In this document: positions 1 to 64,000 of the stretch, piece by piece
Layout: every line of letters starts with the position of its first letter
How positions within the stretch are numbered: position 1 is the stretch's first letter
Source: a virus
Direction: 5' to 3' (one strand)
Virus record (IMG/VR): IMGVR_UViG_3300037852_000186
Location: 1-64,000 of that record
DNA: 64,000 bases
The notes under the pieces: model-generated
What the model saw: the letters and a program-made list of their open reading frames with translations, nothing else
Told to the model about the DNA's origin: nothing
Database searches by the model: none
Translations under genes and position numbers: made by a program

Positions 1-10
1 TGACAGCCCG

Positions 11-1381
11 TCACGAATGTTCCGTGCTGATCGCTTGCGTTAAAGTGATCGCCGTACAGTTGGCCCAAGAACCCGCTGCCAACTGTGTATAGCTCGGCTG
101 TGTTAGTACTATATTATATACTCCAGGAACGCTTCCTATTGCCGCAACGATCTCGGCTGGCACTATATCCCTGGCGATCCTTGACCCGATATTCAGCGCA
201 AACTGCGTCGCCGCTGTATTCGCCGCCGACATCGTAGTCGCTGGGTCCGCGTCAGAATAAAGCGTCACGGTGCCGACGATGGCGTAATCCACTTCAGTTA
301 CCGCGAGTGCATTGACAGTGTCCGTGAGCGGTCGGATCGAGTCCGAGTTAACGATAGCAAAAACCTTGGCGAGTATCGCACCGCTGGCGATAGCCGAAGT
401 GTTCGGGTTGCTGAACGGCTGCACGATAGGCCCCATCAGCACGTACACGTTCACAGTCCCTGGCACTGGCGTCGTTATCAGCACATCGATGATTCCAGGG
501 TCCGCTGACCGCGCCCAGAATTGATAAGCGCCATTCGGCCCCGCCACGCTGAAACGATTAGGCGCGGCTCGGATGCGGTCGCGTAGGTGCGCGTCAGACT
601 CAGTTTGGTTGCCGCCGCTCGTCACGGTCGTGTTCGTCACCGCCGAAACTAGAGTATTCGGGTTAAGCTGGACGGTGAGTTGCCCGATGGCGTAATTGTT
701 CGCGGTCGGCCCCGGCGTCGTGCAAACCGCGTTGATTACGCCGGTCGTGTTGCCGGCTGGAATCGTGAGGTCGCCGAGCGTGGCGAACGAAAACACGCCG
801 TCCTGGGTGCCTACAAGCGTTGCTGACGGCACCACGAAGGGAAGTGTCTGTGCTGCCCCAAGCGCGAATTGCAGAGTGCAGGAGGCGCCTACGGCTGGCA
901 ACCGCGTGACGCCGACCAGTTGCCCGAGATAGTCGAGCATCGGGTAAGCAGAAAACGCCACGAGGCATTGCATGGCCGCGTACTGAATCGCGTTGCGGAC
1001 GAGGGACTCGCGATAGGCATAGAGGTCGATCAGCAGGCGCTCGACTTGCGCTGGGTAAAGCGTGCGGCCGGCTAGGGCTTGGAAGGAGGCGATCATATCG
1101 TTGAGTATCGCGCCGGGGTCTAATCCATCCGCATCGTTAACGAAATTCGGGATCGGAAGAGAAACGATGCCCGTGGGAAGAGATACTACCTGCAAAACTG
1201 CCACACATGACCAGCCGCCCGTGCCATCAGTAGTGAAGGAACCGAGCACAGCTCCCCATGTTGGCGGTATTGGACCAGTAGACCCCGACAACGATGACCA
1301 CTGCTGAATATTTCCTGAGGGGTCCACGATAATTTTTCCAGCCGCTACACTGGAATTTGGCGCCCATGCGGGATTTGGCAT
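11..1381 (-). CDS. Baseplate protein, gp47 / baseplate J family
   Basis: 456 aa, close to Mu gp47 and P2 gpJ in length. This family forms the baseplate wedge linking the central hub to the tail fibres of contractile tails. The core (about residues 90-440) has the J-like pattern, including a TESDAHLRDRIRAAPNR segment near the middle. The first 65 residues are an extra module with Trp and Gly-Asn-Ile-Gln (DPSGNIQQW...PTWG...DGTGGW) that resembles modules inserted in the sheath protein. The start overlaps the stop of the upstream HNH gene as TAATG. It is the distal gene of the tail operon in the window. Confidence 0.88.
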   Translation of the reverse strand: MPNPAWAPNSSVAAGKIIVDPSGNIQQWSSLSGSTGPIPPTWGAVLGSFTTDGTGGWSCVAVLQVVSLPTGIVSLPIPNFVNDADGLDPGAILNDMIASFQALAGRTLYPAQVERLLIDLYAYRESLVRNAIQYAAMQCLVAFSAYPMLDYLGQLVGVTRLPAVGASCTLQFALGAAQTLPFVVPSATLVGTQDGVFSFATLGDLTIPAGNTTGVINAVCTTPGPTANNYAIGQLTVQLNPNTLVSAVTNTTVTSGGNQTESDAHLRDRIRAAPNRFSVAGPNGAYQFWARSADPGIIDVLITTPVPGTVNVYVLMGPIVQPFSNPNTSAIASGAILAKVFAIVNSDSIRPLTDTVNALAVTEVDYAIVGTVTLYSDADPATTMSAANTAATQFALNIGSRIARDIVPAEIVAAIGSVPGVYNIVLTQPSYTQLAAGSWANCTAITLTQAISTEHS

Positions 1382-2043
1382 TACAAGAGCAAGCCCAATT
1401 TGCGAGCAAACTTTTCAGGTGGAAGATTCTTTTTTTTGAGATTGCACGGCGGACAGAGAAGCTGGATATTGCGAATAGTGTTAGAGCCTCGTCGCTCCCC
1501 TGCTTGCGGTGTTAGTGGAACGATATGGTCGATGTGATATCCATCTTTAAGTTTCGCAGGGCAGTAAGCACAGCGATAGTGCTGTCTCCGTTTTAGAGTC
1601 TCAATCTGCTGGGCAGTGAATTTTCCGCCCGCTGCTTTTTTATTGGCTCGTCGTCGTGCAACACGCGCTCGGTCATATTCCGGCGTGGCGGACAAGCCGT
1701 GTTTATAATAATGTTGTCCTATTTGAGCTCGGCGTCTCGCCGCGCAAGATCCGGAACAGCATATGATTTGGACTTGTCGAAGTCGGTAAGCGTTGACCGT
1801 AAAGGTTGCATCGCAGATTGGGCATGTTAGCTGAATCCGTCCACCCTGATAGTGGGGATTTTTGTCACCTGTGCGGCTTTTCCCTAGACAGAAACGGGAG
1901 CAGAAGCGCCCATCTCCGCGTTTTACTGTTGACGATTTGGGCGTGAACACACCCCCACAAATAATGCACGCCTGAAGGATTCTACCCGACAGTTCTGGAC
2001 GATAGGAGGTCTTGGTGGTGGTAGACAAAAGTGTATTTTGCAC
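1381..2043 (-). CDS. HNH endonuclease, free-standing
   Basis: 220 aa. The C-terminal half is an HNH nuclease: CAYC, then YHIDHIVPLTP, N-IQLLCPPCN (about residues 155-205). The N-terminal half has two treble-clef or zinc-ribbon Cys clusters (CIICGG...CSRFC and CPICDA...CSGSC). Such genes behave as homing endonucleases in phages. It is inserted between the paired baseplate genes gp46 and gp47, on the same strand, overlapping the gp47 start. It is one of six HNH genes in the window and is not expected to be structural. Confidence 0.85.
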   Translation of the reverse strand: MQNTLLSTTTKTSYRPELSGRILQACIICGGVFTPKSSTVKRGDGRFCSRFCLGKSRTGDKNPHYQGGRIQLTCPICDATFTVNAYRLRQVQIICCSGSCAARRRAQIGQHYYKHGLSATPEYDRARVARRRANKKAAGGKFTAQQIETLKRRQHYRCAYCPAKLKDGYHIDHIVPLTPQAGERRGSNTIRNIQLLCPPCNLKKKNLPPEKFARKLGLLL

Positions 2044-2049
2044 GATGGC

Positions 2050-2496
2050 TTAGGCTAAGCTCCGTGGAACCGTAATGGTGAGTTGCTGATTCCCTATATT
2101 AGCAACATCTAGAGCCAATTGCCAGACGATTGTAATCAATAAGTTAGCAAGGGTTCCGGGGACTAAATCGACGACCACGGAAAGGATCCGGACTCTCGGC
2201 TCGAATTTCAAGACACTCTCAACTATCTCGCGCACTAGCGCTGGTCGCGCCACATCAATCGGGGTGTCCAGTAAACTCCAAAGATCGCACGCAAACGTAG
2301 GCCGCAACGGGTCACTCCCTGGCGGCGTAGAAAGGATAATCCCGATGCACTGATTGACATCCGCTACTCCTTGCACCACTAGTCCAATCCCCGCCCCCGG
2401 CGTAACCGCCTGCAACTGAGTGCCGATAGAAGAATCAAGAGCCAGACTCCAATCTGCACTTTGAATATCGTCAAGTGTTACCGCGTTAGCACTCAT
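2050..2496 (-). CDS. Baseplate wedge protein, gp46 / GPW-gp25 family
   Basis: 148 aa, the normal size for Mu gp46 and T4 gp25-like proteins, which initiate sheath polymerisation at the baseplate. Visible signs are the PLRPTFACDLWSLLD segment (family pattern R-P-x-FG-x-x-L), the REIVESVLKFEPRVRI helix-strand and a hydrophobic C-terminal strand pair. Its place just before gp47 matches Mu and P2 order, apart from the HNH gene between them. Assigned by pattern and synteny. Confidence 0.82.
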   Translation of the reverse strand: MSANAVTLDDIQSADWSLALDSSIGTQLQAVTPGAGIGLVVQGVADVNQCIGIILSTPPGSDPLRPTFACDLWSLLDTPIDVARPALVREIVESVLKFEPRVRILSVVVDLVPGTLANLLITIVWQLALDVANIGNQQLTITVPRSLA

Positions 2497-2499
2497 TGT

Positions 2500-2811
2500 T
2501 CAGTGATTCCGGGCTATATCAACGTTGGTTAAAGTTCCGCCGAATCGCGTAGCTCCGGTTTGTGGACACGCACTCGCATCACCCGTCAGCGTGACTATTT
2601 CACTGGATGTTTGCGCGCTCGTAAGCATTGACACCAATTGATTATCGGCTGTGCTGAAGTAAATAATAGGCGCCGCCTTCGTGCCGACGGGCATTGTGGG
2701 CACCGGGCCTTGTATGCGGTCAATTGTGCCACGCACTACGCAGGCTGCGTTAGAAATCGCGGCGATAGCTGTAACACTTATCAGCACGATCATCGTTAGA
2801 AAGTGTTTCAC
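2500..2811 (-). CDS. Small secreted protein of unknown function
   Basis: 103 aa from a GTG start at 2811, chosen because AGGAGAG lies six bases upstream; a longer reading to 2850 has no such site. The N-terminus is a Sec-type signal (KHF then a hydrophobic run ending ISNAAC). The mature part has two Cys (AACVVRG and DASACPQ) that could form a disulfide. It lies between a baseplate gene and other exported proteins in the tail operon. I do not recognise the family. Confidence 0.7.
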   Translation of the reverse strand: MKHFLTMIVLISVTAIAAISNAACVVRGTIDRIQGPVPTMPVGTKAAPIIYFSTADNQLVSMLTSAQTSSEIVTLTGDASACPQTGATRFGGTLTNVDIARNH

Positions 2812-2850
2812 GTGAAACTCTCCTATGCCGTCGCCGCGCCAAAGACCCAA

Positions 2851-3186
2851 TCATGGGGCATTGTATACAAGAGTCAGCATGCCGTTATAAGGTCTGGCCC
2901 CAGTAGGTCTAAACCTGACAGATATACTACACGCTGCATGTGCGGCCAGCATTGCACCACAAGTATTTGTTTGCGAATATCCTGTCGGCGCTGTGATGCT
3001 ATTAATTCGCAGGGCTACATTCTGTCTATTATTTAAGATTGCTGTTTTGGCGGGGCTGGTTGTGTTTATTTTTTGATTGCCGAACGATAAGTTACCAGGG
3101 AATAGTGTTACAGATCGTGTCCAAATTGCCCGCGCAGTTCCCGTGATGGCTATGATAAATATTACGATGCCGAGTTGTCGTTTCAT
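2851..3186 (-). CDS. Secreted single ASH / choice-of-anchor-D domain protein
   Basis: 111 aa with a clear signal peptide (MKRQLGIVIFIIAITGTARA). The mature part has the ASH-type pattern: SLSFGNQ-like strand, then NTCGAMLAAHAACSISVRF and P-Y-N-G-M-L-T-L near the end. The same domain type closes the protein at 9815-10867. ASH domains are Ig-like folds frequent in surface proteins of Acidobacteriota and other soil bacteria. It lies 2 nt after the giant repeat gene, probably in the same transcript. Confidence 0.68.
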   Translation of the reverse strand: MKRQLGIVIFIIAITGTARAIWTRSVTLFPGNLSFGNQKINTTSPAKTAILNNRQNVALRINSITAPTGYSQTNTCGAMLAAHAACSISVRFRPTGARPYNGMLTLVYNAP

Positions 3187-3188
3187 AT

Positions 3189-6100
3189 TTATGCTGCTGC
3201 TGCGTCCGCTGCGACTACGTCAAACACCACTTCGCTCGAATAGACCGGACCGACTGGTCCAGGGAACATCAGGGCTACTGCCGCGTGCCAGCGTCCTATT
3301 GCGAAATCGCCAGGTACAACCGAGTATTCCCACTGCTGAGTGATTGTGTTCCAAGTCAGAGGGCGGGTCGTAAGATTATGGTTTTGGTCGCGAAGACAAA
3401 GGGTTGCGACAACCCCAGTGAAATCGTTGTAGCCACGGTTTACTGGCGAGAGTGGAAATCCCAGCACCTTGCCATTGTCCGCGAGCGTGACCGTGAAATA
3501 GCGATTGAAGCCTGTGCGTTCCCCTAGCATTGCGAAAACTGGCGCTCTGTAACCAAGGAGGCTCGCTATCGTGGTTTGGAGAGCGCTGAGTACGCTTTGG
3601 GCGAATTGTCTGATTGCTTGAATTGTAGTCACAACGGGCGCCATTAAGGTCATCGCGCCTTGGGCAATGAATGGTCCAATTCCGCTGAGCCCGAGCGCCG
3701 TGAGCTGCATGGTTACTTGTGCTGGCAACTTGCCCGCGAGGTTGGCGAGTACGGTTACGGTCTGATGAGTTACCGAGACTGCGGTAGCGACAAGCGCCTT
3801 GGTGGTGGAGTTTATCGCAAGTCCGATAATGGTCACTGCAATGATAGGCTTTCGGACTAGAACTCCCAGACTCGCCAATCGTGATGTGGAAATGGATGCA
3901 GCAATGCGGGCAATTAGTCGCGCGCTAGGAGTGAGGGCTTGATTAAGGATTGCACCAGCCGCCGAGATCCTAACCTTGACGGCCGCGATAACGTTTATGG
4001 CTTGGCTGATCGTCGCAAACGCCACATTGCGCGAGACTCGGAATAGAGAGATAAAGCTGGCAGCTACTGCGGGCGACAATATAACGAGCAGGGGTTTGCT
4101 GACGAATCTGGCGGCTGGAGTTACGGCTCGTCCAATTATTGCGTATGCTAAGGTCGCTGCGGTTTTAACTGGCGCCGCCGCGAGCAGCGCAATCGCCGCA
4201 ATCGATGCTGTTGCTTTGCCAATAAACCGGGCCGTAGCGCCTAGTGCCCGCGCGGTGATGGTCACGCTTGCTTTCGCCAGAAACCGCGCCGCCGACGTGA
4301 ATGCCTTGGCGGTTATCGCGTAGGTAGAAATCGCGCCAAGCTTGATCGTCTGAACCGTGGTCGCTGCTTGGCTTACTACGAGAAAAACTACTTGCTTGGT
4401 CATGCTCGTGCTGGCGGTCGCGGCAGCGACGAGCTTGGTGAGTGTGGCAGCGAGTTGGGCTGTAGGTATCAACCGAGAGGCTACGGCAAATGCTCGGCTA
4501 AGAATTGTATAGGTGGCCGTTACGGAGGTCTTGATTGCCGTTAACAGTGTGAGTGCTTGGGTGGAGATTGCTGCGGAAGCGTGTCCGATGAACCGAGATG
4601 CTGGGGTGAAGGCTTTGGCCGCGATGCTCGCGGATGCCTTACCGATGAACCGCGCTGTCACCGCGACGAGCGGGCTGGTCGCTGCATAAATTATTGTGGC
4701 GGTGGTCTTGATGGCCCCTGCTGCATTCAGTGCTTGCGCGCTGATGGCTGCGATGCTCTTGGTGAGAAACGAAGCCTTGGGAGCAAGGGCTTGCGCGAGC
4801 ACGGCGAAGCTTCTGCTCACGGCGGTCTTTACTGATTCGCTAGCGTTGACTGCGCGGTTCGCAATAGCTATCGCAACTGGCCCGAGGAAGCGCGCCGCTG
4901 GTGTAAGTGCCTGAATTGTAATTGCGAGCGCTATACTTGCTGCTGTTTTGATTGTGCCGCTGACATTGAGCGCTCGATTCGATACAGCAAGCGACACTTT
5001 GCCAAGAAGGCGCGAGGCTACTGTCAAGGCTTGGGAGGCTACGGTTAGGATCGCAACTCCCGTGGTTTTGACCGACCCAGCAGGGCTAAATGCCTTCGTT
5101 CCAATGATGACGGTTGCAGTTCCCGCGAACCTCGCGACTGGTGTGAGTGCGTCCGCCGATATTATGAGAATCGCGCTGAGAGTAGACTTTAGAAATTTGG
5201 CGAGATTGTGGGCACGTGGAATTCTTGTTCTCTGCGGTACGGCGTAACGACGCCTCGGGCGCATGCGCCGTGCGGTAGCGTAAATAAATCGCGCGGGCCT
5301 GATTCCGAACCGTCGCTTAATTGGTTGCACAGTAACAACCCGCCTTTTGCGTGTGAGTGCGTGGCGCGCTATTACCAGAAAGCCATTGAGTCGGGGAGCT
5401 GTTCGGCGTTTGAAATTGACAGTGGGAGATAGGAGCTTTTTGCGTTTAACGGCTCGCGCAACCCTGACGAACGGCATTCCGATGGCGTAAGTAAGGTGGT
5501 GTGCAATCCGATTACGGCGTGGCCGTTGCACCGCGCTAGGCCGCTTGCGTATTTGCGCTCGCCTGATTGTGGCCAGAAGCGGCGCGAATCGTCGCTCAGC
5601 TCGGCGCCTTGCCGCTGCCGCTGCAACTCGCGTCATCTTTCGCTTGATCCCGTGCGCGACACGAATGAACGGCATTCCGATGGGATAATAAAGATGTCTC
5701 GCGATTCGAGATCGCCGACGCTGTGCCGCTGCTGGCATGGCCGGTCGAACTCGCAAGCGGAGCGCTGCGTGAGCGGTATGAACTATAAACGTATGGACGT
5801 GCGGCGTAGGACGGAATCGTCGTGGTTGAGGTTGTGGTTGGGATAGGGCGTAACGGCGGCGGGGAGCGTGAGGTCGAGCGCTGCCGACAATCGCTGCTAT
5901 CGCCTGAAGAGCGATAATGATCGCTCCGCCATTGGTATTCCCACCGGCAGTAGCTTGAAATCCGTATGTGCCCGTTGCCGTGACGATCTGATAGGCCGAA
6001 TTAAATCCGTATCCATTGCCATTTACGACAGTTAATGCAGTAAACGTCCCACCCGTCGCGCCATAATCACTAAGTGTTGGCGTAAAGGTGCTACTATTGA

Positions 6101-6578
6101 CAGCCGTCCCAACCAATAGGTCATTGGCGTTAGTTGTGGTAATCGTGCCACTTTGCACATTCGCCGAAACGTTAGCATCAGTTCCGACACTTGACTTATC
6201 TACGGCCGCAGTAGTCGCCACACCGGAATAAGTAGATAGATTCGCCGCTATCCCATTGCCCGTCGAACCGGGGAATGTGCATGCTAACGTTACAATGGTC
6301 GCGCCTGATGGATGATTCAGTGAATAATGAATATCTACCTGAATACCCACAGAAGGAAACGCTGAAACCGGGCAAGACGTTAATTCAGTCCATACAGCGG
6401 AGCCTTGGTTATTATCAGAGACAGAAAATGTACCGAGAGATGTAAATCCCGTGTTTGGTTGCGATGATGAAGCTAGGACAAGACAATTTTCTCCAGCCGC
6501 TAACGTCAATGAGGGGAGAATCAGCGAACTACCGGACCCATTGTTGCCGCTAGTCTGCTGTTTAAAGACAATCGCCAC
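3189..6578 (-). CDS. Giant repeat protein (fibre-like) with fused baseplate-type C-terminal domain
   Basis: 1129 aa in four parts. Residues 1-230 are a beta-rich jelly-roll-like head seen also in the genes at 6579, 9815 and 12113. Residues 234-456 are extremely Arg/Pro-rich with an internal duplication (RIARHLYYPIGMPFIRVA and RIAHHLTYAIGMPFVRVA). Residues about 465-1000 are tandem units of roughly 20 residues alternating ARFIGKAS-type and SIKTAAT-type halves, each holding a QAL(T/N)-like core. Residues about 1025-1129 (TVTLADNGKVLGFPL...SSEVVFDV) match the separate gene at 11811-12113 and resemble a phage baseplate upper protein domain. No signal peptide is seen. Function is inferred: a long fibre or adhesin of the particle. 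Confidence 0.72.
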   Translation of the reverse strand: MAIVFKQQTSGNNGSGSSLILPSLTLAAGENCLVLASSSQPNTGFTSLGTFSVSDNNQGSAVWTELTSCPVSAFPSVGIQVDIHYSLNHPSGATIVTLACTFPGSTGNGIAANLSTYSGVATTAAVDKSSVGTDANVSANVQSGTITTTNANDLLVGTAVNSSTFTPTLSDYGATGGTFTALTVVNGNGYGFNSAYQIVTATGTYGFQATAGGNTNGGAIIIALQAIAAIVGSARPHAPRRRYALSQPQPQPRRFRPTPHVHTFIVHTAHAALRLRVRPAMPAAAQRRRSRIARHLYYPIGMPFIRVAHGIKRKMTRVAAAAARRRAERRFAPLLATIRRAQIRKRPSAVQRPRRNRIAHHLTYAIGMPFVRVARAVKRKKLLSPTVNFKRRTAPRLNGFLVIARHALTRKRRVVTVQPIKRRFGIRPARFIYATARRMRPRRRYAVPQRTRIPRAHNLAKFLKSTLSAILIISADALTPVARFAGTATVIIGTKAFSPAGSVKTTGVAILTVASQALTVASRLLGKVSLAVSNRALNVSGTIKTAASIALAITIQALTPAARFLGPVAIAIANRAVNASESVKTAVSRSFAVLAQALAPKASFLTKSIAAISAQALNAAGAIKTTATIIYAATSPLVAVTARFIGKASASIAAKAFTPASRFIGHASAAISTQALTLLTAIKTSVTATYTILSRAFAVASRLIPTAQLAATLTKLVAAATASTSMTKQVVFLVVSQAATTVQTIKLGAISTYAITAKAFTSAARFLAKASVTITARALGATARFIGKATASIAAIALLAAAPVKTAATLAYAIIGRAVTPAARFVSKPLLVILSPAVAASFISLFRVSRNVAFATISQAINVIAAVKVRISAAGAILNQALTPSARLIARIAASISTSRLASLGVLVRKPIIAVTIIGLAINSTTKALVATAVSVTHQTVTVLANLAGKLPAQVTMQLTALGLSGIGPFIAQGAMTLMAPVVTTIQAIRQFAQSVLSALQTTIASLLGYRAPVFAMLGERTGFNRYFTVTLADNGKVLGFPLSPVNRGYNDFTGVVATLCLRDQNHNLTTRPLTWNTITQQWEYSVVPGDFAIGRWHAAVALMFPGPVGPVYSSEVVFDVVAADAAAA

Positions 6579-7304
6579 TTAACTATCGCTTTGTATCGTG
6601 GAGGCGTGGAATACTATTGCGGGAGAAGTACCAGGAAAGTCTAACTCGAACGTTGCTAAGGGCGTCAAGAGTCCTGCCGTGAATGTTACCAACGAATTTG
6701 CTGTCGCTGTTACGACCGTCAGAGATGGGGCATGCGTGCCTACTCCCGTCGCATTAATAACTAACGGTGGCGGTGTTTCTGGTACGGGCGGTGGCATGGT
6801 TATAGGCAATACGAACTGCTGACTCAAAGTCGAGAAACAACCCACAACGATCAATGGTGCCGTACTATTGCTGACTGTCAATGGCTTCGTTGCCACGGCT
6901 GACGGGGAAATTGAGATCGCGCCCGTAACAGATGTCGCACCGCGCACTCCGAGTACAAGGCATGCCACGTAAGCGCTCGTCGAGAACGGAAACGCAAATA
7001 TGCGCCCGGCATCGCCGCTAGCTACTGTATAAGATAGAATTGTGATAGGGGCAGTATGGGCGACGAGATTCCAGCCACCGACTACTCCAAGTACGGGGCC
7101 GACGATACCGACTATATAGATATCGCCGACTTGTGCGTCGTTCTGGACAGCAACGTTATATCCGGTGGCATAAGACATGACATTAGTACGCTTAACGCAT
7201 TCGATGATATCAAGGTCCGCAGCCGCTGGCGCCCGCCTTGCACACAGTAAGGAAAGTACCGCCGCTGCTGTTGCATGTGACAGCATTATGAATAAGATGG
7301 ACAT
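6579..7304 (-). CDS. Jelly-roll-like domain protein, possibly exported
   Basis: Up to 241 aa. The core (from about residue 43, MSYATGYNV, through GDIYIVGIVG and TPLATFELDF) is the same beta-rich domain that heads both giant repeat proteins. The start is uncertain. The upstream Met at 7304 gives a hydrophobic, Ala-rich signal-like N-terminus but overlaps the beta-helix gene by 95 nt; the Met at 7178 removes the overlap. A proline-rich linker (MPPPVPETPPPL) sits near residue 170. Probably a fibre tip or adhesin domain. Confidence 0.6.
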   Translation of the reverse strand: MSILFIMLSHATAAAVLSLLCARRAPAAADLDIIECVKRTNVMSYATGYNVAVQNDAQVGDIYIVGIVGPVLGVVGGWNLVAHTAPITILSYTVASGDAGRIFAFPFSTSAYVACLVLGVRGATSVTGAISISPSAVATKPLTVSNSTAPLIVVGCFSTLSQQFVLPITMPPPVPETPPPLVINATGVGTHAPSLTVVTATANSLVTFTAGLLTPLATFELDFPGTSPAIVFHASTIQSDS

Positions 7305-9825
7305 CTGTCACGCCAGCAGGTAATACGAAGTCTGGTGTCGATGATTGTTCTATCCCACCCGGTCGAAACAACGCATATTGAGCGAGAATCTGTGCATCGT
7401 GCGTTCCATCAAATAGCCCGTTGGGATTATCGTTGCTCATTACATTGTTCGCTCCTGGTTGACCCCACCAATTCATATACGTAGAAATCCCACTTCCAGA
7501 AGAACCATAGTTGATAGTGCCCGAAAACGTGCTAGCGAAACCATTGTCATTCACGAGCACTTTTGAAGGGCCGCTGATATTAACCGTGCCAGAGCCTGGT
7601 CCAAATGACTGCCCGAGGTGAGTAAGAGTATATGTGACATTAGCGCCACCGTTGATCGTGATAAATGGATTCGAGTTAGGATTCGCCATCCCTATGTCAC
7701 TTACGATCACAGATCCCGAGTTGCCAGTATCCGCATAAAGGATTGGGTTATTCCCGCCAGCGAGGTTGAGTTCATCCCAATTATGCTCCGCAACAACGTG
7801 CCCTTGATTGGTCACGCTTGCTACAGGCCCGATATTGTCATTGTATTCCCATACACGCAGCGCCGATGGGGACGCGAAATTGCCATCGCCATTAGCCGTG
7901 TATGACGATGTTAAGCAGGGGCACGTCCTCCAATAATCGCCAGCCGATGATCCACCATTCCAATCTACTATAGTATTAGTTAGCCCGGTGGTTTCAACAT
8001 TAAATGCGAGATTGCCATTGACTATGGCCAGATGCTGCCATGCAGTCACGCGAGCAGCGCCGACATTTCCCGGACCTGTAGCCGCACTATCTTCTGAATC
8101 TACTTGAACAATTACGGACTCGCTCGTCCCGCCTAAGTTCATATATTCCAGGCTAGCCTTACCTGGAGATTGTATCTGTATCATTGGCGTAATAGTGGAA
8201 TTTGTAGTGAGATATGTCGGCCCTGAAAAATACGCTCCCTCCCCTACGATATGTACATCGCAATGACCGGGAATAACCAATGTCGCATTTAAAGTGTGCG
8301 TGCCCGACGTTAGGTGAATTTGTGGGTGATTGCCGCCTTGGTATCCACTCGGACAAGCAGCGTTGACATCGCCTTGAATGTTACTACCTGCCTCGTCGCT
8401 ACCCGCTGAACCGCACTGCGCCGACGATCCACCGTTGAAATAGCATAGGCGATGTGGATTCCCTGATCCAGAATCTATTCCGGTGTTTGGTGGCGTCGGG
8501 TAACAACTAGATAAGTCTGTACTGGTGCTTCCCGAGATAGTCGGACAGGCGGTGCTGATACCAGTAACGCCATAGGTGTCGTTAATCTCTTTCAAACGAG
8601 GATTGCTACCGAGATTAAAACCTCCCGAACCTACGCTGAATTGATTGCCGATGGCCATAGCCGAACCTTGGTTAGCATTGCCGGTGAATGGAGTGCCGCT
8701 ACTTACAATTTGATTATCGAGTGCTAGATATCCAGTCTCACCAGCCATATTTACTGCGTTGCCGCTAGTTGGATTGAGAATGCGGTTGCCACGTAAGGTG
8801 ACGCCCGTGTCTCTACCGTCATTGTTCTGATAAAACCTACCAGAGCCAGAGCTTACATTATTGACCATCGAGAACGAGATGTAGTTACCTGATTGAGTAT
8901 CTATATCGTATGTGTTCGAGTGTATAAATACAGATCCTACGGAGTACCAGCCGCCAAAGGCGTTGGCGTAAATGCTTATATTGTTATTGATGAACGTGTC
9001 AAACATGGACGAGTTATTTTGATTATTGCCGCCCGACGTGATAGGGCCACAGGGGTCACCAGCGCCGTTGTCACCTTCGTAGATTGCGCAAGTAAAGTTA
9101 TAGAAGCGCCCGCGTATAATTTGGGTGTCAGGCGGCTGTAGATTAAGTCCTACGCCACCCTGTGCGCAAGGAAATGATGGGGGATTCAAAGAGGTGGGAG
9201 CACATCGTTCAAACGTGACATCCGTGATTGCTCCTTGCCAGCCCCCAACGGAGACACTGCCAGATTCCAGGAATTGCATACCCACCGATGCGGTAGCATT
9301 CAGATTCCAAGTCAACCTGTGAATATCCAGGAGAGACACGTCATAACCGGCCGGACTGGAGAACATCGGCGATACGCTACCACTATTCCATTTAAGTATG
9401 GTATCCGTGGGGCTGTGACCATACATGCGCGGTGGATAATATATAGCGGAATAGCCCGCACAGCCAGAGTTAGTACTGTTGCAAGCCGTCCATGTCAGAG
9501 TGCTGCCGAGCAGATACGTTCCAGCGGGGAAATAGAGTGCGCCGCCGTTATGTTGCTCGTAGGTGATACAGGATTGCAACGCAGCATCCACATTACCCGT
9601 CAAGCTCGTACCCGTGCCGGTACATACCGCACCCCCTCCACCGACCGGAGCCCCCGTCTGAACATTAATCCATGAAGCGTAGGGACCAGCGAATTCATCC
9701 TCGGGGGTGTTGGCCGACACTACAGTTCCCGTTCCGCTTAGATTCACGGTTCTAGTCGCGGCAATCGCGGACGTAACGCTGAAGTTGAGTAGAATGAGAA
9801 ATATGAGAAATAGTTTACGGACCAT
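7210..9825 (-). CDS. Secreted right-handed beta-helix protein, pectate-lyase-like fold
   Basis: About 871 aa. The ATG at 9825 follows a good signal peptide pattern (VRKLFLIFLILLNFSVTSAIA). After it comes a pectate-lyase-3-like entry: DAALQSCITYEQ then GGALYFPAGTYLLGSTL, the usual first coil of a phage depolymerase or polysaccharide lyase. Repeated Asn/Gly/Ser-rich coils follow, and a second FPxGxY-like entry (HLTSGTHTLNATLVIPGH) near residue 500 suggests two helices in one chain. No catalytic residues can be assigned by eye. A signal peptide on a tail-region beta-helix protein is unusual, since virion proteins normally assemble in the cytoplasm. Confidence 0.75.
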   Translation of the reverse strand: MVRKLFLIFLILLNFSVTSAIAATRTVNLSGTGTVVSANTPEDEFAGPYASWINVQTGAPVGGGGAVCTGTGTSLTGNVDAALQSCITYEQHNGGALYFPAGTYLLGSTLTWTACNSTNSGCAGYSAIYYPPRMYGHSPTDTILKWNSGSVSPMFSSPAGYDVSLLDIHRLTWNLNATASVGMQFLESGSVSVGGWQGAITDVTFERCAPTSLNPPSFPCAQGGVGLNLQPPDTQIIRGRFYNFTCAIYEGDNGAGDPCGPITSGGNNQNNSSMFDTFINNNISIYANAFGGWYSVGSVFIHSNTYDIDTQSGNYISFSMVNNVSSGSGRFYQNNDGRDTGVTLRGNRILNPTSGNAVNMAGETGYLALDNQIVSSGTPFTGNANQGSAMAIGNQFSVGSGGFNLGSNPRLKEINDTYGVTGISTACPTISGSTSTDLSSCYPTPPNTGIDSGSGNPHRLCYFNGGSSAQCGSAGSDEAGSNIQGDVNAACPSGYQGGNHPQIHLTSGTHTLNATLVIPGHCDVHIVGEGAYFSGPTYLTTNSTITPMIQIQSPGKASLEYMNLGGTSESVIVQVDSEDSAATGPGNVGAARVTAWQHLAIVNGNLAFNVETTGLTNTIVDWNGGSSAGDYWRTCPCLTSSYTANGDGNFASPSALRVWEYNDNIGPVASVTNQGHVVAEHNWDELNLAGGNNPILYADTGNSGSVIVSDIGMANPNSNPFITINGGANVTYTLTHLGQSFGPGSGTVNISGPSKVLVNDNGFASTFSGTINYGSSGSGISTYMNWWGQPGANNVMSNDNPNGLFDGTHDAQILAQYALFRPGGIEQSSTPDFVLPAGVTDVHLIHNAVTCNSSGGTFLTVCKAGASGCGP

Positions 9826-10867
9826 TGTCAACTACCGTGAGTGAACCGTTTACAGTTGTTTGGCTAGCGGGCGTGAAAGTTACGGACACTGAGCAATTGG
9901 CGCCAGCGCCTATTGATGCGCCGCAAGTGTTAGCCGAGATCGCATAACTAGCGGGCGATATAGTGATGCTGGTAAAGTTCAGCGGTACGGCTTGCACATT
10001 GCTGATGGTGACGGACTGCGCCGCACTGGTTTGTCCTACCGTTACGCTGCCGAAGGCTAGAGTGTTCGGAACGACTGAGACATGAGGCACGCTCGGCGCC
10101 AGGGCCACAATACCGCCGCAAAAATTACCGGTTGGGGTGAAAGCGCGTTGGAGGCTGGTATTTTGAGAGACGACAGCAGGTTCGGTTGCTGCCCCGATTG
10201 CTATGAAAGCATTAGAACCGATAGGGCCAAGGTCTGTGGGCGTGCCCGCGCCGACATTATTAGAAGATGCACCAGAAAATGCAGGACTGGTCGCTTCGGT
10301 GTAGAATAAACCAAAGAGTGTGTCGTTGGGCAAGGTAGCCGCGTTGGTGCCAGTAATTGCGGTTGCGCCTGCCGTGTATGGAGTGCCCGTACCGTTGTCG
10401 ATTAGCCCTAGATTATTGACCGTGCATAGGTATGCACCGTTGTTGCTTCCTTGATTGGGTTCGTGTGCGGTTACAGTGTCGGCACCTGTGAGGGGTGCGA
10501 GTACGTACTCGAAATTAATACAGTTATTAGATACCGCACCGACATTAGAAATAGTTGCCCAAGTATTGCCTTGGGTGTCAGTAACTGCGGGGTCGCCTGT
10601 TTGACCTTTATGGAATATTACCAACGATTGGCCAGCGGTCACGGTAACTGGTGCTAACACTACGTCATCGGCGCCCGCTGTGGCCCCGCCCGACGCCACG
10701 CCAGCAACGCAAGTACCAATAGTGGGAGCGTTGGAGACTACGACTGGGGAGCCTGCACTTGTGCCGATGAAGAAGATTCCCGTCGCGTTCGCAGGAGATG
10801 CGCGTGTACCGAGTATTGTACAGAGGCAAATAAGGATAGATATTCGCACGAGGCGTGAATGGTTCAT
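9815..10867 (-). CDS. Secreted protein: jelly-roll-like domain plus ASH domain
   Basis: 350 aa. A signal peptide (SRLVRISILICLCTILG...ANA) is followed by the beta-rich head domain also present in the two giant repeat proteins (VTAGQSLVIFHKG, PNDTLFGLFYT). A C-terminal ASH / choice-of-anchor-D Ig-like domain starts near residue 260 (PNTLAFGSVTVGQTS...CGASIGAGANCSVSVTF). The stop overlaps the start of the beta-helix gene by about 10 nt, so the two are probably translated together. Function unknown; a surface adhesin or receptor-binding accessory is plausible. Confidence 0.7.
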   Translation of the reverse strand: MNHSRLVRISILICLCTILGTRASPANATGIFFIGTSAGSPVVVSNAPTIGTCVAGVASGGATAGADDVVLAPVTVTAGQSLVIFHKGQTGDPAVTDTQGNTWATISNVGAVSNNCINFEYVLAPLTGADTVTAHEPNQGSNNGAYLCTVNNLGLIDNGTGTPYTAGATAITGTNAATLPNDTLFGLFYTEATSPAFSGASSNNVGAGTPTDLGPIGSNAFIAIGAATEPAVVSQNTSLQRAFTPTGNFCGGIVALAPSVPHVSVVPNTLAFGSVTVGQTSAAQSVTISNVQAVPLNFTSITISPASYAISANTCGASIGAGANCSVSVTFTPASQTTVNGSLTVVDNGP

Positions 10868-10898
10868 TTAATTTGCGATGGCCGAGGCTTAGGCCAAA

Positions 10899-11432
10899 TT
10901 AGGCGATGGTCTGAGTTATTGCAGCGTAATATAGAATGTTGTGCGATTGCGTAGCGTCGAGCGCTTGTCCCTGCATGTTTATGGTGCCGATGCCGAACTG
11001 AAGGGGAGGATTCAGGCCACCGGCGTTGAAAGCCTGCGAGATGTTGAACGACTGTATACCTACTGCGGTCGCCAAGGGTAATCCACGCATTGGCACTTTA
11101 CAGCCAAAGACCAACTCCGTTCCCGGCAGGACATCGCCGTAACGCATAGCATCCAATCCTGTGTATGCAGCGCGCGGTAACGTGGTTATGGCAAGATTGG
11201 AGCCTGTGGCCGGATAAGAATAGTTATTTCCATCATAGCTGTAGAGGACTATATACATATCGCCAGTTGCAACAGCGGCGCCAACTGTCAAAAGGCCGGA
11301 TATTTGATAGTCAAGTGCCAGCGTTACCGCATTCGTGATAACCGCAGATAAATAAATACTTTGATCCGCTTGGCTGACATTCGTAATCGCAAACGAAGTG
11401 ACGCTCCCATATTTGGTATTAGCGGTAGCCAT
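10899..11432 (-). CDS. Probable virion-associated beta-rich protein, unknown
   Basis: 177 aa, no signal peptide, Ala/Thr/Tyr-rich and beta-strand-like throughout (DMYIVLYSYDGNNYSY, LPGTELVFGCKVPM). Composition and position among fibre genes suggest a particle protein such as a fibre cap or decoration protein. It starts 1 nt after the stop of the upstream 117-aa gene. Family not recognised. Confidence 0.6.
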   Translation of the reverse strand: MATANTKYGSVTSFAITNVSQADQSIYLSAVITNAVTLALDYQISGLLTVGAAVATGDMYIVLYSYDGNNYSYPATGSNLAITTLPRAAYTGLDAMRYGDVLPGTELVFGCKVPMRGLPLATAVGIQSFNISQAFNAGGLNPPLQFGIGTINMQGQALDATQSHNILYYAAITQTIA

Positions 11433-11433
11433 G

Positions 11434-11787
11434 TTACTTCATTACCTCCTGGCAAGCGGCAATCATTCCATTGAGTCGCGACATTAATTCACCCCATGAT
11501 AGGGACCCATGCGTTCCGTCGGCTATCCATTTAAGGAGCTGATATCCGCCTGCTTGCTGGGCTAGAAGCTCATAAGGAATTTCAGCCACCTTATCCTTGA
11601 ACAGTTTTTTCCCAGCTTCATTTTGCGACAGATCCGCTAACTCCATGAGTTGGCGGTACTCAGCCAGTTTGACATGACATTCATCGAAACTATGTGCGCC
11701 AGATTTAGCTGCACAGGTATCTAGGGTGGTGGTGAGTGTCTGGGTCGCTTCGACCAGTTCCTTCATCTGTTCTTCGAGACTAGGCAT
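11434..11787 (-). CDS. Small helical protein, unknown
   Basis: 117 aa, mostly alpha-helical and charged (MPSLEEQMKELVEATQTLTT, DLSQNEAGKKLFKDKVAEIP), with two Cys and no membrane segment. A fibre-assembly chaperone would fit its position between the split baseplate-type domain gene and a beta-rich gene, since tail fibre genes often have such partners, but no family is recognised. Confidence 0.55.
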   Translation of the reverse strand: MPSLEEQMKELVEATQTLTTTLDTCAAKSGAHSFDECHVKLAEYRQLMELADLSQNEAGKKLFKDKVAEIPYELLAQQAGGYQLLKWIADGTHGSLSWGELMSRLNGMIAACQEVMK

Positions 11788-11810
11788 TTCATTTCCTCAT
11801 GCGCATATTG

Positions 11811-12113
11811 TTAATCCGGTGGTAGCACGTCAAAAATAACTTCACTCGAATATATCGGCCCGCGAGGACCAGGAAACGTTACCGCGACTTCTGCCCAATA
11901 GCGTCCCGCTGGAAACTCCCCAGCAAAGACCGCATATTCCCATTCGATAGTTATCGTGTTCCACGCCATAGTGCGCGTGCGCAGCAGGTTGCCTTGGTCG
12001 CGGATATTGAGTACGGCGGACGCTCCGGTGAAATCATTAGGATCGCCCGAATGCTTGCGGAGCGGAAAGCCGAGCACTTTGCCGTTGTCTGCTGTCGTGA
12101 ATGATGGATACAT
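11811..12113 (-). CDS. Stand-alone baseplate-upper-type domain
   Basis: 100 aa. Its sequence parallels the last 105 residues of the giant protein at 3189-6578: TADNGKVLGFPL, NDFTGA, ITIEWEYAV, FPGPRGPIYSSEVIFDV. The pattern resembles N-terminal domains of phage baseplate upper proteins that attach receptor-binding proteins. Its start overlaps the stop of the second giant repeat gene as TAATG, so the two products are separate chains made together where the paralog is a single chain. Confidence 0.68.
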   Translation of the reverse strand: MYPSFTTADNGKVLGFPLRKHSGDPNDFTGASAVLNIRDQGNLLRTRTMAWNTITIEWEYAVFAGEFPAGRYWAEVAVTFPGPRGPIYSSEVIFDVLPPD

Positions 12114-15100
12114 TACAGCGTTGCATCGAAAGCAATGACCGCATCTAGCTCCGCGTCAAATACGATAACGACAGGCGGTGATGCGTGCGCAAATGGGAAT
12201 TGTTGGGCCAGCAGAGATAATCGAGCGTAGAAGGCTGCTGCGATTTGCCTGACGCCTCCACCCAATATAAAGCCACCACCCCAGGCCAAGTTACGTATAT
12301 TAAACGCCGCCGCGAACGATCCTTTAATTGTTGTCAGTGTAGAAAATGCGGTTCCAACAATCGCGAATATACGGTTCGCGGCCAATCGTAGAGATGAGGT
12401 AACCGCGCTGACACCTACCGCGAGTGTGCCCAATACGCGGGTTCTAGTTATTGCTGTCGTTGTGAAGCGTGGAAGATGTAGCGCAAACGCCACGGCGGCG
12501 CCAGCCAATTGTGAGCTTAGGGTAATGAAGATAGTGAGCGGGGTCCGAATTGCGACGATTACGCTGGTCGCTTTCTTTACTAGGCTGATGTTTGAAAAAG
12601 ATGTTGCCGTAGCCGAGAGTAAAGTAGAGATTCGGGTAATGATTCGCGTGGTAGTAGTTAGAGCTTGTGTGATGATGGCAAAAGCGGTCAGTGGCAGAGG
12701 TCGAACCTTGGCTAAGTTAGTAAAGCTGGGAAGTTGCGCGACCAACGTAGAGACTGTTTGTTGAAAACGCGTGCCGCCTGCTGCTAAGACTCGGGGCGAT
12801 GCCAATATCGTTATTGTGGTGGTGGCAACGGTTTTAATAGTAGCAAGTCGCGATAACGCAGTGGTTAGGGCGCTGAGTCCTACTCTTGTGGTTAGCCGTG
12901 CTGAAGCGGTGAGTGCCCGAGCGGTGAGTGTGAAAATTGCCGTTGTTGCTGTTTTGATAGTCGGCGAGATGCCGAGTGCGGAACTGAGGATTGACGTGTT
13001 TGCAGTAAGAACATCAATAATTCTGCTGAATACATAGCCTGCCGCCAGCGCTGGTTGCGAAATGCTAAACGGCAATACCCGCGAAATTCGTACAGACATT
13101 ACCGCGCCGAGGGCGCGGTTTATAATTGAGTAGGTAACGTTAGGTCGAAGCTTGAATATCGTCAGCGCGGTTACCGCGCGGTTGATGATGGTCACCGCCA
13201 CAGCCACGGGCATTTTCATGACTGCGGCGGGCGTAAAAGACTGCGTCAAAATAAGAAACGATCCGGAAATATTGCGAATTGTAGTCGCGATGGACGCGGC
13301 GGCACCCAATGCGTCCGTCAGAATAGTGCTAGTGGCTTTCGCCATGAGCCTAGCGGACGGTGCTAGGGCTTTCGTTGTAATGCTGAGGGTCGTAACGGTG
13401 GAGGTGCGAATCAAACCCGCAGCGTTGAGGACGCGGCCTAGCAATACGAGACTGGCGCTTGTAGCGGTTCTGATGAGCGATGTTGGAGTTAGTGCTTGAG
13501 TCAGGATTCCGAGCACTACATTGGCGCCATAGCGGGGGGTTTTAAGCAGTGTACCCGCACCGAGAATTGGAGTTAATATGGCCGCGAAGATTGTGCGAGC
13601 AAGGCGCGGCGCGGTGACTACGCGTGGAGAAAGTGCGGTTAGTGCTGAGCGTCCAATAAAGCGTGCGCTCGTCTTCGCTGCGGTTATCGCTGCGCTTAAT
13701 GAAACTTTAGTTGCTAGACGTGAAGCAGGCGTGAGAGCTTGCGCGATGATCGCTATTGCCGCAGTCGGAATACTCTTGACTGCGCCCGTCGTCCCGAGGG
13801 TTCTATTGATAATAGTAGATGTTGTTTTGGAGATTAGGCGAGCGACGATGTTTGCTTTAGACTGTAAGAGCGGAAAAGTGAGTCTAGTAATTAATTGCGC
13901 GCCGGTTCCGAGAACTTGGGTCAGCAAGCTAAAAGTTGGTCTGGAAAGAAAGCGGCTTGCAGCTCCGAGCGTATCTGCCAAGATTGCCACAGTTTGGTTT
14001 GCGACTTTCTTGATGGCTCCCGTTGCATTCAAAGCCTTAGCAATTAAGGCTAAAGTGGCTGTAGGCACGTAGCGCAGACCAGATATGGAATTAAGGACCG
14101 TTGTCAACGCGGGCACAAGCACGCCGAGTATTATTTTCGGTCGAATCGTCAGCGCTTGAGCATTGATAGGAAGTGTTGATTTACTAAGAAGTAGCGCGCG
14201 CGCGGTGACTGCACGTCCCAATCGCAAGGGCTGCCAAGGCACGGCGAAGGCCCATCTGGAAAATTTAGCCGCAAAGTTAACCGTGGCTGCTAGGATAAAG
14301 TGTTGCGTAACGACCGTGGTCAGCGTAGTGGTCGGATGCCCAAGCCGTATAGGTTGCCATGGTAATGCAAATACCCATTTGCTGAATCGGGTAGAGATAG
14401 GTATGCGCGCAAGCGCCACGAGGCGCGGAAGTGCGGCCGCTGGAGTAAGTGCTTGAACATTGATCGGTGTACTTACTCGGTCGGTCAATCGAGACGCGGG
14501 CAACAGGGTGCTCGCGGGTATTGTCACCGCCGCGATAGGGGTAGCTCCTTGTTTAAAGACGACCAGAGCTGTAGCCCAGTTACCAGAACCCGCAGTCATT
14601 CCTGTTGCGTATGTGCTAGTTGCCGTGACAGTGAGGTCGCTGAGGGCGTATCCAAGTGGTCCGCCTAAATCATTTCCCGCTCCAGCCCCAACCCCACCAG
14701 TAGCAAACTCTGAAATAAATGAATTAGTAGGTACGGTCGGCGTTGTTTGTATATCGCTGGCCACGCCAAATACTAACAAGTCATTCGCGTGAGTAGTAAT
14801 CGCATTGCCACTAATCGGTGCGGCACTCGTCCCTGAGTTGACAGCGGAGGGGAGAGCATCGATACCCTCGCCGTAGGTCGCGTATTCGGCGACTATGCTG
14901 CCCACTGTGATATGGCTGGTTCCTGTCTGACCGTTGAACAACGGATTTATTGTAGCTCCCGCCGTTACGCATACCGCCGACCATATCTCTATTCGCGCGC
15001 CCGCAACGCCGCTTCCGTTTGAGCGAGCCGCTCGCAGATTCCACAGTGCTCCCAGGCCAACTATAGTCGAAATCGTCGGCGAAGGATTATTCACCGATCC

Positions 15101-15814
15101 ATTAAGCGCGAAGATGCCGACTACCAAGTGGCCCACAGCCACATTGCCACCAAAGGTGATGACATCGCCACCGAGAGTCCCGGTAAATACGTGATGCCCG
15201 ACTTGAACGGGAATCGGGGCGGCTGGAGCAATAGCGATAGTTACTGTCGTCCATCGGCATGCAACGCTTTCCGTAGCTAGTTGCGTGGAGGACGAGTTGG
15301 TCGCCAGCGCTAAATGCCCGGTCATCAGGCCATAGGTCGAACCGTATGGTAGATTCTGATCAATGGTTAAAGAACCGTTCTCCGAACAAGTAGGGCTGCC
15401 ACTCGCAAAACTGCCGTTATTGTAGACTCCGATTAGCAAATCGGAATTACTTGATAACGGTCCAGCGAGCGCGGGGATATTGAAAGTGAGAGCTGTATTT
15501 GTACTGCTGTCGGTGAACAGTATTGCGTCTGGAGTAGTGCTTGGATTGGCCCCTTGAATGGCATACATCACAGAGCCCGGACCGCCTCCCACTCCGCTAA
15601 CCGTATACGAAGCTGGCTCACTGCTTGCGATACGAGCAGCCACCCACGTTACACTGGTAACTTGAAGGTGGTAGCCAATTTGCGTCCAACCAACAGAGCT
15701 GGGAGTAGCGCTACTATCTGTGACCAGTATTAGCAGCAGCAGATCGCCATCAACGTGCGTAGGAACATTGATGGTAGCAGTGCCGTTGGTCGAAGCCCGG
15801 ACTGAAGGAGCCAT
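12113..15814 (-). CDS. Giant repeat protein 2 (fibre-like)
   Basis: 1233 aa, paralog of the 3189-6578 protein. Two beta-rich jelly-roll-like domains occupy about residues 1-195 and 196-425. A short basic stretch has a duplicated motif (WVFALPWQPIRLG and WAFAVPWQPLRLG). About residues 540-1190 are tandem roughly 20-residue units (SLLTQVLGTGAQLITR, AIIAQALTPASRLATK and similar). It lacks the C-terminal baseplate-type domain, which is the next gene. No signal peptide. The repeats are too regular for a globular fold and suggest a shaft or sheath-like filament. Confidence 0.7.
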   Translation of the reverse strand: MAPSVRASTNGTATINVPTHVDGDLLLLILVTDSSATPSSVGWTQIGYHLQVTSVTWVAARIASSEPASYTVSGVGGGPGSVMYAIQGANPSTTPDAILFTDSSTNTALTFNIPALAGPLSSNSDLLIGVYNNGSFASGSPTCSENGSLTIDQNLPYGSTYGLMTGHLALATNSSSTQLATESVACRWTTVTIAIAPAAPIPVQVGHHVFTGTLGGDVITFGGNVAVGHLVVGIFALNGSVNNPSPTISTIVGLGALWNLRAARSNGSGVAGARIEIWSAVCVTAGATINPLFNGQTGTSHITVGSIVAEYATYGEGIDALPSAVNSGTSAAPISGNAITTHANDLLVFGVASDIQTTPTVPTNSFISEFATGGVGAGAGNDLGGPLGYALSDLTVTATSTYATGMTAGSGNWATALVVFKQGATPIAAVTIPASTLLPASRLTDRVSTPINVQALTPAAALPRLVALARIPISTRFSKWVFALPWQPIRLGHPTTTLTTVVTQHFILAATVNFAAKFSRWAFAVPWQPLRLGRAVTARALLLSKSTLPINAQALTIRPKIILGVLVPALTTVLNSISGLRYVPTATLALIAKALNATGAIKKVANQTVAILADTLGAASRFLSRPTFSLLTQVLGTGAQLITRLTFPLLQSKANIVARLISKTTSTIINRTLGTTGAVKSIPTAAIAIIAQALTPASRLATKVSLSAAITAAKTSARFIGRSALTALSPRVVTAPRLARTIFAAILTPILGAGTLLKTPRYGANVVLGILTQALTPTSLIRTATSASLVLLGRVLNAAGLIRTSTVTTLSITTKALAPSARLMAKATSTILTDALGAAASIATTIRNISGSFLILTQSFTPAAVMKMPVAVAVTIINRAVTALTIFKLRPNVTYSIINRALGAVMSVRISRVLPFSISQPALAAGYVFSRIIDVLTANTSILSSALGISPTIKTATTAIFTLTARALTASARLTTRVGLSALTTALSRLATIKTVATTTITILASPRVLAAGGTRFQQTVSTLVAQLPSFTNLAKVRPLPLTAFAIITQALTTTTRIITRISTLLSATATSFSNISLVKKATSVIVAIRTPLTIFITLSSQLAGAAVAFALHLPRFTTTAITRTRVLGTLAVGVSAVTSSLRLAANRIFAIVGTAFSTLTTIKGSFAAAFNIRNLAWGGGFILGGGVRQIAAAFYARLSLLAQQFPFAHASPPVVIVFDAELDAVIAFDATL

Positions 15815-15820
15815 AAACCG

Positions 15821-16102
15821 CTATGCTTTGTGGCCAGTCACCATCTTCCAACGCTTTAAAGCATGGGGGCTAATGGCTGCTGCCTTCTCTTCGCTTTCCC
15901 AATGCTCCTGCGCATGTTTGAGGAGGTCGGTAGACTTCGGTTTGCCGTCTAGGGGTTTACCGCAACCGCCGCAAAATGCGTGACCTTGCGGATTGAAGCG
16001 ACCGCAAACGCATACACCAGCTAGGTGCATGCGACACTCCGGACAGATAGATCGCGCGATGTCCGCTTCGTCCATAGCAATCTGTTCAGGGGTTAGGGGC
16101 AT
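15821..16102 (-). CDS. Small double zinc-ribbon protein
   Basis: 93 aa with ordered Cys pairs CPEC...CVCG and FCGGCG (residues about 20-48), enough for one or two zinc ribbons, then a charged helical tail. AAGGAG lies upstream of the ATG and the start overlaps the end of the glycosyltransferase-like gene. Function unknown; possibly nucleic-acid or protein binding. Confidence 0.6.
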   Translation of the reverse strand: MPLTPEQIAMDEADIARSICPECRMHLAGVCVCGRFNPQGHAFCGGCGKPLDGKPKSTDLLKHAQEHWESEEKAAAISPHALKRWKMVTGHKA

Positions 16103-16916
16103 GGTCGTCGTTCTCCTTTAGTTCTGTATTGCGAAAGTGAATTATTTTGCCGTCGATTCCGGTGATGTTGATCGCTTCTGCGAGGGTGGGTCCTTGGGTG
16201 TCGTGGTCTTGTCCGAATGGATAATCATTCGGCCATATCCCGCCGCCGTAATGATCAACCGCAAGTGTGCGCGTGACGAATATGCTGGCGCCAAGGGCGC
16301 GCGCTTGCCGTGAGAAACCCCAGTCTTCGGGGATTGTCAGCGGTATCCAGTTGCCATCTTGGTCGCGCACGATGCGGTCTTCGATGTGGAAACAGATTTC
16401 TTCGACCCAAGGCTTACGAAGGTCTATGAGCAGAAGGCCAGTATTGACGAGAAGCTTGTCCGAGGTCCAGGTGGCTGGCAGATCGTAGAGTTCTTTCATC
16501 GTAAACCGCATCGGATGCCAGGGATCGGTATCTAGCGCGGTCGATGTCAATCCTGTCGGTTCGTGAAACGGAATGGCTACACTGAGCACGTCCGCCTTCA
16601 TCGCCACCATTTCACGCATTAGGACTTGGAACCAATCATCGCCGCGCGGTTTCACGTCCGCATGCATCATAAGGAAGTGAGTAAATCCGAGCTTCTCACG
16701 ACCAGTAAGCGCTGCGCACCAACAGGTATTGAAGCCGCGAGTTAACAGGGAAGATGTAGCCTCGAATAAGTAGACTTCAAGACCTTGGATTAACGGAAGG
16801 TGAAAGATCGCTGCGCCACCGACCCAGCCAGATTGATAGGAGGGGATCGCGACCATGAGTTTGACTTTTGGTCGGCTTCCGTTAGTGGAGGTAAGTCGTT
16901 CGGGGATTATGGGCAT
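16086..16916 (-). CDS. Glycosyltransferase-like protein (GT-A type), tail-region copy
   Basis: 276 aa. The N-terminal strand VKLMVAIPSYQSG, the DxD-like HADVKP (about residue 90) and the motifs GLTSTALDTD, VNTGLLLIDL and EDWGFSRQARALG recall phage GT-A or GT2-like proteins. The gene at 45346-46125 is a clear paralog sharing all these motifs. The target could be virion proteins, DNA or host glycans; context does not decide. A ribosome-binding AAGAGAA precedes the ATG. Confidence 0.65.
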   Translation of the reverse strand: MPIIPERLTSTNGSRPKVKLMVAIPSYQSGWVGGAAIFHLPLIQGLEVYLFEATSSLLTRGFNTCWCAALTGREKLGFTHFLMMHADVKPRGDDWFQVLMREMVAMKADVLSVAIPFHEPTGLTSTALDTDPWHPMRFTMKELYDLPATWTSDKLLVNTGLLLIDLRKPWVEEICFHIEDRIVRDQDGNWIPLTIPEDWGFSRQARALGASIFVTRTLAVDHYGGGIWPNDYPFGQDHDTQGPTLAEAINITGIDGKIIHFRNTELKENDDHAPNP

Positions 16917-16971
16917 TTCGACCGGTCGTTCTCTTGAGACTTATTAGTAGTTCTATGAAGTTATTAGGCGT

Positions 16972-17607
16972 TTATCCAGCGGTCGCGCTCAAAGTCGCCT
17001 GTACGTCCACCTCATAGCCAAGTTGAACTGCTAATGCAGTGCCGTAGTGAGTCATGCCGTATAAGATATCGCCGGTGTAACCCGCGCTGGTTCCAGCGGA
17101 GCTGACACTGAACAATTGCAGTCCGTAGACGGTGATCGACCCTTGGTGATTGAACACAGCTTTGAGTGCGGAGTTATCTACTGAGGTTAAATCGGCGCCC
17201 GTCGAGATTGCTCCAAGAGTAAGTGTCGGTCGCACGGTTTGATTGACATCGCCTGAGTTGTAAGTAATTTCGGTACCCGTTGGAGTGGTAGCGGTTGCTG
17301 TGGTAGTTTCGCCAGTATTGGTCGTCTTGTACTGCGTAACATACCAAGTCGTTTTTTGTGCCGCGCCAGTGCCGCCCTTGAAGCCTACATTGAGCAAATA
17401 ACCCAAGCCTTCTCGCGTGACGAGGTTATCGGCTGCGCGAAAATCGACCAGCTTGGCATCGGAATAAAGACAGCGGGGTTTATCGAACACCTCTACGTCA
17501 TAATGCCACTTCGGAGCAGCCGATATGATTTGCGCATTCGTGGGTCGGACTATCTTTCCCGACTTGTTCATTTTGAAGAAGCTGGAAAAGGGCATTGTGT
17601 CTGGCAT
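16972..17607 (-). CDS. Probable virion protein, unknown
   Basis: 211 aa from the ATG at 17607, chosen because AAGGAG lies upstream; the longer reading to 17709 would overlap the preceding gene. The N-terminal part is mixed (KMNKSGKIVRPTNAQIISAA) and the rest is Thr/Gly-rich beta. The segment GYLLNVGFKGGTGAAQKTTWYV recalls minor particle proteins of other tailed phages. No signal peptide is seen. Confidence 0.6.
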   Translation of the reverse strand: MPDTMPFSSFFKMNKSGKIVRPTNAQIISAAPKWHYDVEVFDKPRCLYSDAKLVDFRAADNLVTREGLGYLLNVGFKGGTGAAQKTTWYVTQYKTTNTGETTTATATTPTGTEITYNSGDVNQTVRPTLTLGAISTGADLTSVDNSALKAVFNHQGSITVYGLQLFSVSSAGTSAGYTGDILYGMTHYGTALAVQLGYEVDVQATLSATAG

Positions 17608-17633
17608 TAGAGTGGTTCTCCTTTTGTTGTTGG

Positions 17634-18056
17634 TTAGAGCGGTCCCGCTGCTGACCCAGTTAAATAGGCGTGAGTTATTGAATCGTAGGTAAGGCTGAAA
17701 TCGCCGCATTTACTGGCCGTGGTCGTAAAGGTTGGGAAGGTGCCCACGATGGTCAGGCCAGCAATTGGGGTAAAGGTTGGAGTAAAGCCGCCCGTGCCAT
17801 TTTGGCAGACTATCGCGTTCAACACTTGGCCAGTGAAATTAGCTTGAGGAATAGTCACCGCTGCTGTCGCGGAGAACGTGAATATCTCAGTAGTGACTAT
17901 GGATGGTTGAAGTATTTCTGTCGCGCCCGACGCTATCGTTCGAGCGTGGATAAGATTGGTCGGCCAGACGTAGGGGGGGCTTTGTACGCCAGCGAATGCC
18001 GTACCTACGAGCGCAAGAAAAATTAGCGAGAATATGGCTTTACGTACCAACCGCAT
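17634..18056 (-). CDS. Secreted fibre-unit-like protein
   Basis: 140 aa with a strong signal peptide (RKAIFSLIFLALVGTAFA). The mature part resembles one phage tail-fibre unit (GQVLNAIVCQNGTGGFTPTF...FTTTASKCGDFSLTYD). It overlaps the upstream gene by 17 nt. Secretion of a fibre-unit-like domain fits the wider pattern of exported products in this operon. Function unknown. Confidence 0.62.
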   Translation of the reverse strand: MRLVRKAIFSLIFLALVGTAFAGVQSPPYVWPTNLIHARTIASGATEILQPSIVTTEIFTFSATAAVTIPQANFTGQVLNAIVCQNGTGGFTPTFTPIAGLTIVGTFPTFTTTASKCGDFSLTYDSITHAYLTGSAAGPL

Positions 18057-18504
18057 AGAACTCTACCGTGCCTGTCATGTCTGTATTTGCCGTTGCTGTG
18101 AATTGGCCCCCGGTTGTGGATATCGCTACCCAGATGCCAGATGATACGTAACGCGGAGTTGCTGGGCTAAGAGACCACGGTTGATCGACGCCGCCAGTAG
18201 CAGGGCCAACGGGCGTGGAATAAAGAGGGACCGTACCGTTGCCCGGTGCTGTGGTGGAATTAAACACCATAATCCAGGCCGCCACTGCGCCTTTGTAAGC
18301 GCCGAGTCCGCCCTTGAACCAGCCAGCCGCCCCTAGCGCTTGCGCGCCGAAGTGATATCCCAGAGCATTGCCCGCAGCGCCGCCGATAGCGAAGGTGTTG
18401 ATGGTCGCGAAGGCGTACCACGCGCTTAGTATGGGGTCCCATACCTGCGGTATCGGATTGCCATTCGGATCTACTAGTAGGGCAGTGCTGGTCGGAGTCG
18501 CCAT
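18040..18504 (-). CDS. Virion-like protein after the spike gene, unknown
   Basis: 154 aa, Gly/Ala-rich without charged regions (AIGGAAGNALGYHFGAQALG), no signal peptide. The DPNGNPIPQVWDP opening recalls other tail-appendage proteins. It lies 12 nt after the spike gene, so a baseplate or fibre role is plausible, but no family is recognised. Confidence 0.55.
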   Translation of the reverse strand: MATPTSTALLVDPNGNPIPQVWDPILSAWYAFATINTFAIGGAAGNALGYHFGAQALGAAGWFKGGLGAYKGAVAAWIMVFNSTTAPGNGTVPLYSTPVGPATGGVDQPWSLSPATPRYVSSGIWVAISTTGGQFTATANTDMTGTVEFYAVGT

Positions 18505-18516
18505 TAATTATTATCC

Positions 18517-19098
18517 TTAAGGCATCAACTGACCAGGAATCGTTGTGTTGCCTTCGCTCGGGTCGCCGTGGGTGTGAGAATCGTAAGTATCGATCATGGT
18601 ATTAACCGAATCTGTATGTTCGTTGGTATGGAACGTGATATCTCCATTCGGCGCTGCAAGATTAAGATTGCCGCCATTCGCTGTGATGTTGGCGCTTCCA
18701 CCATTGACCGTGATGTTAATGGTCCCTGTTGTAACGACGTTTACCGCGAGCGTATGAGTACTGCGGTCATACTCGAACGTGCTGCCGTCTTTCATGGTCG
18801 CGTGCCACTTGTCCGCCGACTGCACGGGCGTAGTATCTGCGCTCGAATAGATCGCGCCGAGCACCGCGCCGTCTTCGTCATGCGAGTCCATTAAGCAGAC
18901 GACTTGCTCGCCGAGATCCGGGATGTTGTAAATCTTGTCGTTTTGTGTTTTGCCCATAACGACCGGCAGCCACCACGACACGAGTTGGTTGCGGTCGGGG
19001 AAGGTTACTCGCACTCGGCAATTCTGTATGTCCTGCGCTTGGACTAAGCCCACGCGAAAGACTGAGGTTGTGGTGCGTTCTGGTTCGCGATCTTCCAT
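18517..19098 (-). CDS. Baseplate spike protein, gpV / Mu gp45 family
   Basis: 193 aa from the ATG at 19098, 2 nt after the stop of the beta-helix gene. The N-terminal OB-fold region (FRVGLVQAQDIQNCRVRVTF, DLGEQVVCLMDSHDEDGAVLG) matches gpV/gp45 spikes. A short repeated beta-helix follows (TGTINITVNGGSANITANGG). The C-terminus has the HTHGD motif, typical of metal-binding spike tips (HxH). The spike punctures the outer membrane on contraction. Size fits Mu gp45. Confidence 0.88.
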   Translation of the reverse strand: MEDREPERTTTSVFRVGLVQAQDIQNCRVRVTFPDRNQLVSWWLPVVMGKTQNDKIYNIPDLGEQVVCLMDSHDEDGAVLGAIYSSADTTPVQSADKWHATMKDGSTFEYDRSTHTLAVNVVTTGTINITVNGGSANITANGGNLNLAAPNGDITFHTNEHTDSVNTMIDTYDSHTHGDPSEGNTTIPGQLMP

Positions 19099-19100
19099 AT

Positions 19101-21050
19101 TTAGGGCGTAGCCGATCCGTTCGGGTCTTGCGGTGTTGCGATGGCCGTTCCGTTGCCCTGCCACCAGGTCCAATTATTTGAAACGACCGCGTTGTTGCCT
19201 GAAGCCGTTGCCCACGACCAGTTGTTTTGACTCTTGTCAGCCGGACTAACAAAGGTCCAAGCGTTGTGATCGAAAAAAGCTGGTACGCAGAGAGGCCCAG
19301 TGCCGTTGCCGGTGCAACAATTCATGGTTATGCCAGAAGGCCCAACATTTGCGGAAGTGCAATCCTGCACGGGATGGAACATATGAAAGACTAGGCTGCT
19401 GTTGCTACTCGCCCCCGATGGCTGTCCGGTATTACCTCGCATAGTGATGTTGTTGTATTGTACCTTATCTGCGTAGACTTCGTTTCTGCTGCCCTGATTA
19501 AGTATTATTGCGCCGCAATGTGTATCGATGGAGTTGGAATGTTGGAACTCGCCGAGCAAAGTATTCGATGAGTTATTCAAATTCACTTCCCAATATTGAC
19601 CGGGAAAACAAGCTGTTCCGCACGTACCAGTTTGAAAGCCTGTACAACAATCAGGATTGAGACGCGGCACGTGATTTCCGAGGCAGGCGAGATTGTTCCA
19701 CTGCGCGTCGTTTGTGAGAGTATTGTCCTCGATGATGGATGGCGCTTGCGCGCCACTCACGCGTGGTGAGTCGCCGCTGATTTCCTCTACTATGCCGTCA
19801 AGAAGATTATCGTGGACGATGTTGAAGGTATCGCGGACGGTAATACTGTGTGAATCGTGCCAGATGCCATGAGAGTTGTTATACTGAATGGTGTTATTGG
19901 TAACGGTGAGCCCCGTGTCGGCGTTAAATTTGTCGCCGACTTCGGTGCCGTAGCCCGTTGAATCAACATTCAGATATTCTGCCACGTTATTGGAAAAAGT
20001 ATCATTCGTGCCCGCGCCAGAACATAAACCGCCTTGTCCCATCTGCGCCACTTCGTTGCTGTCAACTAGAATACCGGATGCCCCGGTTTTAGCTTTGATG
20101 GCTTCTCCGTGGCTACGCCAAACAAGGTTATTTCTGATTTGGTTGTTAGTTCCTTGCGGTATGATGACCGCCGATTGATTGGGCGCGGCAAAATATTGGA
20201 ACGTCAGATTCTTGAATACCCAGTTTGGATTTCCGCTGACTACTGCATTTTGTACTACAGCTAGATTAACTGTGTGTGGGCCAGTAGGATCGCACGCCAT
20301 ATAGACGGTGTTGGCCCCGTGCCCGCCGACGTTCGCGTAATCCATGTACCAGTAGCAGGCCGGACTTGAGGGTGGGGGATAAGTCAAAGTGCGATTGACG
20401 AGTAAGCCGTCGTACCACAAATCCTGATGGTAAGTGCAAGCTGCGTTAGAAGCATCGTTGCAGGTCCCGTTTGTACCACCAACGGCATAGGTTGCGCCGA
20501 CGGTGTTGTACCATAGATGTGCGGATGCTTGATGCCAAGCATTATCTGGGCTATCGGTCGGAATAATTATCGAGCCATCGATGACCGCGCAGGGAGTATT
20601 GGTCCAATGGTCGGATGCGATAACGTGAGTACCCGCATCGCGTGGTGAATATAGTCCGCCCTGATTCTGATTGGTCGTTCCAACGCCAATAAATTGTTGG
20701 CCACCAGAAGAATCGCCTTTGGGGACTATAGCGGCCAACGATCCACTGTCATCTAGAGCCATCTTGTAGAAACCGCAAGCCAAAATAAACACTTTATGAT
20801 TGGTCACATCCCCACTGGCAGTAGTCACTAAATTGGTACGCGCGGCGATATTGGGTGTAGGTCCAGATGTCGGAGTTGGCGTAGGTGTAGGAGTGGGCGT
20901 TGGTGAGGCCGTGGGCATACCACCATTGAACGGCCCGCCGAAAAAATCTGGTTGCTGCGTGTAGGGTAAAACCTGCGGTTCCGCATAAAGTCGATGCAAC
21001 ACGAATAGCATATAGGCAAAGACTATAATTATGGGAATCGCGCGAGACAT
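19101..21050 (-). CDS. Secreted beta-helix protein with Pro-Thr linker
   Basis: 649 aa. The N-terminus is a signal or anchor (PIIIVFAYMLFVLHRLYA) followed by a Thr-Pro tandem linker (about residues 48-66). The rest holds parallel beta-helix coils with NN/SN turns (NNLVWRSHGEAIKAKTG, NNTIQYNNSHGIWHDSHS) typical of polysaccharide-active enzymes. Many Cys, including CCTG motifs, suggest disulfides and thus export. It lies immediately before the spike gene. Catalytic residues cannot be assigned. Confidence 0.7.
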   Translation of the reverse strand: MSRAIPIIIVFAYMLFVLHRLYAEPQVLPYTQQPDFFGGPFNGGMPTASPTPTPTPTPTPTSGPTPNIAARTNLVTTASGDVTNHKVFILACGFYKMALDDSGSLAAIVPKGDSSGGQQFIGVGTTNQNQGGLYSPRDAGTHVIASDHWTNTPCAVIDGSIIIPTDSPDNAWHQASAHLWYNTVGATYAVGGTNGTCNDASNAACTYHQDLWYDGLLVNRTLTYPPPSSPACYWYMDYANVGGHGANTVYMACDPTGPHTVNLAVVQNAVVSGNPNWVFKNLTFQYFAAPNQSAVIIPQGTNNQIRNNLVWRSHGEAIKAKTGASGILVDSNEVAQMGQGGLCSGAGTNDTFSNNVAEYLNVDSTGYGTEVGDKFNADTGLTVTNNTIQYNNSHGIWHDSHSITVRDTFNIVHDNLLDGIVEEISGDSPRVSGAQAPSIIEDNTLTNDAQWNNLACLGNHVPRLNPDCCTGFQTGTCGTACFPGQYWEVNLNNSSNTLLGEFQHSNSIDTHCGAIILNQGSRNEVYADKVQYNNITMRGNTGQPSGASSNSSLVFHMFHPVQDCTSANVGPSGITMNCCTGNGTGPLCVPAFFDHNAWTFVSPADKSQNNWSWATASGNNAVVSNNWTWWQGNGTAIATPQDPNGSATP

Positions 21051-24000
21051 TTAATTCAAAGTGTACTTAGCTGACCAACCATCGCAGCCGTTACCACCTT
21101 GTCCCGCCGAGCCGGTCGCGCCCGTTCCGCCCGCCCCTTTGGTGATCGTGATGGTTGGGGTATCCGCAACATAGGTGTGGGCAGCGCGAAGAAAGAACCC
21201 GCCACCACCTCCACCGCAGGCCCCGTTACCGGCGCTACCACTTGCACCAGCCCCACCACTTACGTTTATGGTTCCAGTAAGATTGATGTTGTTACAGATC
21301 AGTATAACGGCCCCTCCAGCCGCCCCCTTGGTGCATCCATTTGCGCCGCCGCCAGGACCGCCACCCAAACGACCGGGCATGTTAGCGAGGTTGGCCGCAA
21401 CAAAGTTTTTAGTCGCTGTGGTTAGTCCAGCGGGACAGTTGCCGCCATTGTTGGCGCCGAGGGCTCCGAGACTGCCAAATCCTGATAGTTGTTGTACGGC
21501 TGTACCACCGGGCCAAAGCCCAGCCGACCCAGCGGTGCCCGCAAGGGCAGAACTCCCACCGCCTCCACCGCCAGCAGATCCGCCGTCGCCGATTGCGGGG
21601 CCTTGAATAATGGCAGCAGCATTTATAGTGCCGGCAATTGTGCAAGTACCGGGTGAGACAACAACTAGCGCATCCTCTGGCATGTCTGCCGATGCTCCGC
21701 CCGTCTGCGGTTGGTCAGTTACGGATAGAGTGCCAGATGCTTCTACCGTAAAATTCGCGTAGTAGTGCGTCCCGACGATGGTTTGAGCAGCGGTAGTGCA
21801 GGGACCAACATTTCCGACGCATGGGTCGGCTTCTGCGCCTGTTCCTAGATAGTGCATCCACACTGGGGCGTCTTGCAGGGGTTGTCCCGCGCTAGTTAGA
21901 TTGCCCCAACTGTTTGAAATTCGATCCCAAGCATGCGCTCCCGCCGCGCCCTCACGTATATGCAGTAAGCCATTGGTATTGTTTATGACAATGTCTGTAC
22001 TCGATCCGTCGATGGTATCAGGGGCGGTCTGGTCGGGATGAATGATGCAGACGTGACCGTTGGTTGATTTATTCTTGATTAGATAGTCGCGTTTTTGTGT
22101 CTGTCCAGCGACAGGCAGGTTGACAGTGATATCGATTGTCGAACTAGAGCAATCGATATTCTGATCGTAGCTGAGTGGAACGTAAGGACTAGTGGTAAGT
22201 GTGGTGAGGTTAGTTGACGACGCAACCGTTGGGACAAACTGTCCGCAGTTAACTGTCCAATATGGAGTCGCCCCCGCCGTGAACGTATAATATCGTTCTT
22301 CTTGGTTGCCGGCAGCTAAGCCGAGATTTGGACACGCTGTACCTTTGATGCCGCCCGCCGCCGATGTCACGAAATTAGCGTCGGTGATTGCGTGTGTCGA
22401 GTCTTGAATAACTAGAAAGGCAATCCCGCTTCCATCAACGCAAGTCTGCCCCGCGGTTACTCCATCAGGTAGTGTCCAGGTTGGACTGACCCCAGAGAGA
22501 GTGCCTGCGTATCTATCCCATGCGGGGTAGTTACCGGTCGCATTGGAAGTACAAGAGACGGTCGCTGAGGTGGTTGGTAAGGTATGGTTTATTGTTTGTT
22601 CGAGTGATGAAAAATTCCCCGGTGCTCCAATTGTCGGAAGGCTAGAAGTGCCAGCGCTTCCTATTCCCAGATTGGCTAAAACGGGATTGGGATTCCCCGC
22701 AAACTCATTTAGATTATTCGCCGTGAGCAGTCCGCCGCCCGCGCCAATCACGGCTGATGTCACCGGTGCCCCGTTCTGGCACTCCGTTAGCCATTGCGAT
22801 TGTTGCGCATTCCATTGGAATTCCCAGGTCTCTGTGTTGCCGGCGACGAGGCCGAGAGCTGGACAGGTTGGACCAACGATGGTAGCGCCGCCAGCAGCGA
22901 CGAAAGTCACTGTGTTAGTCGCGTTCTGAACTGCCTTGACACCAATGGTGGCCGCGTCTACACAGCCCGAGGCTGGTAGGGTAAACGTGACAGACCCAGC
23001 GAGAGTGCCGCTATACCAATGTGTGTCGGGATAAACCCCATTCGATCCGCTGAGACAAGCGAGAGTTGAGGTTCCTGGTAACGGATCGACTTTGGTTTGC
23101 ATCAGCGGCGCAAAGTTGCCCGGTGTTCCCGCTGTCGGTAAAGGTTCGATTGCTGTCGCTGTTAACCCGAAATTGGTTCGCGCTCCCGCAGCCGTGCTAG
23201 CATTCGTAAATCCTTGCGCGATGGGTCCGGGCACCGAGAGATGTGTGCTAATGATCGTTGGCGCCGCATTTGTTCCACCGATATCGTTAGCAACTTGAAC
23301 CCCCCCGCTAGCTGCGGATGCAGCATTGCCAGCGGGCATCCAAACCGTACCATTCCAAGTTCCCGCACAACCCGCCCCGCTGCCAGCCACGGCCGTTTGC
23401 GCTGTGCATGTTCCATCCGTAAACCAACAAGTCTCACCAACGACTGGTGATGGATCTCTACTAGCGTAAGTTCCGGGAGGTACTTGGCATGCAGTGCCGC
23501 CAGCGGCGAGTCCAAGCGAGACAGCGGGAACTGGAACGCCGCAACTCCGTACCCATGAAGTTCGCGCGGCGTTATATTGAAATATCCAAGTTTGTTGATT
23601 GCCTGCGGTTGTTCCTAGGGTTGAGCAAGCTGTTCCTTCAAAGCCGCCAGCAGCCGTGGTAGAGAATCCAACGGTGTGTGCGGCGTCCTGAACCGCTGTA
23701 ACGATTATCTGGGCGCGGTCTACGCAGTTCGTTGCTGAGAGCGGATAGGTGACATTCCCAGAGAGGGTGCCCGAATAATAATGAATATCCGGGTACGTGC
23801 CCGTTGGATTTAGACAAGTGAGGGTTGTGGTAGTTACAGGTAAAGTGCTGAGTTGCGTTTGTTCAAGTGGAGAAAATGCGCCTGGTACGCCCGCTGTCGG
23901 TAGGGGCTGCTGTCCAGCGGCCATGCCGCCGAGCCCGCCCCACGTGACGTTAGCTCCATTATTACCGCTGATTCCGCCGCCGCCGATAGATTGCGCGAAC

Positions 24001-24101
24001 GCTGCCGGAATGGCGAGCAGAAGAAGCGTTATGAGAGTTAGGAGCGGCCGACAGAGGGCTGAAACCTCGTAGTGCCGGTCGCCCCACTTAGGGACGATCA
24101 T
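21051..24101 (-). CDS. Secreted tail-fibre-like protein with triple repeat and Gly-rich tip
   Basis: 1016 aa. A signal peptide lies within the first 37 residues (hydrophobic run ending AIPAAFA). Three tandem modules of about 125-190 residues follow, each opening LPTAG-P-G-F-PL-QT and holding CVD...VQD...GTACP-LG--AGN and W---CG. The C-terminal 200 residues are a Gly-rich domain (DGGSAGGGGGGSS, GACGGGGGGFFLRAA) of the kind found at phage adhesin tips. Fibre architecture is clear; the export signal is the odd part. The stop is adjacent to the next start. Confidence 0.7.
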   Translation of the reverse strand: MIVPKWGDRHYEVSALCRPLLTLITLLLLAIPAAFAQSIGGGGISGNNGANVTWGGLGGMAAGQQPLPTAGVPGAFSPLEQTQLSTLPVTTTTLTCLNPTGTYPDIHYYSGTLSGNVTYPLSATNCVDRAQIIVTAVQDAAHTVGFSTTAAGGFEGTACSTLGTTAGNQQTWIFQYNAARTSWVRSCGVPVPAVSLGLAAGGTACQVPPGTYASRDPSPVVGETCWFTDGTCTAQTAVAGSGAGCAGTWNGTVWMPAGNAASAASGGVQVANDIGGTNAAPTIISTHLSVPGPIAQGFTNASTAAGARTNFGLTATAIEPLPTAGTPGNFAPLMQTKVDPLPGTSTLACLSGSNGVYPDTHWYSGTLAGSVTFTLPASGCVDAATIGVKAVQNATNTVTFVAAGGATIVGPTCPALGLVAGNTETWEFQWNAQQSQWLTECQNGAPVTSAVIGAGGGLLTANNLNEFAGNPNPVLANLGIGSAGTSSLPTIGAPGNFSSLEQTINHTLPTTSATVSCTSNATGNYPAWDRYAGTLSGVSPTWTLPDGVTAGQTCVDGSGIAFLVIQDSTHAITDANFVTSAAGGIKGTACPNLGLAAGNQEERYYTFTAGATPYWTVNCGQFVPTVASSTNLTTLTTSPYVPLSYDQNIDCSSSTIDITVNLPVAGQTQKRDYLIKNKSTNGHVCIIHPDQTAPDTIDGSSTDIVINNTNGLLHIREGAAGAHAWDRISNSWGNLTSAGQPLQDAPVWMHYLGTGAEADPCVGNVGPCTTAAQTIVGTHYYANFTVEASGTLSVTDQPQTGGASADMPEDALVVVSPGTCTIAGTINAAAIIQGPAIGDGGSAGGGGGGSSALAGTAGSAGLWPGGTAVQQLSGFGSLGALGANNGGNCPAGLTTATKNFVAANLANMPGRLGGGPGGGANGCTKGAAGGAVILICNNINLTGTINVSGGAGASGSAGNGACGGGGGGFFLRAAHTYVADTPTITITKGAGGTGATGSAGQGGNGCDGWSAKYTLN

Positions 24102-24104
24102 GCT

Positions 24105-24692
24105 TTATCCAGCTTTCTTACGGTACGTACCAAAATATTCACGAAAATAAGCACTTCGATCTGGACGAGTTTGCTCCGCTGCCGCTGAGTGTTTCGCCCT
24201 GCATGCCCGACAATGTCTCCGTTCGCGCCATAAATAAGTATTGTCGGGAGTGAATTCGTGCCCTTGTTCGCAATGCGTTTGGGCCATCTTGCTTGCTACT
24301 AGACCTTGCCCTCGTCGAAGATTTTCACGTCGCGTCACTGGCTCGAGATGACTCGGTCTAATGCAAGGATGCACCCTACAGAGATGGTCAGGTTCCAGCC
24401 CTTCGGGTATTGGGCCGACTCCAGTTTCGTAAGCGTAACGATGGGCAAGAACCTTAGAACCATTTGCGTAAAATTGTCCGTAATCATGCGCATCTCGGCT
24501 ACCAGTCCATATCCAGCATGGGCCTAAGTCTGGTCTGTATGTAGGAACAGGGCCATTTTTATCTACCTTCGTCCAAAAACGTTCATTGGGTGGCTTCTTT
24601 CTGCCTATTTCGTAGCACGCCCGCGAACAGAATTTCTGGTGCCTTCCTGAGTGTTCGAACGATTGGTGACAATATGTGCATACGTCTATCAT
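24105..24692 (-). CDS. HNH endonuclease (HNH_3-like) with zinc fingers
   Basis: 195 aa. The N-terminus has a Cys cluster (CTYCHQSF...FCSRAC). The central nuclease shows CWIWTG, YGQFYANGS, LAHRYAYE, then EPDHLCRVHPCIRPSHLEPVT, the HNH_3 pattern common in phage homing endonucleases. A C-terminal CEQGHEF...CRAC zinc motif completes it. It sits between exported tail-region genes on the same strand. Confidence 0.88.
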   Translation of the reverse strand: MIDVCTYCHQSFEHSGRHQKFCSRACYEIGRKKPPNERFWTKVDKNGPVPTYRPDLGPCWIWTGSRDAHDYGQFYANGSKVLAHRYAYETGVGPIPEGLEPDHLCRVHPCIRPSHLEPVTRRENLRRGQGLVASKMAQTHCEQGHEFTPDNTYLWRERRHCRACRAKHSAAAEQTRPDRSAYFREYFGTYRKKAG

Positions 24693-24741
24693 ACAAACAG
24701 TCTACACCATCATGCTACCAATCGCAAGTTAGCACCCGTAG

Positions 24742-25089
24742 TCACCAATCGCAGAAGGAATAAGTCGTACCGCTCGCACTAATCACCGCTACGTCGCCCC
24801 CCGGTAGCATCTTCGGTCCAATGGCCGTCATTACCCAACTCGCTCCGGGCGCAAGGTAAGTATCCGCCGCTGTTGCCGCGTTGCCTGAGCCAATTGCCAC
24901 GTTCATCGCGTTCGTAACGCCTGTATTCTGAATTAGAAAGTAGTGTCGGCCAGTGAGTCCAGCCAGATCGTTCGCGCCGACAACTGCACTTGATGATGCT
25001 GTGACAGTCCCGTGCTGCGAGCAGACGGCAAAGGCCGGACGTGCGCATCCAAGCAGCGCCAATAGAATTAAGACTCTACTTTTGAACAT
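24742..25089 (-). CDS. Small secreted protein with GRHY-QNTG domain
   Basis: 115 aa from the ATG at 25089 (MFKSRVLILL). A signal peptide ends near ARPAFA. The mature domain (GRHYFLIQNTG, NVAIGSGNAA, YLAPGASW, ISASGTTYSF) is a paralog of the 95-aa protein at 43863-44150, which lacks the signal. The start overlaps the upstream gene by 14 nt. Such short beta domains occur beside capsid genes in other phages. Function unknown. Confidence 0.66.
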   Translation of the reverse strand: MFKSRVLILLALLGCARPAFAVCSQHGTVTASSSAVVGANDLAGLTGRHYFLIQNTGVTNAMNVAIGSGNAATAADTYLAPGASWVMTAIGPKMLPGGDVAVISASGTTYSFCDW

Positions 25090-25522
25090 ACGTGATGAAT
25101 CCAAGTGCGGTTGGAGTAGTGCCGCCCAACTTTAAGCAGAGTTGTTTCGCGGCTGGCGCCGTAAAATAATCTACAGATCCCGTCATCCAGTTTGGCGTTG
25201 CTACCATTGCTCCAGTAAGCGCGGTGGGCGCGGTATCGCAAGCGGTTGAGACCGCTGTGCCGTAGTCAAATTCAGCACTAGGTGTAGTGCCCGCTAATTC
25301 GAGACGGTAAGAACATACTTGAATGGTCTGCCCAGCGACCGCGTCAACTAATAGATGCTCTCCCGCACCGCTGGTCGTGATTGAGATGGCAGCACTTTGC
25401 TTCGCCGGATTCGGCCCTTGGCAGAAATCCGCGCCCGTCATTTGCGCACTTGCACTTACGGCGATCAGCGCGAGATATAGAAAGACCGCGAGAGTGAATA
25501 AATCTGGGCGTAACCGTTTCAC
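25076..25522 (-). CDS. Secreted protein of unknown function
   Basis: 148 aa from the GTG at 25522, chosen for AGGGAAAT just upstream and the GTGA overlap with the preceding small gene. Signal peptide: KRLRPDLFTLAVFLYLALIAVSASA. The mature part has several Cys (ADFCQGPNP, VCSYRLE, CDTAPTA, LCLKLGG), probably disulfide-bonded after export. It follows the gpD hub cluster. Family not recognised. Confidence 0.65.
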   Translation of the reverse strand: MKRLRPDLFTLAVFLYLALIAVSASAQMTGADFCQGPNPAKQSAAISITTSGAGEHLLVDAVAGQTIQVCSYRLELAGTTPSAEFDYGTAVSTACDTAPTALTGAMVATPNWMTGSVDYFTAPAAKQLCLKLGGTTPTALGFITYVQK

Positions 25523-25671
25523 GATTTCCCTATTTTCGGGTTTTGTGGTGCAGACACCGCGCCCGCCGGTTGTGATATACACTTGTATCCGATTCTTGTC
25601 AGCTCGCCCACCAACACACCTGCGCTGCTACATATCCACCAAAATAATATCCACAGAATAAGTCGCGTCAC
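25519..25671 (-). CDS. 50-aa membrane microprotein
   Basis: A 50-codon gene starting GTG inside the stop of the gpD gene (GTGA overlap) and ending TGA inside the GTG of the next gene, so both ends are translationally coupled. It opens with MTRLILWILFWWICSSAGVL, one Trp-rich membrane segment, followed by a polar tail. The double coupling is the main evidence that it is real. Function unknown; a lysis or membrane accessory role is possible. Confidence 0.55.
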   Translation of the reverse strand: MTRLILWILFWWICSSAGVLVGELTRIGYKCISQPAGAVSAPQNPKIGKS

Positions 25672-26711
25672 AGTTTTCTAATCTCGACTTCAGTCGTGTA
25701 TCCGCTACTCCGCTCCAGCCGATGTTTGCTGGACTCGATATGGTACTTGCCGTCGAACGCCTTGAATCCGCTGATGTCGATGTTTATGCCAGCAACCAGC
25801 AGCACGGTTCCTTCCAGGTTGATCGTACCGGTGGTCTGCCACATGTTAGCGTCGTGCAGGGCGCTATCTGCCTTGAGTTGTGCCTGTTGCGGAGTCTCGA
25901 CGCGATGGATGATGTTCAAATCGTCGCCGGTTGGGGAACTCGAATCGGTTGCGGTCTTGGTAATTAGCTGCTTGGTCGCCGGATTCTGATAGCTAACGGT
26001 CGCGCTTTTATAGATTTTCTGTGTCCCGGTTTTAAATTCTGCTGACTTACATTGTGTGCGTATAATTTGCAGCACGGTTGCGGCTTGCTCCAGCGCGGCC
26101 TTTGCGTAAAAGGTCAGTTGCGAGCCGTGGATTGTGAAATCATAGCCGTGCGCAAGCGCGAGGTTACGTAGAAAGTTAAGGTCTGTTTCGTGTCGCTGGC
26201 TCAATCGCTGCCACATCACATTGATGTTGGCTGGCGCGTTGAGCACCGTCATGCCGTGGCGACTTGCAATCTTTTGTGCAACTTGAATCAAGGTCGCATT
26301 CTCGTAGCGGTCGCTTCGATGCGTACGCAGCGACGGCTTGATACCCGCCGCAATGCACTTCATGTGGAAGGTGTCGCCGCTACTTGCGTCAGTTTTTAGC
26401 TCCAGTTCGTCAACCTCGAAATCGCCGCAGTCGAGCATCTTTTCGCCGTCATAGCCCATCCATAACTCAACAAAATCGCCGCGCTGCGGAATCCAAGGCC
26501 CCTGCCATCTGCGGTCGCGGTCTTCAAGGGTCACTTCTATCTCGTCGCTCTCGGCACCTATGGTTTGATGATCGTGTGTATGGTGCGCCTTACCTTCTGT
26601 GTAAGTAATTTCGACCACCATTCTAGAGATGTCGGCGCTCCAATCTTTGCCAGTGTACTTGAGCTTCCAGCGGGGATGGCGGACTGGTAAGGATTTGGGG
26701 GCTGCGGCCAT
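25668..26711 (-). CDS. Baseplate hub, late control D / gpD family
   Basis: 347 aa, the usual length for P2 gpD and Mu gp44. Visible motifs: RDRRWQGPWIPQRGDFVELWMGY, GDFEVDELELKT, the central QKIASRHGM and RHETDLNFLRNLA (hub core), and a C-terminal YHIESSKHRLERSSGYTTEVEIR. The hub sits atop the spike at the end of the tail tube. It follows the gpX-like gene as in P2. Confidence 0.9.
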   Translation of the reverse strand: MAAAPKSLPVRHPRWKLKYTGKDWSADISRMVVEITYTEGKAHHTHDHQTIGAESDEIEVTLEDRDRRWQGPWIPQRGDFVELWMGYDGEKMLDCGDFEVDELELKTDASSGDTFHMKCIAAGIKPSLRTHRSDRYENATLIQVAQKIASRHGMTVLNAPANINVMWQRLSQRHETDLNFLRNLALAHGYDFTIHGSQLTFYAKAALEQAATVLQIIRTQCKSAEFKTGTQKIYKSATVSYQNPATKQLITKTATDSSSPTGDDLNIIHRVETPQQAQLKADSALHDANMWQTTGTINLEGTVLLVAGINIDISGFKAFDGKYHIESSKHRLERSSGYTTEVEIRKL

Positions 26712-26718
26712 TTAATGT

Positions 26719-26979
26719 TCAGCAATATCGCTGTTTTAGTTGCGCGCGATATCGCGCTAGTGTTTCGTCTGAGGCGTTCAGCTCGATAGTTAGTCCTGTA
26801 AGATTCTCGATACGTTCAAGATCCCCAGGAGCCAACGCACCGTTCGCGTCGCGGCCTACCGGTATTAATTCAACCCAGCCTTCCTCGTCGTCTGCTGCTT
26901 GAACGAAGTCGAGCATGATATTGTTAAGCCGCACGATAGTTTTTTGCCAGCCTGGTGTTTGTTCTGCGATTACTCTCAT
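26719..26979 (-). CDS. Small acidic tail-operon protein, unknown
   Basis: 86 aa from the ATG at 26979, 2 nt after the upstream stop (TAG CA ATG). Acidic with several helices (LDFVQAADDEEGWVELIPV, LNASDETLARYRAQLKQRYC). It lies between a small helical gene and the gpD hub. No family recognised; perhaps a tail assembly accessory. Confidence 0.6.
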   Translation of the reverse strand: MRVIAEQTPGWQKTIVRLNNIMLDFVQAADDEEGWVELIPVGRDANGALAPGDLERIENLTGLTIELNASDETLARYRAQLKQRYC

Positions 26980-26981
26980 TG

Positions 26982-27197
26982 CTATATCCACGGCGTGCGG
27001 GACAATAAACGCCCACGCACTGCACGATTAATGTATTCAAGTAACCACTGAAATTCCTGGTCTGACATCTTATCGAGAAGAGTACACAGTACAGCGATAC
27101 GGCCGGCAATAGGACTGGTTGTGCTGTTCGCTAACAAATCGCTGCGAAAGCGATCGAGCGCATCAATAATATTTGCTGGGTCGTCTTGTATTGACAT
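26982..27197 (-). CDS. Small helical tail-operon protein, unknown
   Basis: 71 aa from the ATG at 27197, which overlaps the gpX-like stop as TAATG. Mostly helical (NIIDALDRFRSDLLA, MSDQEFQWLLEYINRAVRGR). Function unknown; tight coupling suggests a virion-assembly role. Confidence 0.6.
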   Translation of the reverse strand: MSIQDDPANIIDALDRFRSDLLANSTTSPIAGRIAVLCTLLDKMSDQEFQWLLEYINRAVRGRLLSRTPWI

Positions 27198-27424
27198 TAT
27201 CGCTTCCAAGGCGGCAAGTCCGCCGCATCCTGAATACTTGGATCAACCATCAACAACGGCACTCCAATCACCAAGCCAGCCTCGAACACGGCCTCAATTG
27301 GGATTTGTGGATTCGTCTGTATGATCGGGCTGAACAAAGTTGCGTCGCCGTAATATTGCCAGGCCAACAAGTCCCACCTTTCGCCGGCAGAAGTCACGTG
27401 AGTGATAAAGGCGCCGGTCGCCAT
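27197..27424 (-). CDS. Tail protein X (gpX), LysM-like
   Basis: 75 aa. The pattern matches P2 gpX: VTSAGERWDLLAWQYYGD, IIQTNPQIP, GLVIGVPLLMV. gpX is a LysM-like hub-associated protein of contractile tails, thought to help hub assembly. It is coupled as TAATG to the 59-aa gene upstream. Confidence 0.85.
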   Translation of the reverse strand: MATGAFITHVTSAGERWDLLAWQYYGDATLFSPIIQTNPQIPIEAVFEAGLVIGVPLLMVDPSIQDAADLPPWKR

Positions 27425-27603
27425 TATTTCAGGAAAGCTTGATAGAGTTCGTTCAATAGCCTATCCCGTTCGCTTTGAACTACGCCGCTATCTGCTGCTG
27501 TTACGTTGAGAAGTTCTGCAAGCTTTGCCGTTGCTGAAGATGTTCCATCATGGTCGGCCATCGACCGCCCGATCACGATGCCCAAGGCCATATCTTTAGT
27601 CAT
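27424..27603 (-). CDS. 59-aa small tail-operon protein
   Basis: Reads MTKDMALGIVIGRSMADHDG at the N-terminus and ends NELYQAFLK. The ATG lies inside the end of the upstream gene (8-nt overlap) and its TAA overlaps the gpX ATG as TAATG. Both couplings and the amphipathic composition support a real gene. Function unknown. Confidence 0.62.
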   Translation of the reverse strand: MTKDMALGIVIGRSMADHDGTSSATAKLAELLNVTAADSGVVQSERDRLLNELYQAFLK

Positions 27604-27796
27604 GTTGCCAGCCTCCGAACCACGACCAGCTATCGTTGCCGGGGTAGTAGGGGCGAAATAGCACAGTTAAATCGATACCAGCTTCTACGAGAGTCGCGAG
27701 ATCCCATTCCTTCTTCGGCTCATGTTCTAGGCCGCATCGCAAACATTGCTTGGGATTCTTCGGGTCCGGGCTGAATCGAAAACAAGGCTCACTCAC
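27596..27796 (-). CDS. Small Cys-containing protein, unknown
   Basis: 66 aa, GTG start at 27796 overlapping the upstream TGA (GTGA). The N-terminal segment FRFSPDPKNPKQCLRCGLEH has a CxxC that may bind metal together with H25. The C-terminus is Trp/Asp-rich (YYPGNDSWSWFGGWQHD). Function unknown. Confidence 0.55.
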   Translation of the reverse strand: MSEPCFRFSPDPKNPKQCLRCGLEHEPKKEWDLATLVEAGIDLTVLFRPYYPGNDSWSWFGGWQHD

Positions 27797-28299
27797 AGCA
27801 GTATCACGTCCTTAGCTTCGACCATCGGTATAGCCGCCTTAACGTACCCATCTTGAATTTCGGGATGTCCAGGGACAAGGAGTGATGGGCTATTTGGATT
27901 GTTCGTGTCGCCGCCGCCGCCGCTTGGACCAGCCACATAAAGGTCGCCAGTCGAGAGCCGAAATAGTGGCGGCGTCCCTGGATAAGCACTGGGAATGGTA
28001 ACATACGCAAAACTGTGCTGCTGGTCGGTCATTAACGCCACCGCGCGCGCTTCGAGTGTCGGCGGTACCTTGGGAATAGGCACTCGCGTCATTCGATCTT
28101 TAGATTCTGGCATTTCATCTCCGCTTAACCGCTGCATGAACTTCATCAGGCAGATTGATTCTTTTGAATCAGCGGGGTAGGTCAGGATGTCTTTGTCGAG
28201 CATCCGAGTAATCACGTTGACGGTGTCTATGTCGATTCTCGGCGGTTTATCCATCAGCGCTTTCGCGAGGTCGGATTTATGCTTGCGATGTTTGCCCAT
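27793..28299 (-). CDS. Tail-operon protein, unknown
   Basis: 168 aa. The basic N-terminus (MGKHRKHKSDLAKALMDKPP) is followed by a mixed region with a Gly/Asn-rich stretch near residue 130 (GPSGGGGDTNNPNSPS). It lies between a lipoprotein-like gene and the gpX cluster, on the same strand with minimal gaps. No family recognised. Confidence 0.55.
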   Translation of the reverse strand: MGKHRKHKSDLAKALMDKPPRIDIDTVNVITRMLDKDILTYPADSKESICLMKFMQRLSGDEMPESKDRMTRVPIPKVPPTLEARAVALMTDQQHSFAYVTIPSAYPGTPPLFRLSTGDLYVAGPSGGGGDTNNPNSPSLLVPGHPEIQDGYVKAAIPMVEAKDVILL

Positions 28300-28306
28300 T
28301 TAGAAG

Positions 28307-28684
28307 TTATAAGTTCGTGTCTGGCGAAGGCTCTGATTGTGGCACCGCTTCACTGCTCGGGGCTGGTTCGACGTAAACTTTAGGCGGTGGTATTTTAGCC
28401 GCAACCATAGGCGCTATCATCGCTGCGAGCGCCATCAAGTCCATGCCGCTCACGAGCACGGTATTGCCGCCTCCAGGTATTTCAGCGCACGTCACCGTGG
28501 TTGTGCCGAATAGCCCGAGTCCTTTATAGGAAACGTTGCTTACCTTGTCTGGGCAGAGCATTGAAGCGTTAATGCAGCCAGTCAGCAGGAATACAATGAC
28601 CATGACAAGCCAAACCATCGCTAGAAACCCGTGGCTTATCGTGTTAGCCCACCAAGCTTGATCGTACTCAGTATTGAGTTTCAC
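28307..28684 (-). CDS. Membrane or lipoprotein-like protein
   Basis: 125 aa, GTG start overlapping the gpU-like stop as GTGA. A hydrophobic segment ending LLTGC (about residues 20-37) looks like either a lipobox or a transmembrane anchor. A second hydrophobic stretch (SGMDLMALAAMIAPMVAA) and a proline-rich tail follow. A spanin-like or envelope accessory role is possible but unproven. Confidence 0.55.
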   Translation of the reverse strand: MKLNTEYDQAWWANTISHGFLAMVWLVMVIVFLLTGCINASMLCPDKVSNVSYKGLGLFGTTTVTCAEIPGGGNTVLVSGMDLMALAAMIAPMVAAKIPPPKVYVEPAPSSEAVPQSEPSPDTNL

Positions 28685-29415
28685 CCTGCCCTCGTGATTG
28701 TCGCGGTAGAAACGTTGCCGATATTCCCCGGTGGTGCCGCCGTTGGACCGCTGCCTACCAACGCACTAACGCCCGGTCGTGAATACGGTGTGGGGCTATA
28801 CATAACGCCTGCCGTCACGCCTGCGTTGTTGAGTCCAGTGATAACATTCGCTGGTGCAAGGTTGTGCGGCCCTATTGGTAGATTAGGATTGTAGACAGTT
28901 GGACTACCTACAGTCGTGGTTGTGACGTTGCCGACGTGAGTAACGGTCGTGAGGTTTGCGCCCGTGCCTGTGGTTCGCACAATTCCTGGCGGCGGTGTAG
29001 CGCGGCGCGGCGGTGCTAGCGGGTCGAACTCCGCTCCTTGCACCCATTCGGCCAATTCAATCTTTGCCGATATCGCGATAAAGCTGCCGTCGCCCGCAAG
29101 TTGCTGATGCGTTTCTTCGATGCTCTCGATCACGAAATAGCCGCGATGCACTCCGTTGCCGAACACGAGCGCCCGAGCTTGATGATCTTCTGCCGCTTTG
29201 CGGAGGCGGTTCATCTGTGTTGCGGGATTCGTGAACTTGATGTGAAAGCCCAGCTCAAGCGATATTTTCTGTAACTCAAGCGCCATCCACTGTAAGCGGG
29301 GCCGCGCCTCAACAACCTTATGCTCGGCGTAGTGGTAATCCGTCATTGAGCGGAACGACTCGGGCGAAGTAAGCACCTCAAATACAATCTCGCCTAAGAT
29401 GGCAAAAGTGGACAT
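28681..29415 (-). CDS. Tail protein gpU-like (P2 gpU family)
   Basis: 244 aa. The first 130 residues match P2 gpU: LGEIVFEVLTSPESF, HKVVEARPRLQWMALELQKI, ARALVFGNGVHRGYFVIESI, EETHQQLAGDGSFIAISAKI. gpU caps the head-proximal end of the tail tube. A Pro/Thr/Gly-rich tail of about 110 residues is an addition not usual for gpU (normally about 160 aa). It lies in the P2-like order TMP - U - X - D. Confidence 0.78.
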   Translation of the reverse strand: MSTFAILGEIVFEVLTSPESFRSMTDYHYAEHKVVEARPRLQWMALELQKISLELGFHIKFTNPATQMNRLRKAAEDHQARALVFGNGVHRGYFVIESIEETHQQLAGDGSFIAISAKIELAEWVQGAEFDPLAPPRRATPPPGIVRTTGTGANLTTVTHVGNVTTTTVGSPTVYNPNLPIGPHNLAPANVITGLNNAGVTAGVMYSPTPYSRPGVSALVGSGPTAAPPGNIGNVSTATITRAG

Positions 29416-29421
29416 TGATAC

Positions 29422-29904
29422 TTAGAGCCTATTCGATCTAACGCAATGGTTGTTACGTCGTCTTCGTCGATTCTCGGTAATAGAGCGACGTATGTCGGAC
29501 GCGTGCCGCACGATGTTGAATTGGCTTAGCCCAGATATGCCATCTTGAGGCAGCTTGCGAAGCTCCGTGCGAATCCAATTAGGTTCCAGTGAACTACCGT
29601 CAGCATGACATAAGTAGTCGCATACTTGTTCTAAGCTGAACGGGGATTCGTAGTTGCCGAATAGCCACTTATTGGCTTCGACTTGTAGTCGGACTCGATG
29701 CGCGACTGTCCACGTTCCCTTGCCGATCCAGCATCGCAAAGCGTCTTCCAACAGCGCGGCCATCAGTTTGTGTTCAGGCGTAGGTTCGTGCGACCGCAAC
29801 ACAATGTCGTAAAATTGCGAGGGTAGAAGCGCGTCGTTGGCCATCATTGGATTGTGGTCCAGTGATAGGTAGGGCGCTCCTTCCGCGTATCCAATATCAG
29901 TCAT
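29422..29904 (-). CDS. Tail-operon protein, unknown
   Basis: 160 aa. Start overlaps the tape measure stop by 8 nt. Helical and charged, ending with an Arg-rich stretch (RRSITENRRRRRNNH). No signal or membrane segment. Placed between tape measure and gpU; possibly a tail assembly factor. Family not recognised. Confidence 0.55.
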   Translation of the reverse strand: MTDIGYAEGAPYLSLDHNPMMANDALLPSQFYDIVLRSHEPTPEHKLMAALLEDALRCWIGKGTWTVAHRVRLQVEANKWLFGNYESPFSLEQVCDYLCHADGSSLEPNWIRTELRKLPQDGISGLSQFNIVRHASDIRRSITENRRRRRNNHCVRSNRL

Positions 29905-32299
29905 AACGCAACCGCGCCTCTCGGCCTAACTTGTTCTTAACGATTCTAACAATGTGATCCGCGTGTTTATTAAGATCCTCGGGGGTGGCGCCGTGAATGG
30001 TCGGAGCGTAGTGGAGATTGATAGTGACGCCAGCACTGCCCGCAGCGCTCGCTGGCGTGTGACGCATGACGCTGTTGACGTAGTCGCTATCAACGCCGTG
30101 GCTGCGGACCCAGCCTTCGCCCTGATGCCAAGCAGAAAGCGCTTTATTGATGTCTCCACCGAACTCGGGCATGTACTTGCCAAAAATTACCCTGTTGGCG
30201 ACATCGGTGCTCGTCCCCATCGACATCGCTTGCTCAGGTGTCACACCCCAGGTCTGGCGGAAGCCGCGAGTCATCTGAAAGGGGCCGATGGCGCTACTCG
30301 CAGGGTTAGTTAGCATCTTGCCGTAGCTGCTTTCGGTGCCCATCAGACCGTGGAGAATTCTGTCGGCACCAACCCCCGCAAAGGATTTGATTGATTGCCA
30401 AGCTTGGTGCATAGATCCACCAAGCGTTTTTGATAGAGCGTTACCTAGCAGCGAAGACGAACGCAGAATCGCCTCAGCGATAGTCTCGACAATTGTTATA
30501 TTCTCAAGGTCTTGTAGTGGTCCTTCCTTTACTGGCGAGTGCGGGAAGAAGCCCATGATCTTCTTCCCTACCGCCTTGAGAACATCGGAGAGATTGAATT
30601 CGACGGCGTGAAGGATTCCGCGTCCCAACTCTGTTATTATCCGCCCGCCGAAATGATACATCTCTGGGATGAAATCAAGAATTACGTAACGTATTGATTT
30701 TGTGATGCCTTCTACTGCTGTGCCCAAAAAAGATAGTGCATTGTGAGTTTCTACGATGGCAAGCGAAGATGTGCCACCCGCAGCGTCGGGAGCTTTGATG
30801 CTTGCCCAGAGAGATTTAATATCAGCCCAGTGTTCGTAGATTTCATACGAGGCAACTACGATTCCCGCAATGATAGCGACTGGCCAAGCGATAGTAAGGA
30901 GCGCGGCGCTAAATCCCTCGGTGGCTACTGTCAGGCCCTCCGTAGCCCCGGTGGTGATAACTTCGGCGGTTCTCATCCACTCGATGATTTTGCCGGTGAG
31001 CTTTATTGCTTCCCCACCGAGAATCATGGTAGCGCCAAGAGCGTTCATGGCTTGCATGGCGCGATACAGGCCGGACCCCAAGAGTTGGATACTACCAGTA
31101 GCAAGGCCAGCTACTATTGAATGGTGCTCGGTAGCGCCCGTAAGGCGTGTTATCGCTTTGGTGAGTTCATCGGTTAAGTAGGTTTCCGTAGGAAGGGCTG
31201 GGGTTGTCAGAGCATCGCCGAAGTTGCTCCACGCTTGGTGAAGCTTCGTGGTGGCGTCCTTCATGTTGTCTGTGGCAGTAGTATATTTCTTTTGCAACGT
31301 GCCTGACGAATCAGCAACTTGCCCTTGAGATTTAACCATCTCGTCGTAATGAGCGAGCAGGTTAACCATTGCCACGGGGTTGCTAATGCCTAGAGCTGCT
31401 GCTCGTTGAATTTCGTCTCCGCTCAGTTGTTGCAGCATCTCGTCTTGCTTTTTAGCAGACAGATGGTAGAAGTTTTCGGGGAGGATTACGTTGCCACCAA
31501 TTTGATCTTTTAACTGTTTAAGTGCGGAGAACAAACCGTGCGTGAAATCAAGAGCTACTTTGCCCTGTTCCGATGCCTTGATGAGTTGAGGAATCATGGC
31601 ATTGAGCATCATCGTGCCACGCCCGCCCCCCATCAGTCGCGATGCTTCACCAGTCAACGCAATAGTTTCCGAGAGCGGAGAATTAGATAGTGCTGCGCTT
31701 GCCCCTAGCTTGGCCACGGCCATAGAAAATTGGCCGACTTTGTCTGGTGCAATAGCGTAGACTTCAACTGCTTTAGCAATTTCGTCGCCCGTAGTCTTTG
31801 CATCAGTACGTTGATTAGACCAGGAGACTTGCATGAGATTGGTAACAGCGTCGGTCGCGATCCCTAATCGGCCTAGCTCTGCCGCGATGTCCTCCGCTTG
31901 CATAGCTTTGGCCGTATCATGGTAAACTCCCTGGAAACGAGTAAAGCCCGCGATCCATTCTTCCGCTGTAGTGCCTGGATGTGTATCTGAAAATGCTATT
32001 GCAGCTTCTTTTAGCTTGGTAAGTTGCTCGCCTGCGAGTCTAGTAGTTGCAGCCATGGTCGCCATCGCATGCTCCATATCGATGGCGGGTTCCGTGATGC
32101 TTGCTCCCAGTTCACGGAGTTGCGAAATCCCTTCTGAGGCGAGTCCGCTTGCCAGCGCCAGTCTCTCACCCGCGTTGATTAAAGCTTCGCCGGTTCCCTT
32201 GACTCGCTCGGTCAGCGTATTAAAGCGTTTGCCGATATTATCGACAGTGCCGCTAAGGCTGTCGATTGCTTTAAATACTACTGCGAACGGGAGTTCCAT
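29897..32299 (-). CDS. Tape measure protein with C-terminal lytic transglycosylase domain
   Basis: 800 aa. The N-terminus is helical with Phage tail tape measure features (SLSGTVDNIGKRFNTL, EHAMATMAATTRLAGEQLTKL). A hydrophobic region lies around residue 460 (LLTIAWPVAIIAGIVVASY). Residues about 640-740 form an SLT-type domain: LMGTESSYG with candidate catalytic Glu656, SAIGPFQMTRGFRQTWGV and SAWHQGEGWV. The measure sets tail length and the SLT domain likely opens peptidoglycan during injection. Confidence 0.9.
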   Translation of the reverse strand: MELPFAVVFKAIDSLSGTVDNIGKRFNTLTERVKGTGEALINAGERLALASGLASEGISQLRELGASITEPAIDMEHAMATMAATTRLAGEQLTKLKEAAIAFSDTHPGTTAEEWIAGFTRFQGVYHDTAKAMQAEDIAAELGRLGIATDAVTNLMQVSWSNQRTDAKTTGDEIAKAVEVYAIAPDKVGQFSMAVAKLGASAALSNSPLSETIALTGEASRLMGGGRGTMMLNAMIPQLIKASEQGKVALDFTHGLFSALKQLKDQIGGNVILPENFYHLSAKKQDEMLQQLSGDEIQRAAALGISNPVAMVNLLAHYDEMVKSQGQVADSSGTLQKKYTTATDNMKDATTKLHQAWSNFGDALTTPALPTETYLTDELTKAITRLTGATEHHSIVAGLATGSIQLLGSGLYRAMQAMNALGATMILGGEAIKLTGKIIEWMRTAEVITTGATEGLTVATEGFSAALLTIAWPVAIIAGIVVASYEIYEHWADIKSLWASIKAPDAAGGTSSLAIVETHNALSFLGTAVEGITKSIRYVILDFIPEMYHFGGRIITELGRGILHAVEFNLSDVLKAVGKKIMGFFPHSPVKEGPLQDLENITIVETIAEAILRSSSLLGNALSKTLGGSMHQAWQSIKSFAGVGADRILHGLMGTESSYGKMLTNPASSAIGPFQMTRGFRQTWGVTPEQAMSMGTSTDVANRVIFGKYMPEFGGDINKALSAWHQGEGWVRSHGVDSDYVNSVMRHTPASAAGSAGVTINLHYAPTIHGATPEDLNKHADHIVRIVKNKLGREARLRYD

Positions 32300-32337
32300 T
32301 AGACAAACACGCGGATATGTGTTATCGTGCAGCTATA

Positions 32338-32523
32338 ATGAAACTTGAAAAATGCAAAACCTGCGGCGGGCAAGTTGGCGGCATGTCGTTAACGTGTCCG
32401 CACTGCGGAGAGTTACACCCCACTCTTACGTTTTGGCAGGCGATTAAAACGTTGGCAACGCTCGGGGCGATTGTTGTAGTTCTTGGGGGCTTGTTCATAG
32501 GTTGTTGCTTACTGTTGCCCTGA
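32338..32523 (+). CDS. Zinc ribbon-membrane microprotein (plus strand)
   Basis: 61 aa from the ATG at 32338. N-terminus KCKTCGGQV...LTCPHCGELHP is a zinc ribbon, followed by one strong membrane segment (TLATLGAIVVVLGGLFIG). It has the same architecture as the plus-strand gene at 53828. It lies on the opposite strand between tape measure and chaperone genes, the typical situation of a moron gene, and its 3' end overlaps the candidate gene at 32509. No clear Shine-Dalgarno was found. Confidence 0.6.
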   Translation: MKLEKCKTCGGQVGGMSLTCPHCGELHPTLTFWQAIKTLATLGAIVVVLGGLFIGCCLLLP

Positions 32524-32661
32524 TCGCGTTAAGATTTCCTGCATTCTGGCCTTGAACGCCTCAATGGCTCCACTAAATCCCGGCCACGGTTCTTCTCTCA
32601 ACTGCTCTTGCGTAGGTGCTCCGCTCTCACCTGATGAATCTTGCTGATCGTCTCGAACCAC
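32509..32661 (-). CDS. Candidate 50-aa gene after the tail chaperone
   Basis: Open from a GTG at 32661 to TAA at 32509: acidic, Gln-rich, with a helical C-terminus (FSGAIEAFKARMQEILTR). It overlaps the frameshift extension in another frame and the end of the plus-strand zinc ribbon gene. Codon pattern looks coding but no good ribosome site is seen. It could also be a further extension of the chaperone. Confidence 0.35.
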   Translation of the reverse strand: MVRDDQQDSSGESGAPTQEQLREEPWPGFSGAIEAFKARMQEILTRSGQQ

Positions 32662-33013
32662 GATTTAAGCTCACTGGTCGTCATTTCGTAGAGTTCGGAA
32701 TAGTGGAAACCCCATTCAATGAGGAGGGCGAAGGCTGTTCGGTCAAGGGCAAAAAACCTTCTTCCGCTGTCGCCTCCTTAGAGAGCTTGTCGATGTCCAA
32801 CGACCACAGCTCTTCGATGTCTTCCATCACGCAGGGCTCGCCATCCAGCTCGGTTATTTGCGCGAGCATGGCGCATACGTACTTGAATCTGTTCGTGGTG
32901 GTCGCGATATCTTCCGCTCGAATCAGGTGGCCGCCGCGAGGGCGATGAATGGTGGCGACTGTGCCGTCACTGAGCGTGATGGTTTTTACTTGATCTGGTG
33001 CTCTGCGTTTCAT
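32598..33013 (-). CDS. Tail assembly chaperone, -1 frameshift product (gp41-42 type)
   Basis: Produced if ribosomes slip back one base at the slippery site near 32750-32756. The new frame reads ALDRTAFALLIEWGFHYSEL, then YEMTTSELKSWFETISK, and ends at TGA 32598, giving 50 extra residues. The WGF-YSELYEMTTSELKSW wording is typical of the T-part of G/GT-type tail chaperones. Such long forms bridge tape measure and tube protein during assembly. The short form is listed separately. Confidence 0.72.
32681..33013 (-). CDS. Tail assembly chaperone, short form (Mu gp41-like)
   Basis: 110 aa. Phage tail assembly chaperone pattern: TITLSDGTVATIHRPRGGHL, FKYVCAMLAQITELDGEPCV, DIEELWSLDIDKLSKEA. It lies between tube and tape measure genes, exactly where frameshifting chaperones occur. 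The 3' part carries the slippery heptamer, so the last 22 residues are specific to the short form. Confidence 0.85.
   Translation of the reverse strand: MKRRAPDQVKTITLSDGTVATIHRPRGGHLIRAEDIATTTNRFKYVCAMLAQITELDGEPCVMEDIEELWSLDIDKLSKEATAEEGFLPLTEQPSPSSLNGVSTIPNSTK
32750..32756 (-). promoter_or_regulatory. Slippery site for -1 programmed frameshift
   Basis: On the minus strand the heptamer is TTTTTTG, in the zero frame GGT TTT TTG CCC, fitting X XXY YYZ. The -1 frame is open from there for 50 codons with chaperone-like sequence. No stimulatory structure was folded. Confidence 0.72.
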
Positions 33014-33022
33014 GATGTTGTT

Positions 33023-33544
33023 CTAGATCGCGCCGACATTCGCTTTAAAACCGAATAAGCGGTCTGTCCCCGCAACGGTATAGATGTTAGCAAACACGTC
33101 GTACAGGAGATGTTGGACGCCAGCTATGATGTATTCGCAGTGGTACACAATTAGAGTACTCGGGAAATCGACGTTCTCGTGTTGCTTGAAATTGAGCGGC
33201 CCGCCGTCTTTGAACTGCGCCGTCATCAGACCAATGAATGGCACTTCCTGTGTGCGTCCTTGTGAAGTGTATACTTCTTTGGATGCGCGAATTTGAAATT
33301 GATGCGAGTCGAAGATACTCATGGAATTGAGCACTTCACCGTATATCGAGATCCATTTGATCTTCGCTTCGAGCTTGTCGATACCTACGGGTATCTCGGC
33401 AGTGCCAGCCATGCCGAGCCCCTTGTGGTCGATAGTCTTGGCTTTGGGCCACGCGAGTTCTACTTCTTCGGCGCGACCTAACAGGGAAGTGCCATCAAGG
33501 TAAATATTCGCGTTGTGGACCGACGAGACATTAATCAGGGCCAC
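33023..33544 (-). CDS. Tail tube protein (Mu gpM family)
   Basis: 173 aa, normal for tube proteins of contractile tails. Motifs: VHNANIYLDGTSLLGRAEEV, ELAWPKAKTIDHKGLGMAGT, VGIDKLEAKIKW, GGPLNFKQHENVDF. The tube is the inner channel of the tail. It follows the sheath as in Mu and P2. Confidence 0.88.
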   Translation of the reverse strand: MALINVSSVHNANIYLDGTSLLGRAEEVELAWPKAKTIDHKGLGMAGTAEIPVGIDKLEAKIKWISIYGEVLNSMSIFDSHQFQIRASKEVYTSQGRTQEVPFIGLMTAQFKDGGPLNFKQHENVDFPSTLIVYHCEYIIAGVQHLLYDVFANIYTVAGTDRLFGFKANVGAI

Positions 33545-33558
33545 GACCGTTTCTCCTT

Positions 33559-35718
33559 TTACTGTGCTGCGGTAGTAGCCGCCCCAGTTAATTGCGCCAG
33601 CAGGTTCTGGTCAATAAAGACGTTGAAGGTGAGCCGTTCAGCGGGGGGTGGCGGCATACAGTCTATATCGAAAACCAAATGGCCGGCCGCGGTTTCGGAA
33701 GGGGGATTTTCGGCGGGATTATATGTAGCAGTACCAGCGACCAGCGCTCCGCGTCCAATTAAGGTACGCAGAAAGCTATTGGCGCTGGCAAGAATGGTGG
33801 TGATGAGGGAGTTACTAATCGGCTGATCCAAAAATTGCATCATCGACAGCATCACGCTCTGTTCGATGACATCCATAGTGCGGCGAATCGGGATAAATAC
33901 GTCAGGCGTGGTGTTGGATGGGAAGCCCGCGCTGCGATTGCCCCACACGCGCAGACCGGTGCCGAAGGCTTGGAACGCTGTCACGATGCCCTGTGAGTTA
34001 AGCACGTTGGTATCGCTGGCCGCGTCGATGAAGCTCGCGTAAATGTTCGTGTCTGGTCCGAGCATGCCGAATATCTGCGTGTTCGACGGCGACCACCAGT
34101 AGCCTTGTGCGAGGTCTTTTGCAGAGGTCGCGCCAGCTACCCAAGGGCTGAAAGGTCCGCTGTGCGTTACGTTCGCGATGGTCGCTACTGCATTGCCGCT
34201 GATTGGGTCGATGCCTATGCTGTTCGGTACGACGCCGCTGTCGAGAAATAGTTCTTGTGGGCCGCAGAGGATCGCGCGCTTGTCGCTGGTATTAAACGAA
34301 TTGCCAGAGGCCCCGCGATTACTGAGCAACGTGGCTGGTGCTGTAAGGGGTGGGCAATCGACGAAGTACATTGCGCGCATTGCAAAAGCGACAGTTGCCA
34401 TTCCAGCGGATACGGTTGCATCTTGAGACCCTACGGTTTGTCCAGTCGGGATATAGGTTCCGAAACTCGGGGCAATTAGGAGTTTCGGGAAGAAACCCAT
34501 CAGATTGTAGCTGAGCTTCCACGCCTGCATTCCTGTGTAGACGTTGCTGGCGACGGAGCCGACGAGGTCAGAGTCCACCAGCTTACTTGGATCGGTGTAA
34601 TTGCATGTGATTTTGATTGTTTGGCCTGCCACAAGCAGCCCGCCACCAATAGCTTTGACAATTCCGTTAACTCTATCGACGGTAAAATCCGCACCTTCAA
34701 CATAGGTAGTAGAGACCGCACTATTTGTAATCTTGATCGTGGACAGCCCCATGTGGCCGACGTTGATCGCTTGAGAGCCCGAGGCCGGGAAGGTATAAGA
34801 CACAGCCGTAAGCGTTGAAAAATGTTTGGTTTGGTCGAAGACATTGACCGCGATCACTTGCCCTGCGCCCTGTGCAAAGACTTGATTAAGCGCATAGGGA
34901 ATCGTGAAACCCTGAATCATCGGGCCGAAGGTGCCGGATTGGCCGGGTGCTAAGGAGTTCGGATTCGAGCCGGCGACGAGCATTGGCGTTTGAAGGTTCG
35001 CGATTGGTCCTTTCGCGGTTAAGGTCCAGGTAACCGTTCCGGTAGCCGTCGCAATCGTGTCCGCTGTGGTGGCGCCGACAGTAGTTGCCCAGCTTGGCGC
35101 GGCTGTGGCGCTCGTTATGGCCGCCTTGCCTATCGCGACTAGCGTCCAGATGACTCCATTGTCGGTAGGCGAGGCTGTGCCGAGTGTGGTTGCCCAAACT
35201 GGAGGTGCACCGCCCGAGGTGCCAGCAGTCGTGCAGCGCTGGGTATTTCCATTCGAATCTAAGACTAAATAGCCAACAACGTATGATGTGCCGAGTACCC
35301 AGACTGGTAGCACGATTCCGGTCGCGGTCTGAATATTGCCATTCGCGTCAATGCACTGCTGACCAGCCGCCGCGCCGATTGCCGAGAGAGTCCAGACTAC
35401 AGAACCGTCACTAACAGTAGAACCGATCGTGCGGCCCCAGGCTGGCGTTGCGCCGTTCGTGGTGCCAGGGGTGGTACATTTCTGAGTGTTGCCGTTTGAG
35501 TCGAGGAGAAGATTGCCGACTACTTGCGCGGTGTTGGGACTCCATGCGGCGGCGGCTTGCACTAACCACGAAAGATCCCAAAGTGGTATCGCACCGGGGA
35601 CGGCGAAGAGCGGAGCAGAGCCGACTAGCCCGATGACTGCGCTGTTAACGACGGTTATCGGCGTTGGACCTATCGCGAATTCAAATGTCTCTACGCCATG
35701 AAGGAAACTAGCAGGCAT
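33559..35718 (-). CDS. Tail sheath protein with inserted surface modules
   Basis: 719 aa from the ATG at 35718 with GGGAG upstream, larger than the roughly 390-500 aa of P2 or Mu sheaths. N-terminal GVETFEFAIGPTPITVVNSA and C-terminal RRTMDVIEQSVMLSMMQFLD and FVFDIDC-like assembly strands are sheath-like. Between residues about 45 and 235 lie two to three repeats of a module reading YLVLDSNGNTQRCTTAGT...PPVWATTLG...DNGVIWT, and near 300-370 another module (TTYVEGADFTVDRVNGIVKA). Both modules recur in other virion proteins here and probably decorate the outer surface. Confidence 0.9.
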   Translation of the reverse strand: MPASFLHGVETFEFAIGPTPITVVNSAVIGLVGSAPLFAVPGAIPLWDLSWLVQAAAAWSPNTAQVVGNLLLDSNGNTQKCTTPGTTNGATPAWGRTIGSTVSDGSVVWTLSAIGAAAGQQCIDANGNIQTATGIVLPVWVLGTSYVVGYLVLDSNGNTQRCTTAGTSGGAPPVWATTLGTASPTDNGVIWTLVAIGKAAITSATAAPSWATTVGATTADTIATATGTVTWTLTAKGPIANLQTPMLVAGSNPNSLAPGQSGTFGPMIQGFTIPYALNQVFAQGAGQVIAVNVFDQTKHFSTLTAVSYTFPASGSQAINVGHMGLSTIKITNSAVSTTYVEGADFTVDRVNGIVKAIGGGLLVAGQTIKITCNYTDPSKLVDSDLVGSVASNVYTGMQAWKLSYNLMGFFPKLLIAPSFGTYIPTGQTVGSQDATVSAGMATVAFAMRAMYFVDCPPLTAPATLLSNRGASGNSFNTSDKRAILCGPQELFLDSGVVPNSIGIDPISGNAVATIANVTHSGPFSPWVAGATSAKDLAQGYWWSPSNTQIFGMLGPDTNIYASFIDAASDTNVLNSQGIVTAFQAFGTGLRVWGNRSAGFPSNTTPDVFIPIRRTMDVIEQSVMLSMMQFLDQPISNSLITTILASANSFLRTLIGRGALVAGTATYNPAENPPSETAAGHLVFDIDCMPPPPAERLTFNVFIDQNLLAQLTGAATTAAQ

Positions 35719-35783
35719 TAGTATGTACTCCCATTGACTAAGTGCTTGACGGCGCGTCGATACCGTGCAAGACTGTCGGTAGA
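35719..35783. promoter_or_regulatory. Divergent intergenic region, sheath / HNH
   Basis: 65 nt between the minus-strand sheath start and the plus-strand HNH start. The sheath side holds its ribosome-binding site (GGGAG). Divergence implies a promoter on at least one side, but no convincing -35/-10 pair was found. Confidence 0.25.
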
Positions 35784-36446
35784 ATGAACACATGCGCTGC
35801 CTGCCATCAAGAGAAACCCATCGTCGCTAAAGGTCTCTGCAAGCGCTGCTACAGCGCGCAATGGCGTGCTGAGCACCTTAACGCGGCTCGTGCCTATGCC
35901 GCCTCGTACCAGCGCGAATGGCGCGCTAAGCATCCTGAAGAGTACGCGGAAGCGGAACGCGCTCGGCACGCCCGTCGAGTTGCCGCCGATCCCGAAGGGA
36001 TGAAAGCTGCCGCTAAAGAGCGCAGCCACAAGCATTATTTGAATAACAAGGAAGACGTGAAAGAACGCGCCCGTCTTTGGCATTTGGCCAATATCGAAAA
36101 AGCCAGAGAAGCCTGTCGCCGCTGGCGCGCTGCTCATGGTCGTGAATGGTATTTGAAATGGAAAGCAGAGCATCCAGAAGAATACCAACAACACTCCAGC
36201 GCTCATCGCCTTCGTATGCGAATCGCCGAAGGGCATTTCACGGTCACAGATATCCAACGCATCTTCGTGGAACAAGGCGGTTTTTGCGCTAATCCAGCGT
36301 GCGACGAGTCGCTTGAAGCTGAGTACGATATCGACCACAAGATTCCGCTCAGTCAGCCAGGGACTAGCAACTGGCCGCACAACATTCAGCTTCTCTGTCC
36401 GCCCTGCAATGGTCATAAGGGAAATCGCATCGACCTCGGCTATTAA
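35784..36446 (+). CDS. HNH endonuclease, plus strand
   Basis: 220 aa from the ATG at 35784. An N-terminal zinc finger (CAACHQEKPIVAKGLCKRCY) precedes a long Arg/Ala-rich helical region with repeated REW/HPEEY patterns. The C-terminal HNH reads CANPACDE, YDIDHKIPLSQPG, NIQLLCPPCNGHKGNR. It is opposite to the tail operon and separates sheath from the lysis-like genes. The upstream reading to 35742 overlaps the sheath gene and was not used. Confidence 0.85.
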   Translation: MNTCAACHQEKPIVAKGLCKRCYSAQWRAEHLNAARAYAASYQREWRAKHPEEYAEAERARHARRVAADPEGMKAAAKERSHKHYLNNKEDVKERARLWHLANIEKAREACRRWRAAHGREWYLKWKAEHPEEYQQHSSAHRLRMRIAEGHFTVTDIQRIFVEQGGFCANPACDESLEAEYDIDHKIPLSQPGTSNWPHNIQLLCPPCNGHKGNRIDLGY

Positions 36447-36637
36447 TCGTCATCCATGCCGTATCGAAGTGCTGCAGCGGGTTTAAGAATAATATCTACA
36501 AGCGCAGAGCTAACCTTTGAGTGAGTTAGGATTTGATAAATACTCGTCGCCGCCCGTGACAGTCTGCTCGGATGAGCGTTCGGATAACCTGCCTCCAGCG
36601 CGATAACGATATCGCTAAGTCTCAGCTTGTTTTTCAT
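36443..36637 (-). CDS. Small protein after holin-like gene
   Basis: 64 aa from the ATG at 36637, two bases after the stop of the 76-aa membrane gene. Basic N-terminus (MKNKLRLSDIVIALEAGYP), then a helical region. It overlaps the 3' end of the convergent HNH gene by 4 nt. Function unknown. Confidence 0.55.
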   Translation of the reverse strand: MKNKLRLSDIVIALEAGYPNAHPSRLSRAATSIYQILTHSKVSSALVDIILKPAAALRYGMDDD

Positions 36638-36639
36638 TG

Positions 36640-36870
36640 CTAATACCGCCAGCCGTATCCGTGTCCAGGTGCTCCACCAAATCCCGCGAGTATGCCAGTG
36701 CAATTCAAAAACCATAACAACACGAGTAACCCGACCAGCAGCTTAATCAGCACCCACACCTGCGGCGGCAAAACCAGCATGGAGCTAAACGCCACCTGAA
36801 TAATGTAGAAGACGATTGCCAAGACAATTGCGATGATGATTAGACCAATCAGGCAGGGTATCAAGGCCAT
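36640..36870 (-). CDS. Holin-like double-membrane-segment protein
   Basis: 76 aa with two strong hydrophobic segments (LIGLIIIAIVLAIVFYIIQ and LIKLLVGLLVLLWFLNC) and a short Gly-rich C-terminus. Size, topology and position 5 nt after a lysozyme-like gene suggest a holin. No sequence family is recognised, so the role is inferred. Confidence 0.55.
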   Translation of the reverse strand: MALIPCLIGLIIIAIVLAIVFYIIQVAFSSMLVLPPQVWVLIKLLVGLLVLLWFLNCTGILAGFGGAPGHGYGWRY

Positions 36871-36875
36871 GCTCT

Positions 36876-37310
36876 TTACATCTCCTCTATGGCGGTAGTT
36901 TTTGCCTCAATCTCTGTCCAGCGCGCCGCATAGGGTATATCCCAACCAGTCCCGCGAATCTGGCCGTGAAGGTGGTAATCCATAGCGATAGCGATATCTG
37001 TGACTGCAGGATGCCTTACTAAGTAAGCGCGGACAAACTTGCGCACAGCAATCTCGTAAGCTTTATCCCACGTTAATTCCAGATACTTATCGTCATGGAT
37101 TAACGTACTAGGATCGACATTTGAGTCAGTGCCGTACACTAAGCAAACAAAATCACCAACAGTCGGCCCCCAGCTCAAATAGAATGAAGGGTGTTGTTGC
37201 CAGCGTCCGCAGGCGCAGCCGTGATCGCCCCATGCGTAAGGGTTGTTGGTACTCTCCACCTCCGCGAGAATGAGGACGAAGCGGTCTTCTCTGGACATCG
37301 TCATGGTCAT
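36876..37310 (-). CDS. Possible lysozyme-like cell-wall hydrolase
   Basis: 144 aa from the ATG at 37310; upstream codons to 37394 would overlap two small genes. The N-terminal region has AEVESTNNPYAWGD followed by CACGRWQQHPSFYLSW, which recalls lysozyme or transglycosylase folds (Glu, then G-x-WQ). Glu19 is a candidate catalytic residue. It precedes a holin-like gene. An alternative is a non-enzymatic phage protein. Confidence 0.45.
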   Translation of the reverse strand: MTMTMSREDRFVLILAEVESTNNPYAWGDHGCACGRWQQHPSFYLSWGPTVGDFVCLVYGTDSNVDPSTLIHDDKYLELTWDKAYEIAVRKFVRAYLVRHPAVTDIAIAMDYHLHGQIRGTGWDIPYAARWTEIEAKTTAIEEM

Positions 37311-37314
37311 CGAC

Positions 37315-37410
37315 TTAGTCGCAGCAGGAGTGTATGTACCCGCAGCGCTCGCAAATGTGCTTGCCTCCGCTGCTTTTGCGCATCGCAGCCGCACACCACG
37401 GACAAGTCAT
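37315..37410 (-). CDS. 31-aa zinc-ribbon microprotein
   Basis: A 31-codon gene reading MTCPWCAAAMRKSSGGK then HICERCGYIHSCCD. Cys3, Cys6, Cys20 and Cys23 form a complete zinc ribbon. Its ATG overlaps the stop of the 58-aa membrane gene (ATGA), and the next gene starts 4 nt downstream. Function unknown. Confidence 0.55.
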   Translation of the reverse strand: MTCPWCAAAMRKSSGGKHICERCGYIHSCCD

Positions 37411-37583
37411 GCGCGCCAGGGCCTCGTTCCCACCATTCGCTTGCGCATGGGCAATACGTTCGCCCGCTTCTTTTGTCGCCGTCTCTGCTTCCACACTTCA
37501 ATCGCGTAGCACAGCGCGTAGCCAATACTGATAGCGACGAGCATGATGCCAACGCCGATGCCCATTAGGAAGTCGGTGTTCAT
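37407..37583 (-). CDS. 58-aa single-pass membrane protein
   Basis: Starts ATGA-coupled to the preceding gene. The N-terminus MNTDFLMGIGVGIMLVAISI with the next few residues forms one membrane segment; the rest is strongly basic (KQRRRQKKRANVLPMRKR). Topology is N-out/C-in by the positive-inside rule. It could be a holin or antiholin partner of the lysis-like genes downstream. Confidence 0.58.
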   Translation of the reverse strand: MNTDFLMGIGVGIMLVAISIGYALCYAIEVWKQRRRQKKRANVLPMRKRMVGTRPWRA

Positions 37584-37918
37584 CGAACTGTAATCGCATG
37601 CGCCGTCCGAAAGAATGCGGCATAGTCAAGCACAAGCGGGTCGTCTTCGGGGACGGTCGTCTGAGTGCCGGGAATGATTGCGCGCCACGAAGCCGAGTAC
37701 GCTTTGCGGTAGCCCATACCGTTGGCGTTAGCGACTGGCCCGAGATAGAGTGTATCTGGCGAATAAGGTGGTAATGGCAAAGCGTGGACGGCAACGCTCA
37801 ACCAGAAGTCTTTATTCATCGACGGTACGCAATATAGATCGCGGCTCTGCGAGTAGAGGATCGTAACGAGCCGCTTGCCTTCGGGCTCTTTCTCTTCGTC
37901 GGGCTTTAGTTCATCCAC
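37580..37918 (-). CDS. Tandem paralog B, unknown
   Basis: 112 aa from the GTG at 37918 (purine-rich AAAGGGGGCG upstream). It shares a pattern with the preceding gene: ILYSQSRDLYCVP...FWLSVAVHALPLPP and DDPLVLDY. The pair looks like an old tandem duplication. Function unknown. Confidence 0.6.
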   Translation of the reverse strand: MDELKPDEEKEPEGKRLVTILYSQSRDLYCVPSMNKDFWLSVAVHALPLPPYSPDTLYLGPVANANGMGYRKAYSASWRAIIPGTQTTVPEDDPLVLDYAAFFRTAHAITVR

Positions 37919-38336
37919 GAGTGCTCGCCCCCTTTTGTGGCGCGTTCTGCGGCGCCGCAGGGCCACTTCTCGGAGTATGAAAAGCATCAACGCGAAGTTT
38001 GGTGGCCTCGCAGAGCGCTTCGTTGAGTCCTTGAATCTCTGTCCACGCTTCTTCTAATGACGGCGTCCACCACGCTGCTTCGCGATAATCTTTGACTAAC
38101 TCATCGTCCGCGCTGATGAATTTAGGCTGTGTGCCGTTTTGCGGCGTAACCGTACAAACGCGGTAATAGTCTCGGCCGCGAATGAGGCAGGCCATCGCCA
38201 CGCCAGGTCGATGCCATTCAGGCGGCACGGGCAGGGGATGCTTCGCGATGCTCAGCCAGATACCGCATTCGCGCACGCCGATGACGGCGTAGAAGTCGCC
38301 GCTTGAGCTGTAGACGATTTGTGTTTCTGCGCTCAT
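37911..38336 (-). CDS. Tandem paralog A, unknown
   Basis: 141 aa. Shared pattern with the next gene: IVYSSSGDFYAVI...IWLSIAKHPLPVPP and ADDELVKDY. The C-terminus is Pro/Gln-rich and low-complexity. Its ATG overlaps the upstream stop. Function unknown. Confidence 0.6.
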   Translation of the reverse strand: MSAETQIVYSSSGDFYAVIGVRECGIWLSIAKHPLPVPPEWHRPGVAMACLIRGRDYYRVCTVTPQNGTQPKFISADDELVKDYREAAWWTPSLEEAWTEIQGLNEALCEATKLRVDAFHTPRSGPAAPQNAPQKGASTRG

Positions 38337-38647
38337 GGTTTGATTTGAATTATCTCTGGCCCTTCTTGCGCCAACATCTTGAGAAGGTCCGTGGCTAGCA
38401 CTCTCGCAACATCAAGGTTCGGTACGGTCAACGTCAAAGTACCGCCAACACCAGGCATGCCCGCCAAGCGCGGATATGAGACGTTGATCTGCATGTCGGC
38501 TGTCGGCGGGTCAGCTAGCGGCACGTGAACAGCATGCAGAGTGAAACGCTTCCAACTGTTATTTAAGTCTTCGCGAGGCTGGCGAGAGACGGCAATCATA
38601 ACAGCGCGAGGTGCTAGTTGGCCGTTACGATGAATATCAAGACTCAT
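38333..38647 (-). CDS. Unknown protein, beta-rich
   Basis: 104 aa; SWKRFTLHAVHVPLADP and TLTLTVPNLDVARVLATDLL are the most ordered parts. ATGA overlap with the following gene. No signal or metal motif. Function unknown. Confidence 0.55.
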   Translation of the reverse strand: MSLDIHRNGQLAPRAVMIAVSRQPREDLNNSWKRFTLHAVHVPLADPPTADMQINVSYPRLAGMPGVGGTLTLTVPNLDVARVLATDLLKMLAQEGPEIIQIKP

Positions 38648-39190
38648 TTATTCTTTGCCTTTGGTATCGAGCGGTACGGCGGAATCTACATTCCACTTTT
38701 TCCAGGCTTCGTTAAGGTGCTTCGCGCAAATTGGCGTCTCGCGCGGTCTGTCAGTGAAACGTCCTCGCCCCTTCACGCTGTAGACTCGATCTTCCGATCC
38801 GCACTGCCGCGTAGACGATGCGCCTTGTGAGTGCTCGGTAATCGGCCAGCCGCAAGAAGGTCGTTTATCTTCTCGTTCTGATTCGACGCCTGAGATGATT
38901 GGATCGCCGTGCATATACTTGATGTTCAAGCCCGCCCGCTTCGCGACATAGCGTGCTAGCAAATAACTTGGGTTGGCTGCACCGCCTTCCGCGCGAAATT
39001 GTTCCGACTCTTGCGGGTCTAGTATCAACATCTGAAAGTTCTTACAGGGGCAGTAAGTGACGGTGCATGCGCCTAATGGATAATTAGTTTCATCGCCGGC
39101 AAGGAACGTTTGCCACACGGTCCTTCTTGGCGAGCCCGCCCGATGTTCGTCCATTGAGTGTACGCACTCACACATCCAAGGGAATTTCAT
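38648..39190 (-). CDS. Cys/His-rich protein, unknown
   Basis: 180 aa. The N-terminal half has clustered metal ligands (WMCECVHSMDEHRA and CTVTYCPCKNFQ), probably a zinc site. Further Cys occur at PSCGWPITEH, TRQCGSE and PICAKHLNE. It lies in the connector region; function not recognised. Confidence 0.57.
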   Translation of the reverse strand: MKFPWMCECVHSMDEHRAGSPRRTVWQTFLAGDETNYPLGACTVTYCPCKNFQMLILDPQESEQFRAEGGAANPSYLLARYVAKRAGLNIKYMHGDPIISGVESEREDKRPSCGWPITEHSQGASSTRQCGSEDRVYSVKGRGRFTDRPRETPICAKHLNEAWKKWNVDSAVPLDTKGKE

Positions 39191-39191
39191 G

Positions 39192-39422
39192 TTAACTTAC
39201 GCGCTCCGCAGAGTAGGCGCCGATTTGTTCGTCGAGCTTCAATCTGTAACCCTGTGCTTTAAGAAGGGCGCATACTTTCTTGACTTCATTAATTGGCCGC
39301 CATCCAGTCTCAGAGCGGATCGCTGCGATCAGTTCACCAGCCATCAGAGCGAGTACTATTTCTTGGGTTGGCACAACCCTAAGCTCAGATAAGTCGAAAG
39401 TGCTCGTCATTCGCAGCGCCAT
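39192..39422 (-). CDS. Small helical protein, unknown
   Basis: 76 aa, charged and helical (LDLSELR-like start, INEVKKVCALLKAQGYRLKL), possibly a DNA- or protein-binding helix pair. Starts right after the lipoprotein-like gene, same strand. Function unknown. Confidence 0.55.
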   Translation of the reverse strand: MALRMTSTFDLSELRVVPTQEIVLALMAGELIAAIRSETGWRPINEVKKVCALLKAQGYRLKLDEQIGAYSAERVS

Positions 39423-39428
39423 ATTTAA

Positions 39429-39725
39429 TTATTCCGGATGTACGTTTCCCGGCTCGCGTTCATTGCCCCGATGCTTGGAATCGCGGTCGTCTTTCCATCG
39501 GGGGAAATGTCGCTTGGCTTCACTCGGACGATTATCCGCCCACCAGTATGAATCGTGATATTGGCCAGATTCGTCAGCACACCATTTATTCTGGATACAC
39601 TTGGCATGATGCGGGGCTGGGTGGTGATAGTAATGATGCTGGGCGTACGCGGGAGCCGAAGTACTTGCGCTTACACAGCCGGTTAGAAGAATCAGAGTGA
39701 GTATTGCGGTTAGTCGGTTTGCCAT
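39429..39725 (-). CDS. His-rich lipoprotein
   Basis: 98 aa from the ATG at 39725. MANRLTAILTLILLTGC is a lipoprotein signal with lipobox LLTGC. The mature part opens with a His-rich stretch (AQHHYYHHPAPHHA), two Cys (KCIQNKWC), then charged residues. A spanin or metal-binding envelope lipoprotein is possible; no family recognised. Confidence 0.6.
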   Translation of the reverse strand: MANRLTAILTLILLTGCVSASTSAPAYAQHHYYHHPAPHHAKCIQNKWCADESGQYHDSYWWADNRPSEAKRHFPRWKDDRDSKHRGNEREPGNVHPE

Positions 39726-39732
39726 AGTTCCC

Positions 39733-40593
39733 TTAGTTGTTTGGATAAAACGGTACGTTGCCACCACTCGCCAGTGCGGTCACGATATCCGAATACGTAT
39801 AGCTGACCGCCACTGTTGCTCCACTCGCAATCCCGCCTCCGTTTACTCGCGTGATTATTCCGTTGACGTTGTCGAGTAAGTAGTCGGTTTGCGCGAGATA
39901 GGTGGTGGTCAACGCTTGATTCTTGATTATGAGGTCTGTGATATTGCCTTGCGGCAGTGCAATCGTGTCCGACGCGAAGGTCAGCAACTCCACACCTATT
40001 TTCGTCGCGGTAACTCGCAATGCAGATTCCTCTAATACCTTGCCTTGCACGAAAGGAGGGAACGTCGGCGTTTGGAAGTTCTCAATAACAACAGTGCGAG
40101 TACTGAAGGTTGACTCGTAGACCCAGACACCACCTTGCTTATCGCGGTCGATGAAGCGTTCGCGAATTGCTTTCATGGGTGTGCAGCCTGTGTTGGCTTG
40201 AAAGCCCAGCAGAGCAAGGCGCACAGCTTCAATTATTTGGTAAGCCCCTGGACTCGTGCCGCTCGGCGGTCCGCCGAATGCCCAGCCTAAATCGCGTATG
40301 CGGAGGCCAACAGCAAATTCTAGTGTACGTTCCTGTGCGACATGGCCGATATCTTCGATGACGCCAAAGTCTGAGCCCATGAAAATAACCATCGCTACTC
40401 CGATGCGATGGCGCATTTCGTAAGCCTCGGGCTTGTCGGGGAAGTGTGTAACTTCTATCATCTGTGGGCCGAGCGCAGCGCCGAGATAAGTCTGTAGCTG
40501 TCGAACTATCGCCGCCTCGATGGTTGCGATACCCAGATCTGTGGGCGGGTTGAATGTTTGTCCGGTCCAAGGACTATCTAGAAACGCCGCCAC
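39733..40593 (-). CDS. Tail completion protein, Mu gp37-like, with extra C-terminal module
   Basis: 286 aa from the GTG at 40593, preceded by GGACAATAA which includes the upstream stop. The N-terminal 180 residues match the gp37-type connector (TIEAAIVRQLQTYLGAALGP, YEMRHRIGVAMVIFMGSDFG, LEFAVGLRIRDLG). The last 80 residues are a module (TTYLAQTDYLLDNVNGIITR, then VAVSYTYSD) also found in the sheath and a capsid-region protein. It follows gp36 as in Mu. Confidence 0.78.
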   Translation of the reverse strand: MAAFLDSPWTGQTFNPPTDLGIATIEAAIVRQLQTYLGAALGPQMIEVTHFPDKPEAYEMRHRIGVAMVIFMGSDFGVIEDIGHVAQERTLEFAVGLRIRDLGWAFGGPPSGTSPGAYQIIEAVRLALLGFQANTGCTPMKAIRERFIDRDKQGGVWVYESTFSTRTVVIENFQTPTFPPFVQGKVLEESALRVTATKIGVELLTFASDTIALPQGNITDLIIKNQALTTTYLAQTDYLLDNVNGIITRVNGGGIASGATVAVSYTYSDIVTALASGGNVPFYPNN

Positions 40594-40595
40594 GT

Positions 40596-41075
40596 TTATT
40601 GTCCTATAGTACCTACAACCGTCTGGCCCACAATCCAATGACCATCGCCGTCATTAAGATCGACCGCTGTCCCTACGAAAGGGTTAGGCCGCGTCGGCAC
40701 GATACTCGCCGAATAGTAATTGAAGCTGATTGATCCGCCGACGTTGTTCACGGAATGTTCCGGTTCCGTCGCGCGATAACAGCGGTCGCCCGAACTTACC
40801 GTTAGTGTCAGTGTTTTGGGATTTCCTAGGCCGAAGTGCAAATCATTTGGGTTGGTAAATACACAAACGATGCCATCGCGCGGGTCGTCGCTATCCTGAT
40901 AGGAAAGTGTGATGTTCAACGTCTCATGATCGCCGAACCCTCCCGCTATTCCAATCGTGCCGTGATCATTGTGAGTGTCGCTGGCGCCGCCAAAACCTGA
41001 GATATTCGCAGCGTTTGCCGCTGTCGCAAACGAGAACGCGATGCCTAATGCTATTAGCGTGTGGCGTCGTATCAT
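40596..41075 (-). CDS. Secreted protein between gp36 and gp37
   Basis: 159 aa. Clear signal peptide (RRHTLIALGIAFSFATAANA). The mature part is beta-rich with Gly-Gly and two Cys (GIVCVFTNPN, SGDRCYRATE). It sits between two connector genes although its product should leave the cytoplasm. Family not recognised. Confidence 0.66.
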   Translation of the reverse strand: MIRRHTLIALGIAFSFATAANAANISGFGGASDTHNDHGTIGIAGGFGDHETLNITLSYQDSDDPRDGIVCVFTNPNDLHFGLGNPKTLTLTVSSGDRCYRATEPEHSVNNVGGSISFNYYSASIVPTRPNPFVGTAVDLNDGDGHWIVGQTVVGTIGQ

Positions 41076-41081
41076 TGATAG

Positions 41082-41549
41082 TTAGAAACCCTTCATCGTG
41101 CTGCGTCTAAAAATGCGCTGCGGCAAACATGGGTCGCCGCCGAAATTCACGTCCATTACAACTGCTGGCACTGACGGATCTGCCGGTTCTGTGCCTGTTG
41201 CTGTATTGAGTCCGAGGGTTAGTTGCCCTTCGCTCACTTCGTCGAGGAACTTGCAATTCTTCTCGTAAATTAGCTTGGCGTATTCGAGGTCGTGGATTGG
41301 CCGCAAAGCTTGCAAGTGAAACATCGCAATCTCGCAGCACACGCGAGTCAAGATCGACGGGGGGTTTATTAGCGGGAGCGCGAAGCGAGCTTCGATGTAG
41401 GAATCGATCTCATCCGAAGCGTCGTCAAGGAAGGTCTGGAGATAAGTAGCATTGATGGTGGTGACGGTCGGGTCCTCGTTGGTCAACTGGACCAGATCGC
41501 GATTGGGGTAGCGCAAGGCCATGTCGTTTGTAGTAGCGTATCCCATCAC
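41082..41549 (-). CDS. Head-tail connector, Mu gp36-like (DUF1320)
   Basis: 155 aa. The pattern fits gp36: YATTNDMALRYPNRDLVQLT, DDASDEIDSYIEARFALPL, ILTRVCCEIAMFHL, EYAKLIYEKNCKFLDEVSEG. Connector proteins join head and tail. Start is GTG 41549 or the adjacent ATG 41546. It lies downstream of the capsid as in Mu. Confidence 0.87.
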   Translation of the reverse strand: MMGYATTNDMALRYPNRDLVQLTNEDPTVTTINATYLQTFLDDASDEIDSYIEARFALPLINPPSILTRVCCEIAMFHLQALRPIHDLEYAKLIYEKNCKFLDEVSEGQLTLGLNTATGTEPADPSVPAVVMDVNFGGDPCLPQRIFRRSTMKGF

Positions 41550-41574
41550 TTATACCGTCACCGTCCACGATCCG

Positions 41575-41724
41575 CTAATCCATTCGTACTCTTGACAACG
41601 GCACAATCCGACCATCCTTGCGTACCACCCACTCGCTGCCATCGTTAAATGCAATAACCCAATAGTGCAGGCCAAGAGTTAAACGCTTCCGCCAAGCGCG
41701 CTTGATATTGAAATTAATTAGCAT
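41575..41724 (-). CDS. 49-aa small basic protein
   Basis: The ATG at 41724 lies inside the end of the upstream gene. The product contains KRAWRKRLTLGLHYWVIAFN then DGSEWVVRKDGRIVPLSRV, a compact basic beta-like protein. Coupling and composition support it. Function unknown. Confidence 0.55.
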   Translation of the reverse strand: MLINFNIKRAWRKRLTLGLHYWVIAFNDGSEWVVRKDGRIVPLSRVRMD

Positions 41725-42682
41725 CAAGAATATTTTGGATATCCGTTTTCATCGCGGCTTCGTCCATGTACTTATTCGCCTCGTCCGCCTTCATCGCCAT
41801 ACCCACGAGGAACCGCAACTCTTTCTTAGAAATGCGCACTGCGGGCGGCTTAGGGGGCGGGGGCCCTGGTACTGGGGGTGGAATCGGCGGCGGGGGCGAA
41901 GTGTCGATAACAGCAGTAAGGTCGCGCTCAAGCTCGGGTAGATTTATTCCGCTTGGCGCCTTTTGTACCGCGTTGACCCAATCGAAGGCTAACTCTGCAT
42001 GCGCCTCTTCGATGTAGGGCGTGCCGTCTTCGTAGTGCGCAGTCATGAACGCTTGAGTAATTGGCTGGAGTTTGCCCCAAGTGACGATGTAGAACATGCC
42101 CGCGCCGTCGTACTGAACGACCGGGACATCGTGTCCGCCCGCGAGCGGCGAACCGGGTATATAGTCCCACGGCTTGCCCGCGTTGAACTGGTCAACCGCG
42201 CTGTTCGGGAGATTGACTCCGAGCCGACAAGCTCCGAATAGACATATCACCCACTTGATTTGGTCGATGTGCTTAGGATCGAGATTGGCTGAGGCGTCGA
42301 GCTTACGTCCCAGCCAGCCGTTCGCGGTTAGATACTGAATCACCGTTAGCTCGTCCGCGCCCGTGTCGGTATTCGGATTGGTGGAGTCGAAGCCGCAAAC
42401 TGCGGTGTAGAGGGCCAGCACATCGGCCGTGGAGGGAATTGAGATGTTACCGACATTCGCAGTGCGCAGCATTTCTTGATGCGCGCAATCACTGAAGACA
42501 CAACAGCCATACAGATCGTTGCCGTCCATCCCCCAGCCGTGGGGCGACTGCTGCATTACTGCTGCCACCCAATCAGGAGACTGCGGCGGCGGCGGCCCTA
42601 GCGCGCTCAGATGGCTCGCGAGAATGGATTGACGAACGCGGCTATAGCGCGTATGCCGTGCTGGTTTGCGGCCAAATTTCAA
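41714..42682 (-). CDS. Papain-like-fold cysteine protein
   Basis: 322 aa from a TTG start at 42682 with AAGGAG upstream. Residues 50-70 (GNDLYGCCVFSDCAHQEML) resemble the Cys motif of phage papain-like proteins; the second part has GGHDVPVVQYDG and FYIVTWGKLQPIT, giving His and the following strand. A proline-rich linker (PPPPIPPPVPGPPPPKPP) near residue 265 leads to a helical tail. Enzyme activity is uncertain. Confidence 0.55.
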   Translation of the reverse strand: MKFGRKPARHTRYSRVRQSILASHLSALGPPPPQSPDWVAAVMQQSPHGWGMDGNDLYGCCVFSDCAHQEMLRTANVGNISIPSTADVLALYTAVCGFDSTNPNTDTGADELTVIQYLTANGWLGRKLDASANLDPKHIDQIKWVICLFGACRLGVNLPNSAVDQFNAGKPWDYIPGSPLAGGHDVPVVQYDGAGMFYIVTWGKLQPITQAFMTAHYEDGTPYIEEAHAELAFDWVNAVQKAPSGINLPELERDLTAVIDTSPPPPIPPPVPGPPPPKPPAVRISKKELRFLVGMAMKADEANKYMDEAAMKTDIQNILDAN

Positions 42683-42792
42683 AGGCTACTCCTTGGATGC
42701 TTTGCTGAGTATGGTTCGCCGTGTCGCAACCAGCACCACGCATAGGCAGGATGACGTATTGCCCAAGCAATAGTCTGCAACTTCAACTTCAT
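42679..42792 (-). CDS. 37-aa small protein
   Basis: Starts TAATG-coupled to the Ig-like gene and its TGA overlaps the TTG start of the next gene. Reads MKLKLQTIAWAIRHPAYAWC then a polar basic tail. Both couplings support it. Function unknown. Confidence 0.5.
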   Translation of the reverse strand: MKLKLQTIAWAIRHPAYAWCWLRHGEPYSAKHPRSSL

Positions 42793-43133
42793 TAGTTGTG
42801 GACCGGAACCCCGAACTTCATGTCGATTGCGCTAAGAGCGCCAGCGCCGACAGTTACGTCGCCGCCCACACCGGTATATGGCGAATGCGGATCACCGGGC
42901 ACGGTCACTTGCAGCATGACGCTCGCGACTCCGAGTTTGCCAGTCGAAGTGACGAGCGCGGTCATTCCGGTCGCGTCAGCCGGATCTGGAACAACGGTGA
43001 TAACTGTTGCGTCGGACGAGGACCAAACCGCTGCGGCGCCAGCCGGCGCGGGAACCACATTGGGCGGAACCGCATCGTCTACGAATTCAATCGTTGCGGA
43101 TACGTGTGAATCGTCGGGTAGAGCGAAAGGCAT
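42792..43133 (-). CDS. Ig-like (BIG2-type) domain protein
   Basis: 113 aa. Beta-rich with PAGAAAVWSSSDATVITVV and GVASVMLQVTVPGDP, the pattern of bacterial Ig-like group 2 domains. No signal. Likely a decoration domain on the particle. Located between a coiled-coil gene and small genes in the capsid region. Confidence 0.62.
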   Translation of the reverse strand: MPFALPDDSHVSATIEFVDDAVPPNVVPAPAGAAAVWSSSDATVITVVPDPADATGMTALVTSTGKLGVASVMLQVTVPGDPHSPYTGVGGDVTVGAGALSAIDMKFGVPVHN

Positions 43134-43145
43134 TAAATCATCTCC

Positions 43146-43379
43146 TTACTTGTGGTGAACCACTCCAAACTTTATCGCGACGTGGTCCAGTTGTGGCGTC
43201 AGCGTCTTTATGATTGTGTCAAGTTTCGTTCCGAGTGCTGTTACGCGGAGCGTCAGCGCCAAGAACCCCGCATCAAGCTTCGCGCCGTTCGCGGCCAATT
43301 CGGTAGTTTGCTTCTGTAGCAACACGGTCTGCTTTTGAAGCTCCGCGAGGATTTGGCCGAAGATCCACGTCTCGTCCAT
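43146..43379 (-). CDS. Coiled-coil small protein
   Basis: 77 aa from the ATG at 43379, TAATG-coupled to the preceding gene. A long heptad-like helix (FGQILAELQKQTVLLQKQTT) is followed by TALGTKLDTIIKTLTPQLD. Could be a trimeric fibre stalk or assembly factor. Family not recognised. Confidence 0.58.
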   Translation of the reverse strand: MDETWIFGQILAELQKQTVLLQKQTTELAANGAKLDAGFLALTLRVTALGTKLDTIIKTLTPQLDHVAIKFGVVHHK

Positions 43380-43858
43380 TATGGACAGCTCAGCATCGCC
43401 GAACAAGAATATCTCGGAACGGTACAAGTGCCGGGAGTGCCAGTCTGAGCAAGGCCAATTATGTTGCCCGCCGTGACAGCCAAGGTTTCAGCAGAGCTAG
43501 CTACGGTTGCTACTGTTGTCGTTGGACTTACCGCTGTTCCTACTGTTGAGCCAGTGATGTTTGTGATGTTTACTGTCGGTCCAGTTGTGCAGGCTCCGGT
43601 CAATGTGGCCGTACACATCAGACTGATGAACTTGCCAGTGCATGGAGCTTTCTGCGGAGCAACTGCCGTTGCGGGTAGAGTGCCCAAGTCGCCGCTCCAG
43701 TAGATAGGATAATATTGAGTTACTGGCGGTAGTATTGTACCGTGTTGAGTTCCGGATGACTGCCCGATTGCAGCGTATACATAACTCGCAGGACTTGGAG
43801 CATATATGCCCAAGCCGACAACAAGCATTAGGAGAACGGCAAATTTAATAACCTTCAC
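43379..43858 (-). CDS. Secreted protein, capsid region
   Basis: 159 aa with signal peptide MKVIKFAVLLMLVVGLGIYA. The mature part is Thr/Val/Ala-rich beta with several Cys (APCTGKFISLMC, GACTTG, GTCTVPRYSCSAMLSC). A secreted product beside the major capsid gene is unusual. Family not recognised. Confidence 0.64.
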   Translation of the reverse strand: MKVIKFAVLLMLVVGLGIYAPSPASYVYAAIGQSSGTQHGTILPPVTQYYPIYWSGDLGTLPATAVAPQKAPCTGKFISLMCTATLTGACTTGPTVNITNITGSTVGTAVSPTTTVATVASSAETLAVTAGNIIGLAQTGTPGTCTVPRYSCSAMLSCP

Positions 43859-43862
43859 GGCT

Positions 43863-44150
43863 CTAGTAACTCACCCAAGCGCACGTGGTGCCGCTCGCGC
43901 TGATGGCGCTGATATAGCCGCCTGGAGCTAACCCGCCCGTTTCGGCCCTCACGACCCACGAATCGCCAGGACCTAGATAGATCGAGGCTGAAGTCGCGGT
44001 TTTTCCAATCGCTAAGTTCATCGGATTGGTCGTGCCCGTATTTTGCACCATCAGATAATGGCGCCCGTCGGGGGGACTGCCAAGGTCGTTGGCGGCTATG
44101 ATGGTAGCCGCCGTGGACGTAAGTGTTGTGTCGCCGTAGGTATATGCCAT
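43863..44150 (-). CDS. Non-secreted GRHY-QNTG domain protein
   Basis: 95 aa without signal peptide. Shares GRHYLMVQNTG, NLAIGK, YLGPGDSW and ISASGTTCAWV with the secreted paralog at 24742. Position next to the major capsid gene suggests a capsid decoration protein. Confidence 0.66.
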   Translation of the reverse strand: MAYTYGDTTLTSTAATIIAANDLGSPPDGRHYLMVQNTGTTNPMNLAIGKTATSASIYLGPGDSWVVRAETGGLAPGGYISAISASGTTCAWVSY

Positions 44151-44162
44151 CTGACCCGTTAC

Positions 44163-45146
44163 CTACGCCAGCCAGGGGCTGACTATCAATGTTGCGTCAT
44201 TCAGATAGATGTTGGACATCGGAATTGTGCTTATCGTTCCCGCCCCGAAGTTGCCATGCAGGAGTTGTGTCGCTACTTGCCTCAGCGATGGAGGCACAAC
44301 CAAGAATCGTGTATTGGGCGGCCCGCTCCACGCGCCGAACGGAATACCCGCATCAGTCTTAAACCCTTCTAATGCCGCAACGGCCTTTCCGTAGTTGACT
44401 GGATTGGTAAGGTCCTGATTGCTTGCGTAAGTCAACTGCCATAGTCCGACGCCGGCGTTGTAACGACCATCGACACCGTAGCGAAAGGTACGTTGATTAT
44501 AAACCGCCTCGTCAGTCAGGGCGTTCATATGAGTTACTGCGAACTCGCGGCGCTTCTGGAGAATGAACGAGCGAATAGGGCGATGGGCGTCTACCAGATA
44601 CCAATATACTCCGCTTCCGCCAGAGTCGATGTTGGAGACGGGGGTTGTCGGTCCAGTTGCGCTGGTTTGCCCCAGAAGCCCTACGGGATGGTTGGCGGAG
44701 TAGAGGTTCTGGCCGTCGTAACCAATAGGCACCGGAACGGTGATGTGGCCGATGGTTTGCGGAGCGTTAGAACTCGCTGCCTTCATCATGCCAAAGATTA
44801 GCTGATTCGGAAATAACTTCGCGTCCCAGCCGAGATTACGGATTGCCGGCCCGTAGACTTCGTATTCGTCGTCTTCGATTTTTTCACGCTCGATGGCAAT
44901 GGAATTTTCCCAGGTCTTATTGACGATGGTATAGGCTGTGGCTTCGAGTGCCTGATGCACGCGGTCGCCGATCCATTCACGAAAGCCAGTCGTCATCTTC
45001 AGCCAAGGATACATCTGTTGACCACTGCCGCTGGGCGCTATTGTAGTTAGGGGCTCATAGTCGGACGGCGCCATCTCGTAGCCTTGCTGGAAGATGGGGT
45101 CAAACGTGGTGAATAGAATGGTGAGGTTTTGAGCCGAAATTTGCAT
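44163..45146 (-). CDS. Major capsid protein, Mu gpT family
   Basis: 327 aa, close to Mu gpT (about 305). Typical segments: TTFDPIFQQGYE, DYEPLTTIAPSGSGQQMYPW, MTTGFREWIGDR, ENSIAIEREKIEDDEYEVYG, HPVGLLGQ, and the C-terminal FLVVPPSLRQVATQLL. Forms the HK97-fold shell. GGGAAC precedes the ATG. Follows the protease/scaffold and decoration genes as in Mu. Confidence 0.92.
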   Translation of the reverse strand: MQISAQNLTILFTTFDPIFQQGYEMAPSDYEPLTTIAPSGSGQQMYPWLKMTTGFREWIGDRVHQALEATAYTIVNKTWENSIAIEREKIEDDEYEVYGPAIRNLGWDAKLFPNQLIFGMMKAASSNAPQTIGHITVPVPIGYDGQNLYSANHPVGLLGQTSATGPTTPVSNIDSGGSGVYWYLVDAHRPIRSFILQKRREFAVTHMNALTDEAVYNQRTFRYGVDGRYNAGVGLWQLTYASNQDLTNPVNYGKAVAALEGFKTDAGIPFGAWSGPPNTRFLVVPPSLRQVATQLLHGNFGAGTISTIPMSNIYLNDATLIVSPWLA

Positions 45147-45158
45147 AGCAGTAGTTCC

Positions 45159-45356
45159 CTAACTCGGAGTGCCTATTCCTTTGATTTCTGTGATCGCTAC
45201 GTAGCGACCGTATATTGCACCGAGCGCACCAATGAGTGCTGTTATGTTGGCTGGATTCGCCCCGCCGTTAATAAACATATCGCCGACGGCCCCAACGACC
45301 GCGACAATGCCGCAGATGATTGCTTTGCTTGTGTACCAATGCTTATTAGCTGGCAC
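45159..45356 (-). CDS. Small membrane protein, holin-like
   Basis: 65 aa with two hydrophobic stretches (IICGIVAVVGAVGDMFI and ITALIGALGAIYGRYVAI). It resembles small phage membrane proteins of holin type; position between glycosyltransferase-like and capsid genes gives no functional clue. The start overlaps the upstream stop by 11 nt. Confidence 0.58.
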   Translation of the reverse strand: MPANKHWYTSKAIICGIVAVVGAVGDMFINGGANPANITALIGALGAIYGRYVAITEIKGIGTPS

Positions 45357-46125
45357 TGGCTTCGCTCGCGATCACTGTCGGTTGAAAAAGAATCGTTGCG
45401 CCGGTTGTGTCGGTTATTTGGATGTCGAAGGCGCGCACTGAGTCGTTGTCAGTCTCGATGCCCCAAGCTGGATTGTTGGAGTAGATGCTGATGCCCGAAT
45501 GTTCGACGCCGACCGCGCGAGTAACGAAAAGCCGAAGCCCTCGGGCACTACATTGGCGCGAGAAGTTCCAGTCTTCGGATTGATGATAGGCGGTAAATGT
45601 GCCCGCCACGTACTCAATTCGGTCATTGACCATAAAGTACGGAAGGTGTGTTGCACGATTGGAGATCGCAGCTAGATCAATTAATAGCAGCCCGGTATTT
45701 AATAATAGATTGTTGGCAGTCCACGTAACTGGCAAAGCCTTGGCTTCTCGGAGAGTTAACCGCTGCGGCAACCACTCATCTGTATCGATTGCTGTTGAGG
45801 TTAGACCGAGCGGATTCTTAATAGGAATAAAGCAACCGAGCGCGTCCGCCCTTGCGTTCTGCATCTCAGTGATGAGCACTTCGATCCAATGTGGATGCTG
45901 AGGTTTGATGTCGGAGTGCAGAAGCAGGAGATGAGAGAGCCGACCAGCACGATATTCATTGAGTCCCCAACACAAACACTTATTGTGACTAAGCGTAAGC
46001 ATGGAGCTGGTATACTCGAAGAAAGCGAAGTTGCCTTCGACCAGCGGACACGTATTGATATGTAGCAACGCGGAGGTTGCTATGTTGCCACGTGCATGGC
46101 TGGGTATAGCTACTCCGAGACGCAT
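45346..46125 (-). CDS. Glycosyltransferase-like protein (GT-A type), capsid-region copy
   Basis: 259 aa, paralog of 16086-16916. Shared motifs: LGVAIPSHARG, the DxD-like HSDIKP, GLTSTAIDTD, NTGLLLIDL and EDWNFSRQCSARG. It begins with the nucleotide-binding-like strand at residue 2. Placement next to the capsid gene could mean modification of particle proteins; the target is unknown. Confidence 0.65.
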   Translation of the reverse strand: MRLGVAIPSHARGNIATSALLHINTCPLVEGNFAFFEYTSSMLTLSHNKCLCWGLNEYRAGRLSHLLLLHSDIKPQHPHWIEVLITEMQNARADALGCFIPIKNPLGLTSTAIDTDEWLPQRLTLREAKALPVTWTANNLLLNTGLLLIDLAAISNRATHLPYFMVNDRIEYVAGTFTAYHQSEDWNFSRQCSARGLRLFVTRAVGVEHSGISIYSNNPAWGIETDNDSVRAFDIQITDTTGATILFQPTVIASEASAS

Positions 46126-46131
46126 CGTGCT

Positions 46132-46896
46132 TTAGAGCACCACGGCCTTATCTGCGAAGTTCACATAAGCAAGCCCGTTCTCGATGGAGACAATGCGGCC
46201 CGCTATCGGAAATGTGCTGTGGTAGTAAGAGACGAAGAACGCGGCATTTGCATTGGCCAGTGCGCCGCCTGCAACTGCTTCGACTAAGCCCGTGTTGTAA
46301 TCAACTGTGAAATCAACGCCTTCGGCGTAGTGCGTGCCAGTTCCGCCTGTATTCTGATAAGCGTTGAACGAGCCTGGCGTAATATTCGGTAACAGTTGTA
46401 CTTCAAACGGCGCGGCAGCGGACATTGCTGCTGCTGTGGAGTTAGGAACAAGAGTTCCGAGACTTACAGTATGATCGTCTGCGGCAAAGCACAGAGATCC
46501 GATCTGTGTCGTTATCGTACTGTCGATATCCATGCCGAATGTGCCGACTGCTACGATAATAGAGATAGCGCCCGCCGTGCCGAGCGTTGCGGTCGCTCCA
46601 GGGAAGAACCCGCCATTACCGGTTTGATTGAGCGCATTGATACCAGGAGGAACGGCGCCGCCTGCGTAAACGGATTCGCAGATACCGACGCACATGAGCT
46701 TATCGAGCGGCGCCGTGCCTATGGCTTGGGCTTTGACGGCGCGATAGTTGCCGTTCAGGCAAACCATACCGCCGATGAAGATTGAGGATGCTGCTTCAAC
46801 TGGAACACCAGCGCCAGCAACACCAGCGCCGCCGTAATGAAATCGGTTAGAGCTGTTCCATTCTGGGGTGTTGCGTGATGTGGTGAGTGCCGCCAT
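46132..46896 (-). CDS. Capsid decoration-like protein (DUF2190-like) with shared module
   Basis: 254 aa. The N-terminal half is Ala/Gly-rich with FIGGMVCLNGNYRAVKAQA and PLDKLMCVGICES, like capsid-stabilising proteins encoded between protease and capsid. Residues about 180-225 hold the module THYAEGVDFTVDYNTGLVEA seen in the sheath and gp37-like protein. Located between protease and capsid genes, the Mu gp33-like position. Confidence 0.66.
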   Translation of the reverse strand: MAALTTSRNTPEWNSSNRFHYGGAGVAGAGVPVEAASSIFIGGMVCLNGNYRAVKAQAIGTAPLDKLMCVGICESVYAGGAVPPGINALNQTGNGGFFPGATATLGTAGAISIIVAVGTFGMDIDSTITTQIGSLCFAADDHTVSLGTLVPNSTAAAMSAAAPFEVQLLPNITPGSFNAYQNTGGTGTHYAEGVDFTVDYNTGLVEAVAGGALANANAAFFVSYYHSTFPIAGRIVSIENGLAYVNFADKAVVL

Positions 46897-48714
46897 TTAC
46901 TGATCCTCCCCGGCGAGATAGGTTTCGACCGAGCGCGCCTTTTTGGCCGCGGCGAATTGCTCTACGGTAACTCCCAGCTTTCGAGTGACCATCAACTCCT
47001 GATGAGTTACGGCATTTTCGGGGGCTTCGCCGATTTGCCCCGTGAATTTGCCGTCAGCGCCGGCCGTGATAATTCTGGGTGCTTTATCAATGAAGGTTTT
47101 GAAGGCATCGGGATTTGTGGTGCAAAGAGTGATGCCCCAATCGCGCAACGAAGGTATCAATCGACCTTCGCGAATGCCTGCATCCACTTTTTGGATGGCC
47201 GCATCCTTTGCCCTTTCTGCCCGCAGATTATTTATTTCGGCCATCGCCTCGATCATTTGTGGGTCTTGCGCGACCAGTGCTGAAATTTCTGCCTTCGTCA
47301 TTTCCTTTTCTCGTTTGGGCACTCGGAGAAACTCACGCTTCATGGATTCTGGAAGCACAGCCACTGGTTTCTTCTCGGGCTCTTTGGTCATTTGCTGCGG
47401 TGGAGGCTTGCTAGCCATTTCTGCTCGTTTAGCGAATCGTTCTTTCTCGGCTGCGTGGCGAGATGTACAGGCGGCTTTTTCGTCGTCTGATGCGCACCGG
47501 GCCATTTCATCAGCCTGTCTCGCAGCCATCGCGTCTGCGCTTTCGTTGGCATAGGGATCTGCCCCTGGATTGGGTGCGGGCGCGGCGTACTGCGCCGCGT
47601 GCTCATCACCGTCTGGCTCCGCGTGTCCGTCGCCTTCGTCGCCGTCGGGCTCGCCATCAGGGTCAGGCTCCATCTCCATGAGGACGTGCTTCATGATTTG
47701 ATGATGCTCGGCGCCAGGCATAGCAGCCTCGAATCGTTTGACGATGTCGGATAGCTCTTCTTTCTTGCCACCTTCGGCCATTGTTGAATAAACCTCCGCA
47801 GCGGCTATCGCCGGCAGGCTCACGAGAGCGGGATTATTGGTGAGGGCCGCGCGCAAGATGCGCTCGACCTTGCCGTCTTTGTCGTGCTCGAAAACCGGCG
47901 AGATGTACCGGTAAAGCTTTTCTTTCAGCCCCTCGGCGGCCGCTTTGGTCCACTCGATGCGCGCAAAAATAGCCCCCGCCTCGACCTTGAAACCTTTTAT
48001 CCAACCAGCCGCAGGCGCAGGCCGGCCCTCGGGGGCAGCTAGATCGGTGGAGTGATCATAGTCAAGGACCAGCCCGACCTGTGGCATTTTCGCGATTGAG
48101 GCGGCGACGGTGCGAAAGGGATTGTCATTCTCGAAGGGGCCACGACCATCAACGGCGGAGAACTTGCCAGCGGGGATTATCTCTATCCACTCGGGCGCGT
48201 CGTCGCCGGGAATGGCGATGGTACACATCGCGATGCCAGCGCCGTTCTGAGTGAACCTTGGGGAGTGGATATAACAATTTTCAATAGGACAGGTAGTCAA
48301 TAAGGCGCTCGCTGGTTCCGCCGTCACCTTCGGAGTAGGCATCGGTCCTTCGTGCTTGATACCGAAGCGCTTTGCAGCGCTAATAATTTTGCTCCACGCG
48401 GACTTGGCCGCGCCTTCAGACGTGAAGTGAGTCTGCCCGAATCGAGCAAGCGCGTTGCGGACGTGCGCTGCGTCGCCTATCGGCAAGTGTTTTCCACCCT
48501 TTGGATCGGTCCAAGCATAGCTGCTTGTGCCGCTGCCTTCGGCGAAACGTGAGATGAGCCGTCTGACTGCTGCCGCCTCGCGCATGCGGCCAAAAATGTG
48601 CATGACCAGGGCGTAGAAGGAATCCCCTTTGAGATGAGGCGATGATTTGCGAGCGAGCTTCTTAGCACGTTGCCATTTACGCTCATCAGATGGAGTTTTG
48701 ACGACACCCGGCAC
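46897..48714 (-). CDS. Capsid protease/scaffold, Mu gpI family, with extra N-terminal module
   Basis: 605 aa, GTG start with AAAGGTGAG upstream. Residues 1-125 are an extra region (TPSDERKWQRAKKLARK, FYALVMHIFGRM, DAAHVRNALARFGQTHF). The protease lies at about 165-310 (LVLDYDHSTDLAAPEGRPAP, RYISPVFEHDKDG, LRAALTNNPAL). An acidic low-complexity scaffold region follows (EPDPDGEPDGDEGDG), then a helical C-terminus. It processes the scaffold and capsid during head maturation. Longer than Mu I (361 aa) because of the N-terminal module and acidic insert. Confidence 0.85.
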   Translation of the reverse strand: MPGVVKTPSDERKWQRAKKLARKSSPHLKGDSFYALVMHIFGRMREAAAVRRLISRFAEGSGTSSYAWTDPKGGKHLPIGDAAHVRNALARFGQTHFTSEGAAKSAWSKIISAAKRFGIKHEGPMPTPKVTAEPASALLTTCPIENCYIHSPRFTQNGAGIAMCTIAIPGDDAPEWIEIIPAGKFSAVDGRGPFENDNPFRTVAASIAKMPQVGLVLDYDHSTDLAAPEGRPAPAAGWIKGFKVEAGAIFARIEWTKAAAEGLKEKLYRYISPVFEHDKDGKVERILRAALTNNPALVSLPAIAAAEVYSTMAEGGKKEELSDIVKRFEAAMPGAEHHQIMKHVLMEMEPDPDGEPDGDEGDGHAEPDGDEHAAQYAAPAPNPGADPYANESADAMAARQADEMARCASDDEKAACTSRHAAEKERFAKRAEMASKPPPQQMTKEPEKKPVAVLPESMKREFLRVPKREKEMTKAEISALVAQDPQMIEAMAEINNLRAERAKDAAIQKVDAGIREGRLIPSLRDWGITLCTTNPDAFKTFIDKAPRIITAGADGKFTGQIGEAPENAVTHQELMVTRKLGVTVEQFAAAKKARSVETYLAGEDQ

Positions 48715-48715
48715 A

Positions 48716-48835
48716 CTAGCTACTCACCTTTAAATTCTGGTAGAATAGAGAGCGATGGCTATCAGAAAGAACAATGTCCGCGTTAGCTCTCGCCCATTTT
48801 TTTTCGTCGGCTGGCGACTTGACGTTTCCAGGCAA
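48716..48835 (-). CDS. 39-aa paralog of the protease N-terminal module
   Basis: From a TTG at 48835 the gene reads MPGNVKSPADEKKWARANAD, matching the protease N-terminus (MPGVVKTPSDERKWQRAK) residue by residue. It ends at TAG 48716, one base before the protease GTG. It looks like a tandem duplication of the module start that persists as a tiny gene, or a decayed copy. Confidence 0.5.
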   Translation of the reverse strand: MPGNVKSPADEKKWARANADIVLSDSHRSLFYQNLKVSS

Positions 48836-48840
48836 TTCAC

Positions 48841-48969
48841 TTACTCGCCTTCATGCTCAGAGGCCGCGTTCATCTTTTTATAGATCAGGTATCCAATTCC
48901 GCAGGACCATCCGCCAATAAAACCGACTGCAAGTCCAAGAATGAATGCGGCGTATACCCAAGAGTCCAC
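48841..48969 (-). CDS. 42-aa membrane microprotein
   Basis: GTG at 48969, one base after the preceding stop. MDSWVYAAFILGLAVGFIGG and the following WSCGIGYLIY form one Gly-rich membrane segment; a charged tail ends EHEGE. Position and composition support a real gene. Function unknown. Confidence 0.55.
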   Translation of the reverse strand: MDSWVYAAFILGLAVGFIGGWSCGIGYLIYKKMNAASEHEGE

Positions 48970-48970
48970 G

Positions 48971-49201
48971 CTAGTCGCTCACTCTTTTGACGCTGCCTGG
49001 CTCGCTGTAGCACTTTTCGGTAGCGTGGATCGCTTTCAGCATTTCTAGAAACTCGGGACGAAGTCGCCGTAGAAGTTGTCGCGCGTCGAGTAATTCAGCG
49101 GCTATCGAGTTGACTTGATCGTCATCGGGTCCAGATATGAACGCGGCCGAATTTGGATCGCGCCATACTCGTAACTGGTCATCTGTGGGCCTGTCGATCA
49201 C
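48971..49201 (-). CDS. Small helical protein before protease, unknown
   Basis: 76 aa, GTG start overlapping the gpG-like stop as GTGA. DDDQVNSIAAELLDARQLL and LEMLKAIHATEKCYSE are amphipathic helices. Possibly a head assembly factor. Family not recognised. Confidence 0.55.
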   Translation of the reverse strand: MIDRPTDDQLRVWRDPNSAAFISGPDDDQVNSIAAELLDARQLLRRLRPEFLEMLKAIHATEKCYSEPGSVKRVSD

Positions 49202-49791
49202 GCCGCCGCCTTCCCCTGAAACAGCGTCACCATCGCGTTATACATCCGGTCTTGAAAAATCGGCCCAACTTCTTCCATCGCGGGCCGCGCATAGGGGCGT
49301 TCGGGGATGCGAACGGATTTCTTCAGCGCGAACAGCGGCTGGTAACTGCCATCATCGTGTTTACCGAAGATGACGTTTTGTGCGGAGAACGTTCCACTAA
49401 ACCCGTAGCTTTCGGGAGACGAGATGACATCGCGCGCTGTTCCACGTGAAACACCGCGTCCAGTCAGCATCGCGGGCAGCGGAATCGTCAGGTTCGCAAC
49501 GTTCTTCGCGTTGACGGTGCCGCCGAATTCGTGAATCTGGGCGTAGGGTGCCGGCGAGCCGACCTTGCCCTCCATCGCGCCACCAGTCTCAACGACTGGC
49601 TCCATGACGATGTTTTCCAGGAGGCCCGTGCGGCGGGTAAACTGGCGGCTGATGTTCTCCTTCATGGCGCTGCGCAACAGCAACATCGCCGAGTTCAGCT
49701 CGCGACGCATGACGCGGCGCACTTCGGGGCTCGTCACAAAGTGGCCCTTGAGACGACTGCTGGCGACTATGGTGAGTGTCAGGTCTGCCAT
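49198..49791 (-). CDS. Virion morphogenesis protein, gpG / HK97 gp10-like
   Basis: 197 aa. Typical elements: ELNSAMLLLRSAMKENISRQ, TRRTGLLENIVMEP, PYAQIHEFGGTVNAKN, RPYARPAMEEVGPIFQDRM. In Mu gpG acts in head-tail joining. It is the first head gene on this strand after the terminase; the portal and gpF genes expected between them are absent. Start at the ATG 49791 without a strong ribosome site. Confidence 0.8.
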   Translation of the reverse strand: MADLTLTIVASSRLKGHFVTSPEVRRVMRRELNSAMLLLRSAMKENISRQFTRRTGLLENIVMEPVVETGGAMEGKVGSPAPYAQIHEFGGTVNAKNVANLTIPLPAMLTGRGVSRGTARDVISSPESYGFSGTFSAQNVIFGKHDDGSYQPLFALKKSVRIPERPYARPAMEEVGPIFQDRMYNAMVTLFQGKAAA

Positions 49792-49945
49792 TAAGTAAGA
49801 TTCATCTGGTTCATTCTTCGGGCGTCCGCACGTCCCTTGAGTCCAGATTCATGTTGAACAGCGAAAACAACACGTGTAAACTGAGCGAACGAAGATTGCA
49901 CATTGTTGATATGTATTGACGAATCGTTATAGCGGGGAGCGAGCT
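49792..49945. promoter_or_regulatory. Divergent region between gpG-like and HTH genes
   Basis: 154 nt separating the minus-strand gpG-like gene from the plus-strand HTH gene. It should hold promoters in both directions; AT-rich stretches (TTGTTGATATGTATTGAC) lie near the HTH side but no certain -35/-10 pair could be set. Confidence 0.35.
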
Positions 49946-50119
49946 ATGCCGAGAGGAGAGGAAGGGCGGTGGCTATCGTTGAAAGAGGCCGCCGTGAAAT
50001 CGGACGTGTCGGTGGGTACGATGCGACGATGGATTAAACGTCAGGAGATTAAGGCGCGGAAGGTGGGCGGACTGTGGCGGATTCGGCCCGAGGATTTGGA
50101 GGCGAAGTGGAGGGAGTGA
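49946..50119 (+). CDS. HTH DNA-binding protein, excisionase/MerR type
   Basis: 57 aa from the ATG at 49946, preceded by GGGGAG. LSLKEAAVKSDVSVGTMRRW then IKRQEIKARKVGGLWRIRPE is the classic excisionase-family winged helix (HTH_17). It could be a recombination directionality factor or a regulator. Its stop overlaps the HNH start (TGATG), making a two-gene plus-strand unit within the virion region. Confidence 0.75.
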   Translation: MPRGEEGRWLSLKEAAVKSDVSVGTMRRWIKRQEIKARKVGGLWRIRPEDLEAKWRE

Positions 50120-50433
50120 TGAATCCGATGCGAGCAACCGAAGCTGGTAGGGCATCAGACAGACGAGATAACGCACGCCGAAGGGCTGCGTTAAGTTCCG
50201 AACAGGCAACGCTGACAGCCGCCGAATGGACAGACATCCGCGAACGCCACAAATATCGCTGCCATTGGTGTAAGAAAAAGTTCAAACGCCTGACTCAAGA
50301 CCACGTTATCCCTTTGAGTAAAGGAGGGTTGCACGTTAAGGAAAACGTGGTTCCGTCGTGTCTTTCTTGTAATTCTGCGCGAGGTAATCGGCTACTACAC
50401 ATCAAGACTGGTCAATACTTACTCGCAGTCTAG
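50119..50433 (+). CDS. HNH endonuclease, plus strand, at the portal position
   Basis: 104 aa from the ATG at 50119 with GGAGGGAG upstream. HNH: CHWCKKKFKRLTQDHVIPLS, KGGLHVKENVVPSCLSCNSA, RGNR. The core is strongly similar, also at base level, to the HNH gene in the conjugation module (55596-56183). It ends 3 nt into the terminase large subunit gene on the opposite strand. Confidence 0.87.
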   Translation: MNPMRATEAGRASDRRDNARRRAALSSEQATLTAAEWTDIRERHKYRCHWCKKKFKRLTQDHVIPLSKGGLHVKENVVPSCLSCNSARGNRLLHIKTGQYLLAV

Positions 50434-52058
50434 AACGTGCCGTGCTTTGGTAGCCCGTGTCCCCTCCGCCCGCTACTTCCCCACGCCCGTTCGCTGCCAC
50501 GATAGTCTTCCTCTAAGTCGCGCTGGCGCTGGGGATCATAAGCAACGGGGATTTGACTACCGGGGGTGATGTAGGCGTATTCCTGGCGCTGCCCTTGGTA
50601 GCTGGCATAAAGCGCGAGCGCGCCAGCAATCGCTGAGTCACCGTGGCGCATTCCGGCGCCGCTAGTTTCCTTCGACCTTGATTCTGGCACGCGAGCAACG
50701 CCCTTCTCCATGCGCAGCATCCGATGGTCTGCCAGTATATCGGCGTCCTTTGGCAGCGTTATCATGTCGTCCTCGAAGGCCGCCTTGTACTTCGGCATTT
50801 GTTCGCGATACCACTCGATGTTCATAACGACCGGCGTAATCAGCCCTGGCCGCTCCTTCGTACCGCCGTAGCGCAACCCCGCAACCTCTGCGAGAAACGC
50901 GCCGTTGCCCGAGGCGTCCATCGCGCCGCCAATGAAGCGCGTGCCGGCGCGCAGACGGTCTACTATCGTGAACAGAATCTCTTTCTGCTTCTCGTACTCC
51001 ACGTCGCGAAGCTCCACAACGAACGCCGTGCGCCGCTTCGTGTTCTGCTCAATCTGCAATACCCAAATAACCGTTAGGTCTCCGCTGCGACCGAAGTCAA
51101 CACCAAAAATCGACATTTGGTGAGGATGCAAAGTGCGCAGCGCCATATCCAGCCCCGGCCAGATTTGGTCTAACGCTGTGGGGCCTTTGCCGCGAAGTAC
51201 CGGGATGCCCTCGCGCATCTGGCGCTCGATTAGCGCGGCAGAGAGGAAGACACCGCCTGATTCGGATGGGATAACGAGAAGTTCTTCGTCCGCATTCTCT
51301 CGAAAGGTAGCGAACAGCTCCGCACGATACTGTGCTTCATTCTGAGAAGTCGGTTCTTCGTGACGAAGCGGCGCGGCCACACGCTGGTAGTATCCATCGG
51401 CTAAGGCATCGTCAATTGTGACCCTATGCAGCGAGTAGCTGTGCGACATTCGGCCAGCTCGGATATCTGTAACCAAAGTATTAAAAGGCGAGGTCGCGCC
51501 GTTGTGCGTAGAGATGATATGCACATGCCCACCAAGCTGAGTGAAAGCGAGAGCAGCTTTTAGTACGTCAGCTAAGCGGTCGTGAAATGCGGCCTCGTCG
51601 ATAATGACCAGCTCCCCAGGACGGCCCCGCGAACGGATAGAACGTGCGCGAGAAGTTAGACCATAGATTTTGTGCCCCGAAGCAAATTCAACATGGTATG
51701 CGTAGACCGACTCATGCGCCTCGTCGTCCTGCTCCCAAAGTGTCTGCCCAGCTTGGCGTGCCTGCGCGTTTAGAGTAATCGCCCATTCTTTAACGTCGTG
51801 GTCAATCCACGCACGGGCCGCCTCGAAGTTATAAACCATATAGAAAACATCAGCCCCATCTTGACCCGCAGCATTAAGGACTGCCCGCGCCGCTTCTGCC
51901 CAGCTTATTCCCACTCGGCGACTTTTTTCGCAGACAACGATAGGGTGATCGTCAGCAAGGAAGCGCTTCTGATAGTCAAGCAGGATGTTGCCCAAGGATG
52001 GGCTCGGTTGAGGAATAGGCGGTAACTGGACGAGCTTAGGGCTTGGCTTTGGCGGCAT
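50430..52058 (-). CDS. Terminase large subunit, Mu gp28-like
   Basis: 542 aa, near Mu gp28 (551). ATPase: CEKSRRVGISWAEAARA as Walker A-like, then GELVIIDEAAFHDRL as Walker B. Nuclease: FGVDFGRSGDLTVIW, GGAMDASGNGAFLAEVAG and MRHGDSAIAGALALY. Drives DNA packaging into the head through a portal. No portal gene is in the window, so its usual partner lies elsewhere or is missing. Confidence 0.92.
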   Translation of the reverse strand: MPPKPSPKLVQLPPIPQPSPSLGNILLDYQKRFLADDHPIVVCEKSRRVGISWAEAARAVLNAAGQDGADVFYMVYNFEAARAWIDHDVKEWAITLNAQARQAGQTLWEQDDEAHESVYAYHVEFASGHKIYGLTSRARSIRSRGRPGELVIIDEAAFHDRLADVLKAALAFTQLGGHVHIISTHNGATSPFNTLVTDIRAGRMSHSYSLHRVTIDDALADGYYQRVAAPLRHEEPTSQNEAQYRAELFATFRENADEELLVIPSESGGVFLSAALIERQMREGIPVLRGKGPTALDQIWPGLDMALRTLHPHQMSIFGVDFGRSGDLTVIWVLQIEQNTKRRTAFVVELRDVEYEKQKEILFTIVDRLRAGTRFIGGAMDASGNGAFLAEVAGLRYGGTKERPGLITPVVMNIEWYREQMPKYKAAFEDDMITLPKDADILADHRMLRMEKGVARVPESRSKETSGAGMRHGDSAIAGALALYASYQGQRQEYAYITPGSQIPVAYDPQRQRDLEEDYRGSERAWGSSGRRGHGLPKHGTF

Positions 52059-52170
52059 TCTTACGTCCGTTGGCCCGCGCCGTTTCGGCCTTACGCGGCG
52101 ACTTAACCTTCCCGCCGAGCCGCCCGAGGGCGATGGCGGCGGGGTTTTTTAGTTTAGTCGGAGTGGCCAA
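52036..52170 (-). CDS. 44-aa basic protein upstream of terminase
   Basis: TTG start at 52170 inside the upstream gene's end. Reads MATPTKLKNPAAIALGRLGG then KVKSPRKAETARANGRKN, the GRLGGK pattern of short basic phage or plasmid proteins. It ends 23 nt into the terminase gene in another frame. Function unknown; the basic composition suggests nucleic-acid binding. Confidence 0.6.
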   Translation of the reverse strand: MATPTKLKNPAAIALGRLGGKVKSPRKAETARANGRKNAAKAKP

Positions 52171-52411
52171 TCAATTCACCATCTTCGTCGTATTGATGGA
52201 TATCGCAGCCCGTCCATCCGAGGACTTCTACAATCTCGGGCGTCTCACCTATCGGCGAATTGTTGCACCTCATAACGACAGCCTCGCAACCGCATTTCAT
52301 CGTCGCGTATTGCTCGCCGTCGATGACATCGCGGGAATCGGGAATGCGCCCCGGCGCACTTTCAAAGCACTCTTTGGCTAGTCGATCTTGATCCATGAGC
52401 GCATCGTACAC
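52154..52411 (-). CDS. Small acidic protein, unknown
   Basis: 85 aa (a later start at 52396 is possible). It has three Cys in the middle (MKCGCEAVVMRCNNSP) and an acidic C-terminus (YDEDGELIGHSD). Neighbour of terminase; function unknown. No Shine-Dalgarno seen. Confidence 0.5.
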   Translation of the reverse strand: MYDALMDQDRLAKECFESAPGRIPDSRDVIDGEQYATMKCGCEAVVMRCNNSPIGETPEIVEVLGWTGCDIHQYDEDGELIGHSD

Positions 52412-52575
52412 TCAAGCGCTTGGCATGTCCAGTGGAAGATGGCGTGTTCGATTTACGATCAGAATTGAGCTTGTTCGCGGGCGGGGTCGCGGATGTTAGG
52501 AGTCCGAGTCGTTGCTAGTGCCATCAGCTCGCCTATCGATACCCTTATGTGGATATCGGCATGGCCCCCGCAACG
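52412..52575. other. Intergenic gap without convincing gene
   Basis: 164 nt between the 85-aa gene and the HTH-like gene. The only open frame noticed is a 21-codon one starting ATGGCACTAGC, too short to support. Nothing else seen. Confidence 0.4.
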
Positions 52576-52767
52576 CTAAAGATATTCTGCCGCATATCGG
52601 ACCTTCGTAAGTAGTACCTGGCGGATCACGTCTTCAATCTGAAGCTTCGACATTCCATAGTCAGACGCCATTTGTTCCAAGGAATCTCTGCGCATGAATC
52701 GCGCAACGATGCGCGCATTGCGGTCCCGCAGGCGTTGGACCGTATCATCAGTCGTTGTGTTTACCAT
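52576..52767 (-). CDS. Small HTH-like protein
   Basis: 63 aa from the ATG at 52767, GGGAGG upstream and overlapping the terminase small subunit end. LRDRNARIVARFMRRDSLEQ then MASDYGMSKLQIEDVIRQ looks like a sigma or resolvase-type HTH. May regulate or assist packaging. No exact family. Confidence 0.6.
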   Translation of the reverse strand: MVNTTTDDTVQRLRDRNARIVARFMRRDSLEQMASDYGMSKLQIEDVIRQVLLTKVRYAAEYL

Positions 52768-53263
52768 TGCGTCCTCCCAGCAGCTCCGCGCGCTTATCAT
52801 TAATGGTCAGCGGCTCGCGGCGCACTGGCTGAACCTCGATAGAGCGCTCGTCGGTCGGTTGCGCCGCTTGCAATTGATTGAGCAGGGTCTGGCGGAGCAA
52901 CGAGACGAGGTCGGAGGATAGACCAGCTTGGCGTATCGTTTGGCTCGGGGTTTCGGACTCGGAGGGCTTCGTCCAGCCGCACCGCCGTTCGAGAAAGAAA
53001 GCTTTGTCAGGGAATGAACCGGCCAAGGCGTCTTGAACTAAACGGTCTGATACTAGAGATTCAATCTCGGCTTTTCCTTTTTGTAAGGCTTCCGCAAAAT
53101 GCGCATAATCACGTTTCCGTTGATAGAGAGTCGTAAGAGAAATATCAAGCACACTAGCGATTTTCTCTTGGGTCAGCCCCCGCCCAGCAAGCGTCCTTAC
53201 TTGCGCTAGATCGGGGGGTTCCCATCGCGGTCTGCCTCTTGGGCGTTTAACTTCAGTATCCAT
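52748..53263 (-). CDS. Probable terminase small subunit (HTH)
   Basis: 171 aa. N-terminal HTH: LAQVRTLAGRGLTQEKIASV then LDISLTTLYQRKRDYAHFAE, followed by AEIESLVSDRLVQDALAGSF and FFLERRCGWTKP, the small terminase pattern (phBC6A51/Mu gp27 style). It recognises the packaging site. It starts the virion gene array on the minus strand. Confidence 0.75.
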   Translation of the reverse strand: MDTEVKRPRGRPRWEPPDLAQVRTLAGRGLTQEKIASVLDISLTTLYQRKRDYAHFAEALQKGKAEIESLVSDRLVQDALAGSFPDKAFFLERRCGWTKPSESETPSQTIRQAGLSSDLVSLLRQTLLNQLQAAQPTDERSIEVQPVRREPLTINDKRAELLGGRNGKHND

Positions 53264-53363
53264 AATAAAAGCCGCCGCCCCTTACCGTAGCACGGGCGCG
53301 GTGTCGGCCCAATAGACAGGTGGGTGGTTGACAAACGTCGTCAGTGTGTGCAAGTATGCAGTT
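53264..53363. promoter_or_regulatory. Divergent region, terminase / RHH operon, with candidate promoter
   Basis: A divergent spacer. On the plus strand TTGACA at 53328-53333 is a perfect -35, with a weak -10 (CAAGTAT) about 17 nt on. Both the virion operon and the RHH operon would be read from here, so it is also a natural site for autoregulation by the RHH protein. Inferred only. Confidence 0.3.
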
Positions 53364-53381
53364 ATGCAAGCACAAAGCATT

Positions 53382-53537
53382 ATGAACGTTCAGATAAGAA
53401 TGTCGCCAGAGCTGCGAGTAGAGCTGGGACAACTTGCACTTTCACGTAACGCCAGCCTAAACGCCACGATTTGTGAACTACTCGAACGGGCCGTTAAGGT
53501 CCTCAACGCTACTAGCCCTCGAAAGGGAACAGAATAA
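53382..53537 (+). CDS. Ribbon-helix-helix (Arc-like) DNA-binding protein
   Basis: 51 aa from the ATG at 53382 (53364 is an alternative). MNVQIRMSPELRVELGQLAL then SRNASLNATICELLERAVKV is an Arc/MetJ-type fold. In conjugative systems TrwA and TraY are RHH relaxosome proteins binding oriT; in phages Arc is a regulator. Here it lies between packaging and relaxase genes, so both roles are possible. Confidence 0.72.
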   Translation: MNVQIRMSPELRVELGQLALSRNASLNATICELLERAVKVLNATSPRKGTE

Positions 53538-53642
53538 ATGGCAATACCTTTAGTGCGAGAACAAGCGGGCTCCCTCTACGCCCGATTTCAAAGCAGCATG
53601 AATAATCCAACCCAAGCCTGCCAGCCAGCGAAAGGGAACAGA

Positions 53643-53831
53643 ATGAGAACGACAAAGCCCAAGTTTGAAGTCTATCTCGGCGGCGAATGGTGCCGCACCA
53701 CGCAAGCCACCATTCAGTCTAGCGGCTGGCTCCATTACGAGTTGAGAGATCGAACCATCGGCCTCATGCCGCCTAAGAAGTGGCGCCTTGTCGAAGCCAA
53801 CGCTACTAACCGAACCAAGGAAACCACGTGA
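53643..53831 (+). CDS. Small protein, unknown (plus-strand operon)
   Basis: 62 aa from the ATG at 53643, preceded by AAAGGGAACAGA; the same leader also ends the RHH gene at about 53523, suggesting a small duplication. It contains KFEVYLGGEWCRTTQATIQS and LHYELRDRTIGLMPPKKW, beta-like. A longer reading to 53538 also has this leader. Function unknown. Confidence 0.52.
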   Translation: MRTTKPKFEVYLGGEWCRTTQATIQSSGWLHYELRDRTIGLMPPKKWRLVEANATNRTKETT

Positions 53832-54112
53832 AAACGAATCTGAAACCATGTAGAAAATGCGGCAGAGAAGTCGCGATAGGCGCAACTATTTGCCCCGGTT
53901 GCGGAGTGCTGGGTCCCGCGCCCTGGATGCCCTTCTCACCGTGGTATGCAGTCGGCGGCTTTGTTGTTTTAGTTGTGTCGTTGGCGTCTGTTGGTCGGAT
54001 AAAAACACATTGCGAACTAACCGAAGGCTCAGCAATCACGCTGGGCCTTTTCATTTCCCTTCTGGCACCAGCTTCGCCAGCATCTCACGAATGTGCGCGT
54101 CAATCATCGTAA
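53828..54112 (+). CDS. Zinc ribbon-membrane protein (plus-strand operon)
   Basis: 94 aa, GTG start with AAGGAAA upstream and GTGA overlap with the preceding gene. CRKCGREVAIGATICPGCG is a zinc ribbon, followed by one membrane segment (YAVGGFVVLVVSLASVG). The last 30 codons cross a terminator hairpin and the convergent gene. Same design as the gene at 32338. Possibly a superinfection or entry exclusion protein. Confidence 0.6.
   Translation: MKTNLKPCRKCGREVAIGATICPGCGVLGPAPWMPFSPWYAVGGFVVLVVSLASVGRIKTHCELTEGSAITLGLFISLLAPASPASHECARQSS
54026..54056 (+). terminator. Rho-independent terminator of the RHH operon
   Basis: Stem GGCTCAG / CTGGGCC (7 bp with one G-T pair), loop CAATCACG, then TTTTCATTT. 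Oriented for plus-strand transcripts. It lies inside the 3' part of the zinc ribbon gene. Confidence 0.6.
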
Positions 54113-54260
54113 TCCGAATCCCCGAAGCGTGCAGATACTCGTAGAGGATTAGATGGTGGCAGCGCTCTTCCGGCGTTGAGTCCTCTACGAGCTTACGAAC
54201 GGCATCTTCTATCTTTTTCCGCTTCGCTAGGCGCTTCGCGACAGTGTCTGGCGATACCAT
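54051..54260 (-). CDS. Small helical protein, unknown
   Basis: 69 aa, TGATG overlap with the upstream gene. Basic and helical (TVAKRLAKRKKIEDAVRKLV). Last gene of the conjugation transcript before the convergent operon. Could be DNA binding; family not recognised. Confidence 0.55.
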   Translation of the reverse strand: MVSPDTVAKRLAKRKKIEDAVRKLVEDSTPEERCHHLILYEYLHASGIRITMIDAHIREMLAKLVPEGK

Positions 54261-54607
54261 CAGTTCGGCAATTCCTTCTCTGCGTGCGCCGCCATCTCGT
54301 CGCCTGCCCGCAACTCCGCAATCAACTCGTCTTCGCTGGCGTAGGCATGCAAAGCGTGCGAGAAAATGCGGCCCGAGGGATCACGAAAGGCTACCCAAAG
54401 ATCGGCCATCGAAGAGAAGCCGTCGGGCGAAATGCCGATAACGTCGTCGCAGCCGACTGTCCCGTCGTCGTGCTCGGGACAGGGTTCGGTGGTGTGTTCA
54501 ACGCGCCATGCAATGATGCGAACGGAGAAGAGTTGACCGTCGAGCCAGCCGAGATTCCACCAGCCGTGTTCGCGGGGTAGGACGGTTGCGGGTTCTTTCT
54601 TTTTCAA
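54260..54607 (-). CDS. Conjugation-cluster protein, unknown
   Basis: 115 aa from a TTG at 54607 with AAGGAG six bases upstream, which decides against the longer readings overlapping the relaxase. LPREHGWWNLGWLDGQLFSV, then VGCDDVIGISPDGFSSMADL and a C-terminal helical stretch. No family recognised; it follows the relaxase gene. Confidence 0.6.
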   Translation of the reverse strand: MKKKEPATVLPREHGWWNLGWLDGQLFSVRIIAWRVEHTTEPCPEHDDGTVGCDDVIGISPDGFSSMADLWVAFRDPSGRIFSHALHAYASEDELIAELRAGDEMAAHAEKELPN

Positions 54608-54626
54608 AGCAGTTCTCCTTGTTGCG

Positions 54627-55580
54627 TTAGTGTCCCATTCCGCGCGATTGCCCGTACTCTCGGCTACGCCCATATTTATAATCATCGTCCTCGAAAGATC
54701 CCACTTTCGGGCTTCCGTCATGCTCGTATGTGGGCGTCGGCGTGAGGCCAATTCCTAGCTGCAAGTCGCGTTCTTTCCATTGCTGTTTAAGATAATTCAT
54801 GTCGAAGGTTCCGCGCGCACGACGGTCAATGACCGATGCTAAGTTCGCCGCGTGTGGATGCCAACCGTGCGCTGAGATAATCTGCTCGATTTGTTCTTTA
54901 CGCTGCGAGAATGCACGGATATGAAGGCGGTCGTATCCAGCTAATTCCCATTCGCCTTTCGCGCTGGTGGTTTTGATGTCGTACCCCAATTGCTTAACGC
55001 GATACTGCATCTCCTCTCGATAGACGTTAGTGCCTTGCTGGCTGTGTCGAAAGATCTGGTATTTGTCGAGCGCTCGCCACTCACCATCCGGACGCTGCGT
55101 CATGTTCATTAGAACAACGTGCGTGTGAACTTGCGGATCGGGCAGTTGCAGACCAACTGGTCGTGCGAGCGTGTGCTGGAAGGATGCTGCCACGAGCTTG
55201 CCAGTAATCGTAGAGTATTGACCGTGATGACTCACCATCGCATAGCGTTCCATGTGGTAGAAGGCTGCTTCTGCTGCGGCAGCATGCGCTGGAATCAGCC
55301 GCTCGTCTCCGCGTACAAGGGCCTGAATCGAAATGGACTTGGGAGCAGAGTACCCTACTTGCCAGCCGGCGCGGTGTTCCGTCCCTTCGCGAGTCGCAAC
55401 AAGCAACCCCCCGAATGGACTATAGCCACGGAGCGCGCAGCCAAAATCAAATCCATTAGCACGCGCGTCGCCGATCAATCCGAGGCTCTCGGCACCATGT
55501 CCAATCCACTGACCGACTTCGTTGATGAAATATCTTTGCGTTCCCGTTGCGGTCAGTGGCACTGGCGAGATCGTCATCAA
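54627..55580 (-). CDS. Relaxase, MOBF / TrwC type, relaxase domain only
   Basis: About 317 aa. TrwC-like pattern: an N-terminal Tyr (GTQRYFINEVG), WIGHGAESLGLIG, GWQVGYSAPKSISI, and the metal-binding histidines H140, H156 and H158 (FQHTLARP, DPQVHTHVVLMN; counted from the GTG at 55592). It would nick oriT and carry the strand through the secretion channel. There is no helicase part (TrwC is 966 aa) and the second Tyr pair is missing. Start ambiguous: AGGAGG precedes a TTG at 55580 and an ATG at 55577. Confidence 0.85.
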   Translation of the reverse strand: MMTISPVPLTATGTQRYFINEVGQWIGHGAESLGLIGDARANGFDFGCALRGYSPFGGLLVATREGTEHRAGWQVGYSAPKSISIQALVRGDERLIPAHAAAAEAAFYHMERYAMVSHHGQYSTITGKLVAASFQHTLARPVGLQLPDPQVHTHVVLMNMTQRPDGEWRALDKYQIFRHSQQGTNVYREEMQYRVKQLGYDIKTTSAKGEWELAGYDRLHIRAFSQRKEQIEQIISAHGWHPHAANLASVIDRRARGTFDMNYLKQQWKERDLQLGIGLTPTPTYEHDGSPKVGSFEDDDYKYGRSREYGQSRGMGH

Positions 55581-55595
55581 GTGGGGCAACACCTC

Positions 55596-56183
55596 CTAGA
55601 ATAGAGTGATACGCCTAGAACCTTTCGCGGAATTGCAAGGCCGACAGGCAGCAACCACGTTTTCTTTAACGTGCAAACCACCCTTGCAAAGTGGAATTAC
55701 ATGGTCCATCGTAAGGCGTTTGCATTTTTTCTTGCACCAGTAACAGCGCCCCTTCGCTCGCGATAAAATCGCGCGCCATTCACTCCTAGCTAGAGTGGTT
55801 ACGGGGGTTGCATATTTTCTAGCTCGCCGCCGTTGGTCATCTATTACGCGTTGTTCTTTGTTACGATCCGAACTGCGATAAATCAGAGAGCGTAAGGAAT
55901 GCTTACGCCATGTATTGAAATATAATCGTCGCGGAGCGGTGGCGTTGTAATGTCGACGAGTGGATACGCCTTTTGGTGAAGACCTGTATCGTTTTCTGGT
56001 TAAGACTCCGCGTTGCGATTGACCGTATCGTTGCGCTGCACGAGCCCAGCTTTGCTTAGTCGCGATTATCTTACAGGCTGGACAAAATGCTGGTCTCCTA
56101 AGTCCTTTTGTAATGACGACTGCTGGAGCTTGGCATCGAGGACAATCTCTTAATAGACCTGGAAATATACTTTCACCTGGCAT
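55596..56183 (-). CDS. HNH endonuclease between relaxase and coupling genes
   Basis: 195 aa. Zinc-binding N-terminus (CPRCQAP...FCPACK), basic middle, and HNH core CYWCKKKCKRLTMDHVIPLC, KGGLHVKENVVAACRPCNSA. The core is close to the HNH gene at 50119-50433. It interrupts the relaxase-coupling protein pair. Confidence 0.87.
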   Translation of the reverse strand: MPGESIFPGLLRDCPRCQAPAVVITKGLRRPAFCPACKIIATKQSWARAAQRYGQSQRGVLTRKRYRSSPKGVSTRRHYNATAPRRLYFNTWRKHSLRSLIYRSSDRNKEQRVIDDQRRRARKYATPVTTLARSEWRAILSRAKGRCYWCKKKCKRLTMDHVIPLCKGGLHVKENVVAACRPCNSAKGSRRITLF

Positions 56184-56189
56184 ATTGTT

Positions 56190-57941
56190 TTATCGAGGCA
56201 AGAACCCCGCGATGTTTTGAATCATATGTGCCTCCTCGATCTTAATTGGCGCGCGGTCACGACCAGCGCAACAGAGATAGCCGTGGAAGCGTTCAAGGAG
56301 AAGCAATTCCGCTGGCGTAACCAAATGACGGCTGAGCCGATGCGGCGCGAGATTCAGCCCTTCCCGATAGTCGCTAACACCCGTGACCATCGTAGTATCG
56401 AAACGATCCGCTTCTTGGCTGTTTAATACTTTGCTCGCCCATTCTGCTGTTTCGGCTCCTCCACATTGCAAGATGACTTTAGTCGCCGCACCGTTGGTGA
56501 GCACGCTTGCTTCATCGCGTCCGTAAATTCGATTAAGCTGGGCGACATCCTGAAAGCCGAGGTATACAGCGATGCCCCTCTTTCGCCCCCGCGCGATAGC
56601 CTTCTCAACATTGCTCTGGTGACCGAGACTCGGAAGTTCGTCGAGCATAACATGAACCCGTTGAGTATAAGTTTCTTGAAACATTAGCCATCTAATCAGT
56701 GTGTCGATCCAAATGGCTTGCAGGGGAAAAAGGGCGTCCTTAGTGTCTTCACTAGAAGTGAGGAAAATCCATCCTTCTGGTTTAGCCGCCCATTCGCGAG
56801 CACTCCACGTGCGCGCGCCTTGTGTCGGTAAATGATAGAACGGTTTGAGTGCGTTCGACGCGGTCGCGACGATTCCAGAACCTTGGTCGTGTGCTTGCGG
56901 ATCGATTAGGTTATACGCAGCATCTGTGAGCACGCCTCGATTGGCTCGAAACTGTTTCTGCATCTCGATACGCGGCATCGCAAGAAATGAGTGCAAGGCT
57001 GGAATGTCCCTCGCTACTGCGAAGATACCTTCAATCAAAGTACGCGCTGATAGACGGAAGAATTCACCTGAGTCGCTAGCAGCTCCTCTCGGATTCGGTC
57101 GAACAAGAGAAGCAGCCATCGCTTGTACATCAACCTCGAACATGGTGGGCCGGAACTCGAACCAAGGCGTCCATCTCAGATCGTAACGCTGGTCGAATGG
57201 ATTGAGAATGATGTCGCTCGGCTTGTAGAACTCTTGAACAAATTCACAATCAGGATCGAAAATAACCGCGATTTCTCCACGCTGCCGAATCTGTCGGAGA
57301 AGATGACGAAGAATAGTAGACTTGCCCATGCCAGATTTGCCAGCGATAAGCATGTGCTCGGTTTCGATGTTAGGTTCTAGGGTGACATCACCGATACGCA
57401 GCCCGGTTGATACGGGCGCCTTGGGTGTGACGTACGGGCGGACTCGCTGCCAGTATGAACGCCATCCGTGTATCCGATAGTTAAGCGCGGACGCTGAAAT
57501 CATTTGAACTCCTCGAATGTGTTGCAGCTCCTTTGCGCTTCGTTGTGCGAAGAGTGCAACTCCAATGATTGCGATTGGCGGTAACAGTGGCCAGCCCCAA
57601 CAAGATTGTACACACCACGCCGGAAAGCTTTGATGATAGCCGGCTGGACCGGATAGCCATGCACTCAACGATCCAAGTTCATACCATTGTCTGTTGAAGG
57701 GGACGGGCGCATTGGTGAGGTATGTACCGACAAATGGAATATTCGCGATCAAGCTGTACGGCGCCCACGACCAGAAATATACATGATGTAACAGTGGATA
57801 AGTTCTTCGCCACACAACGATAAGCGTGCAAACTACCCAAGCCAGCAGCGCACCACGGAAGATTTTGCTCCATATACTGCTGGCCATCCGACCCATAATT
57901 CCGACGGCTTGTAGTCGCGCAATTCCAGCCGAATATGCCAT
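56190..57941 (-). CDS. Type IV coupling protein, VirD4 / TrwB-TraD type
   Basis: 583 aa. N-terminal membrane segments (about 30-45 and 117-132), then the T4SS-DNA-binding ATPase: Walker A AGKSGMGKS (200-208), IFDPDCEFVQEFY, Walker B VHVMLDELPSLG (429-440), RGRKRGIAVYLGFQDVAQLN and VILQCGGAETAEW. It brings the relaxase-DNA complex to the channel. Order relaxase/coupling matches MOBF systems. Purine-rich AAAAGGCG before the ATG. Confidence 0.9.
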   Translation of the reverse strand: MAYSAGIARLQAVGIMGRMASSIWSKIFRGALLAWVVCTLIVVWRRTYPLLHHVYFWSWAPYSLIANIPFVGTYLTNAPVPFNRQWYELGSLSAWLSGPAGYHQSFPAWCVQSCWGWPLLPPIAIIGVALFAQRSAKELQHIRGVQMISASALNYRIHGWRSYWQRVRPYVTPKAPVSTGLRIGDVTLEPNIETEHMLIAGKSGMGKSTILRHLLRQIRQRGEIAVIFDPDCEFVQEFYKPSDIILNPFDQRYDLRWTPWFEFRPTMFEVDVQAMAASLVRPNPRGAASDSGEFFRLSARTLIEGIFAVARDIPALHSFLAMPRIEMQKQFRANRGVLTDAAYNLIDPQAHDQGSGIVATASNALKPFYHLPTQGARTWSAREWAAKPEGWIFLTSSEDTKDALFPLQAIWIDTLIRWLMFQETYTQRVHVMLDELPSLGHQSNVEKAIARGRKRGIAVYLGFQDVAQLNRIYGRDEASVLTNGAATKVILQCGGAETAEWASKVLNSQEADRFDTTMVTGVSDYREGLNLAPHRLSRHLVTPAELLLLERFHGYLCCAGRDRAPIKIEEAHMIQNIAGFLPR

Positions 57942-58055
57942 TTATAGTTTCGCCTTTTGTTTGTGAGGGTGGGTTAGACGCGAACGGATTCAGGCATAGT
58001 TCCTTGCCAACATAACGCTCCGTCATTCGCCTAACGAAGAGCTGTTTCGCAAGGA
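57942..58055. repeat. Intergenic region with inverted repeat near coupling gene
   Basis: The only sizeable gap in the conjugation module. TAGTTCCTTGC (57997-58007) and GCAAGGACTA (58049-58058) form an imperfect inverted repeat around a smaller TTCG/CGAA hairpin (58027-58037). It may be a regulator site or part of an oriT; a nic site cannot be identified. Confidence 0.35.
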
Positions 58056-58148
58056 CTATGACTGCACATCACCAATACTAATTGCCCCGACGTTAAGGGA
58101 TCTGTAATCGCGCCTTGGGGGAGGGTTTACAAAGTTGGCGCGTACCAT
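58056..58148 (-). CDS. 30-aa candidate gene
   Basis: ATG directly after the stop of the membrane gene, reading MVRANFVNPPPRRDYRSLNV then GAISIGDVQS. Its stop lies in the inverted repeat. Coupling is its only support. Confidence 0.3.
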   Translation of the reverse strand: MVRANFVNPPPRRDYRSLNVGAISIGDVQS

Positions 58149-58149
58149 T

Positions 58150-58557
58150 TCAGATAACCCCAGCAAAGGCCAAGCACACAATATTGACGAGAAACCAGCC
58201 GACAAAAAAACGAAGCGGCCAGTGTCCCTCGGCTCTGACGACGAGGTCAATTAGCAGTGCGGTAGGAATGATCGCCCAAGGTGGATGAGCCGTGCAAAGC
58301 CAGTACAACCAGACCGCAACCAATAGAATTCTGAGCTTGCCATAGAACGGATTGCCGTAGCGATCTCGGGTTATCCACCATCGTGGGAAGCGGTTTAGGA
58401 AGATGCTTGTCCATGAGTGAGATGCGATTTGGATGGTGGTTTTTCCCCGGTTCGGCAGCTTGTCCTGCTCGTTCCATTCATGGAGGCAGTCAGCCCATCC
58501 CTGCTCGTGACCACGGTAGTAGGATCGTTCGTCGGTATCCGTCCAGCTTGGGTTCAT
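58150..58557 (-). CDS. Membrane protein of the T4SS cluster, unknown
   Basis: 135 aa, ATGA overlap with the VirB3-like gene. A soluble N-terminus (SYYRGHEQGWADCLHEWNEQ) is followed by about three membrane segments (ILLVAVWLYWL, AIIPTALLIDLVV, FVGWFLVNIVCLAFAG). Role in the secretion machine is likely from context only. Confidence 0.6.
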   Translation of the reverse strand: MNPSWTDTDERSYYRGHEQGWADCLHEWNEQDKLPNRGKTTIQIASHSWTSIFLNRFPRWWITRDRYGNPFYGKLRILLVAVWLYWLCTAHPPWAIIPTALLIDLVVRAEGHWPLRFFVGWFLVNIVCLAFAGVI

Positions 58558-59102
58558 TCGGGACTCCTAATGTGAGGAATTCGCAGCGCTTCCAAGTAAG
58601 TTTTCATGTAATCGGCGTCACGTTCGCTGAGGATTCGGATAGCTGCTTGAACGGGGCCGCCAAACAAAACAGCGACAACCGCGAGATGCCAGTTCAGGTT
58701 CATCAGGGCCCACAATCCTAAGAGCATGGTGATGCTGATATTGATCTGGGAGAGTTCCCGTTCGCCGCCCATGAGGAGCTTGTCTTTTTGCAGACAGGTA
58801 AAAACCCTATGTCCAGAGCCGCTGTGCCCACTGGTGGAAGGTGATGGCGTGCTGCCGATGGATGTTGCGAGCTTGCCCTTTGGGCGTTGGACGGGTGGTC
58901 CATACTGGCGTTTTTGAACTTGGGACTTTGTAGGTTCTGGAATCAATGCGCCAGTTGGAATGGCTGGTGGAGGACTAACCGCTGGTGCCGGCGCGAGTGG
59001 TCGCGGTCTCCCACCGGAGAGTTCCCAGTTGTCCGCTGGAATGCCATCCCCGCTGCTAGCCCATGCCTGATTTCCTAAGTAATGATCGCCTCTGTCGTAC
59101 AA
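58554..59102 (-). CDS. VirB3 / TrbD-like protein with proline-rich N-terminal extension
   Basis: 182 aa, TTG start with AGGGGG upstream. Residues about 100-182 have the TrbD pattern: LMGGERELSQINISITMLLG, LNWHLAVVAVLFGG and RDADYMKTYLEALRI. VirB3 sits in the inner membrane with VirB4. The first 95 residues are Pro/Ser-rich (PRPLAPAPAVSPPPAIPTG) and absent from usual VirB3 (about 90-110 aa). Followed by VirB4 in the usual genes order, here across an HNH gene. Confidence 0.75.
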   Translation of the reverse strand: MYDRGDHYLGNQAWASSGDGIPADNWELSGGRPRPLAPAPAVSPPPAIPTGALIPEPTKSQVQKRQYGPPVQRPKGKLATSIGSTPSPSTSGHSGSGHRVFTCLQKDKLLMGGERELSQINISITMLLGLWALMNLNWHLAVVAVLFGGPVQAAIRILSERDADYMKTYLEALRIPHIRSPE

Positions 59103-59122
59103 TGAGCGAGTCCCCCTATTTA

Positions 59123-59548
59123 TTAGCTGGCATTACCGATGTTGGCCTTGAGGCGATGATACCGTCGGTTCGCAGCAGCTCTGTGGCAAACGCTGCATCT
59201 TCGGTGTCCCGTTTTTTTGTTGACTATATCGAGCGGATGGCCATGTATGCAGAGGCCATTGCGTATAGGTCTTCGGCCAGCAATTTGTTCTTTCGGTGTT
59301 GCCCACCTACAATTTGACGGTTCATAGTTACCGTTCGGATCTGGATACCGGTCTAACGTCTTGCCTACTGGCCGTTCATTCATATCAGCTAGAAAGTTGG
59401 CAAAGTCGCTCCATCGTTCGCAGATAGTTATGCCCCTCCCTCCATAAAGATCGTAATGGACATGTTTAGGATTGAGACAACGTTCCCGCATGTGAACCCA
59501 GCTTCGATAAGTGGGTGTGTCTGTATGTCGATGTGTGCTACGGCCCAT
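59123..59548 (-). CDS. HNH-type homing endonuclease between virB4 and virB3
   Basis: 141 aa from the ATG at 59548 with AGGGGT upstream. Pattern: YRSWVHMRERCLNPKHVHYD, YGGRGITICERWSDFANFLA, DRYPDPNGNYEPSNCRWATP, typical of a phage HNH/AP2-like endonuclease family, plus a C-terminal zinc motif (CIHGHPL...CSVCHRAA). Inserted inside the T4SS operon on the same strand. Confidence 0.82.
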   Translation of the reverse strand: MGRSTHRHTDTPTYRSWVHMRERCLNPKHVHYDLYGGRGITICERWSDFANFLADMNERPVGKTLDRYPDPNGNYEPSNCRWATPKEQIAGRRPIRNGLCIHGHPLDIVNKKTGHRRCSVCHRAAANRRYHRLKANIGNAS

Positions 59549-59559
59549 TATTACCCCTA

Positions 59560-61962
59560 TCATGCGGCTTGTGGTTGCCCCCTGCCCGTAAGCCACATCT
59601 CAAGAAAATCTCCGCCTTGCTCCAGCAGTTGCCGCGCCGCCTGTACGTCCTGATACCCCGTAGAAGCACAGATTTTCTGCCCAGTCGGCCCTAATGCTAA
59701 GGTGAACATTCGAGACCCGATAGACGACTTAAAGTAGTAATCCTGTCGCGCTACAGCGTTCCCTATACGATTAAGCTCATGATCGTTGAGACCTATCTGG
59801 GTGTAGGCTTCGCGCACATAGGTGCTACTACGCAGGGCCGAATTCGGCAGGAAAATTTGCGCTGGCGCACTCTCCAATAGCAACGGCCCAAAGGGGCTGT
59901 TCACTATTTCCCCGGCCGATTGGGTAGCGCCAACGAAGCCACAATTGCGCTTGCGCATGGTCCGTATGGAGTCGAAGAGCCATTCCGCTGAGACTTCATC
60001 TCCGAGCATGTTCCAGAATTCGTCAGCAAATATCCAAGCAGGGGACACGCCGTCTAATGATGAAACGATCGAGTGCAGGATGAGTTCGGTTGCGGGCGCC
60101 GAAGCCCGCTTACCGAGACCTTGAAGTCCGCGCATCTCGAATACACGGAGTTGAATGTCGGCGTCAGTTTGGGGCTCGCCGTTAAAAATGTGCTTCCAGT
60201 AAGTGGTGTAGTGTCGAAGGATTCGACGGATGCGTTGTTGTTCGCCAGGGATAATCGCGAACAGTCCGCTCATGGTCCGAATGCCTTGACGTTGTGCTTG
60301 GCGAAGTCGAGAGGCGAACTCTTCGGATTGGTATTCGTCGAGTTCAAATTTACCGACACCATAATCTCCCGGCCATCGAGCAAAAAGTCGTTCAAACCAA
60401 CCAAAGAGCCATTCGACGCCGTCTTCCTTGTCGAGCATGGCCAGTGGGCAGAGGGCTGGAGTATTCTGAGCGCCCATATCCCGGTAGTCTATCCCGAGTA
60501 GATGGGATAGCACGAAGGACGAGTAATCGAGGTCGAGCCATGCGATCCTGACTTTGGGTATTCCGAGGTAGGCGCAGACCATAGCGGCGATAAGTGAGCT
60601 TTTGCCACTACCCACGGGGCCCAGGATAAGCTGATTGGCGACTCCACCGATATGAGTTGGGAAATAAAAAGGTTCCGAGCCTGTGCCACCACAAACCAAT
60701 GGCGCTGGCGTTTGTGCAGGCAGCATAGGGCTGTGAATATAGGGAGTTCCTTCCCAATATTTTGCGGGTATCGCCAGGTCTGCGAAGTTCTCACCAGTGA
60801 GCGGAATCTTGTGGCGGTTGGCCTCGTGCTCGTCCGACCTCATCGTCAAATAACCTGGCAAAGTGGTCCTAATTGCTTTGGCCGCGCCGATGGTTTCTGG
60901 GCGACACATGACGCCCTTTCCTTGCAGGAGACCTATGAGGGTGTGCATGCGGTAGTCGGCCTCTGCGGGGTCGCGGTCGCGAACGATAGCAACACATCCT
61001 ACGGTGCCAAAGCTGGTGCCGTCCTTAGAAGCGTTGATAGCTTCTTGGATTTCCGCGATCTGCTCGTAGGCATGCTGAGTGTTTTCTTTCTTGGCGCCAA
61101 AGAAGGACTTGATGATTTCGATGAAGTCGCCGATGGCCGTTTGATTCCAAAACGGTTTTTCTTTTTCAAGCTTCTTTTGGGCATCGTAGGGGCTGAGGCA
61201 GCGGTAACGAATGCTGAGGGTGAGATAACCGGGATGCTGCAAGAGGATAGAGAGCATCTGGGGTAGGGTCTCGCTCGGGTATGCGGTAATGACGATGGGT
61301 CGAAGGTGCCAGCCGTTTATCACGGGATAGAGGCCGTTTACTTGCCATTCGCAGGCGATGGCCTGGTTGAGTCGGACGTGAGGCTCGGGAAGCACAGCGG
61401 GGTAATCGTGGTAGGTGACGAGATGGAGGAGATCGCGGAACATCTCAAGGTTCGACATGGGTTCGAGTCCGACAGCGCCCTTGACTGCGTCCTCGATAGC
61501 CTGAAAGCGGCCGAGCGCGTGCGCGCGAAGCAAGTCGTGGTTGCTCAAGTGCTGCGGCTCGTTTCCCCCGAGGAGGATAGCTCGAACCGTATTCTTGATG
61601 GGCGGCCCGAACTGATGGGAAAGATAGAGACGGGTCGGGGTAATCCAGTGTTCTTCGGCCGCGAACCGCTCGCGGATCTCGGCCATGACAAGCGCGGCGG
61701 CAGGACGCGCGTAGTGTAGGTCGGGCGGCAAGGGTGCTGGCTGACGGTCGAAGACGACTTGAATGGCGTCGCCGGTACGCAAGTGGACTGGTGACCTTCC
61801 GAATTGTTCGGCGCGAGCCAGAAGCTTGGCCGCGTCGTCCGAATCGGGCGATGGGCCGATGAGCCGATAGCCTTTGACGATGCCGTTATCGCGCTCGTCT
61901 ATCACGCCTTCGTGGCCTTTGAGGAATTGACGGTATGGAAGTGAGTCGGCTAGTGTGGCCAT
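59560..61962 (-). CDS. Conjugation ATPase, VirB4 / TrbE family
   Basis: 800 aa from the ATG at 61962, chosen for GGAAGG just upstream. The N-terminal CagE/TrbE part includes RLYLSHQFGPP and VITAYPSETLPQ. ATPase: Walker A GPVGSGKS (448-455), WLDLDYSSFVLSH, Walker B AWIFADEFWNML (Asp647-Glu648), FVGATQSAGEIVNSPFG. It powers assembly of the secretion channel. Overlaps the TraF-like stop by 13 nt. Confidence 0.92.
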   Translation of the reverse strand: MATLADSLPYRQFLKGHEGVIDERDNGIVKGYRLIGPSPDSDDAAKLLARAEQFGRSPVHLRTGDAIQVVFDRQPAPLPPDLHYARPAAALVMAEIRERFAAEEHWITPTRLYLSHQFGPPIKNTVRAILLGGNEPQHLSNHDLLRAHALGRFQAIEDAVKGAVGLEPMSNLEMFRDLLHLVTYHDYPAVLPEPHVRLNQAIACEWQVNGLYPVINGWHLRPIVITAYPSETLPQMLSILLQHPGYLTLSIRYRCLSPYDAQKKLEKEKPFWNQTAIGDFIEIIKSFFGAKKENTQHAYEQIAEIQEAINASKDGTSFGTVGCVAIVRDRDPAEADYRMHTLIGLLQGKGVMCRPETIGAAKAIRTTLPGYLTMRSDEHEANRHKIPLTGENFADLAIPAKYWEGTPYIHSPMLPAQTPAPLVCGGTGSEPFYFPTHIGGVANQLILGPVGSGKSSLIAAMVCAYLGIPKVRIAWLDLDYSSFVLSHLLGIDYRDMGAQNTPALCPLAMLDKEDGVEWLFGWFERLFARWPGDYGVGKFELDEYQSEEFASRLRQAQRQGIRTMSGLFAIIPGEQQRIRRILRHYTTYWKHIFNGEPQTDADIQLRVFEMRGLQGLGKRASAPATELILHSIVSSLDGVSPAWIFADEFWNMLGDEVSAEWLFDSIRTMRKRNCGFVGATQSAGEIVNSPFGPLLLESAPAQIFLPNSALRSSTYVREAYTQIGLNDHELNRIGNAVARQDYYFKSSIGSRMFTLALGPTGQKICASTGYQDVQAARQLLEQGGDFLEMWLTGRGQPQAA

Positions 61963-62387
61963 ATTTGAGTCACCTTCCCTGCTACAAGACTGAGCGGTAA
62001 CCAACATAAATACCGACTGTCCCAACTGTCTGGGTCGTTCGTACCCATACCGAGAAACATCTCAGGCGGTACGGTGTAGCTGCCGAATGGGCAGACCCGC
62101 GCGAGTCTGGGCTCCGGGGCGCTATTCGGTATCAGTTTGCCCTCGCGGTACACGCCTTCGGGCGCGAACCGCACGTGATCGCCCGGTAGGGCGAGCGCTC
62201 TTTTAATTGGCATCCGCAGCAGCACGAGGTCGCCATAGCGCACCTTGGCGATTGGCTTGATTCGATAGACGCCGACTGGGGTCGCGCTATCGGAGACGTT
62301 GAACGTAAGGTTCCCCATCAACAGAAGGACTAGGCCGCCAAACAGGACCAGGCGAGTTGGGAACCACTTGAGGAGCGTTGTAAACAT
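61950..62387 (-). CDS. Conjugal transfer signal peptidase, TraF type (S26)
   Basis: 145 aa. One N-terminal membrane segment (LVLFGGLVLLLMG), then the S26 region DSATPVGVYRIKPI where Ser is the likely nucleophile, YGDLVLLRMP, and the Lys general base in IKRALALPGDHVRF; C-terminal MGTNDPDSWDSRYLCWLP fits the SDSRYFG-like box. In RP4 TraF cyclises the pilin. The spacing from Ser to PxGxY is one residue longer than usual. GGAAGAG precedes the ATG, which lies within the upstream gene. Confidence 0.85.
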   Translation of the reverse strand: MFTTLLKWFPTRLVLFGGLVLLLMGNLTFNVSDSATPVGVYRIKPIAKVRYGDLVLLRMPIKRALALPGDHVRFAPEGVYREGKLIPNSAPEPRLARVCPFGSYTVPPEMFLGMGTNDPDSWDSRYLCWLPLSLVAGKVTQIWPH

Positions 62388-62739
62388 TTGGTTTCTCTTC
62401 CCGGTTGTCAGCGCCGGCCCCGGTACGAATAGCCGTTAGGTAGCGCTGTAGAACCTCATTTGCTGCCTCGATACAGGGCTGGCAGGGGGTTGGCTTCGCC
62501 TTGGGGGTTGGCGTGGCTTGTAGGGGCGTTATCGGCAGTATTTTGGTTAGCGAAGGCGTGGGGATAGGGCTTGGCGCCGCTTGGAAGTGCGTGACTGGCA
62601 CCTCGGGGATCGAGGCGTTGGCGTGCCAGAGATGCGGCCAAATGATGATGCCAAGGAATACGCTAATGATGAAGCCAATCCCGATTTTCGCAAGTCGCCG
62701 ACTAACTTTAGTGCCCGGTGCGTTAGTATTGGTGTTCAT
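62287..62739 (-). CDS. Membrane-anchored proline-rich protein, VirB10/TrbI-like architecture
   Basis: 150 aa from the ATG at 62739 (ATGA overlap with the preceding gene). Short cytoplasmic part, one membrane segment (IGIGFIISVFLGIIIWPHLW), then a Pro/Thr-rich periplasmic stretch and a CQPC motif. This resembles the start of VirB10 but the C-terminal outer-membrane domain is absent. Identity is tentative. The end overlaps the TraF-like gene by 101 nt. Confidence 0.5.
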   Translation of the reverse strand: MNTNTNAPGTKVSRRLAKIGIGFIISVFLGIIIWPHLWHANASIPEVPVTHFQAAPSPIPTPSLTKILPITPLQATPTPKAKPTPCQPCIEAANEVLQRYLTAIRTGAGADNREEKPNVYNAPQVVPNSPGPVWRPSPSVDGEPYVQRLR

Positions 62740-62948
62740 TGCGGCGCCACCGTTGCTAAACACTGAATGTAATAGTTGCCATTCGGCTCCTGCCGAAGTG
62801 TGCCGTAGCCGGATGGGCATTGCGGATAGGTTTGCACTTGTGCCTGCGGGTTGGCTTGGTTGTGGAAAGTCTGGACTTGGGAATATGTTGAGGTCCCTAA
62901 ACCAACCGCGCTAAGCAGCATGCCAAAAATGCTTATGATTGCACTCAC
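62736..62948 (-). CDS. Small T4SS-cluster protein, unknown
   Basis: 70 aa. N-terminal hydrophobic segment (SAIISIFGMLLSAVGLG) and a polar C-terminus with two Cys (YPQCPSGYG and YYIQCLATV). Possibly a small envelope component of the T4SS. Starts 12 nt after the VirB9-like gene. Confidence 0.55.
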   Translation of the reverse strand: MSAIISIFGMLLSAVGLGTSTYSQVQTFHNQANPQAQVQTYPQCPSGYGTLRQEPNGNYYIQCLATVAPQ

Positions 62949-62959
62949 CGAATCACCTC

Positions 62960-63607
62960 CTACGGAGCTTGCTGTCCTGCTTTGATAGCCGCATCGCGCG
63001 CCGCCGCCTGCGCCTTAACCAAACCTGGGTAGTAGAATTCGATTGCTTGCGTGAAATTTTTCGTGCCTTTTATTTCCTTCACGGGATTAAATACGTAGTT
63101 ATTGCCAGCAGATGTCTGAATGGCCAAATTTGTAACCATGTCAGGCTCTGCCGGAATTCTGACTGGCGCACCGGGGACCGTGATAGCTGTAGTTGAGGCC
63201 AACGGAAAGACCAGTACGCTATGCTCCCCGACGATAGTGCCCCATCGTTCACGGTCACCGATTTTTACATTGTCCTTCGATGTAGTTTCATCGTCGCGCA
63301 GGCGGATTTGCGTTACGTGTAGCTTTTGGCAATTGAGCGGATATGCAACGTCGGGACTGTAGGGATAGATCACGGTTATCCCGTGCTGTAAAGTTGGGGT
63401 CTGATTGTGCTTGATTGCCTCCGCCACGTCCGACGATAGGGAAGCATACGGATCTGGGATCGGAACCGGCGTAGGCGCCGGCGTCGGGACTATGACTGGT
63501 GCTGGCGGTGGAGTAGCAGCGCACCCGGTAAACAGACCGACTCCTATAACCAACGCAGTAATTCCGAAAAGAAAAACAAGCGCAGCGCAAGCACGTTTGT
63601 TGATCAC
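62960..63607 (-). CDS. VirB9 / TrbG-like lipoprotein, shortened
   Basis: 215 aa from a GTG at 63607 with GGGAGG seven bases upstream; the ATG at 63652 has no such site. Lipoprotein signal ending LFTGC. Proline-rich spacer, then the VirB9 N-domain: HGITVIYPYSPDVAYPLNCQ, VTQIRLRDDE, IGDRERWG, PDMVTNLAIQTSAGNNYVF. The C-terminal domain that joins VirB7/VirB10 at the outer membrane (family 270-300 aa) is missing. Confidence 0.8.
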   Translation of the reverse strand: MINKRACAALVFLFGITALVIGVGLFTGCAATPPPAPVIVPTPAPTPVPIPDPYASLSSDVAEAIKHNQTPTLQHGITVIYPYSPDVAYPLNCQKLHVTQIRLRDDETTSKDNVKIGDRERWGTIVGEHSVLVFPLASTTAITVPGAPVRIPAEPDMVTNLAIQTSAGNNYVFNPVKEIKGTKNFTQAIEFYYPGLVKAQAAARDAAIKAGQQAP

Positions 63608-63648
63608 CGTTGAACCTCCCAAGCGTTCTGCTGTAGGAATTCTTGTTC

Positions 63649-64000
63649 TCATTGGTGGACTTCGGCTAAGTCGATTTCGTCGACGAAAAGTCCTAAACTC
63701 TCCGGGTCCTTAGAGCGCGCCACTATCACATGTAAAACCGCGCGCCACTTTTGGGTGGTACGTGCTTGGTCGTTGCGATCGTGCGTGACAGTGTTCCAAT
63801 CGGCCTGGTAGGTGTCTTTTTCTGCTAGTTTGAGGGTGTCAGTGACCGATGTTTCTATCCAACTATAAGGCCCGATAGACTTCGGGTGGTGCTTGCCGCC
63901 ATCGCGGTTGTACCAGCCGTCGAGCTTTTGCGCGGCCTGCCCGGTGACCATCGCTTGGGTTTTGTTGTAGAGGTAGTCTTCCTCGTCGGAGTCGCGGTCA
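63649..64000 (-). CDS. VirB8 / TrbF C-terminal part (runs off window)
   Basis: 117 aa visible, open to the window edge. The start lies outside. Upstream residues read DRDSDEEDYLYNKTQAMVTG, then SVTDTLKLAEKDTYQADWNT and TTQKWRAVLHVIVA, ending with PESLGLFVDEIDLAEV, the VirB8/TrbF periplasmic fold. VirB8 bridges inner-membrane and core T4SS parts. Its stop overlaps an ATG at 63652 in the VirB9 frame. Confidence 0.75.
   Translation of the reverse strand, partial: DRDSDEEDYLYNKTQAMVTGQAAQKLDGWYNRDGGKHHPKSIGPYSWIETSVTDTLKLAEKDTYQADWNTVTHDRNDQARTTQKWRAVLHVIVARSKDPESLGLFVDEIDLAEVHQ

Follow-up and report, generated by a model that had tools for sequence, protein, structure and literature searches.

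Two giant proteins containing long arrays of short repeats are encoded among the tail genes of a phage, raising the question of what these arrays are made of and what part they could play in the virion. The window analyzed here, a stretch of 64,000 nt, belongs to a viral record of 99,974 bp, and its minus strand carries, in order, genes for terminase, head protease, major head protein, sheath, tape measure, a tail protein (25668-26711), gpV, a variable stretch, gpW, and gpJ. This gene order, including the sheath and tape measure, identifies the phage as contractile-tailed. Proteins 1 and 2 are encoded inside the long variable stretch of the baseplate cluster, between baseplate assembly protein V (gpV; 18517..19173) and the baseplate wedge W or gp25-like protein (gpW; 2050..2496), which is followed by baseplate wedge J (gpJ; 11..1381), the query used for finding relatives; all three genes lie on the minus strand. 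Other features of this region were recorded alongside. A gene between the structural genes (24105-24692) matched HNH endonuclease PHROGs, and another (1381-2043) appeared HNH-like by eye only. The gene at 9815-10867 contains an ASH or choice-of-anchor D type domain, and 2851-3186 matched the same PHROG (phrog_18474). Under a simple heuristic, Sec-signal-like N-termini were found in tail-locus genes of the window (9815-10867, 7210-9831, and 19101-21050, the last a predicted beta-helix protein) and of related contigs (L005 at 1412, 4820, and 8317; L093 at 13920; L101 at 13831); such starts are unusual for virion proteins and suggest export or another role. In addition, phrog_807, a major tail protein with an Ig-like domain, was matched by the sheath, a portal-like protein, and another virion protein (33559-35793, 39733-40638, and 46132-46896), so that several structural proteins of this phage appear, from sequence matches, to have Ig-like additions.

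The reading frames proposed for the two giant proteins were confirmed and are open over their whole length, and all their features lie on the minus strand. Protein 1 (3189..6578; 1129 aa) starts with a GTG codon immediately 3' of the stop codon of the upstream gene. Its head (residues 1-232; 5883..6578) is acidic (pI 4.2), with beta strands predicted at low confidence, and is followed by an Arg-rich region (5202..5882; net charge about +64), a repeat array (residues about 460-1012; 3543..5201) of 22 parsed units (12 A, 10 B), and a C-terminal Ig-like domain (3192..3515) that is BppU-N-like by fold search. The Arg-rich region contains a duplicated YPIGMPFxRVA motif, with the YPIGMPF copies spaced 66 aa apart, and is homologous to positions 6460-7908 of the related contig L096. 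Protein 2 (12113..15814; 1233 aa) is composed of two head domains (residues 1-425; 14540..15814), acidic (pI 4.7) and with strand-like periodicity, a duplicated PWQP motif (FSKWVFALPWQPIRLG / FSRWAFAVPWQPLRLG), an array (residues about 440-1180; 12275..14497) of 26 units in mixed A/B order according to the cross-validated parse, and a short C-terminal beta motif. The sequence-only reading had given both proteins jelly-roll-like heads and a basic region with an internal duplication. The predicted head is beta-rich only at low confidence, and the sequence link between the heads is weak (domain E 0.4); the basic region with its duplication is clear in protein 1, whereas protein 2 carries a different duplicated motif.

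The arrays are composed of two related unit types, A (19 aa, AARFIGKASASISAQALTP-like) and B (21 aa, AGSIKTAATIAYAITAQALTP-like), both of which end in QAL(T/N)(P/A). The coexistence of 19- and 21-residue units accounts for the autocorrelation peaks, which were found at lags 40 (z 10.4), 19 (z 7.2), 59, 80, and 21 in the array of protein 1 and, more weakly, at lags 21 and 41 (z about 4) in that of protein 2. A pentapeptide-repeat reading was rejected, as lags 5 and 10 were not among the top lags. When PSSMs trained on two arrays were scored on the third against shuffles, the held-out z values were 32.0 and 31.8 for the two proteins of the window and 41.8 for a third array protein (protein 3) from a related phage, with parses of 22, 26, and 34 units in the three members, confirming that the arrays are real. 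The two-part alternation of about 40 residues that had been proposed describes parts of protein 1, but elsewhere in the arrays A and B follow one another in no fixed order. Likewise, the supposed unit of about 120 bp exists at the protein level only, because TRF detected no DNA tandem repeats in either gene and the longest exact DNA repeats in the arrays, 11-14 nt, were the same as in codon shuffles.

The manner in which the units have diverged indicates what has preserved them. Identity among A units at codon positions 1, 2, and 3 was 0.44, 0.59, and 0.27, compared with 0.29, 0.31, and 0.26 for random segments; conservation of the first two positions beside a nearly random third position points to protein-level selection on the repeat. 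Adjacent units were no more similar than distant ones and, within a few percent, about as similar as units of other proteins, which argues against recent array expansion. The codon pattern, the similarity of neighboring units, and the lack of any exact repeat longer than 14 bases together establish that the repeat pattern is old, is kept at the protein level, and is not an assembly artifact, a concern also contradicted by the third member in an independent contig. The same data speak against the suggestion that array length could change by DNA recombination, since silent sites are saturated, DNA repeats are absent, and neighbors are no closer than distant units, so that units slipping or recombining today would find few matching stretches to act on; the different array sizes of the three members indicate that length changed in the deep past. 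Each other frame of the arrays contains at least eight stops, and overprinting is therefore not indicated.

Direct searches of IMG/VR and of 50,697 phage records returned no relatives of proteins 1 and 2, and neither the proteins nor the repeat had a significant family, PDB, or phage-record match, in keeping with the earlier remark that no known shaft repeat is recognizable: no family in the databases searched matches the repeat. Protein 3 was reached via gpJ, in an IMG/VR contig of a related phage (L006). Its match to protein 1 has an E value of 3e-42 and its match to protein 2 one of 4e-18, whereas proteins 1 and 2 match each other only at 1e-5; the latter two are thus old paralogues, alike mostly in the array. 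A degenerate DNA pattern for QALTPAAR gave three matches in IMG/VR, all unrelated; the repeat profile matched solely L006 among the 46 records behind the relatives, and nothing among 148 bacterial genomes around a MAG with a related tail cluster, a set with no positive control, so that this last result carries no information. The profile is too variable for a collection-wide scan, and its match counts say nothing about rarity. Of the contigs seen, just two encode array proteins (three proteins), and the Ig-like gene was more widespread. Scattered between tail genes of the related phages, we also observed repeats of 60-90 bp that share 91-93% identity (L006 57-130 and 4402-4475; L005 3517-3579, 6000-6089, and 6975-7103), which recall bacterial intergenic repeats; in L005, a second copy of the beginning of the gpJ gene lies 76 bp upstream (9925-9958 and 10001-10034).

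A connection to the baseplate is provided by the Ig-like family, which comprises the C-terminal 100 residues of protein 1 and a stand-alone gene of 100 aa (11811..12113, minus strand) to which protein 2 is coupled by a TAATG stop-start overlap. The family is conserved in about ten related contigs and in a single bacterial MAG, and in the relatives inspected it lies near gpD, gpV, gpW, or gpJ homologues. By sequence, the domain had no significant Pfam (best E 0.02-0.03), PHROGs, NCBIfam, or PDB-sequence match. AlphaFold2 predicted a beta fold (pLDDT about 80-94), with which Foldseek matched BppU-domain and neck-passage/baseplate proteins in BFVD (best E 2e-4 to 2e-3) and, weakly (E 0.01-0.065), TP901-1 BppU (3uh8/4v96), the 80alpha baseplate (6v8i), and the NF5 baseplate (9m8o) in the PDB; cellular Ig-like domains were also returned. 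Thus, the likeness of the modeled domain to the Ig-like baseplate domain of BppU is one of fold, as found by fold search, and does not extend to sequence. In L005, L006, L090, L092, L093, and L096, the Ig-like gene is preceded by a small FxAxLD gene or an FxAxLD C-terminus, and the C-terminal motif of protein 2 (VVIVFDAELDAVIAFDATL; 12116..12178, minus strand), itself of FxAxLD type, resembles these small genes and likewise stands before the Ig-like gene. In L096, the FxAxLD C-terminus follows an Arg-rich protein that contains YPIGxPF three times and is related to the basic region of protein 1. Given these combinations, the locus looks modular, with optional heads, an optional Arg-rich part, an optional array, a C-terminal motif, and the Ig-like gene. 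The Ig-like gene of L096 (8001-8307) is split across two overlapping frames, by a frameshift or a sequencing error.

The chemistry of the arrays is strongly biased. They are hydrophobic (GRAVY 0.71-0.91) and basic (K+R 8.5-9.8%, D+E 0.4-1.6%), with a net charge of +45 to +71 and Asp/Glu almost absent over 550-765 residues. R/K stood at position 3 of the A units and at position 5 of the B units, in 91% of cases for each type, the units having been chosen partly on such residues. In all three arrays, the hydrophobic moment was maximal at 100 degrees (z 3.5-5.8); the same test gave z 9.5-10.4 for the tape measure protein of this phage, and the periodicity of the protein 2 heads was maximal near 160 degrees. 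A minor strand-like signal was detected in the arrays (z up to 2.4 at 170-180 degrees), and B units alternate between hydrophobic and polar residues across positions 4-14. Two AlphaFold2 runs, one repeat-shifted and one full-length, both gave helical arrays, with pLDDT mostly 38-55, pTM about 0.3, and the best part at about residues 930-1000 of protein 1 (pLDDT 62-81). Neither Pro (maximum 44% at any unit position) nor Gly (maximum 25%) was invariant. Together, the periodicity and the models suggest that the array is probably helical. The fiber-shaft likeness noted in the sequence-only reading therefore survives in part: the baseplate locus and the BppU-like Ig domain favor a tail-associated structural role, whereas the helical periodicity of all three arrays and the AlphaFold2 helices, despite their low confidence, disfavor a beta shaft.

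The reading that we tentatively prefer, while granting it somewhat less than an even chance, is that proteins 1 and 2 are accessory baseplate proteins of the adhesin type, with an Ig anchor, a segmented stalk of cationic amphipathic helices, and distal heads. By analogy with BppU, docking on the baseplate would fall to the Ig-like, BppU-N-like domain, which is fused in protein 1 and, for protein 2, supplied by the coupled gene that follows; the array would form a long segmented arm, its short cationic amphipathic helices rich in Ala/Ser/Thr and interrupted at T/N-P/A-A; and we infer that the N-terminal beta-rich heads would be distal, probably contacting the cell surface. The nearly acid-free, positive stalk would probably also bind anionic surface polymers or outer-membrane phosphate. 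Several observations weigh against this reading: the low confidence of the array models, the minor strand-like signal and the alternation in B units, a domain order opposite to that of BppU, the failure of the Ig domain to match Pfam or PDB sequences significantly, the cellular Ig-like domains among the Foldseek matches, and the occurrence of array proteins in fewer contigs than the Ig-like gene. A rival proposal, which we regard as rather unlikely, takes the array to be chiefly a membrane- or polyanion-active element rather than a stalk, one whose polycationic amphipathic helices disturb or bind the host envelope (LPS, anionic lipid, or capsule) at adsorption or DNA entry. The hydrophobicity, the excess of K+R over D+E, and the helical periodicity described above are consistent with such activity, as are the net charges of the Arg-rich regions (+64 in protein 1 and about +104 in L096); however, in most units K/R recur too closely to leave room for a transmembrane helix, and the Arg-rich and array modules are found without each other (L096, L006) and therefore need not act together. 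The extreme positive charge and near absence of acidic residues might alternatively serve nucleic-acid binding in proteins ejected with or bound to DNA, as internal or pilot proteins, but fusion or coupling to a baseplate-type Ig domain, a coding position between baseplate genes, and a hydrophobicity unusual for nucleic-acid-binding tails make this very improbable.

A trimeric, beta-structured fiber shaft, for instance one resembling a triple beta-spiral with 19/21-residue units, would fit the unit length, the 4-14 alternation in B units, and the weak 170-180 degree signal, and AlphaFold2 run on a monomer can miss a fold that exists only as a trimer; against it, alpha-helical periodicity dominates in three of three arrays, AlphaFold2 predicts helices, and Gly and Pro are not invariant, leaving such a shaft distinctly unlikely. 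That the arrays are unconstrained low-complexity filler or a sequencing artifact, as biased composition and length differences between members might hint, is barely credible, being contradicted by the codon pattern, the third member in an independent contig, and a frame open over 3.4-3.7 kb while the other frames are riddled with stops. Whatever its role, the repeat constitutes an unrecognized protein repeat family, hydrophobic, basic, and nearly free of Asp/Glu yet constrained at the protein level, a chemistry unusual for a viral tail protein. If the array is a baseplate stalk, as we prefer, it would widen the range of materials used for phage adhesion arms, with an Ig anchor that is reversed and separable as a gene; if it acts on membranes, the virion would carry an array of cationic helices. 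The stronger claim of a new class of virion appendage, in which a nearly acid-free polycationic array of 20-34 amphipathic-helix units with interchangeable heads and an Ig anchor of reversed polarity acts by electrostatic envelope adhesion or perturbation, seems to us unlikely.

With alpha-solenoids (Armadillo/HEAT), the arrays share, in parts of protein 1, a period of about 40 residues made of two helical halves, but here A and B units are mixed in any order and acidic residues are almost absent; no Pfam repeat matched the array, and the best profile similarity, a weak one with an ARM repeat protein made by design (E 0.085), was not significant. Triple beta-spiral fiber shafts, such as those of the adenovirus fiber and reovirus sigma1, resemble the present arrays in being long, in their unit length of about 20 residues, and in having Gly/Pro turns here and there, whereas the present arrays show helical periodicity, no invariant turn residue, and almost no acidic residues. 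In the Lactococcus phage TP901-1 and the Staphylococcus phage 80alpha, Ig domains of the BppU type, each with an alpha-helical coiled coil after it, act as baseplate anchors, ringing the tail and leading into helical peripheral arms, which in TP901-1 carry the receptor-binding proteins (PMC10747895, PMC7048315). An Ig-like docking domain detected by fold search, predicted helices beside it, and a coding position amid baseplate genes are shared with BppU, FibL, and FibU (TP901-1 ORF48; 80alpha gp62 and gp68), here without a significant sequence match. The Ig domain of BppU is N-terminal, whereas here it is C-terminal or a separate gene, so that the domain order is reversed; further differences are the array of more than 20 nearly acid-free units, the contractile tail, and the V-W-J type baseplate.
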